Shown here piece after piece: positions 1-34,319 of a stretch of DNA of 34,319 nt. The notes under the pieces are model-generated. The model did not search any database and was not told where the DNA came from. It worked only from the letters and a program-made list of their open reading frames with translations. The position numbers were made by a program, and so were the translations under genes. The DNA comes from an uncultured Clostridia bacterium (GTDB lineage Bacteria > Bacillota > Clostridia > TANB77 > CAG-508). The DNA lies in assembly GCA_944386175.1 (NCBI GenBank), contig CALXAB010000016.1:1-34319 (forward strand), given 5' to 3'. Each line of letters begins with the position of its first letter. Position 1 is the stretch's first letter.

Positions 1-92
1 GTCCCCTAGTTGTCAAAATAGCCCGTCCCCTTTGGCAATCTCAAGGTCTGTCCCCATTATCCCGAATTTTAGGGATTGAAGCAACGTCCCCT
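1..92. repeat. GGGGAC-rich dispersed repeat at the 3' end of tatD
   Basis: Positions 50-92 match the outer right arm of the fold-back element at 5289-5331 with a single difference (C at 82). On the minus strand several GGGGAC motifs stand in series between 1 and 92, with unrelated short spacers. The repeat contains the tatD stop codon (69-71). GGGGAC-rich palindromic repeats of this look are reminiscent of REP-like sequences mobilised by RAYT (Y1-family) transposases, but no such transposase is in the window, so that link is inference. The window edge cuts off whatever lies to the left. Confidence 0.8.
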
Positions 93-866
93 ATTGTAAA
101 TTTTTTTCACATTACTATACGTTATATCCGCTATTTCTTCCAATGTCAATCCTTTTACAGCCGCTATTTTTTTTGCTATATATTTAACATTTCTTGGATC
201 ATTTCTTTTCCCCCTTAATGGTTCTGGTGATAAATATGGACTATCTGTTTCTATTAACATTTTATCATTTGGAACTATTTTTATTATTTCATCTGCATTT
301 TTTGAATTTTTGAATGTTATTGGTCCTGCAAACGATATATAAAATCCCAATTTTAATGCTTCTTTGACTAGTTCCCTATTTAATGGACAACAATGAAATA
401 TTCCTTTGTTTTTTACTTCGTGTTGTTTTAATATTTCTAACGTATCCATTACTGCCTCTCTTGTATGAATAACTATTGGCAAATTTAATTCATTTGCAAG
501 TTCTATTTGTTTAATAAATCCAAGTTTTTGAAGATTCCTTCTTTCCTCATCTTTTTCCCAATAATAATCTAGTCCTATTTCTCCTATTGCTACAACTTTT
601 TTATTTATTTGCACTAATTCCCTGATTTTCACTATAGTTTTCCACAATTCTTCTTCAGATTGTGGAATATCATTTGGAGATATTCCACATGTTGCATAAA
701 TAAACTCATATTTATTACTTAGCTCAACAGCTTTTTGTGAACCTTCTAAACTGTAACCTGCTGAAATGAAACCTTTTATTTCTTTTCCTATATTTTCTAT
801 AATTATTTCTCTATCATCATTAAATTTTTCATCATCTAAATGCGCATGATTATCAAATAAATTCAT
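69..866 (-). CDS. tatD: TatD family metal-dependent deoxyribonuclease
   Basis: This is a TIM-barrel metallohydrolase of the TatD/YcfH family, cytoplasmic, 265 aa; known members are 3'-5' DNases acting on single-stranded or damaged DNA. The metal ligands of the family are visible: NHAHLD near the N-terminus (H7, H9), GEIGLD with E96, IHTRE with H134, HCC with H158 and ETDSPYLSP with D208. The ATG start has an AAAAGGAAAAG ribosome binding site. It is the last gene of a GNAT-acpS-tatD unit, 91 bp (92 bp from the GTG alternative count) after acpS. The last seven residues, RGRCFNP, and the stop codon are encoded by a dispersed repeat. The native protein probably ended near N258, so the tail is likely a repeat-derived extension. 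The exact cellular substrate is not evident from the sequence. Confidence 0.95.
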   Translation of the reverse strand: MNLFDNHAHLDDEKFNDDREIIIENIGKEIKGFISAGYSLEGSQKAVELSNKYEFIYATCGISPNDIPQSEEELWKTIVKIRELVQINKKVVAIGEIGLDYYWEKDEERRNLQKLGFIKQIELANELNLPIVIHTREAVMDTLEILKQHEVKNKGIFHCCPLNRELVKEALKLGFYISFAGPITFKNSKNADEIIKIVPNDKMLIETDSPYLSPEPLRGKRNDPRNVKYIAKKIAAVKGLTLEEIADITYSNVKKIYNRGRCFNP

Positions 867-957
867 TTTACTTTTCCTTTTCTATAACTAAATTAAATTT
901 TTATCTATTTTTAGCATTTTTGACTTTTGATTTTCTATAAGATCAAGTCTAAAGTTT

Positions 958-1335
958 TCATAAATTCCATACTATTACTACATTAGCTATGGCGTATTCT
1001 TTACAATGAGATATGCTAATATCTATTTTTTTTACTTTTGCCGAAATGTCATGATTTATTATAACTTCTGGTCTTCCTGTTTCATCATTTATTATTTCTG
1101 CATCTTTCCATGATATCTCAAATTTTTTATATATATACTTTGACAATGCTTTAAATACTGCTTCTTTTCCAGCAAATCTTGCTGCATAATGTTGATACTT
1201 TTGGTTTTTTCGGCTTTCACAATATTTAATTTCTTTTTCTGTATAGACTCTTTCTTTAAATCTCTCATTTGACGGTTCTATACATTTTTTTATTCTATCT
1301 ATTTCTATAATATCTGTTCCACATGTTATTTCCAA
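958..1335 (-). CDS. acpS: Holo-[acyl-carrier-protein] synthase (4'-phosphopantetheinyl transferase)
   Basis: AcpS transfers 4'-phosphopantetheine from CoA to the serine of acyl carrier protein, activating it for fatty acid synthesis in the cytoplasm. The sequence shows the family's GTDIIEIDRI N-terminus, with the Mg-binding aspartate, then RFAGKEAVFKAL with the diagnostic KEA, and ISISHCKEYAIA near the C-terminus. I choose the TTG at 1333-1335, giving 125 aa beginning M-EITCGTD. It is preceded by AAGGAAGTGA at good spacing and matches where the family starts. A GTG at 1342-1344 lies inside that binding site, with almost no spacing, and is the alternative start. The length is normal. The gene follows a GNAT gene by a short gap and precedes tatD. 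Confidence 0.95.
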   Translation of the reverse strand: MEITCGTDIIEIDRIKKCIEPSNERFKERVYTEKEIKYCESRKNQKYQHYAARFAGKEAVFKALSKYIYKKFEISWKDAEIINDETGRPEVIINHDISAKVKKIDISISHCKEYAIANVVIVWNL

Positions 1336-1369
1336 TTTATTCACTTCCTTTTTGAAATCTAATAATATA

Positions 1370-1912
1370 TTATATTTTTATCCAATATCTTAAATATGTG
1401 AATCCATCATCTTCATTATAAAAACTATTTTCATAAACACCATTATTTTTCTCTATAACTTTTTTTGAAGGTATGTTAAAGTCTTTACAAGTAATTAAAA
1501 CTCTCTCTCTTTTAGAGTCCATTTCTTTAAATTTTCGCAAACCTAATTTTAGCATTTCTGTAGCATATCCTTTTCCTCTTTCTGTTGGTCTTATACTATA
1601 TCCTATAAATCCACCGTATTCCATTAATACAGGAACTTCTTTCCACCTTAATCCTATTGCTCCAACTATTTTACTTTCATTATTTTCTACTAAGTAAAAT
1701 GTATGTGTTGAATAGTCTTTTGGAAGATTTTCTTCATTTTTATTATTTTCTAAATCATCTAACCATTGCTGAAAATTCATTTTACCTAAATTCTCAAAAT
1801 CTTTTACTCCTTCAAAAGTTCTTATTCCTGGTATTGGCTTACTATTTATATATTCTTGATAAATTTCAAATAATTCTTTTTCATCGTTTGCATTCGCTTC
1901 TCTTAATTTCAT
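1370..1912 (-). CDS. GNAT family N-acetyltransferase
   Basis: This 180-aa cytoplasmic protein has the GNAT fold signature. The acetyl-CoA pyrophosphate-binding motif A is GYSIRPTERGKGYATEML at about residues 104-121, with R-G-K-G-Y-A forming the loop. It is preceded by a beta strand KIVGAIGLRW and followed by an asparagine-containing motif B region (NIPSKKVIEKNNG). The C-terminal FTYLRYWIKI resembles RimJ/RimL-like acetyltransferases, but the acceptor (a protein N-terminus, small molecule or drug) cannot be deduced. The ATG start follows AAGGGGGAT. It is first in a GNAT-acpS-tatD unit, downstream of a hairpin terminator of the preceding gene. A TATAAT-like -10 (1983-1988, minus) lies upstream, but I see no convincing -35. 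Confidence 0.9.
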   Translation of the reverse strand: MKLREANANDEKELFEIYQEYINSKPIPGIRTFEGVKDFENLGKMNFQQWLDDLENNKNEENLPKDYSTHTFYLVENNESKIVGAIGLRWKEVPVLMEYGGFIGYSIRPTERGKGYATEMLKLGLRKFKEMDSKRERVLITCKDFNIPSKKVIEKNNGVYENSFYNEDDGFTYLRYWIKI

Positions 1913-1990
1913 ATCTATCCCCCTTACAGCTTATTATTTTCAAAAGCAGCAAGAAAAACAAATCGGAAAGGGTAAGTTTCCTATTATATG

Positions 1991-2030
1991 AAAAATTCCA
2001 ATTTTGGACGCGTCCCCAAATTGGTAATTT
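1991..2030 (-). terminator. Rho-independent terminator built on a 27-nt hairpin repeat
   Basis: It lies immediately after the stop of the 409-aa gene. On the minus strand the stem CCAATTT-GGGGACGCG pairs with CGCGTCC-AAAATTGG (27-nt tip at 1998-2024), extended by AATT pairs and followed by AATTTTT. The tip differs by one base from the one at 28354-28380 and resembles the one at 8103-8129. Confidence 0.8.
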
Positions 2031-2032
2031 TA

Positions 2033-3262
2033 TCATTTAACTAATTCTATAAAATTTAATATGTTAATTATTAATGATGCAACTAAAACTATTGCTATCA
2101 CTATGGTGAATTTCACTGTTTTTTGTATATTTAGTTCTTTATATAAGATGTCATAACTACTTTTTACTTCTCCATATAACCTTTCTAAATCAAATACTTC
2201 TTGTATTTTTTGATTTAACATTGCTCCTATTTCGTCTTCTGTTATTTCTTGTATCCACAAGTTTTTTGTAAATTCTATAAATTTTTTTCTTGTTTGTTTT
2301 ACTTTATTTATATTTTTAAAATCTAGTTGTAATTTTTTTAGATAAATTTTTTTATATAAATTAAGTATATATGTATAAAAATATTGTTGTTCAAATTCAT
2401 CTGGTAAAATAGTATAATTATTCATATCTGCACTTGATGAGAACAACATAATCCCTGATTTTGTTATTCCCATTTTTGCATATTTCCATTTTGTCAGTGT
2501 TGATATATCATCTTCTTCTAGTTCTCTACTATTATCTACAGGTAAAATATTCACATATTTCATATAATTATGTTTTATACTTTCAAATGAATTTGTACTA
2601 TTCCATGCTTCTTGATCTATACATACATAAGAATATATTAAAAATCTTTCTGTTTCTATATCTAATTTCATTGCTTCTGAACTCGAACCAGTAAGGTTTT
2701 TTATAAATTCTCTTAATGTTTCTGTGCTTGAAAATGTATCATTTTGTAATCTTATATTATCATAATTTTCTAGGTTAAACATTTCTTGATTTATATCTCT
2801 AAATTTATAATTAAAATTTAAAACATTTGAAAATTCATAACTATCTTCTACATTTGTCTTAATGCATAAAAAACAAATCCCTGTATTAAAACAGATTATT
2901 TCTATTTTTTGTATTCCAAAAAATATTCCCGATTTTTCGCCTACTTTTGCTTGTATATCTTTTTTTAGTTCATATTCAAATATATTGCATGAATATTTAC
3001 TTAATATTGCTGATCTTGTTTCTATAGGTAATTCTTCAAATTTCTTTAACTTAGTATTTGTAAAGCTAAAACTAGAAAATAGAAAATCTCTGGTTTTAGG
3101 TAAAAAATATTTATACATTCTTAAGTCTTTTTCTTTTTGAAATACTTTAAGGCTACAATTTTTATCTTTTAACATTTTTAACAAATATTTTTGATATTTT
3201 CCATCTTTTATGACAAATGGATGTATAAAGTACGTATATTGGTAATTTGTCTTTAGTTCCAT
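2033..3262 (-). CDS. Uncharacterised tail-anchored membrane protein
   Basis: I do not recognise this 409-aa protein. Most of it is predicted cytoplasmic, with one hydrophobic segment at the C-terminus (about residues 384-404, TIVIAIVLVASLIINIL) and only a few residues after it, so it looks tail-anchored. Before the helix is a charged, probably helical stretch (about 300-382). A central strand region contains closely spaced cysteines (C124, C130, C133). The layout of a large cytoplasmic domain, long helix and C-terminal membrane segment superficially recalls CorA-type proteins. There is only one membrane helix and no GMN motif, so I do not assign it. The ATG follows AAGGAAGG, at rather long spacing. 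It stands alone, between the WG-repeat gene and a terminator, with its own promoter candidate. Confidence 0.8.
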   Translation of the reverse strand: MELKTNYQYTYFIHPFVIKDGKYQKYLLKMLKDKNCSLKVFQKEKDLRMYKYFLPKTRDFLFSSFSFTNTKLKKFEELPIETRSAILSKYSCNIFEYELKKDIQAKVGEKSGIFFGIQKIEIICFNTGICFLCIKTNVEDSYEFSNVLNFNYKFRDINQEMFNLENYDNIRLQNDTFSSTETLREFIKNLTGSSSEAMKLDIETERFLIYSYVCIDQEAWNSTNSFESIKHNYMKYVNILPVDNSRELEEDDISTLTKWKYAKMGITKSGIMLFSSSADMNNYTILPDEFEQQYFYTYILNLYKKIYLKKLQLDFKNINKVKQTRKKFIEFTKNLWIQEITEDEIGAMLNQKIQEVFDLERLYGEVKSSYDILYKELNIQKTVKFTIVIAIVLVASLIINILNFIELVK

Positions 3263-3381
3263 TTAATATCATTCCTTCCTTTGTTAGTAGTTTTTTGTTA
3301 AAAATAATTATCTTTAGCTGTAAAATATATTTTTATTCATAAAGTCCACTATTAAATTTATATAAATTTTAATACCGCTAA

Positions 3382-3411
3382 ATTATAATTACTTTTCAAC
3401 ATTATCTTCAA
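3382..3411 (-). promoter_or_regulatory. Candidate sigma-A-type promoter for the tail-anchored protein gene
   Basis: On the minus strand TTGAAG (3406-3411) is followed after 18 nt by TATAAT (3382-3387), about 120 nt upstream of the start codon. The rest of the 177-bp gap holds nothing else I can recognise. Such matches are common in AT-rich DNA. Confidence 0.4.
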
Positions 3412-3439
3412 TTGTTTTTATTTTTGTTACTTCTTTTAT

Positions 3440-4963
3440 TTAATATTGATTATAATAATTCATATTTGTATCTTTTCCAAAGTGCCATTTACCTATAAAG
3501 TCTATTTTTATATATTCATCTAAGTTATATATTGGTTCTATAACTACATTTCCTTTGCTATCTATACTACCCCATTTTCCATCTTTCTTTATTCCTGCAA
3601 ATCCATATTCATTTTGCTTTGTTGCATCATCATAAATATAGTCTACTACAACTTTTCCATCTTTATCTATAAATCCATATCTTCCATCTTTTTTACTTAA
3701 GAATAGTGTATTTTGATTATATATATTTTTTTCATTTTGTTCCTCAAACTTAAAGTTATAATATTTGTAACCAGCATCATTTCTTAATTCTATATATCCT
3801 TTTCCTGTATTTAAATCTGTAAGTATTCCGGTTTGTCTTACTGTAAATGTATTATCTAGTAAATCATTATTAAAATTCTCGTCTTCTGCTATATAAATAT
3901 CCGCTTCTTGATTATATGTTATTGAATTATATTTAAATTCCACTTTTTGATTGTTTTGTAAATCTATTATTCCATATTTTCCATTTTGCTTTGCTATTAA
4001 TATATCTGCTTTTGCTTCTTTTAGCTCTTCGTATGTATTATCTATTACTTTTTCTCCGGCTAAATTCATCACGCCATATTTTCCGTCTTTTTCGAATATT
4101 ACTCCTGAGTCTTTAGTTTTTAATATAGCTGTTATTTGACTATATGTATCATTATTTAAAACTTCTTCTTGATCTTTATTAACTACTATTTGTTTTCCTG
4201 CTTTTTCTACTACATATAAATCATTTCCATACACTTTGTCTATTTTATCATATTGTAAATCTACTACTAGACTATTTGAATAATTCATTATTCCATATTT
4301 TCCTTCCGCTGATTGAACAATATATCCCGATTTGTTGTCTTTTCCCAATGCTTCTATATTTTGATAGTCTAATTTTAATATCTCATTACCTTCAGTATCT
4401 ACTACCCCGTATTTTCCATCTTTCTTTATTTTTACAGCATTTTCTATATTTGCTATAACTGTTATTTCTTCATATTCACAAGGTAGAATTTCTTTTCCAT
4501 TAAGATCTATTAAACCATATTTTCCGTCTTTTTCTATTTTTAGCACATTGCCTTCATACCATATATTATTATTTTCGTCATAATTTTGGATTGCTTCTAT
4601 TTTGTCATACCCTGTTAGTATTTCTTCATTGTTTTTGTTAAATGCTTTTGTTTTGTATTCTCCTGTATCATAGTTCACATCATATGTACATAAAAATACA
4701 TCTTTCTTTTGATTAGGTATAATAATCATTTCTTGATATGTTGGAGTTATTACATCTTCTCCTTTTGAGTTTATTACTCCCCATTTATTGTCTTTATATG
4801 ACACAAAATATGTTTCACTTGATATTTTACCTTGCTCTTCATCTTTGTCTAATATTCCTTTTATTATAAATATAAACATTATAATTACTATTATTGCTAC
4901 TATAACAGCAAAAACTTTTTTCATATTTAGTTTAGGTTCTTCGTATCTTCTTCCTCTACTCAT
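3440..4963 (-). CDS. Membrane-anchored WG-repeat protein
   Basis: This 507-aa protein has a short basic cytoplasmic N-terminus (MSRGRRYEEPKLNMKK), one membrane helix at about residues 17-35 and a long extracytoplasmic region. That region is made of about nine WG (KWG) repeats of 35-50 residues. The repeat core is recognisable as KDGKYGLIDLNGKEILP, KDGKYGVVDTEGNEI, KDGKYGVMNLAGEKVI, KDGRYGFIDKDGKVVV and KDGKWGSIDSKGNVVI. Most copies have Tyr in place of the Trp. WG repeats form beta-propeller or solenoid-like folds of poorly known function, probably binding or scaffolding at the cell surface. The ATG has a clear AGGAGG. The gene is single, between the fold-back element and the 409-aa gene. Confidence 0.9.
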   Translation of the reverse strand: MSRGRRYEEPKLNMKKVFAVIVAIIVIIMFIFIIKGILDKDEEQGKISSETYFVSYKDNKWGVINSKGEDVITPTYQEMIIIPNQKKDVFLCTYDVNYDTGEYKTKAFNKNNEEILTGYDKIEAIQNYDENNNIWYEGNVLKIEKDGKYGLIDLNGKEILPCEYEEITVIANIENAVKIKKDGKYGVVDTEGNEILKLDYQNIEALGKDNKSGYIVQSAEGKYGIMNYSNSLVVDLQYDKIDKVYGNDLYVVEKAGKQIVVNKDQEEVLNNDTYSQITAILKTKDSGVIFEKDGKYGVMNLAGEKVIDNTYEELKEAKADILIAKQNGKYGIIDLQNNQKVEFKYNSITYNQEADIYIAEDENFNNDLLDNTFTVRQTGILTDLNTGKGYIELRNDAGYKYYNFKFEEQNEKNIYNQNTLFLSKKDGRYGFIDKDGKVVVDYIYDDATKQNEYGFAGIKKDGKWGSIDSKGNVVIEPIYNLDEYIKIDFIGKWHFGKDTNMNYYNQY

Positions 4964-4986
4964 AATTTGCCTCCTAATTTATTCAT

Positions 4987-5015
4987 AATATATCATAAAA
5001 AGTTATTTATTGCAA
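4987..5015 (-). promoter_or_regulatory. Candidate promoter for the WG-repeat gene
   Basis: On the minus strand TTGCAA (5010-5015) and TATATT (4987-4992) are separated by exactly 17 nt, and the start codon is 24 nt below the -10. It sits just outside the left end of the fold-back element (5019), so insertion of that element would have replaced everything upstream of -35. Confidence 0.4.
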
Positions 5016-5018
5016 TAG

Positions 5019-5331
5019 GGGGACGTTCCTTAAATCCCTAAAATTCGGGATAATGGGGACGGACCTTCCTCTGTTCTCAAGGTGGAACATCATCAAATAT
5101 ATGATTTTGAATGTGATTGGAATAATTTTAGAAATTCTTGATTAATTTTTTGGAAAATGTTCACGTCGAGCTTTAGCTCGGACTAAGTGAAAGGGTGCCA
5201 AAAAATTAATTTAGAATTTTTTAAATTATGTATTGAGCCGAAAAATCATATATTTGATGATGTTCCACCTTGAGAACAGAGGAAGGTCCGTCCCCATTAT
5301 CCCGAATTTTAGGGATTGAAGGAACGTCCCC
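5019..5331. repeat. Fold-back element 1 (313 bp, 90-bp inverted arms)
   Basis: The left arm (5019-5108) and right arm (5242-5331) are inverted complements over 90 positions with one mismatch (5032 against 5318). Between them lies a 133-bp core (5109-5241) that is itself an imperfect palindrome centred on the small hairpin CGAGC-TTTA-GCTCG. The whole element can therefore fold into one hairpin of about 150 paired positions. The core, in opposite orientation, is shared with the element at 26495-26702. The outer 43 nt of the right arm recur at 50-92. The right arm encodes the last seven codons and the stop of spoIIE. There is no ORF inside. It looks like a non-autonomous fold-back/MITE-like or REP-like element; a function as transcript-end structure is also possible. 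Confidence 0.93.
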
Positions 5332-7765
5332 TAGTAGTGTCCCCTATAAATTTACATACCACTATACTCATATCATCTTTTATTTTACCAAAGTTATTAT
5401 CTATTGCTTCATTTAATATTAAGTCTGATATCTTTTGTGTATTTGTAGTTTCTATGTCTTCTAACATATATTTTATCCAAAGTTCTTTATTTTTATATTC
5501 TATATTCGAATCTAATATTCCGTCTGAGCACATTAACATTATTTCTCCATTTTCTATATCCCTATCAAATTCTTGTATATTATTACCTTCTACTATTCCG
5601 GTTGGTAACGAATTTGCCTTTATTATTTGTACTCTTTTTCCTGATTTTATATATGTTGGACATGCTCCACTTTTTATAAATTCTACATTTCCTTTATATA
5701 AGTCTATTATTGCAATATCTAGTGTTGCAAATATTTCGTTATTTTTTGCTATTAAACTTGCATTTATTAGATCTAGTGATGATTCTTTATCAAACCCTGA
5801 TAGCAATAAATTTTCAAGCATTTTTAGTGCTTGGTTACTACTTTTTCTTGCTTCATTTCCAGACCCCATACCATCACTTATTGCTAATAAGTATTTACCA
5901 TCTTTTAATCTAATATTTAATATTCCATCTCCTGAAAGTTCACTACTACTTTTGGTCATTTCTCCTTTTCCTATTGTCATTATATATTTGTCTGCTGATA
6001 TAAAGTTTAGTTTTTTGCCTATTGTTGTTTCTTGATTTAATATAATTTTTTCTTTTAGTATTTTTGTTAATATTTTTTCGATTTTTTCTATTTTTGCTGT
6101 TTCTAATATTTCTTCTACATATATTTCTATAATAAATCTACCGTCTTTTTTTATTGATACATCAATTACTGGTATTCCTTTTTGCTTTATTAATTCTGTA
6201 ATTTCTTTTTTATCTTTTTCGTATAATTCTTCTTGTTTAACGTCTTGCTCCATTGTTTTAGCCATTGATTTTATTGCTTTTGATACACCATTTAATTGTG
6301 TACTTATATTTTTTTGATTTTGCTCTATTTTTTTATTTGATATGAATTTTGCTTTACTTATTTTGTATGAAATATTTATTATTCTGATTATTTGTGATAT
6401 ATTTTCTTCTAAATAATTACTTATATCTTTATCATCAAAGCCTATAATATAACTATTACATTCTGCAAAGATTTTTAGTAAATTTTCTCTATCTATTTCT
6501 TGTTTTTCTAACAATAAATTAAATATTTTATCTATTATTTTTCCTTCTGGATTTGATATATCATCATATAACATATTTTCTTTATAAGCTTCTAAATTTC
6601 CTAGTAATTCTATAATAAATATTTGCTTATTTTCATTTAATGTTGTATTTGCTTCAAATGTTGTATTTTCTACTGTTTTATATGTATTTGCCATTTCTTG
6701 TATTGCTTCTGATACATTATTTAAGTTTTCTGCCATGTCTTTTGTTCTATTTAATGCTCTATTAGGTATTACAGGAAATAATTTTGATTTTCCTACGAAT
6801 TCTTCTATGTCTATATGTATTGTTTTTGGAATTGCCAATAATCCTATTGATGCTATTAGAATTTCTTTAAAATGTATTAATTCAACTGTATAACCATTTG
6901 ATACATATGCTAATATTACATTTCCTATAGCAAACCCAACTATTACTCCTATTTTTCCAAATCTATTTAATATTCCTGCTACCATTCCTGATATTGCATA
7001 TGCTGCTATCATTATTGGTTCTGAACCTGTTATTACTCCTAATGTTACTCCTATAGAAACTCCAGATGTTGTACCAACTAGGATTCCATTTTTCCATCCT
7101 AGTACCATTACAATTAAAATACTTAATACATTTTTTATTTCAATTCCTAATATATTTAAATTCCCAAAAGCTGTTACGGCTATAGAAAGTATAAGGCTTG
7201 TCCCTATTACTTCTTCAATTGAAAATGCTCTTTTCGTTGTAAAGTCTTGTAATACAACTATTGAATTTACAAATATTTTGTAAAATACTAATGCTATTAT
7301 TGATATTGTAATACTTGATAATATATCATATACTGTAAATCCTGATATTGCAAATTTTATAATTTGTACTAATATTGTTGCTAAAAATACATTTTTTCCT
7401 ACTTTTAATTTTTCGTTTCTTTCTTGCTCATTATATATAGGTTTTAAAATAAATAGTGAAACTATCATTACTAAGGCTGTTAGAAAATAATCTAGTGCTC
7501 CTCCTACACCAAATTTAATAAGATTTCCTAATAGTGATATTCCTAATATTCCTAATAATGGTACAGAAGTTGCAAAAAAAGCTCCTAACATACTTATACT
7601 GAATATCGAAAATTCTCCCCCTAATCCTACAAATGATAACATAAAAGAAATTATATATAATACTACATACTCTTTACAAAATACATTTGAAAAAATTTTG
7701 TTCATATTTTCTTTTACTTTGCTTTTATTTGATTGTATTGTATTTTCATTCACATTCTGAAACAT
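5309..7765 (-). CDS. spoIIE: Stage II sporulation protein E, PP2C-type serine phosphatase
   Basis: SpoIIE is the forespore phosphatase that dephosphorylates the anti-anti-sigma factor SpoIIAA and so releases sigma-F; it also acts at the polar septum. The N-terminal third (about residues 30-315) is a run of about ten membrane segments, followed by a soluble linker (to about 585) and a C-terminal PP2C domain (about 590-806). The phosphatase motifs SDGMGSGNEA (630-639), ATLDIAIIDL, KSGACPTYIK, SDGILDS and DDMSIVV are all present. I start at the ATG 7763-7765 (818 aa); a GTG at 7774 lies inside the AGAGGTGG ribosome binding site. The final residues RGRSFNP and the stop codon come from the right arm of fold-back element 1, so the tail is probably not native. 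The gene is monocistronic. Confidence 0.97.
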   Translation of the reverse strand: MFQNVNENTIQSNKSKVKENMNKIFSNVFCKEYVVLYIISFMLSFVGLGGEFSIFSISMLGAFFATSVPLLGILGISLLGNLIKFGVGGALDYFLTALVMIVSLFILKPIYNEQERNEKLKVGKNVFLATILVQIIKFAISGFTVYDILSSITISIIALVFYKIFVNSIVVLQDFTTKRAFSIEEVIGTSLILSIAVTAFGNLNILGIEIKNVLSILIVMVLGWKNGILVGTTSGVSIGVTLGVITGSEPIMIAAYAISGMVAGILNRFGKIGVIVGFAIGNVILAYVSNGYTVELIHFKEILIASIGLLAIPKTIHIDIEEFVGKSKLFPVIPNRALNRTKDMAENLNNVSEAIQEMANTYKTVENTTFEANTTLNENKQIFIIELLGNLEAYKENMLYDDISNPEGKIIDKIFNLLLEKQEIDRENLLKIFAECNSYIIGFDDKDISNYLEENISQIIRIINISYKISKAKFISNKKIEQNQKNISTQLNGVSKAIKSMAKTMEQDVKQEELYEKDKKEITELIKQKGIPVIDVSIKKDGRFIIEIYVEEILETAKIEKIEKILTKILKEKIILNQETTIGKKLNFISADKYIMTIGKGEMTKSSSELSGDGILNIRLKDGKYLLAISDGMGSGNEARKSSNQALKMLENLLLSGFDKESSLDLINASLIAKNNEIFATLDIAIIDLYKGNVEFIKSGACPTYIKSGKRVQIIKANSLPTGIVEGNNIQEFDRDIENGEIMLMCSDGILDSNIEYKNKELWIKYMLEDIETTNTQKISDLILNEAIDNNFGKIKDDMSIVVCKFIGDTTRGRSFNP

Positions 7766-7919
7766 CCTTACCACCTCTTTGTTTTTTATGGTCTTATTTT
7801 ACTACTTGTCCTTTGTGGTTTTTGTCTTTTTTGGTAATCTATTACTAAAAAGTTTTTTACATTTTTTTATGTTTATTTTTTATTTTTCTTATATTATTTC
7901 ATTTTGTAGTTTTTATTTT

Positions 7920-7935
7920 ATTATAATTTGTTGAA
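7920..7935 (-). promoter_or_regulatory. Weak candidate -10 with adjacent Spo0A-box-like site upstream of spoIIE
   Basis: On the minus strand TTCAACAAA (7927-7935) lies just upstream of TATAAT (7920-7925). Its complement TTTGTTGAA differs by one base from the Spo0A consensus TTTGTCGAA. The spoIIE promoter of Bacillus is Spo0A-activated, which makes a site here plausible. A leader of about 155 nt would follow. A single near-match in AT-rich DNA is weak evidence. Confidence 0.25.
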
Positions 7936-8012
7936 TTTTGCAATAGTAAGAAAAAAGTTTAAAATAAATTATTATAATTAAGGTTTCTTTTTTCAGCCAC
8001 TTAAAAAATAAT

Positions 8013-8092
8013 ACATTAATAAATACAGTATTTTGAATTTGATTGAAATAATTTTAGGAATTTCTTATTAATTTCTTTTGAAATATGTTTAG
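8013..8092. repeat. Half copy of the fold-back element core (element 3)
   Basis: The stretch from about 8013 to 8092 matches one side of the fold-back core: AGTATTTTGAATTTGATTG followed by AATAATTTTAGGAATTTC, and so on to the centre. It is diverged by scattered substitutions. The arm part (TAATAAATACAGTATTTT) resembles the arm of element 2 more than that of element 1. The complementary second half is missing; the D-gene terminator follows directly. It is best read as a decayed or truncated copy. It fills most of the 7775-8137 gap together with the spoIIE leader. Confidence 0.75.
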
Positions 8093-8093
8093 C

Positions 8094-8137
8094 AAAAAAT
8101 TACCATTTTGGGACACGTCCCCAAAATGGTAATTTTT
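8094..8137 (-). terminator. Rho-independent terminator after surface gene D
   Basis: On the minus strand AAAAAATTACCATTTTGGGG pairs with CCCAAAATGGTAATTTTTT around an ACGTGT tip, giving a stem of about 18-20 bp that ends in a run of T. It begins at the stop codon of the upstream gene. Its 27-nt tip (8103-8129) is a divergent member of the hairpin repeat at 1998-2024 and 28354-28380. Confidence 0.88.
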
Positions 8138-11100
8138 TTATTTTAATACATATTTCTTAATGATAACTATTCCTGTTAGAAGTATGCCTAGTGAGCTTAC
8201 TGTAAGTATTATATATGCTATGTAATTTACTGTTAATCCTGTAGCTGGCACTATATTTAACCCTTCTGCTCTATCATCATCTTCTTCATAAGTTGTACTA
8301 TCTCCTGGAACATAATTACCTGGAATAGTTTCTAATCCTGCTCCCCAATTCTTTTCTACTTTTATAATCTCTGCATTATTTTCTCTCATGTCTTCATCAC
8401 CAATTGATGATATTACTCGAGTTGCACTTACCTCAATACTTGCATATCTTCCTGAAGTTAGATCATTTTGATTTAATGTTTCTGTTGTTATTACCGTATT
8501 TGTATTATTTAATGTATCTTCCACTTCATTAGATAATAATCCATCTGTTATTAAATTACTTTTTTCATTATTATCTTTAATAACCCATCTTTCATTTTCT
8601 TCTAACAACATATTATTATCTAAATAATCTATAAGCATACTAGGTGTCAATTTTGTTTCATTATTTTTATCTTCATATCCTTTTCCATACAAATAATAGT
8701 CTTTAGATTCATAATCTAGTTCTGATATATTTGTAACTTTTAATTCATAAGTAGCTTTAAGTTTTGATCCCTTGGCTAATTCATTATCCATCTCTATTTT
8801 TAATTGTGGTTCATTAGCTGATTCTTTTATATATGTTATGTATTTTGGATTATCCTCTATTGTTCCATCTTCATTTATACTGGCATCTACTAAAGCTAAA
8901 CCATTGCTTAAATTCATTTTTACACTTTTTAATCTTTTATCAAGTTTTAATATTTGTTTTGCTCTTTTAACAATACCAAAATCTATATTTTTCATATGGT
9001 TTTTGTATTCTTCTTTTTTAACAGCATATCCATTTTCAATTTTTATTAATCCATTTTCATCTTTTTCATATTGATCCATATCTGTTTCACTAGAAGTATA
9101 CTCAAAGTTTACTTTAAATATAGGTGTAGATGAAGTCATTTTTGTTATAATGCCAATATCTTCTTTAGCCTCTTCTTCACTATACGAATCAGTTATTTGT
9201 TTATGTGTTTCATAGGTAATTACTTGAGTTTGTGCATCTATTTGTTCTCTTAGTTCATAATTATCAACTGCATCTGATACTCTTACTTCTTTTCCATTTT
9301 CCCATTCAACACCTTGATAATTTTGCTTAAATTCGTCTTTATACCATTCTTCATTTGTTCCTTTAGCTTCGTATGAATCTTTATCAACTACTGTACTTTT
9401 ATAATTTTGTACTTTATAGTTTTCATCTCCCCACATAAATTCTACTGTATATCTTCCTGGTATAAATCCATCTATAAAATATTCACCATTTTCATTTGTT
9501 TTTGTCCTAGCTTCTACCCACTGTTTACTACTGTTATCATATACCTTTGCTATATTTCCATTTTCATCTTTTAATATAACTTCAACATCTTTTATTCCTG
9601 ATTCATTATCATCTAATCTTCCATTTCCTTGCCTTTCTTCTCCAGTTTTTAATGTTTCTTCTGTACTATCTTCAAAAACTTTTCCTGAAGCCATCCTATT
9701 ATCTTGTAGAACTAATTTAATTCCTGGTGCTCTATCTGTGTCATCTTCAAAAGTTGTCGTATCACTTGGCACTGCACTTTCTGGCCTTGAATCAATATCT
9801 ATTCCCGCATATATTTCTCCTTCTTTAAATGTTGAATATGATGTTATTTCTGCTATATTTTCTAAGTTTTCTCCATCATTTACTACCTTTTTTATAGCTT
9901 CATTATTTAATTCAAATTGAATATATATATATCTTTCTTGTTGTGCAGCAATCTCATAATCTAATGAAATTATTGCTTTTTGATAATTATCATCATATGC
10001 TTCTGCTTGTTGAGTTTGCATATTTATAATATTACCTTCTTGATCAATATCTGTACCATAGCCTAACATAGTATAATTATTATCAAAATAATCAACTATT
10101 GAATTAATTTTTGATGTAAGATTTGTTGACTGATTTTTCAAAGATATTTTATATGTCAATTTTGCTTTTAAATTATCATCTTCATTTGGTGCTTCATAAT
10201 TGTAATCTGATTCATATATTGGTCTTGTATATGACATGTCAGAATATTTTTCTTTGAATTTTACTCCTATCCTATAATCATTTTGATATGTATCTGTATC
10301 TTTTGCACTTTGTTCGTCTTTATTTATACTATCTAGTTTTTGTCCATATTTATAAACACTTCCTACTCCAACAAATTCTAATTTTATATTTTGTAAATCT
10401 TTCACCAATGCTACATCAGGTTGTTCTCTTTCATATAGTCCTAAATTTATATCTTCTACAACTTCTTTATTATTATCCCTAATATAATCTATTACATTTT
10501 TTCCTCCAATTTTTATTAGGTCTAAATTACCACCATATGCATTTGCTGTTGATGAAGTTATTAAATATTTATTATAAACGCCAGATATTGGATATTTAGC
10601 ACCAGTATAACCATATTTTAAATCTGTATCGTTTCCATAAATTAAGGCACTTTGATAATTTGCAGAATCATATTCTAAAGTTGCTACACTTCCATTTTTA
10701 GCTATTGCTCCTTGTTTTTCTATTTTTAAATATTTTTCATTAAATGTTGTCCTATTAGATCCTTCTTCTGCTTTTGATGCATGCAAAGTTTCTACTGCAC
10801 TTTTTACATTTGAATAACTCAATCCATTATATTCGAATTCTATATAATAATCTTTCAATTTATCTATATTTACTTTAGTAAATTTATATGTTCCATTTTT
10901 ATTTGTTTGAACACTATTAATTATTTTATTTGTTGTAGAATCTATTAAATTTACTTTTACATTCTGTACTCTCTTATCTAGTGAATTTTCATCATATATA
11001 TCATTTCTAATATATTGTTTTCCGTCTCCTCTGTCTTCCCATACAAATCCAGTAAGATCCACATATTTTCTTTTATTTTTAAGTTCTACATTTACTGTTA

Positions 11101-12190
11101 CATCTTTTTTTACCGTAACTTTTGCTTTTAAAGTATTCGAAACCTGTTCATAATATGAACTAGGATTTTTAGTCTCAATAATTTTATATTCTCCTGTCAA
11201 AAGACCTTTAATGTTAATTTCTCCATTCTTATTTGTATAATATTCTGTTGCATCTCCTTTTGATGTAACATAATTTATTTCACCAGTTTTTGAGTTTACT
11301 TGTACATATTTACCATTTTTATATTGTAAAATAAATCCTACACCCTGTAATTTTTTACCACTATCTGCATCTTTTTTTACTATTTTCAAGTTTCCTCTTT
11401 CTTCCGCTTCCATACTTGAAAATATTATTCTATCCTGACCATATTGACACCTTAAAATTATTATACGAACTTTTTTATTATCTGAGGTTCCTTCTCTTGC
11501 TTTTGCATTAGCTGCAACCCAAAAATCGTCTCCTGTAGCTGATGTATAACCGTCTTGATCAGTAGCTGGATACCAAACACTAAATTTCTCTGCACCTCTT
11601 CTGTCATCTAGTAAACTTTTAGTATTATTGTTCCAATAGTATAATACTAATATATCTGATCCGACAGTAGTCATACCACTAATTGAAAATTGTTTATTAT
11701 AATTTTTTGCAAAATATGCCATAGTTTCTAATCTATATATTGCTTTTTTAGTTGTATCATCCCCAGAAGAATAAGATAAGTCATGAATAGTTCTTCTATA
11801 TGCTCCTATTGTAGCAGTTCTATCAGGATATATATCTATAACATTCTTTACCTCAAATATATCTTGATTTCCACTTCCATTATTAGCATGCCTATTGATA
11901 CAATTCCACATATACATAGTAGTTTCGTCAACATCACCTGTAAGTGTGTTATTTGATCCTGTCCCACATTTTATTAACAAATTTTTCATATTTATTCCAA
12001 AAAATTTTTCTGGATCGTTTTGAGCCCAATTATATAAATCTGTTATAGTTTTTGGAAGAGTCTTATCTTTATTTGCTGCATCTAATTCATCTTGAGTAAT
12101 AGCTGCTGCTAAAGAAGGTTTAGCTATAATAAGCAAAAAAACAATTATCAAAAAAACTACACTAATTACAAATTTTAATAAAGTTTTCAT
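8138..12190 (-). CDS. Giant surface protein D: thioester-like head, Cna-B and SdrD-B domains, VPATG anchor
   Basis: This 1350-aa cell-surface protein begins with a signal peptide (about residues 4-30, ending SLAAA). A globular N-terminal region (about 31-260) resembles that of protein B, with MWNCINRHA aligning to its FCLQHGQA. A Cna-B/SpaA-type domain (about 266-375) has an ETKNP strand, then an SdrD-B-like domain (LTGFVWEDRGDG). Further modules follow, including a second SdrD-B (SGKVFEDSTEE). The C-terminus has VPATG (1314-1318), a hydrophobic helix and KKYVLK, an LPXTG-like sorting signal. It is a paralogue of protein B along its length. The ATG is 1 nt from the stop of gene C, and its ribosome binding site AAGGAGGT lies within the last codons of C, so translation is probably coupled. 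Adhesion is inferred, not shown. Confidence 0.92.
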   Translation of the reverse strand: MKTLLKFVISVVFLIIVFLLIIAKPSLAAAITQDELDAANKDKTLPKTITDLYNWAQNDPEKFFGINMKNLLIKCGTGSNNTLTGDVDETTMYMWNCINRHANNGSGNQDIFEVKNVIDIYPDRTATIGAYRRTIHDLSYSSGDDTTKKAIYRLETMAYFAKNYNKQFSISGMTTVGSDILVLYYWNNNTKSLLDDRRGAEKFSVWYPATDQDGYTSATGDDFWVAANAKAREGTSDNKKVRIIILRCQYGQDRIIFSSMEAEERGNLKIVKKDADSGKKLQGVGFILQYKNGKYVQVNSKTGEINYVTSKGDATEYYTNKNGEINIKGLLTGEYKIIETKNPSSYYEQVSNTLKAKVTVKKDVTVNVELKNKRKYVDLTGFVWEDRGDGKQYIRNDIYDENSLDKRVQNVKVNLIDSTTNKIINSVQTNKNGTYKFTKVNIDKLKDYYIEFEYNGLSYSNVKSAVETLHASKAEEGSNRTTFNEKYLKIEKQGAIAKNGSVATLEYDSANYQSALIYGNDTDLKYGYTGAKYPISGVYNKYLITSSTANAYGGNLDLIKIGGKNVIDYIRDNNKEVVEDINLGLYEREQPDVALVKDLQNIKLEFVGVGSVYKYGQKLDSINKDEQSAKDTDTYQNDYRIGVKFKEKYSDMSYTRPIYESDYNYEAPNEDDNLKAKLTYKISLKNQSTNLTSKINSIVDYFDNNYTMLGYGTDIDQEGNIINMQTQQAEAYDDNYQKAIISLDYEIAAQQERYIYIQFELNNEAIKKVVNDGENLENIAEITSYSTFKEGEIYAGIDIDSRPESAVPSDTTTFEDDTDRAPGIKLVLQDNRMASGKVFEDSTEETLKTGEERQGNGRLDDNESGIKDVEVILKDENGNIAKVYDNSSKQWVEARTKTNENGEYFIDGFIPGRYTVEFMWGDENYKVQNYKSTVVDKDSYEAKGTNEEWYKDEFKQNYQGVEWENGKEVRVSDAVDNYELREQIDAQTQVITYETHKQITDSYSEEEAKEDIGIITKMTSSTPIFKVNFEYTSSETDMDQYEKDENGLIKIENGYAVKKEEYKNHMKNIDFGIVKRAKQILKLDKRLKSVKMNLSNGLALVDASINEDGTIEDNPKYITYIKESANEPQLKIEMDNELAKGSKLKATYELKVTNISELDYESKDYYLYGKGYEDKNNETKLTPSMLIDYLDNNMLLEENERWVIKDNNEKSNLITDGLLSNEVEDTLNNTNTVITTETLNQNDLTSGRYASIEVSATRVISSIGDEDMRENNAEIIKVEKNWGAGLETIPGNYVPGDSTTYEEDDDRAEGLNIVPATGLTVNYIAYIILTVSSLGILLTGIVIIKKYVLK

Positions 12191-12191
12191 T

Positions 12192-15100
12192 TTAAACCTC
12201 CTTCTTCTTTTTTCTACATATTATAATCGCTATAGTCAATAATATAACAAATATTACTGTTCCTATTGCTAAAACTACTTTACCTGTACTTAATGAGATT
12301 ATTACTTCTGCTTGTCCCATATCATCTTCTCCATCAACATTATTCCCTGGAATAGAATCTATATCATTTATGTTTAAATTATTACTAGCATTTTGTATCT
12401 CTGCCTTATTGATTACATTTCCTAAATTATCATTATTCATTGTTTTTGTTAAAACTAAATTTATTGTTTGAGTCTCACCTGGATTTATTTGTGTATTAGC
12501 TAATGAATTATTGTGTAATATAGCATCTGATGATAAATACCATCCATTATTATTATTTTGATTAAATTCTAAATCCTTTGGCATATAGTCTATAATTTCA
12601 TTTACTTGACCTGGTATTTCGCCTTCATTAGTTACTTTAATCATATATTCTATTGTAACTACAGTTCCTGCCAATTCTTTAGCTTTTAATTCTATTTTAG
12701 CTAAATTTGCATTATTGTATTCTGTTACAGTTTTCGAATTTCTATTTTGAATTGTTATTCTACTTACTGTTTTATTTAATGATAAATCAAATATACTCTT
12801 TTCATAAAATCCTGCATCTATATTTTCTCTATCAGTATTATTTAATAATATCTCATTTGTAATAGCTATTTCTTGTTGTACACTATTAATACTTACATTT
12901 TTAGAAATAACATCTGAGTTTAAAGATGAATCAGCATTTTCAACTTGATATTGAGTTACAGTATATTTACTTGTATCATATTTAAATCCTACCATATATG
13001 AACCTGGATCTAAATTTTCAAATTTATACTCTCCTGCATTATTAGTTATTGTTTGTATCATATTTCCATTTCCATCTAGAATTACTTGACCTGTACTTGC
13101 ATCAAAAAGAATAACTTCAATTCCACTAATTGCTTCACTCTCATCTCTTATTCCGTTTTTATTACTATCAAGCCATGCCTTTCCACTTATAGCTCTTTCA
13201 GAATCTGTTTGAATATATCCGCCTTCTATCTTATAACTTACAACATTTGATTCTACATATCTATCTCCACTTATTACTGATATAGTATTTTCTAGTTTTC
13301 CTAATTGACTAGTATTTTCACCAACTACTGTATCAATTATTAAATTAACTTCTTCATTTGCTTTTAATGTATATTTTGCACCTAAATATGTTTCTCCATC
13401 TTCACTGTCTTTTTGATAATCTGCATTAGCAACTTTTTCACCATTTTGTTCAAAATATGCATCTTTTACATCTAATATTGATAATATATTATCTTCTACC
13501 AATAATTCTGCATCTATATTAGAATTATTCTTTATATTGGCTATAAATTGTAAGTTATTTCCTTCCTTAATATATTCATCTTTTATACTTCCTTGTTGTA
13601 TTATTTCTATATTTGGAATGATATTACTATCTGATTTTGTAATTATATTAGAATAATATTTATTTTCGTCTAATTCAGCATTACATGAAAAATCATATAT
13701 TTTCATTTGTCCATTAGTATCAACTTTATTTATATATAAATCTAAGAAAATATCTATAGTTTCGCCTATATCTAAATCTTTTATTTTTATTTTTATATTA
13801 TCATTTGAAACTTCCTCGTAAGTGTATTTTTCTGTATCTTCTCTATATTCTTCATTTAAACTTACTCCATCTGATAAAGGTATATTTAAAATTATATCGT
13901 TTAATTTTCTTTCAGAAGTATTACTTACCTTATACACAAATGAATTTTCATACCCTATGCTAAATGGTACTTCTTCATTTTTTGCATATAAAGTTATTAA
14001 TTTTAAGTCCGCTTCTTTAATTTTATTTCTCATTATTTCTTTTGAAAAATTAACCTCATCAGATTTAACATCTAACATACCTATTGTTACTTCATCTTTT
14101 GTTTTTATTTGATTTATTGTAAATTCATATTCATATTCAACAGTTTCACCATTTTTTAGTAAATCTTTTTCATATGTTTTCTTTAATATATCTGTATCTT
14201 CTTTATAATTAGTCACCATGATAGGTAATCCAGTAACTGCATCTTTAGCTTCTTCTTCTTTCATATTAAAAAATGTTACATTATTATTTCCATCTATATC
14301 TTTTTGTGTTCCTGTCAATGAAAATTTATTTAAATCTTTACCTGTGTTATTTGTAATAATTATTTTATGTTTTACTGTTTGTCCTTCAAAAATCTCATCA
14401 CTATTTTCTATTTCTTCTCCTGCTGACAAAGTTTGCACTTTTAAATCTAATCCATCTATGCTTTCATTTACGCTTAAAAGCATATTGCTATTCTCTTTTC
14501 CTTTTAATTTAAATACTGAATGGTCTTCAGCTTTTTGTTCTTTATATTCATAGGCTAATTTAGTTATTTGATAATAAGTATCTTCTTTTTGTAGATTTTC
14601 TGGTATTTCTATTTTATAATTAATACTTATAACTTCACCAGGTTTTAACTCTGGCAATATTATTTTAAACATTTTAACATCTGAAATATTATCTACTTTA
14701 TCATACCATTTATCACTATTTACTTCTGTATTCTCAGTTGCATATAAAATACTAGCATCTTCATAATTAGTTTCTATTTGATTTAATAATTGTGCATTTA
14801 TTGAAGATTTAAATTCACTATTTTCATTTGTAGTATCAATTTTACCAACTATTGATAAATTCTTTATATTTTCACTATAATTATTTATTACTGATGTACT
14901 AACATCAACTTCTCTTTTCGCTGAATTTGTATCTATTTCACCTGTAATAGTTTTTTGAAAAAGTGTTTCTATTTGAGAATTTTCACCACTATATCCAGAC
15001 ATTTTGCTATACATTAATACTCCATATTTAGAATTAATATTTACCTCTGCACTTGTCAAATTTTCTTCATTATTTCTATTCTCATTTGTATATTTTAATA

Positions 15101-17006
15101 CGACAGCCGATTTTTTTGTTGGTGTCAATTTATTAATAGTTATATTTGCATTTATAATAATTTGTATACCTTGATTTACATCATTTTTAAATTCTTTTTG
15201 CTCTCCACTTAATTTTATTTCTATTTTCTTTTCGTTTTTATTATATTGTACACTTTCTACGTTCATTTCATCAGCATACATTTTTTGAATAGATTTTACA
15301 TCTATTTTTTCTACTTCTTCTGGAAGTGCTATTTCTATATATGGATTTTTATATAAATCATACTTATTACTATTTGACATTAGAGTTGCAATTATTTGAA
15401 CATTTTCATTTTCTTGTAATGTAGAAAAATTTGTATTATTCAATTCAATTTTTGCTTCTGAAACTGTATCTAACAAATACATATACGAGGTATATGTATT
15501 TGAATTTACTTTAGTAACACTTTTTAATTTATTTACACTTTTAAAAAATTCTTTTGAATATTGAGTTTCAGATTTTATCGCCTTTATTAATACAATTTGC
15601 ATATTACCTTGAGTTACAGGTTTGCTTAATATAATTTTAATATTTTCTATATTTTCTATTTGTAAAGCTATATCACCATTTTCATCTTCTTCTACATTTT
15701 TATCTATATTTAAAATAGTATTATTTTGATCATCTAATACAGAAATATTCCCCTCTTGTCCTAGTATTCCTAGCATTTCTGATTTATTTAATTTTATCAT
15801 TTTATGATATACACTATTATTAGTTGAAAATTCATCATTATTTAAATCCATAAAATTATTAACATCTGTATCTATTTCTATATTTGATATATTATTTATA
15901 TCTGAGATCTCTAAATTTACATTCTCTTTATACTCTGTTTCATTTCCAATATTAGCATATAAATATCCTTTATATTTATTATTTGTCATAGTTTTTTCTA
16001 CTGTTATTATTTCTCCTAATTGATTTGCTTGCACATCTTTAGTATCTTGTTTTTGTATTAGTTCTTTAGTATATACTTCCAATTCTAATTTAGTATCCAA
16101 GTAGAATGTATTGCTTTCTAAAGTATTATCATAGTTATATATTATTTTATACTCGTCTTTTCCAGTTCCCCATGATATATTACTTTCTGAATTCACATTA
16201 ATATTTTTGTGTATAACTATTTCTCCATTAGTTTCATCATATGTATAATCATTCTCATTCATTTTCTTTCCATTATTTAATATTCCTACTATTTGCATTC
16301 CATTTTCTTTGTTAGGAACTTTTACAGTTAAATTCTCTTGTTTTATTGGTAATACATTATTTACAACTTCTACATCTATTTTTTGTTGCAATAATATTTT
16401 TCCATCACCCATTACCAAATATTTATCTATGTCTTGAGACAAATTAGTTTCTACATCTTCACTCCATAATGCCGCTATTTTTAATTCTCCTTTTATTTGT
16501 TGTACTTGTTCATCATTTTGATAATCTCCTTCTAGTGTTATTAAGGTTTCTCTATCAAAATAATCTGCTTCTATTTCATCCTTTTTTTCAAATTTTATTG
16601 GTATCTCTAATTCTACTTGATTTCCATATATTATTTGATTTAAATATATTTCATTTTCTCCTACTGATTTCACATATTTACTGTCTATCTTATCTTTTTC
16701 AATAGTAAAATTAGGATTATTTATTACTATTTTTCCATTATTTAACGCTCCTGCATTATTTATATTTAAATTTATATATAAGTTATCTCCATTTAAAATA
16801 GACATAGTTTTACTATGTGCATTATTCTCTCCTTCTTTAAAATAGACATTAAATTCAATATTTGTATTGCCTATTTTGTATTCTTGACTTTCTAAATTTT
16901 CATATATGGCAATAGATAATCCTCTACCTATTTCAAAAAAGTTAATCCCTATCATTACCAACATTAAAACAATACTAACTATTGTCTTTAATATCCTCTG
17001 CTTCAT
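12192..17006 (-). CDS. Giant surface stalk protein C with DUF11-like and SdrD-B domains
   Basis: This 1604-aa protein is probably exported and wall- or membrane-attached. An N-terminal hydrophobic segment (about 8-25) is followed by a long run of beta-rich modules starting with NTNIEFNVYFKEG. DUF11-like repeats with ITNNTGKDL and IKNNSNIDAEL motifs follow, then an SdrD-B domain at about 1272-1370 (SGKAWLDSNKNGIRDESE). The last DUF11-like module ends in IPGNNVDGEDDMGQAE, SLSTGK, a membrane helix (about 1577-1598) and CRKKKKEV. The sorting-like site lacks the proline of LPXTG. It is a paralogue of protein A with the same domain order. The ATG follows GAGGAGG. It is first in the C-D pair, behind a 268-bp gap holding the terminator of B and a conserved leader block. 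Ligand unknown. Confidence 0.92.
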   Translation of the reverse strand: MKQRILKTIVSIVLMLVMIGINFFEIGRGLSIAIYENLESQEYKIGNTNIEFNVYFKEGENNAHSKTMSILNGDNLYINLNINNAGALNNGKIVINNPNFTIEKDKIDSKYVKSVGENEIYLNQIIYGNQVELEIPIKFEKKDEIEADYFDRETLITLEGDYQNDEQVQQIKGELKIAALWSEDVETNLSQDIDKYLVMGDGKILLQQKIDVEVVNNVLPIKQENLTVKVPNKENGMQIVGILNNGKKMNENDYTYDETNGEIVIHKNINVNSESNISWGTGKDEYKIIYNYDNTLESNTFYLDTKLELEVYTKELIQKQDTKDVQANQLGEIITVEKTMTNNKYKGYLYANIGNETEYKENVNLEISDINNISNIEIDTDVNNFMDLNNDEFSTNNSVYHKMIKLNKSEMLGILGQEGNISVLDDQNNTILNIDKNVEEDENGDIALQIENIENIKIILSKPVTQGNMQIVLIKAIKSETQYSKEFFKSVNKLKSVTKVNSNTYTSYMYLLDTVSEAKIELNNTNFSTLQENENVQIIATLMSNSNKYDLYKNPYIEIALPEEVEKIDVKSIQKMYADEMNVESVQYNKNEKKIEIKLSGEQKEFKNDVNQGIQIIINANITINKLTPTKKSAVVLKYTNENRNNEENLTSAEVNINSKYGVLMYSKMSGYSGENSQIETLFQKTITGEIDTNSAKREVDVSTSVINNYSENIKNLSIVGKIDTTNENSEFKSSINAQLLNQIETNYEDASILYATENTEVNSDKWYDKVDNISDVKMFKIILPELKPGEVISINYKIEIPENLQKEDTYYQITKLAYEYKEQKAEDHSVFKLKGKENSNMLLSVNESIDGLDLKVQTLSAGEEIENSDEIFEGQTVKHKIIITNNTGKDLNKFSLTGTQKDIDGNNNVTFFNMKEEEAKDAVTGLPIMVTNYKEDTDILKKTYEKDLLKNGETVEYEYEFTINQIKTKDEVTIGMLDVKSDEVNFSKEIMRNKIKEADLKLITLYAKNEEVPFSIGYENSFVYKVSNTSERKLNDIILNIPLSDGVSLNEEYREDTEKYTYEEVSNDNIKIKIKDLDIGETIDIFLDLYINKVDTNGQMKIYDFSCNAELDENKYYSNIITKSDSNIIPNIEIIQQGSIKDEYIKEGNNLQFIANIKNNSNIDAELLVEDNILSILDVKDAYFEQNGEKVANADYQKDSEDGETYLGAKYTLKANEEVNLIIDTVVGENTSQLGKLENTISVISGDRYVESNVVSYKIEGGYIQTDSERAISGKAWLDSNKNGIRDESEAISGIEVILFDASTGQVILDGNGNMIQTITNNAGEYKFENLDPGSYMVGFKYDTSKYTVTQYQVENADSSLNSDVISKNVSINSVQQEIAITNEILLNNTDRENIDAGFYEKSIFDLSLNKTVSRITIQNRNSKTVTEYNNANLAKIELKAKELAGTVVTIEYMIKVTNEGEIPGQVNEIIDYMPKDLEFNQNNNNGWYLSSDAILHNNSLANTQINPGETQTINLVLTKTMNNDNLGNVINKAEIQNASNNLNINDIDSIPGNNVDGEDDMGQAEVIISLSTGKVVLAIGTVIFVILLTIAIIICRKKKKEV

Positions 17007-17062
17007 ATCGTTTCCTCCTCTAATTTATTATATTTATACTAATTTATTTATGCTTATTTATC

Positions 17063-17115
17063 AATGGTACTTTTTAGTAAGAACTTATGCCTAATTACGG
17101 ATATCATTTTTAGCC
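17063..17115 (-). promoter_or_regulatory. Conserved leader block upstream of surface gene C
   Basis: Seen on the minus strand: CTAAAAATG, two bases, ATCCGT, then CATAA, then A-runs and GTACC. The block is shared with the leader of gene A (26277-26330), with identical 30-nt spacing between the GTAC and ACGGAT (plus-strand) landmarks, while surrounding sequence has diverged. It starts about 57 nt before the start codon. It may be an RNA leader element or protein-binding site; I do not recognise it as a known riboswitch. Confidence 0.5.
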
Positions 17116-17230
17116 AATTTTTACATTCTCTTTATATTTTTATTACATTATGATTACATTTTATATTATATTTTTTAGCCTTTTTTATAAAAAATAATCA
17201 GTTATTGTAAGTTAAAAAACCGTAGGACAA

Positions 17231-17267
17231 AATAAAACTGCTAATTATGATAATCAACAGTTTTATT
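17231..17267 (-). terminator. Rho-independent terminator after surface gene B
   Basis: AATAAAACTG and CAGTTTTATT form a perfect 10-bp stem, continued by seven more pairs including two wobbles around a 3-nt loop. T-rich sequence follows on both sides (TTTTATTTTGT on the minus strand). It lies 8 nt past the stop of gene B and separates the A-B unit from C-D. Confidence 0.85.
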
Positions 17268-17274
17268 TTTTATT

Positions 17275-20200
17275 TTATTTATTTAAAGCTTTTTTCTTTA
17301 TGATTACTATTCCCACAACTACAATAGTCAATGCTGTTGCAACTATAGCAATTATTATAATATGATTTCTATTTTGTCCTGTTGGTGGAGTTACTGTTAC
17401 TGATTGAGCTAAGTCATCATCCAATTCGTCGTTTTCTCCTGGTAAATAATTACCTGGTGTTGATGATATTATGTCTCCGCCTCCAGTTTTGTCTATTTTA
17501 ATTATTTCAGTATAGTTATTTAAATCTATTTCATCTGCTACAGATAATACTTTAGAAACTTTTAAGTTTGCATATGCACTTTCTGTAGGTTTTAATTTTT
17601 GTTCTGCTAGTTTTTCTGTATATAATATTATACTTCCTTTTACAGTTTCATTATTATATACTTCTGTAACTAATAATTGTGATTGTTCCATTTCTTCTTG
17701 TGTTTTTATTTTCCATCCATCTTCTTCATTCTTAGAAGCTTCAAATTCCCAATCTTTATCTAAATAGTCTATAATAGCTGTTGGTGTAATTGTTACTAGT
17801 TTATTTGGATCTTTATCTGTTCCAAATTTATAGTATTCTTCACTTATATAGTCTAATTCACTATTATTTTTTGCTGTAATTTTATATTCCACTTCTAATG
17901 TAGAACCTTGTATTAATTCTTTGTCCATTTCTACTTTTACAGTTCCATTAGGTGGATTCATTCCCTCAAGAGGTCCTTGTGCCGTAACATATGGAGATCC
18001 TTTAGTTATATTTCCATTATCATCTAATTCTACATCCACAAGTACTTGACCATTTGGTAATGTTACTTTTAATTTATTTACTCTCTTGATTAATTCTACT
18101 TCTTGTCTTGGTCTTTCTACAATACCAAAGTCTATATTTTTAATTTCATATTTAAGTTCATCATCTGGTGAAGTCGTTACATTCATCTCTGTATCTTCTA
18201 CTGTTATTCCCATTGTTGGTGTTGTAGAATCCATAGTTGTTATTGTTGGTGTTGTAGAATGAGTTATTGTTTTTAGTTCATTGTCAATTGCCTCTCTTTG
18301 AGCATAATCATCTATTGCATCTGTATATCTTGGACCATTTTCTTCTGATTTATACCATGTGTCATTTTCTATATTTTTATTATATCTGTCTTTATCATAT
18401 ATTGTTCCTTTATAGTTTTGTACTGTATATGTTTCGTCTCCCCATGTATATGTCAATGTATAATCACCTGGTATAAATCCTTCTATTAAGAAGTCTCCAT
18501 TTTCATCTGTAGTTGCATCATATACTTTACCTGTTCCTGTATTTTCTTTTAATGTAATTTTAACTCCTGATATTCCAGGTTCTCCTTCATTATATTGACC
18601 ATCGCCTTTTCTTTCTTCTCCAACTTTTAATTCATTTGTAGTTTCATCTAAGAATACTTTACCTTGCATTTCCCTTGCATCTGCTACTGCTAGCCTTAAT
18701 GCTGGAGCTCTATCTGTGTCATCTTCAAATGTTTTTGTATTTTCTGGATCTGCATTTCCCGGGTTAGAATCTACATCTATACCTGCATATACATTTCCTT
18801 CTTTATCAAATACTGAATATGAGTTTATTTCTACTACATTTTCTAGTAAATTGTTTTGTCCCTCAGGAGTTCCTAGTTCGTCTATTATAGCTTTAACTGC
18901 TTCTCTTGATAGCTCAAATTGTATATATATTGCATTTTGTTTTTGTGCTTCTATCTTAGAATTTGTTTCTATTATTATTTTTGTGTATTTTGAATTGTTA
19001 TATGTTGTGTCTTTAGTATAGTTTAGGTTTCCTGTAATTTTTCCATTTTCTATTCCTGTACCTACTCCATTTTCTGCTATTTCATATCTACTATCAAAAT
19101 AATCTACTATTGAATTTACCTGTGATACAAGGTTTGTAGCTTGATTTTTTAACATTATTTTATATGTTAATTTTACTTTTAATTCTCGACTTGTATCTTG
19201 GTCTTCAAATGTGTAATCTGATTCATATATTGGTCTTGTATATGTCATATCAGAATATTTGTTTCCGAATTTAACACCTACATTAAATAAATCTTTTTCT
19301 TCATTTTGTGCTGTAATTGTTTTTGTTCCGTAATTATATGTATGTCCATACCCATTTATTGAAAGACTTACATTATCTAAATCTTTTACTAATGTTAAAT
19401 CTGGTTGTTCTCTTTCATACAATCCCAAGTTTATATTTTTAATTTCTTCTTGTCCAACTACATAATGGTCTAAAATATTATATCCTGTCTCTGATGTTAG
19501 AGCTGTAATTGGAAATTTACCTTTATCTTTTAGTGTCAATACTTCAGCATTTTCATCTTCAAATGTTACATTTTCGAATCTTGTTTTATATTCATTTTCG
19601 TCTTTCGTATATGTTAAATCATGTACTTTGTTTCCATTTGAATCTTTTGTTATACCTGTATTTTCTCCTGTACCTTCAATAATACTAAAGTTATTATTAA
19701 ATGTTCTTCTTGTATTCTCATTTTCTGCTGCTTTTGAACCATTATCTTTATCTATATATGATATAACATTTGTAAATGTTAATCCATCATATTCGAATTC
19801 AATGTAATAATTTCCTAAGTCTTCTACTAATACATCTACAAATTGATATGCTCCTCTATTTGCTGTAGTTGTTTCTTTTATCACGTTTCCTGATTTATCT
19901 TTCAATCTTACTGGGATTCCATTTAATAGTTTATCTCCATAGTCAAATTCTCCATCATTATATAAATCATTTCTTATTGATTGTTTTTCTGATTGTTTAT
20001 CTAACCATACATATCCTGAAAGTTTTATGTATTTTTGTTTATTTGGTATTTTTAGTTCTGAAGTTTTATCAACTACAACTGTACCTTCTACTCCTTCTGA
20101 TACTATTTCATATCCATAATTAGGATTTTTCGTTTCATATGCTACATATGTACCTACTAATAAATTTTCTACTTTGAATTGTCCATTTTTATCTGTTATA

Positions 20201-21300
20201 AATTCTGTAGCTTTACTCTTATCAACATAAGATATTGTTTTATCTGAATTTTGTCTTACATATTTACCTGTATCTTTATTTTGTATTATAAATCCAACTC
20301 CTGATAATTTTATTTCTGAATTATTTACTATTTTTATTACTTTTAAATCTCCTGATAAAGGAATTTTATAATTGAATTTTTCTTTAATAGTATCATTTTT
20401 TGTATATGGTTCTCTTCCAATTAAGTTTTGGAAACTCGCTCCACTTAAACTTTCTAAAAACCATAATTTTGCACATTTCACCTCATACTTACAAGTTCCT
20501 GATATACTAGTAATTTCTCTTACTCCTTTATCTGTAGGTATTAACACATAAAATGGTTTTCCGGATTTTATATCACTTACCTTAGTTTCCACTAAATCTT
20601 TACCTTGATATCTATTATACAATACATTACTTATTGCTTTTCCATCCTGATCATATACAGAAATATTATTTAATGTTCCTGTAAATGTCCATTTAAATGG
20701 TCCTACTTTTATATATGATTTTCCATTTCGAGTAACTGAATTAGCTTTTATCTTATTTTTATCTGTAATATCTTTAAAACTTTGCTCTTCTTTAAGATTT
20801 GTTGCATAATTTTTAGCTTCAGTTATAAGATAATCATATTGTGATTGCCCTGCATTTCCTGTCATAAATGATTTATCTATTCCATGCTTCCTTCCTACAT
20901 TTTGTCCCCATTCTGGTATATAACTCCAAATTGCATTTGCTACAGGACCATATTGCTTATCTCTTCCACTTGCTTCTGTTCCATTATCTTTTGATAATAT
21001 ATATGCAAGTACTCCATTCTCCCATGCTGTAACTTCGGTTTTATTTGCTTCATTAGTAGATTTTAAACCTTCTATCGTTACTATTGAATCTACTCTATAT
21101 GTTACTTTCCACCCTGGCAATGCTTGACCATGTTGCAAACAAAATAAATTACTATCATATATATAATCATAATATGATTTGTACAATATATCTCCGACTT
21201 TATAATTAGTATATGATGCTGCGCTTGATATATTAGCTATACATAGCATTGCAAATATTAAACTTATTCCTAATATAATTTTGTTTTTAATGTTCTTCAT
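17275..21300 (-). CDS. Giant surface protein B: thioester-like head, Cna-B and SdrD-B domains, TPPTG anchor
   Basis: This 1341-aa protein has a signal peptide (about residues 7-28, ANISSAAS). An N-terminal domain resembles thioester/TQXA domains: DSNLFCLQHGQALPGW supplies a candidate thioester cysteine (C54), and YGPVANAIWSY (117-127) aligns with the usual TQxAIW. The thioester glutamine is Ala here (A121), so the bond is doubtful. A Cna-B/SpaA-type domain (about 316-418, with ETKNP), an SdrD-B domain (LSGYVWLDKQSEKQ), further modules and another SdrD-B (QGKVFLDETTNELK) follow. The C-terminus is TPPTGQN (1304-1310), a membrane helix and KKKALNK, an LPXTG-like signal. It is 24 bp after gene A with an AAAGGAGGT site, so co-transcribed. 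Host or surface binding is inferred. Confidence 0.92.
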   Translation of the reverse strand: MKNIKNKIILGISLIFAMLCIANISSAASYTNYKVGDILYKSYYDYIYDSNLFCLQHGQALPGWKVTYRVDSIVTIEGLKSTNEANKTEVTAWENGVLAYILSKDNGTEASGRDKQYGPVANAIWSYIPEWGQNVGRKHGIDKSFMTGNAGQSQYDYLITEAKNYATNLKEEQSFKDITDKNKIKANSVTRNGKSYIKVGPFKWTFTGTLNNISVYDQDGKAISNVLYNRYQGKDLVETKVSDIKSGKPFYVLIPTDKGVREITSISGTCKYEVKCAKLWFLESLSGASFQNLIGREPYTKNDTIKEKFNYKIPLSGDLKVIKIVNNSEIKLSGVGFIIQNKDTGKYVRQNSDKTISYVDKSKATEFITDKNGQFKVENLLVGTYVAYETKNPNYGYEIVSEGVEGTVVVDKTSELKIPNKQKYIKLSGYVWLDKQSEKQSIRNDLYNDGEFDYGDKLLNGIPVRLKDKSGNVIKETTTANRGAYQFVDVLVEDLGNYYIEFEYDGLTFTNVISYIDKDNGSKAAENENTRRTFNNNFSIIEGTGENTGITKDSNGNKVHDLTYTKDENEYKTRFENVTFEDENAEVLTLKDKGKFPITALTSETGYNILDHYVVGQEEIKNINLGLYEREQPDLTLVKDLDNVSLSINGYGHTYNYGTKTITAQNEEKDLFNVGVKFGNKYSDMTYTRPIYESDYTFEDQDTSRELKVKLTYKIMLKNQATNLVSQVNSIVDYFDSRYEIAENGVGTGIENGKITGNLNYTKDTTYNNSKYTKIIIETNSKIEAQKQNAIYIQFELSREAVKAIIDELGTPEGQNNLLENVVEINSYSVFDKEGNVYAGIDVDSNPGNADPENTKTFEDDTDRAPALRLAVADAREMQGKVFLDETTNELKVGEERKGDGQYNEGEPGISGVKITLKENTGTGKVYDATTDENGDFLIEGFIPGDYTLTYTWGDETYTVQNYKGTIYDKDRYNKNIENDTWYKSEENGPRYTDAIDDYAQREAIDNELKTITHSTTPTITTMDSTTPTMGITVEDTEMNVTTSPDDELKYEIKNIDFGIVERPRQEVELIKRVNKLKVTLPNGQVLVDVELDDNGNITKGSPYVTAQGPLEGMNPPNGTVKVEMDKELIQGSTLEVEYKITAKNNSELDYISEEYYKFGTDKDPNKLVTITPTAIIDYLDKDWEFEASKNEEDGWKIKTQEEMEQSQLLVTEVYNNETVKGSIILYTEKLAEQKLKPTESAYANLKVSKVLSVADEIDLNNYTEIIKIDKTGGGDIISSTPGNYLPGENDELDDDLAQSVTVTPPTGQNRNHIIIIAIVATALTIVVVGIVIIKKKALNK

Positions 21301-21324
21301 AAATTTTATACCTCCTTTCCCTTC

Positions 21325-24300
21325 TTATATTTCATCTATATTTATATTATTCTTTTTTCTAACAATTACAAGTACTACAATTGCTAATATTACAATTACT
21401 ATAATAGCTATTCCTGCATAAACAATTCCACCTGTTCTAATACTTAAAATTACATCTGCATAATCCATGTCATTTTCACCTTGCACTTTGTTTGCTGGTG
21501 TTGAATTTATATCTGCTAATCCTAATTCGTTATATGCTTCTGCTATCTCCGCTGTATTATTTACCAGTCCTGTATTGTTTTCGTTCATTGTTTTTGTTAG
21601 TGTTAGAGTTAATGTTTTTGTTTCCCCTGCTGCTATCTTATCATTTGCTATACTTGAATTATATAATACTCCACCTTGTTGATACCAATCTTTATTTAAT
21701 TCTGAACTAAATTGAAGGTCATTTGGCATATAATCTGCTACTTTTCTAGCATATCCGTCTATCTCTCCAGCATTTGTAACATTTATTTTATATTCTATTA
21801 TAACTGTTGTTCCTGCTAATTGTTTTGCATCTATTTCAACTTTTGCTAATTTTTCATTATTAAATTCTCTTACTGTTGTTCCTGCTGAATTTTGTAATAT
21901 AATTTTACTTACAAATTTTTCTAGTTTTAAATCAAATGTTTTTAGTTCTATTAATCCTATATTAATATCTGAAATATTATTGTCTTCAATTGATATTATA
22001 TCTGTACCTGTTACTTTTTGAGTATTATTTTCTATATTTAAGTCTGTTAACATTGCATCTGAATTTTTGCTTTCATCTACACCTTGTACTTTATATTTAG
22101 TAACTGTGTATTGTGTTGTATTATATTCAAAAATAACTATATATTGTCCATTTACTATATTATCTAATACATACATACCTTGACTATTTGTTGTTGTTTC
22201 TAATATGTTTCCTGATGTATCTTTTACTAAATTATTAGTTTTTGTATTTAACAATTTAACTTTTACATTATCTAGAGTTTTTTCATTTTCATCTTTTATA
22301 CCATTTGCATTTTCATCATGCCAAGCTAAACCACTTATCATTTTTGTTCCTTCTGCAATATCTCCATTTCCTGAGTTATTATCTCCATTATCTGTATTGT
22401 CACCATCATTAACTTTTGTAGGCTCGATTATATGGTTTATAGTATCAGTCTCTGCCATTTTTTGTCCTGCAAATTCTATAACAGCTTTGTTAGAAATAGT
22501 TTCTGCTTCTTCTCTATCATCTGCTTCATTTACCATCGTTTCTATTTTTATTTCACAACTACCTTTTTCCATTATGTTTAATCTTATTTCTACTTGATTT
22601 GTTTCTATACCTTCAACTTTTTGTCCATCAACTGTTATATTAGTTATTGTTAATTCCTCTGGGATAGTATCTTTTAAAATTACATTTTCTGCTCTACTTT
22701 CTGAATTGTTATTTACTACTATTGTATATTCTATTATATCTCCTGCTTTTACGTATTTACTATCTGTATTCGATACCATTGTCATTGAAATATCATAGTT
22801 ACTTATTTCGTCTGTCCACACATTAGAAGTATATTCTTTAGTACTATCTTTAGCTATTGTATAAAATTTAGATTTATTATTATCAGATGTATTTACAAGT
22901 GTACTGTATGACAATACTTTTACTTCCCCAACTTCTAAAGATCCGATATCTACTTCTTTATCATATTGTATTACTTCAGATTGCACATCTTTGTTAATAT
23001 CTTCTTTACTACTTTCGTTATCTGGATTTACAATTTCTTCACTAGCTTCAGTAAATATTTCATTTCCTGATACTTCTTGACTTTGCATTCCCGTATATAA
23101 AGTTAATTTTTCTATTTCTAAATTTTCTGAAATATTTGTTTCAACTTTTACATTATCTTGTTTAGTATCTGAAATATTTTCTATTATAGCAAAATATTCC
23201 ACAGCTCCATTTCCATATATATTAATATTTCTATCTGTAACTTTCTTTACACTTACTCTTAGATTTGCATTTTCTGTTGTTGTTTTTATTTCATTAGATT
23301 CATTTACTGCCTCACCATATTTAGTTTCTATAGTATTTGTAAGTGTAGTGTTTTCATATGTTTTTGAATTTACTCTTACTTCATATTCTACAATTGCTTT
23401 TTCTCCTACTGCAATTTTTTCTATTGTTTTTTCGAATTTATCTGTTTCTACTTCTTTATAATATGATGAACCTGTATATTCATAATTTTCTACTGGTTCT
23501 ACTAATGTTGTACCTTCTGGAACTTGCCCTGTTACTACTACATTTTCTACTTCTTCTGAACCTGTATTAGAAATCTCTACATGGTATTTTATAACTTCAC
23601 CATTCTTTACTTTTGTATCTGAAGTTATATTTTTATCTCCAACTGTTGCACTTAATGCTGTTTCTATTTTTGGTCCTACTCCTGTATCCATTTCTATATC
23701 TGTTGATTCAATTGTATTTGCTACATTTGTTACACTATTTGTATAGCTTACATTATATCCTTCTGATGCTTTTTGATTATATTCAAGATTTTCTGGTATT
23801 TCTATATCATATGTACCTATAATACTTTCTCCAGCTCCTAGGCTATCATATTGTACCAAATATTTTTTACTGTTTTTTGTTGCATTTTGTTTCCACCCGT
23901 TTTCAGAATTTTGTAAATCATTTGTTGCATTTTCATTTTCTGTATAATAAATTGTTGCATTTTCCATATTTATTGTACTTGCAAGTTTTACACCTAAATT
24001 ATTTGTTTCACTATCAGTAGGGAAGGTTCCCAATACTTTCATATTATTTATTGGTTCTTGATTGTTATTTATTATCTCTAATTGTACTTCTAGTCTTTTT
24101 GCTTCTTGTCCTTTTGCCATTGAAACTGTTTGCTTTTCTTCTTGTCCTACTGTTTCTATTCCTAAATTTTTGATACTATTAATTGCTGTTACATCTGTAG
24201 GTGCTACTATTTGTATATCTTTTGAACTTGTTCCTACTTCTTGACCATTTATATATTCCATTGTTATTGGTTTTATTGATGTTGGTGATTTTTTGTTTAC

Positions 24301-26193
24301 TTTTATATTAGCGTTTATTATTATTGTTGCACCTTCAATTGATTGTTCTTTATATTGTGTTTGTTTTCCTGCTAATGTTATTGTTAAAATTCTTCCATTT
24401 ACGGCATAATTTTGTATCTTTAATTCATTTTCATAAACTAAATCTATACTATTTATTTCTATTCCTTCAATCTCTTCAGGTAATGTTATATTTATTGTTG
24501 GATTTTCATATAAATTGTATTCTTCACTGTTTGTATTTAATATAGCTCTCATTTCAACGTTATTTTCTACTACTGTTGATAATGTATCTTTATTAACTTC
24601 TAATCTTGCAGTTGTTTTTGCTTCATTTAAAACTATTTCTGATTTAGTTTCTGTTTGCATTCCTGTTACATATTTTTTTGTATCTGTTACATTTATATTA
24701 TAGCTTGCTATTGCTGTTGTTTGTATTTTATTTATATTTTTAACTATATTTATATCATTTTGTTTTATCGTTTTTTGGTTATTAAAATTAATTGTACCTT
24801 CTTTTATAGGTGCTGATGTTCTTATTTCTATATTTCTAGCTTCTATATTTGTATATTCTATATTAATGTCTCCGTTTTCGTCAGGTACTGAAGTTGAATC
24901 TGCTCTTCCTATTACTTGTCCATCTTGATTTATTATTTCTATAAATCCATTTGCTCCAAAAATTTCATCAAAATTTTGCTTACTAAAAGATGTTTTTGTG
25001 TATATAATATTTGCATCTAATAATGTATCTTCATTTGCCACAAAATTATTTTGTTCTTTTATACTTATATATTCTGCTGTATTGGCTAAATTCACTTCTA
25101 ATTTTGTTGTAGAATTATAACTTCTATCTATTCCTGAATATAGTTTTCCTTTAAATATTTGTTGTTCACTATTTACTGTTTCTACTGCTATTGTTGTATC
25201 CTTTTCTTCATTATTTAATTCTATTTTTGTATCATTTGCTTGTATTTCTTTATCATTATATAAAGTTATTTTTTCTTGTGCTGTGATTTCTATATTATCT
25301 AAATTTGCATCTTTTTCATATATATATGTTAATATAATATTTTCATTTCCAGATTTTTTCCAAGTAATTTTATTTTCTTGTGTTAATTCATTTGAAAATT
25401 GAAATTCTACATATCCATTTTCATTTTTATATCCATATGATGTCATATTGTTTAAATTAACAACTTGTACAACTTCTGGTTGTTGTCCACTTATTTCTGG
25501 AATATTAATTTTTGAATTTATGTTTTTTATTGGATAATTATTTTCTTTTAATCCCAAATTTAATGAAAATTGAATTATTCTTTTTTCTTCTCCATTTATT
25601 TTCATTACTTTATTTGTTATTATATCTATACTATTTTCTACATTATCTGGTGTATTTGCTTCTATTAATTTTAAGTTTACATTTCTTGTTGAGTCTATAG
25701 TTATATTTTTTTCTGTACTGTCTTTATATTCTCCAGTTAATGTTACTTCACTATTCATGTCTAATAAACCTGTATCTATTTGGTTTTCTGTTACAGGCTT
25801 TATTTTTATATCAATTTCTGCATTTGTTCCTGAATTTAATTGATTTAAATATATTGTATTTCCTTCGATTCTATTTACATATTGATTTTCTGTACCAACA
25901 ATTGTAAAGTTATTATTTGCAATTTCTACTTTTCCATTAAAGTATCCATCTTTTTTAACATTTACATTTAGGTATAGTATTTGTTCTTGTTCTTCTGATG
26001 TAATTTCCAAGGAATTTGTGTTTTTTCCTTCTTTATCTTTAAAATATGTATTAAATTCTATGTTAGCATGATTTGTAGCTAATATATCTTTGGCATAACT
26101 TATAAAACTTGAACCAACAAAAATAAAATTGGCCATTGTCATTGTCAATATTAACACCATAATAATACTAACTTTTAGAAGTTTGTTTTTCAT
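21325..26193 (-). CDS. Giant surface stalk protein A with DUF11-like and SdrD-B domains
   Basis: This is a 1622-aa exported protein. I start at the ATG 26191-26193 (MKNKLLKVSIIM) because the longer reading MFFKGGIK is the AAAGGAGGAAT ribosome binding site itself. A hydrophobic signal segment (about 5-30) is followed by beta-rich modules beginning HANIEFNTYFKDKEG. DUF11-type repeats follow at about 855-985 and 1135-1255 (KYVKAGDIIEYTIVVNNNSE), then an Asn/Asp/Gly linker and an SdrD-B domain at about 1285-1380 (SGLAWHDENANGIKDENEK). The final module ends TPANKVQGENDMDYAD, SIRTGG, a helix and RKKNNINIDEI. Like C, it lacks the proline of a sortase motif. It is a paralogue of C and first gene of the island, behind a good promoter and a ~210-nt leader. 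Confidence 0.92.
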   Translation of the reverse strand: MKNKLLKVSIIMVLILTMTMANFIFVGSSFISYAKDILATNHANIEFNTYFKDKEGKNTNSLEITSEEQEQILYLNVNVKKDGYFNGKVEIANNNFTIVGTENQYVNRIEGNTIYLNQLNSGTNAEIDIKIKPVTENQIDTGLLDMNSEVTLTGEYKDSTEKNITIDSTRNVNLKLIEANTPDNVENSIDIITNKVMKINGEEKRIIQFSLNLGLKENNYPIKNINSKINIPEISGQQPEVVQVVNLNNMTSYGYKNENGYVEFQFSNELTQENKITWKKSGNENIILTYIYEKDANLDNIEITAQEKITLYNDKEIQANDTKIELNNEEKDTTIAVETVNSEQQIFKGKLYSGIDRSYNSTTKLEVNLANTAEYISIKEQNNFVANEDTLLDANIIYTKTSFSKQNFDEIFGANGFIEIINQDGQVIGRADSTSVPDENGDINIEYTNIEARNIEIRTSAPIKEGTINFNNQKTIKQNDINIVKNINKIQTTAIASYNINVTDTKKYVTGMQTETKSEIVLNEAKTTARLEVNKDTLSTVVENNVEMRAILNTNSEEYNLYENPTINITLPEEIEGIEINSIDLVYENELKIQNYAVNGRILTITLAGKQTQYKEQSIEGATIIINANIKVNKKSPTSIKPITMEYINGQEVGTSSKDIQIVAPTDVTAINSIKNLGIETVGQEEKQTVSMAKGQEAKRLEVQLEIINNNQEPINNMKVLGTFPTDSETNNLGVKLASTINMENATIYYTENENATNDLQNSENGWKQNATKNSKKYLVQYDSLGAGESIIGTYDIEIPENLEYNQKASEGYNVSYTNSVTNVANTIESTDIEMDTGVGPKIETALSATVGDKNITSDTKVKNGEVIKYHVEISNTGSEEVENVVVTGQVPEGTTLVEPVENYEYTGSSYYKEVETDKFEKTIEKIAVGEKAIVEYEVRVNSKTYENTTLTNTIETKYGEAVNESNEIKTTTENANLRVSVKKVTDRNINIYGNGAVEYFAIIENISDTKQDNVKVETNISENLEIEKLTLYTGMQSQEVSGNEIFTEASEEIVNPDNESSKEDINKDVQSEVIQYDKEVDIGSLEVGEVKVLSYSTLVNTSDNNKSKFYTIAKDSTKEYTSNVWTDEISNYDISMTMVSNTDSKYVKAGDIIEYTIVVNNNSESRAENVILKDTIPEELTITNITVDGQKVEGIETNQVEIRLNIMEKGSCEIKIETMVNEADDREEAETISNKAVIEFAGQKMAETDTINHIIEPTKVNDGDNTDNGDNNSGNGDIAEGTKMISGLAWHDENANGIKDENEKTLDNVKVKLLNTKTNNLVKDTSGNILETTTNSQGMYVLDNIVNGQYIVIFEYNTTQYTVTKYKVQGVDESKNSDAMLTDLNIENNTQKVTGTDIISIEDNNISDINIGLIELKTFDLKLEKFVSKIILQNSAGTTVREFNNEKLAKVEIDAKQLAGTTVIIEYKINVTNAGEIDGYARKVADYMPNDLQFSSELNKDWYQQGGVLYNSSIANDKIAAGETKTLTLTLTKTMNENNTGLVNNTAEIAEAYNELGLADINSTPANKVQGENDMDYADVILSIRTGGIVYAGIAIIVIVILAIVVLVIVRKKNNINIDEI

Positions 26194-26276
26194 TTTTATT
26201 CCTCCTTTAAAAAACACTTAAAATTAATATTTCCTTTATATAATATAAATTTTTTAGTAAAAAATCAATCATTAAT

Positions 26277-26330
26277 AATAGTACATTTTTCAATTACTTT
26301 ATGTGGTTTTACGGATTTACATTTTTAGAC
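26277..26330 (-). promoter_or_regulatory. Conserved leader block upstream of surface gene A
   Basis: On the minus strand CTAAAAATG, three bases, ATCCGT, CATAA and AAAAATGTAC occur in the same order and nearly the same spacing as at 17063-17115. The block lies downstream of the predicted transcription start (about 26406), so it would be in the 5' untranslated RNA, ending 84 nt before the start codon. Just upstream are short direct repeats AAAAATGT. Known riboswitch classes were considered and none recognised. Confidence 0.5.
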
Positions 26331-26412
26331 ATAAATGTGATTTATATTACATTTTTATGACATTTTTGTAAAATTTGTAATGTCTATTATTTATGTAAAA
26401 GCATTCACTTAT

Positions 26413-26441
26413 ATTATACCGCTTTTTTCCTGATTTTTCAA
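26413..26441 (-). promoter_or_regulatory. Sigma-A-type promoter of the surface-protein island
   Basis: On the minus strand TTGAAA (26436-26441) and TATAAT (26413-26418) are separated by exactly 17 nt. Transcription would start near 26406 and give a leader of about 210 nt before gene A. It is the best-matching promoter in this gap and lies between gene A and fold-back element 2. Confidence 0.65.
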
Positions 26442-26494
26442 TGGTTTTTTACAAATTAACCATTTATGTTAAATTTTTATTGTTGCGATCCACT

Positions 26495-26702
26495 CTATAT
26501 AGGGCATAATATATCAATAAATATAGTATTTTTCGGTTCAATACATAATTTAAGAAATTCTAAATTAATTTTTTGGTCCCCTTTCACTTAGTCCTCGCTT
26601 CGCTCGACGTGAACATTACCCAAAAAATTAATAAAGAATTTCTAAAATTATTCCTATCACATTCAAAATACTATATTTATTGATATATTATGCCCTATAT
26701 AG
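26495..26702. repeat. Fold-back element 2 (208 bp, 38-bp perfect inverted arms)
   Basis: The arms 26495-26532 and 26665-26702 are perfect inverted complements over 38 bp. The 132-bp core (26533-26664) is an imperfect palindrome centred on CTCGCTTCGCTCG. It matches the core of element 1 in reverse orientation, at more than 90% by eye outside the central loop. The outer arm sequence (CTATATAGGGCATAATATAT) is unlike that of element 1, yet complementary within this copy. The element occupies the middle of the 563-bp divergent gap between surface gene A and the plus-strand pair. It contains no ORF. Confidence 0.93.
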
Positions 26703-26789
26703 CATGAAACCGTAACAAAAAATATTATACAGCATATTATATTACATAGTTTTAAAAATTTTGAATATATATTTTTAGAGGTGATATTT

Positions 26790-27278
26790 TTGGATAATTT
26801 TAATATTGATGAAAATTCTATTAATAAATTAAAAGATATGATGAATAAAGGTGATCTTTCTAATGTTATTTCACAAATTCCACCTGAAATGCTTCAAAAT
26901 TTTTCTAAAATGATGTCTTCTAATTCTAATAACGAAAATAATAACAATTCTAATAATTCTAATAACAATGATATTTTTAATGCAAATAATAATTCTGATA
27001 CTTCTAATAGTAATAATAACTTTGACTCTTCTACTACTAATAATAATTTTGATTTTTCAAAAATAGATATGAATACTGTTATGAAAATGAAGTCAATAAT
27101 GGATAAAATGAATACTTCAAATGACCCCAGAACTAATCTTTTAAATTCATTAAAACCTTATCTACGTGAAGAAAGAAAAAGTAAATTAGACCAATATGCC
27201 AATCTTATGAATGTAGCTAAAATAGCTGAACTATTTAACTCAGAAAATAAACCTAAGGAGAATAATTCAAATGATTAG
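26790..27278 (+). CDS. Asn-rich small hypothetical protein
   Basis: Function unknown; 162 aa, soluble. An N-terminal helical part (DNFNIDENSINKLKDMMNKG, then IPPEMLQNFSKMM) is joined by a low-complexity Asn/Ser linker (about residues 47-90) to a C-terminal helical part with NDPRTNLLNSLKPYLREERK and KLDQYANLMNVAKIAELF. A C-terminal part like this is familiar from small Clostridia proteins without a named role. I choose the TTG at 26790, because AGAGGTGA stands 5 nt before it; the in-frame GTG at 26781 lies inside that site. It overlaps the next gene by 8 nt and is therefore probably translated with it. It is divergent from the surface island. No convincing promoter was found in the gap. Confidence 0.8.
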   Translation: MDNFNIDENSINKLKDMMNKGDLSNVISQIPPEMLQNFSKMMSSNSNNENNNNSNNSNNNDIFNANNNSDTSNSNNNFDSSTTNNNFDFSKIDMNTVMKMKSIMDKMNTSNDPRTNLLNSLKPYLREERKSKLDQYANLMNVAKIAELFNSENKPKENNSND

Positions 27279-27696
27279 CTTTCCTTTTTTTAGATTTCCA
27301 TATAATTATAGATATTATAACCACAATCCTTACTATTTTAATACGAATAACAATTATTCTAATAATAGTAATTATTTTGGACAAAGCAATGATTCTAATA
27401 ATACTAAAATAAATGATGAAGTAACTGATAATATAAATTTTAAAAATAACGTTAATAATGAGAATATAGATAATAGAAATGAATATAAAAAAAAATCATC
27501 TAGATATAATACATTTAACCCTTTAAATATTAATTTTTCTGGTTTTAATGATATCGAACAACCTTTACTAGAAGTAATGGGTATTAAATTATATTTAGAT
27601 GATATTATTATACTTGGTTTATTATTTTTTCTTTATAATGAAGGAGTTAAAGATGACATTTTGTTTATTTCTCTAATCTTGCTACTATTAAGTTAA
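27271..27696 (+). CDS. Small hypothetical membrane protein, partner of the upstream Asn-rich protein
   Basis: Function unknown; 141 aa. The N-terminus is rich in Tyr, Asn and Phe (FFRFPYNYRYYNHNPYY), followed by an Asn-rich, charged, probably disordered linker. The C-terminal third (about 92-141) is conserved-looking: LLEVMGIKLYLDDIIILGL, FFLYNEGVKDD and a final LFISLILLLLS, giving two hydrophobic segments around a short charged turn. Short proteins with this type of ending are common in spore-forming Clostridia; that is memory of a pattern, not a named family. The ATG overlaps the end of the preceding gene and has AAGGAG. It converges on minC with a 4-bp gap, and I see no hairpin between them. 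Confidence 0.82.
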   Translation: MISFPFFRFPYNYRYYNHNPYYFNTNNNYSNNSNYFGQSNDSNNTKINDEVTDNINFKNNVNNENIDNRNEYKKKSSRYNTFNPLNINFSGFNDIEQPLLEVMGIKLYLDDIIILGLLFFLYNEGVKDDILFISLILLLLS

Positions 27697-27700
27697 ATTT

Positions 27701-28312
27701 TTATTCTATTTCAATCTTGTCATCAATTATACTCACATATGCTTGTCTATAAAGTGGTTCTTCTTCTCTGTCAAATTCTTTTACTATATTTGCAATTCTA
27801 ATTTGCACCGTATCTAGCATTCCAACAGCGATAATGGCTTGCTTATTTCCTTTAGCTCCTGCATGTGCTAATCCTCTTAAAGCTCCTAATACAATAATGT
27901 TTTCTGATGCCATTACTTCTGCTCCTGAATTTACATCTCCTATTATTACTAAACTACCTTCTGATTCTAATTTTTGTCCTGAACGTAATGATCCTCTATG
28001 AAAAGTTGTTTCAGATATTGTTGTCTTTTTTTCAAATGTCTTTTTTATACTGTGTAGCCCTAAACTTTTTGGCATATCAAAATCTATGTCTACATCTATT
28101 TTGCTTTTTATTAGTTCCTGAATTTGTGCAATTTCTTTATTTTTTAAAACTTTTCCTACCACTCTTATTGGTGTTTTTTCATCTTTGTATAGTTTTTTTA
28201 AGTCTGGTAATTTTCTTTTTAGTGCTGAAATGAGCTCGATTTGCTCTGCTTCTTCATTTAATTTAATAATTATCTCATTCCTCTTTAAATTAATACTTAC
28301 ACAATTTTTCAT
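27701..28312 (-). CDS. minC: Septum site-determining protein MinC
   Basis: MinC inhibits FtsZ polymerisation away from midcell, normally recruited to the membrane by MinD. The C-terminal MinC domain, a beta-helix involved in dimerisation and MinD binding, is clear at about 103-190: TFHRGSLRSGQKLESEG, GDVNSGAEVMASENIIVLG, LRGLAHAGAKG. The N-terminal FtsZ-inhibiting domain is shorter and more diverged, as in other Firmicutes. I start at the ATG 28310-28312 (203 aa, MKNCVSINLK), preceded by GAAAGGA. The reading frame stays open further upstream, but those codons (KLEKDCLNS and so on) come from the hairpin repeat between pbp2 and minC and are unlikely to be protein. No minD or minE follows in this window. 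Confidence 0.95.
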   Translation of the reverse strand: MKNCVSINLKRNEIIIKLNEEAEQIELISALKRKLPDLKKLYKDEKTPIRVVGKVLKNKEIAQIQELIKSKIDVDIDFDMPKSLGLHSIKKTFEKKTTISETTFHRGSLRSGQKLESEGSLVIIGDVNSGAEVMASENIIVLGALRGLAHAGAKGNKQAIIAVGMLDTVQIRIANIVKEFDREEEPLYRQAYVSIIDDKIEIE

Positions 28313-28330
28313 TTTTAACATCCTTTCTTT

Positions 28331-28402
28331 TAGGGAATTAAGACAGTCTTTTTCCAATTTTGGCCGCGTCCCCAAATTGGAAAAAGTGTTCTCAATTCCC
28401 TA
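28331..28402 (-). repeat. Long hairpin between pbp2 and minC carrying the 27-nt repeat tip
   Basis: TAGGGAATT (28331-28339) pairs with AATTCCCTA (28394-28402); the stem continues with imperfections to TTTTTCCAATTTTGG against CCCAAATTGGAAAAA, with a CCGCG tip. The base of the stem contains the pbp2 stop codon (28400-28402). The tip 28354-28380 differs by one base from that at 1998-2024. No T-run follows the stem on the minus strand, so termination here may be weak and the structure may instead attenuate or process between pbp2 and minC. Confidence 0.8.
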
Positions 28403-30511
28403 GTTCATGATTTCTACGTATGGAATTGCTGACATATCTTCTTCTACATTTTGTGTGTTCATCCCAAAGTATTCTTGCATTATGTCTCTTACAACCTCTG
28501 CCGTATAATTTCCATGACCACCATTTTCAACCATAACTACTATTGCAATCTCTGGATTGTCAAATGGTGCAAACCCTACAAACCATGCATGTACTTGATT
28601 ATTTGGTGCTTCTGCTGAACCTGTTTTTCCTCCTACTGATATATTAAAGTCCTTAAATCTAACATATGCTGTACCAGAGCTATCTTGTGTAACAGATTCC
28701 ATACCTGCTAATACTGCATCTAGATTTTCTTGTTTTATATTTAGATTTTCTTGTTGCTCTTCATTTATTCCTAATTTTTGATTTACAAATGAATTTATTT
28801 CTTGTTTTGATGCTTCTGTTCCGTCTGATTTCCTAATTGTTTTTACTATACTAACATCTATTTGATGTCCTCCGTTTGCTAACATGCTTATATATTTTGC
28901 CATTTGTAGTGGACTAAATTCATTATCAAGTTGTCCTATTGCTGATTGCAATGTATCTCCAGGCCCCCATGTGGATTCATTTGGATGTAATTTTTGTTTT
29001 GATTCTTTACTAGATACTACACCAGATGTTTCTGATGGTAATTCTATTCCTGTTTTATTTCCTAGTCCGAAATATCTTGCATATTTTACTAATGTATCAA
29101 TTCCCATTCTATCTGCTGTCTCGTAAAAGAAATAGTTACATGATCTTTCTATTGCTTGTGAGACATTTAGCCAACCATGTCCTCTTCCATAATCAGAATA
29201 ATACCAACATTTTGGTTGATAATCTCTATATTTTCTATACACACCTGTGTCATTTATTCTTGTATTTAAATTTATAGCTCCTGATTCTAATCCTGCAATT
29301 GCTGTTATCATTTTAAAAGTCGAACCTGGAGAATATGAGTTTTGTATTGCTTTATCTACTAATGGTTTTGCTTGATTATTTGTATAGTTATTCCAATTTT
29401 CTGTACTTATGCCTCCTACAAAGTCTGCTGGATTATAATTTGGATAACTTGCCATTGCCAAGACTTCCCCTGTTTTTACATCCATTACAACACAGGCACC
29501 TGCTTTTGTATCAAATCTTTGTCCAAAGCCTCCACTTGCTATTTTATTTATATTTGCTTCTAATGCGTTTTCAGTTATTTTTTGTAAATTAGCGTCTATA
29601 GTTAATACTATATCAGCTCCAGCAACTGCTTCTTTAGCTGTATATTCTGCTGTTGTTGTTCCATCTACTGCCATATCTATTTGTTTTGTACCATTTTTTC
29701 CCTTTAAGTACTCTTCAAAAACATATTCTACACCAGTTTTCCCTATAATATCATTCATTCCATATGTATCTTTTCTTGATTCATACTCTTCACTTGTTAT
29801 CTGACTTGCATAACCTAATATATGTGAAGCTAAACTTCCTGATGTATATTCTCTTATTGGCTTTACTACAATATTTATACCTGCATATTTATCTGAACTT
29901 TCGCTAAATTCTGCCACTGCTTCTTGTGGTATATTTTCTGAAATTACCACTGATTTTGTACTACTATATCCATTTACTGTTATTTTATATCTAATTAGCA
30001 TTACTTTTCTTGCTTCTTGTACATTTTCAAATTGTATTTCATATCTATTTTTCAATTTGTAAAATGCTTGCTCTGCTGTTATATTTTCGTCAAAATTATT
30101 ATCTTTTTTCCATGAACTAAGACTTTCTCCTGATATTCTAAATTCAAAAGGTTCAATTTTTATTGGTAATATATCATCATAAGAACAGCCATATTTTTCC
30201 AAAGTTTGTATCATATTAAGTATTGCTTGATTTAAGTCTTTGTCTTCTACTTTTGTTTTATACATTTCTAAAGAATATTCTATTTTAGAAGTTACTAACT
30301 CTACCCCTGTTCTATCAACTATTGAACCTCTTGCTGCTTCTAATGAGCTTTCTCTTGTTAGCCTAGTGTTTGATTGTTCTCTGTATTCTGCACCATGTAC
30401 TATTTGAAGACTAAATAGCCTAACAATTAATACTATTCCTACAATATATATCAATACAGTTAATATATTAAATCTTAAATTAATATTTAATTTTCCTTTT
30501 CTTTTTACCAA
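28400..30511 (-). CDS. mrdA: Penicillin-binding protein 2 (elongation-specific transpeptidase)
   Basis: A class B PBP of 703 aa that crosslinks peptidoglycan with the Rod/elongation complex. One membrane anchor (about 15-35) is followed by the dimerisation or pedestal region (about 50-250, with EAARGSIVDRTG). The transpeptidase domain carries all three active-site motifs: STFK (397-400, catalytic Ser397), SCN (457-459) and KTGS (629-632). GPGDTLQSAIGQ is also typical. The start is a TTG (30509-30511) with AGAGGTG at 5-nt spacing. It lies 14 bp after mreD in the mreBCD-mrdA order standard for rod-shaped Firmicutes, supporting PBP2/PbpA over a division PBP. Its stop codon sits in a hairpin repeat. 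Confidence 0.97.
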   Translation of the reverse strand: MVKRKGKLNINLRFNILTVLIYIVGIVLIVRLFSLQIVHGAEYREQSNTRLTRESSLEAARGSIVDRTGVELVTSKIEYSLEMYKTKVEDKDLNQAILNMIQTLEKYGCSYDDILPIKIEPFEFRISGESLSSWKKDNNFDENITAEQAFYKLKNRYEIQFENVQEARKVMLIRYKITVNGYSSTKSVVISENIPQEAVAEFSESSDKYAGINIVVKPIREYTSGSLASHILGYASQITSEEYESRKDTYGMNDIIGKTGVEYVFEEYLKGKNGTKQIDMAVDGTTTAEYTAKEAVAGADIVLTIDANLQKITENALEANINKIASGGFGQRFDTKAGACVVMDVKTGEVLAMASYPNYNPADFVGGISTENWNNYTNNQAKPLVDKAIQNSYSPGSTFKMITAIAGLESGAINLNTRINDTGVYRKYRDYQPKCWYYSDYGRGHGWLNVSQAIERSCNYFFYETADRMGIDTLVKYARYFGLGNKTGIELPSETSGVVSSKESKQKLHPNESTWGPGDTLQSAIGQLDNEFSPLQMAKYISMLANGGHQIDVSIVKTIRKSDGTEASKQEINSFVNQKLGINEEQQENLNIKQENLDAVLAGMESVTQDSSGTAYVRFKDFNISVGGKTGSAEAPNNQVHAWFVGFAPFDNPEIAIVVMVENGGHGNYTAEVVRDIMQEYFGMNTQNVEEDMSAIPYVEIMN

Positions 30512-30525
30512 TATTACACCTCTTT

Positions 30526-31059
30526 TTAAAAATATCTTGTTAGTATCTTATTTCCTTTATATTCGTTTTCTATATAATATCCTGCTTTTTGAATTAATGG
30601 ATAGATTATAATTGTCAATATCAAATTATATATAACTTCTATTACTAAAATTTTTATAAAATTCATTATTTCTATACTATTAGATAATAAGACATAATTT
30701 ATAAAATATCTTATAATTTCAAAAATTATTGTTGCTACTAATACCATTACCATAATAGTTATTCTACTATCTTTTGAAAAGTTTTTATCAAACAATCCCG
30801 CCATAAATCCAATTGTCCCTAAACCTATAGCATATGTTCCTATTTTGTTTCCTATTACTAAATCTAGTATAAGTCCTGTTACAATTCCATATATAGTACC
30901 CATTGTTTTACTAGCAAACAAACCTATAAATAATACAAATACAACAAATAAATTTGGCATTATTCCAGATATAGTAAACCAATTAAAAAAATTTGATTGC
31001 AAATAATATATTATAAACATTGTTAATATTAAAACTATATTTATGATTGTTTTTTTCAA
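30526..31059 (-). CDS. mreD: Rod shape-determining membrane protein MreD
   Basis: A 177-aa integral membrane protein with about five or six hydrophobic segments and few charges, normal for MreD. IMPNLFVVFVLFIGLFASKT followed by IYGIVTGLILDL is the typical first conserved stretch, and GTIGFMAGLFDK the second. It acts with MreC, RodA and PBP2 in lateral wall synthesis. The start is a TTG (31057-31059) with AGAGGTGA in front. It lies 14 bp after mreC and 14 bp before mrdA, so the three are surely co-transcribed. Confidence 0.93.
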   Translation of the reverse strand: MKKTIINIVLILTMFIIYYLQSNFFNWFTISGIMPNLFVVFVLFIGLFASKTMGTIYGIVTGLILDLVIGNKIGTYAIGLGTIGFMAGLFDKNFSKDSRITIMVMVLVATIIFEIIRYFINYVLLSNSIEIMNFIKILVIEVIYNLILTIIIYPLIQKAGYYIENEYKGNKILTRYF

Positions 31060-31073
31060 TTAGTTCACCTCTT

Positions 31074-31886
31074 TTATTGATTTACTATTACTAATACTGT
31101 ATCTAATTTATTAAAATCTACTGCTGTTTCTACTAGTGCATATCTATCTGTTATATTTTGAGTATTTTCTACTTTTTGTATTGTACCAACATGTATTCCT
31201 TTTGGATAAATTCCTCCTAAACCTGAGGTTTCTATACTGTCTCCTTGTATTACATTTGCTTCAGTTGGTATATACATTGCTTTTAATGTAGAATTATTAT
31301 CTAATGTTCCTTTACAAACTATTGTATCTTTATCACTCATTGTACAACTAACAGAACTTGCTGTATCTATGATTGTTTGTATTTTGGCTGTATTTTCTGT
31401 AACCGAAATAACATGACCTACTAACCCTTGGTCTGCTATTACTGTCATATTTTCTTCTAATCCGTCTTCTTTACCAATATTTATTACTATAGTTTTTGAA
31501 TAGTTACTTATATCTTTGTTTATTACATACCCTGGTACTGTTTTATATTCTCCATATTTTTCTGTTAAATTTAAATATTCTTTTAATGTGTTATTCTCTG
31601 TTTTTATATTTTCTAATTCTCTTAGTGATTGCTCTAGCTCGCTGTTTTTATCCTTTAATTCTTCATTTTCTTGTTTAAGATTATTTATATCTGTAAAAAA
31701 CGTGTTATTTCCACTTAATTTATTCTTTAAATATGTTAATCCATTTTGAATTGGCATGACTAAATTACTTGCTACATTCTCAAAAAATGATGAATTACTT
31801 TCTCCATTTGAAAAAATTACTATTAAAATTAATACAATTACAGTTATAATTATCCCTATTATTCCACCTTTTTTATTTCTATACAT
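31074..31886 (-). CDS. mreC: Rod shape-determining protein MreC
   Basis: A 270-aa bitopic protein that links the MreB filament to periplasm-side wall synthases, with most of its mass outside the membrane. It has a basic N-terminus MYRNKK, one membrane helix (about 8-26), a coiled coil (about 65-110, NNLKQENEELKDKNSELEQS) and the two-barrel MreC core. That core shows INIGKEDGLEENMTVI, GLVGHVISV, TSGLGGIYPKGIHVG and a C-terminal DTVLVIVNQ. The ATG follows GAGGAG. It is 88 bp after mreB, a larger gap than elsewhere in the cluster, with no clear terminator or promoter in it. Confidence 0.97.
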   Translation of the reverse strand: MYRNKKGGIIGIIITVIVLILIVIFSNGESNSSFFENVASNLVMPIQNGLTYLKNKLSGNNTFFTDINNLKQENEELKDKNSELEQSLRELENIKTENNTLKEYLNLTEKYGEYKTVPGYVINKDISNYSKTIVINIGKEDGLEENMTVIADQGLVGHVISVTENTAKIQTIIDTASSVSCTMSDKDTIVCKGTLDNNSTLKAMYIPTEANVIQGDSIETSGLGGIYPKGIHVGTIQKVENTQNITDRYALVETAVDFNKLDTVLVIVNQ

Positions 31887-31974
31887 TTTTTCTCCTCATT
31901 TTATATATTATAGTAATTAAAACTGTCCTTTTTTATTTACATTGCCTTTTTCTTAATGTATTAACACTACGATA

Positions 31975-33006
31975 TTATCTTCTTCTACGCGCATTAATTA
32001 GGACTGTTTTTAATCTCTCTAAATCTTCTAATGTTTTGCCTGTTCCTCTTACTACACAGTCTAAAGGCTCTTCAGCTACATATACTGGCATTCCTGTTTC
32101 TATACTTATTAATTTATCAAGATTTTTTATTAAAGCTCCTCCACCTGCTAAAACAATTCCTTTTTCCATTATATCTGAAGCTAATTCAGGTGGCGTCTTT
32201 TCCAAAGTTACTTTTACTATATCAACAATTTTTGTAATAGATTCTTTTATTGCTTCTTCTACCTGAACAGATGTAATTTGAACATTTCTTGGTAATCCAT
32301 CTACTAAGTCTCTTCCTCTTATTTCCATTGACATTTCTGTCATTAATGGCATTGCACAACCAATTTGAATTTTTATTTGTTCTGCTGTAGTTTCTCCTAT
32401 TGCCAAATTCATCTCTCTTTTTACGTAATTTACAATATCTTCATCTAACTCATCTCCAGCAACTCTTAGGGAATGACTAACTACAATTCCTCCTAAAGAT
32501 ATAACAGCAACTTCTGTTGTTCCACCACCAATGTCTACTATTATACTTCCACTTGGCTCTGCCACATCTAAAGATGCTCCTATAGCTGCTGCCATTGGTT
32601 CTTCTATTAAATATACTTCTTTTGCTCCGGCTTGTAAAACTGATTCTTCTACTGCTCTTTCCTCTACTTCTGTTATTCCTGAAGGTACTCCTACAACAAC
32701 TCTAGGTCTTCCTATACTATATCTTTTTCCTACTTTTTCTATTATATTTTTTAACATTAATTGTGTTGCTGTAAAATCTGCTATAACACCATCTTTTAAA
32801 GGTCTAACTGCTTTTATTTGGTCTGGTGTTCTACCTAGCATTTCCTTTGCTTCTGTACCAGTTGCCATAATATTTCCAGTTTTTCTATTAATAGCCACAA
32901 CAGATGGTTCTTTTAATACTATTCCTTTTCCTTTTACAGTAACTAATAAATTTGCTGTTCCTAAGTCAATACCAATATCTTTTGATCCAAATGTAAAAAA
33001 TTTCAT
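31975..33006 (-). CDS. mreB: Rod shape-determining actin homologue MreB
   Basis: MreB is the bacterial actin that forms membrane-bound filaments directing lateral wall synthesis. The 343-aa sequence has the actin-fold nucleotide motifs: phosphate 1 DIGIDLGTANLLV (10-22), phosphate 2 VDIGGGTTEVAVISLGG (157-173) and the adenosine motif VLAGGGALI (285-293). The PxxxxVVAIN and RPLKDGVIADF segments are typical of the family. The basic ending NARRRR is also common. The ATG has GAAAGGA. The mreCD neighbourhood argues for MreB, though separation from the close paralogue Mbl rests on context. It lies 43 bp after radC. Confidence 0.98.
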   Translation of the reverse strand: MKFFTFGSKDIGIDLGTANLLVTVKGKGIVLKEPSVVAINRKTGNIMATGTEAKEMLGRTPDQIKAVRPLKDGVIADFTATQLMLKNIIEKVGKRYSIGRPRVVVGVPSGITEVEERAVEESVLQAGAKEVYLIEEPMAAAIGASLDVAEPSGSIIVDIGGGTTEVAVISLGGIVVSHSLRVAGDELDEDIVNYVKREMNLAIGETTAEQIKIQIGCAMPLMTEMSMEIRGRDLVDGLPRNVQITSVQVEEAIKESITKIVDIVKVTLEKTPPELASDIMEKGIVLAGGGALIKNLDKLISIETGMPVYVAEEPLDCVVRGTGKTLEDLERLKTVLINARRRR

Positions 33007-33049
33007 TTTAATATTTTCCTTTCTTTCTTGAATTATTTAACATCCTTTA

Positions 33050-33751
33050 TTAAGTTTTATCAGATATCATTTCTGAAAAAATACTTGTAAAATTCATGTC
33101 TCCTATAATTATATGGTCTAAAAGTTTAATTCCTAAAATTTGTGCTGCATCATATAATCTATTAGTTATCGTAATATCTGATTCACTAGGTGTACAATCT
33201 CCTGTAGGATGATTATGTACTAATATAATTTTGGGAGCTTTCATTTTTATTGGTTCAGATAGTACGTCTTTCATACCTATTTCAGCAAAGTTTGTACCAC
33301 CTATTGCAATATCCTGTATTTTAAGTATTTGATTTTTTTCATTTAATATTACTACTTTTGCAATTTCTTTTTTTTCAAATCTTAATTCATTCATAAGTAT
33401 CTTTGCTAAATCATATGGTTGCCTCACTTTTACTTTTTTATAATTATTTGGTCTAGACATTCTAATTGCTAATTCACATACTGCTTTTAACTGTATTGCT
33501 TTTACTTTTCCTATTCCTTTTATTTTTGTTAATTCTTCTATTGTCATATTTCTTAAAAAATTCAGCTCGTCTATATTTTCGTTGTTCATATTTAATATGT
33601 TTTGTGCTATTTGTACCGAATTTTCTTTTCTAGTTCCTGTTTTTATTATAATTGCCAATAATTCTGCATTTGATAAATTTTTTTCTCCATATAATTCTAA
33701 TTTTTCGTATGGTCTTTCTAATTCTGGCAATTCTTTCATTTTTAGAGACAA
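33050..33751 (-). CDS. radC: RadC family JAB1/MPN-domain protein
   Basis: A 233-aa protein with the RadC layout: N-terminal conserved GEKNLSNAELLAIIIKTGT, a helix-hairpin-helix region (about 75-90, IKGIGKVKAIQLKA), then the MPN/JAMM metalloprotease-like domain. The JAMM residues are present: E157, HNHPTGD with H179 and H181, and S189 with D192. Once thought to be a DNA repair protein, its true role is uncertain. The start is a TTG (33749-33751) with AAGGAAGG at good spacing; the ATG four codons later is too far from that site. It lies between the DUF4321 gene and mreB, a conserved clostridial order. Confidence 0.97.
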   Translation of the reverse strand: MSLKMKELPELERPYEKLELYGEKNLSNAELLAIIIKTGTRKENSVQIAQNILNMNNENIDELNFLRNMTIEELTKIKGIGKVKAIQLKAVCELAIRMSRPNNYKKVKVRQPYDLAKILMNELRFEKKEIAKVVILNEKNQILKIQDIAIGGTNFAEIGMKDVLSEPIKMKAPKIILVHNHPTGDCTPSESDITITNRLYDAAQILGIKLLDHIIIGDMNFTSIFSEMISDKT

Positions 33752-33787
33752 ATAAATTCCTTCCTTTCTATTTTTTATTGCCCCTAA

Positions 33788-34045
33788 TTATATTTTTTTA
33801 TATATAAATATTGCCAAAGTCATTCCTATTATACTAGCAACACTTATTTTGAATGTTAATGCAAAACTTAATTTTAAAACTCCTAGGTCTAATGGTATTG
33901 GATTTTCTAATCCGAAACTTTGACTATATGATAACCACCATAACCAATCAACTCTAGACGCTAATTCCCCTAGTAGTCCCCCAACTACTAGTCCTGATAA
34001 AATAAATATTAATAATATCCATATATTTTTTTCTTTTGTTGCCAT
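33788..34045 (-). CDS. Small membrane protein, DUF4321-like
   Basis: An 85-aa protein with two hydrophobic segments: ILLIFILSGLVVGGLLGELA near the N-terminus and ISVASIIGMTLAIFIYKK at the C-terminus. Between them, VDWLWWLSYSQSFGLENP and PLDLGVLKLSFAL fit the DUF4321 pattern known upstream of radC and mre genes in Clostridia. Function is unknown; an envelope role is inferred from the neighbours. I start at the ATG 34043-34045, behind GGAGGT at 7-nt spacing. An upstream ATG at 34060 overlaps that binding site and would only add MEVKD. It is first in the cluster, behind a well-formed promoter. Confidence 0.85.
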   Translation of the reverse strand: MATKEKNIWILLIFILSGLVVGGLLGELASRVDWLWWLSYSQSFGLENPIPLDLGVLKLSFALTFKISVASIIGMTLAIFIYKKI

Positions 34046-34099
34046 ATCTTTTACCTCCATATTTTCTTCTCTTACGGGTGTTTATTTTTTCACATATGT

Positions 34100-34128
34100 A
34101 TTATATATTGATTTAACATTTTTTTCAA
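34100..34128 (-). promoter_or_regulatory. Sigma-A-type promoter of the DUF4321-radC-mre cluster
   Basis: TTGAAA (34123-34128) and TATAAT (34100-34105) on the minus strand are separated by 17 nt, giving a leader of about 50 nt before the DUF4321 gene. The remaining sequence to 34319 is AT-rich and holds no gene or hairpin that I can support. Confidence 0.65.
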
Positions 34129-34319
34129 GTAAATTTTGGTATTTTCTTCAATTAAATAATTAAAAAATCACAGAATTATCTAGCACTAGTTGAATTAAAT
34201 TTTTATTTATGATATATTTAAAAAAGTTTATTATTTTTATTACCCCGTAGTTTGGTATTAAATAAAATTTTTTAAATAACTTTAAGCTTAGAGTCATAAG
34301 CTTTTAATTTTGTCAACTT

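Follow-up and report, generated by a model that had tools for sequence, protein, structure and literature searches.

Hairpin repeats of a Clostridia genus on two mobile carriers, with arms probably kept matched by arm-to-arm DNA copying

Covarying base pairs are usually taken as a sign of functional RNA. REPINs are hairpin-forming doublets of REP sequences, and in the available excerpt of their description paired changes in them are read as selection for the hairpin (PMC3116915). CGTC-tagged REPs have stems of 8–9 bp and loops of 4–5, and the five phyla listed for them in the excerpted text do not include Firmicutes (PMC3733652). For inverted repeats, arm homogenisation together with spacer inversion is given as the signature of template switching (PMC8604942, excerpt), and paired change with loop inversion, which is very rare, as the strongest possible support for that process (PMC8794818, excerpt). 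Paired changes in REPINs are thus already in print, and so is the combination of arm homogenisation and spacer inversion. The family of non-coding hairpin repeats described here, its two mobile carriers and the events seen in place are new. The family is genus-wide in uncultured gut Clostridia, it links a target-duplicating MITE with REP doublets through a common hairpin core, and its arms are probably kept matched by copying, at the DNA level, from one arm to the other.

The window (the whole stretch of DNA analysed, 34,319 nucleotides) is contig 16 of a 1.77-Mb assembly of an uncultured Clostridia bacterium, with 70 contigs and a completeness of 76%. Element 1 is a palindrome at 5019–5331. 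Its left arm (5019–5108, forward strand) begins with a REP-like unit (5019–5067) and continues into variable and inner stretches; the conserved core of 133 nt follows (5109–5241, reverse strand), and the right arm (5242–5331, reverse strand) runs through inner and variable stretches to a second REP-like unit (5283–5331). These arms are 90 nt long with 1 mismatch. Element 2 extends over 26482–26716 between decayed GTTAC-like ends that were placed by eye, and consists of a left arm of 38 nt (26495–26532, forward), a core of 132 nt (26533–26664, forward) and a right arm (26665–26702, reverse), the arms matching at 38/38 positions. The initial annotation had claimed that the elements share a core of about 132 bp in inverted orientation, that their inner arms are alignable yet changed, and that the two arms of each copy match almost perfectly. 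All of this was borne out, the opposed cores giving inverted matches of 89% and 90% identity. Folding of 5010–5340 (element 1) gave −199.5 kcal/mol (z −28.41), equalled by 0/100 shuffles, and folding of 26460–26740 (element 2) gave −94 kcal/mol (z −14.35), equalled by 0/200. A further REP-like unit of the element 1 type lies near the contig end (43–93, reverse strand, 96% match).

Elements 1 and 2 are members of one repeat family. Collecting genomic copies, as the initial annotation had proposed, yielded at least 41 full copies in the source assembly (the union of two core searches with at least 40 places each), so further copies exist. Core matches at E ≤ 0.001 were obtained in 26 of the 55 genomes searched, its own included; 13 of the 26 reach 1e-8 or better, all in the same genus, and the weakest matches are short and may be due to chance. 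In a collection of named genomes the core pattern was found in at least 98 stretches, with source titles of uncultured Clostridia, Clostridium, Clostridiales or Eubacteriales assemblies and one Sebaldella. Searches of phage and plasmid collections for the core found nothing, and the titles and abstracts met in searches of open-licence papers contained no such family in Clostridia, which is weak evidence of absence. At six loci, Rfam at E ≤ 1 returned just sub-threshold microRNA and plastid models, plus a tRNA in the flank. The best of these loose matches, two of a microRNA precursor model to the L101 palindrome, scored 110.7 and 109.5 bits where the cut-off is 230, and were rejected.

Sorting by eye divided the copies of the source assembly, some with one end decayed, into 27 of type A, like element 2, and 14 of type B, with the REP-type ends of element 1. 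Outer ends are common within each type, and the stretch between end and core is variable, yet self-matched in each copy. The earlier claim that the outer arms are unrelated therefore holds between elements 1 and 2 and fails for the family. The annotation had also considered that most copies might share their outer arms, as in a normal terminal-inverted-repeat family; this is half the case, since the ends are common per type and the middle arms vary in pairs. In part, then, these are ordinary MITE-like or REP-doublet elements, though of variable arm sequence.

Type A resembles a MITE. It is short, has no long open frame, and carries inverted ends (GTTACAATTCAC) that were recognisable in 38 copies from several genomes, element 2 not being among them. 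In these copies the direct match between the flanks was 0.599 at 8 nt compared with 0.383 in mixed copies (n=38, with the orthologues L093/L126 and L097/L135 included and some ends, including those of L004, L007, L008 and L014, misplaced by the script). For the remaining lengths between 3 and 13 it stayed within about 0.08 of the control, and 7 or 8 of the 8 flank positions matched in 9/38 copies. The match at 8 nt indicates that type A makes a transposon-type 8-bp target duplication. The relative G057 retains the uninterrupted target of L019, and no target duplication was visible by eye in the flanks of element 2. Unlike a MITE with identical arms in all copies, type A has arms, inside its 15-nt ends, that are self-matched in each copy and vary from one copy to the next. 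No autonomous partner carrying these ends was recognised among the solitary end matches or end pairs listed. Type-A ends do enclose other contents, in six elements of 158–159 bp in G009 and three of 77–79 bp in G020; these lose pairing after about 14–17 nt, so matched arms do not go with type-A ends as such.

Type B consists of two inverted REP units forming a hairpin (14 copies by eye, and the fold of element 1), and no target duplication was seen by eye. Like the REPINs of the excerpted description, it is an inverted REP doublet around a hairpin spacer that is less conserved than the ends, in a genome that also has Y1 transposase genes; it differs from them in that the spacer carries a separate core of 132–133 nt, also present in the target-duplicating type A, and in its unit of about 48 nt, the GI spacing in that paper being 71 bp (PMC3116915). 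Set beside the GTAG- and CGTC-tagged REPs by description, it shares with them, as far as the excerpt goes, short palindromic units that often form inverted dimers, and the type-B tag contains GACG, the complement of CGTC (PMC3733652). Allowing at most 2 mismatches, the assembly contains the tag 129 times, often in inverted pairs around other centres. Among 14 REP-pair stretches that were fetched, the L171 palindrome has arms of 188 nt with 2 mismatches, and that of L172, which has no family core, arms of 175 nt with 0 mismatches. L173 and L174 are coreless REP palindromes with a common 45-nt centre in opposite orientations.

Four matches to the Y1 transposase model PF01797 lie above the cut-off in the genome. 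That in L034 has a single type-B tag upstream, that in L031 has tags on one side, and that in L032 is flanked by inverted copies of a REP other than the type-B one. The L032 arrangement spans 709–1960, and its REP, with TGCCAAAGGGGACGGG, also occurs near window position 20–40.

At the element 1 site in G001 the REP doublet and the flanks are the same and the interior is different and short. L064 and L127 have a common site, REP ends and core, and the stretch between differs in both arms. REP doublets therefore change their interior. The G057 contig ends inside element 1, and there another REP type adjoins the REP. In the same genome the palindrome of L309 includes an additional outer pair of REPs, absent from L071.

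The Watson-Crick match of the arms persists while the arm sequence drifts. At those of 109 core places with arms of at least 25 nt, 5883/6067 pairs are Watson-Crick, 49 (0.8%) G-U, 30 A-C and 105 other, with L013 repeating L003 and L034 repeating L022 in this tally. Loci from the named genome collection, an overlapping set in which 94/112 places have arms of at least 25 nt, gave 4113/4324 Watson-Crick pairs, 39 G-U, 33 A-C and 139 other. G-U and A-C are scarce in the arms and have no steady lean to one strand. Comparison of 61 nearest-neighbour pairs, which share copies and two of which are orthologous, gave 228 two-arm, 87 one-arm and 42 complex changes. Of the 228 two-arm changes 125 are transversions, and because these cannot pass through G-U we count them for copying. 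Palindromy extending beyond the type-A ends or the REP into the flank (about 21 nt in L130, about 10 nt in L081) was rejected as proof of flank copying, as palindromic targets can mimic short cases.

The initial annotation had asked for one-arm and two-arm changes to be compared at orthologous loci. Such loci were drawn from the core copies among the matches listed and identified by flanking sequence on both sides. Sixteen orthologous pairs had alignable arms, amounting to 737 columns, of which 690 were the same, 20 changed on two arms, 23 changed on one arm and 4 were complex. A null of independent mutation at the observed density gave a mean of 0.22 two-arm columns and a maximum of 4 in 20000 runs. 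The two-arm columns comprise 13 transitions, 6 transversions and one 1-base deletion; when L017/L285 is removed, in which the G057 arms resemble another subfamily, 15 two-arm and 22 one-arm changes remain in 684 columns. At least one two-arm change was present in 7/16 pairs and none in 9/16, and L093/L126 had 7 one-arm changes. Not counted were L019/L291, since this is another insertion; L096/L139, seven G000-G001 pairs with arms that could not be aligned, and more distant pairs; and L220/L236, a pair from the ungapped arm comparison alone, in which the core is inverted. As the ungapped comparison overstates two-arm changes, just flank identities and orientations were taken from it.

The core is also flipped at fixed loci. 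It is inverted relative to the flanks in 4/16 pairs (L283/L284, L317/L323, L092/L136 and element 2/L337); the sequences are metagenome assemblies, and assembly choices could account for part of these inversions. Two-arm changes occur together with core inversion in element 2/L337 and L092/L136. In G055/G056, the closest species pair, the arms hardly differ in six pairs, and the cores are flipped in 2/6. The G057 copy of element 2 (L337) is at the same site, with 2 two-arm and 0 one-arm changes over 38 columns; its core is flipped and, lacking the tip, shorter by about 83 nt. The element 2 site in G001 and G008 is without the core. Single-base two-arm changes in otherwise identical arms with the same flanks were found in element 2/L337, L035/L082 and L092/L136. 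Many changes thus lie on both arms of a resident copy, and both arm homogenisation in place and spacer inversion are found, as in template-switched repeats. Those studies, as excerpted, deal with RNA genes and with coding repeats of yeast whose spacers are short, whereas here the spacer is about 130 nt and the family multi-copy (PMC8604942, PMC8794818).

The core differs from the arms in what is kept. In 32 aligned representatives several internal-loop motifs are retained, the asymmetric loops survive and the stems are variable. Stem pairs of 92 distinct cores are 1871 Watson-Crick, 3 G-U, 25 A-C and 29 other, and at least two Watson-Crick types occur at 17/21 stem pairs. Counted as distinct pair-and-genome events, there are 18 A-C against 3 G-U, with copies that are not independent. 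An A-C pair in the core is G-T or G-U on the other strand, and the core may therefore be selected as a folded reverse strand, either RNA or single-stranded DNA. At G000-G001 loci the core was nearer to a paralogue than to the orthologue in 6/6 compared, and in G001-G008 pairs it was nearer to the orthologue in 2/5 (L093/L126 and L097/L135); cores nearer to paralogues point to exchange or renewal of cores within genomes. Divergent hairpin cores with similar loop motifs and other apical stems were seen in L147 (1243–1459) and in the centre of L184, so the counted copies do not cover the whole core class.

The initial annotation had left the choice between selected paired changes and a copying process. 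We consider copying the better supported for the arms, on the grounds of two-arm changes at the same locus, the shortage of G-U, the many transversions and the inversion of the core between orthologues; pairing selection probably acts on the core. One arm would serve as template for the other, either on folding of the palindrome or on a template switch at the replication fork, and the same templated copying would also invert the core. The polymerase step, its frequency and the role of the core are what we infer here, and RecA-dependent conversion between arms would look identical in these data. Copying would not be constant, given the nine pairs with no two-arm change and the persistent one-arm changes, and its effects in the core must be either absent or purged, as the asymmetric loops survive. 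Selection would preserve the core in the form of a folded single strand, probably to the benefit of the element's own propagation, and REP doublets would swap their entire interiors. That the core acts in cis as a hairpin that actively promotes copying of the sequence on one side to the opposite side, making a self-templating palindrome, is quite unlikely; if so, it could reside in carriers unrelated to each other and acquire new arms without leaving its locus, but coreless palindromes with matched arms speak against this reading.

The main rival is selection on a structured RNA or single-stranded DNA hairpin, with one-arm mutations lost or compensated by a second mutation. It too predicts two-arm changes, the REPIN authors read paired changes in this way in the excerpted text (PMC3116915), and the kept loop motifs, the alternative Watson-Crick types and the excess of A-C over G-U events in the core agree with it. 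However, the scarcity of G-U and A-C in both arm tallies, with no steady strand lean, and the share of transversions among two-arm changes are against it in the arms; it does not predict core inversion, and Rfam found 0 families at gathering score in the window. We therefore set RNA selection aside as the main cause of arm matching, on the strength of the G-U shortage and the transversions, as unlikely though not disproved. Replacement of whole copies, by a new insertion or by ectopic recombination that brings in a paralogue with matched arms, would need no change in place. It would account for the G000-G001 loci, with cores nearer to paralogues and seven pairs of unalignable arms, and for L064/L127, which differ just in the stretch between REP ends and core, and L019/L291 is a true second insertion nearby. 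Against it are the single-base two-arm changes in identical surroundings, listed above, and the L093/L126 and L097/L135 cores that are nearer to the orthologue, and as a general explanation it is very unlikely. A switch in which a site-specific recombinase flips the core would produce the differing orientations in 4/16 pairs, but the arm sequence next to the core varies from copy to copy, which leaves no constant recombinase site in the arms; this explanation is the least probable. With arm-to-arm copying as the preferred explanation, the paired changes of this large repeat family most likely have DNA copying as their main source; they are seen in place between close species and are coupled to a flipped hairpin centre. 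If this is true, the family offers a good test bed for the rate of palindrome rewriting by template switching, and a warning for covariation-based discovery of RNA in repeats.

Several other features were observed in the window and the loci. Frames that enter a type-B REP-like unit at their 3′ end share the tail RGRSFNP (once RGRCFNP) followed by a stop, as in 69–866 and 5309–7774 of the window, both on the minus strand, and in L022, L128, L142 and others; nine are distinct, and some are perhaps not genes. A short palindromic repeat with centres like GACGCGTCC or GACACGTCC occurs at 1996–2027, 8101–8132 and 28352–28383, and a related repeat seems to make up the G001 interior of the element 1 doublet (L348). 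Four very large minus-strand ORFs of 1341–1630 aa (8138–12190, 12192–17006, 17275–21300 and 21325–26217) look like candidate surface proteins, and stretches of them are repeated about 9 kb apart.
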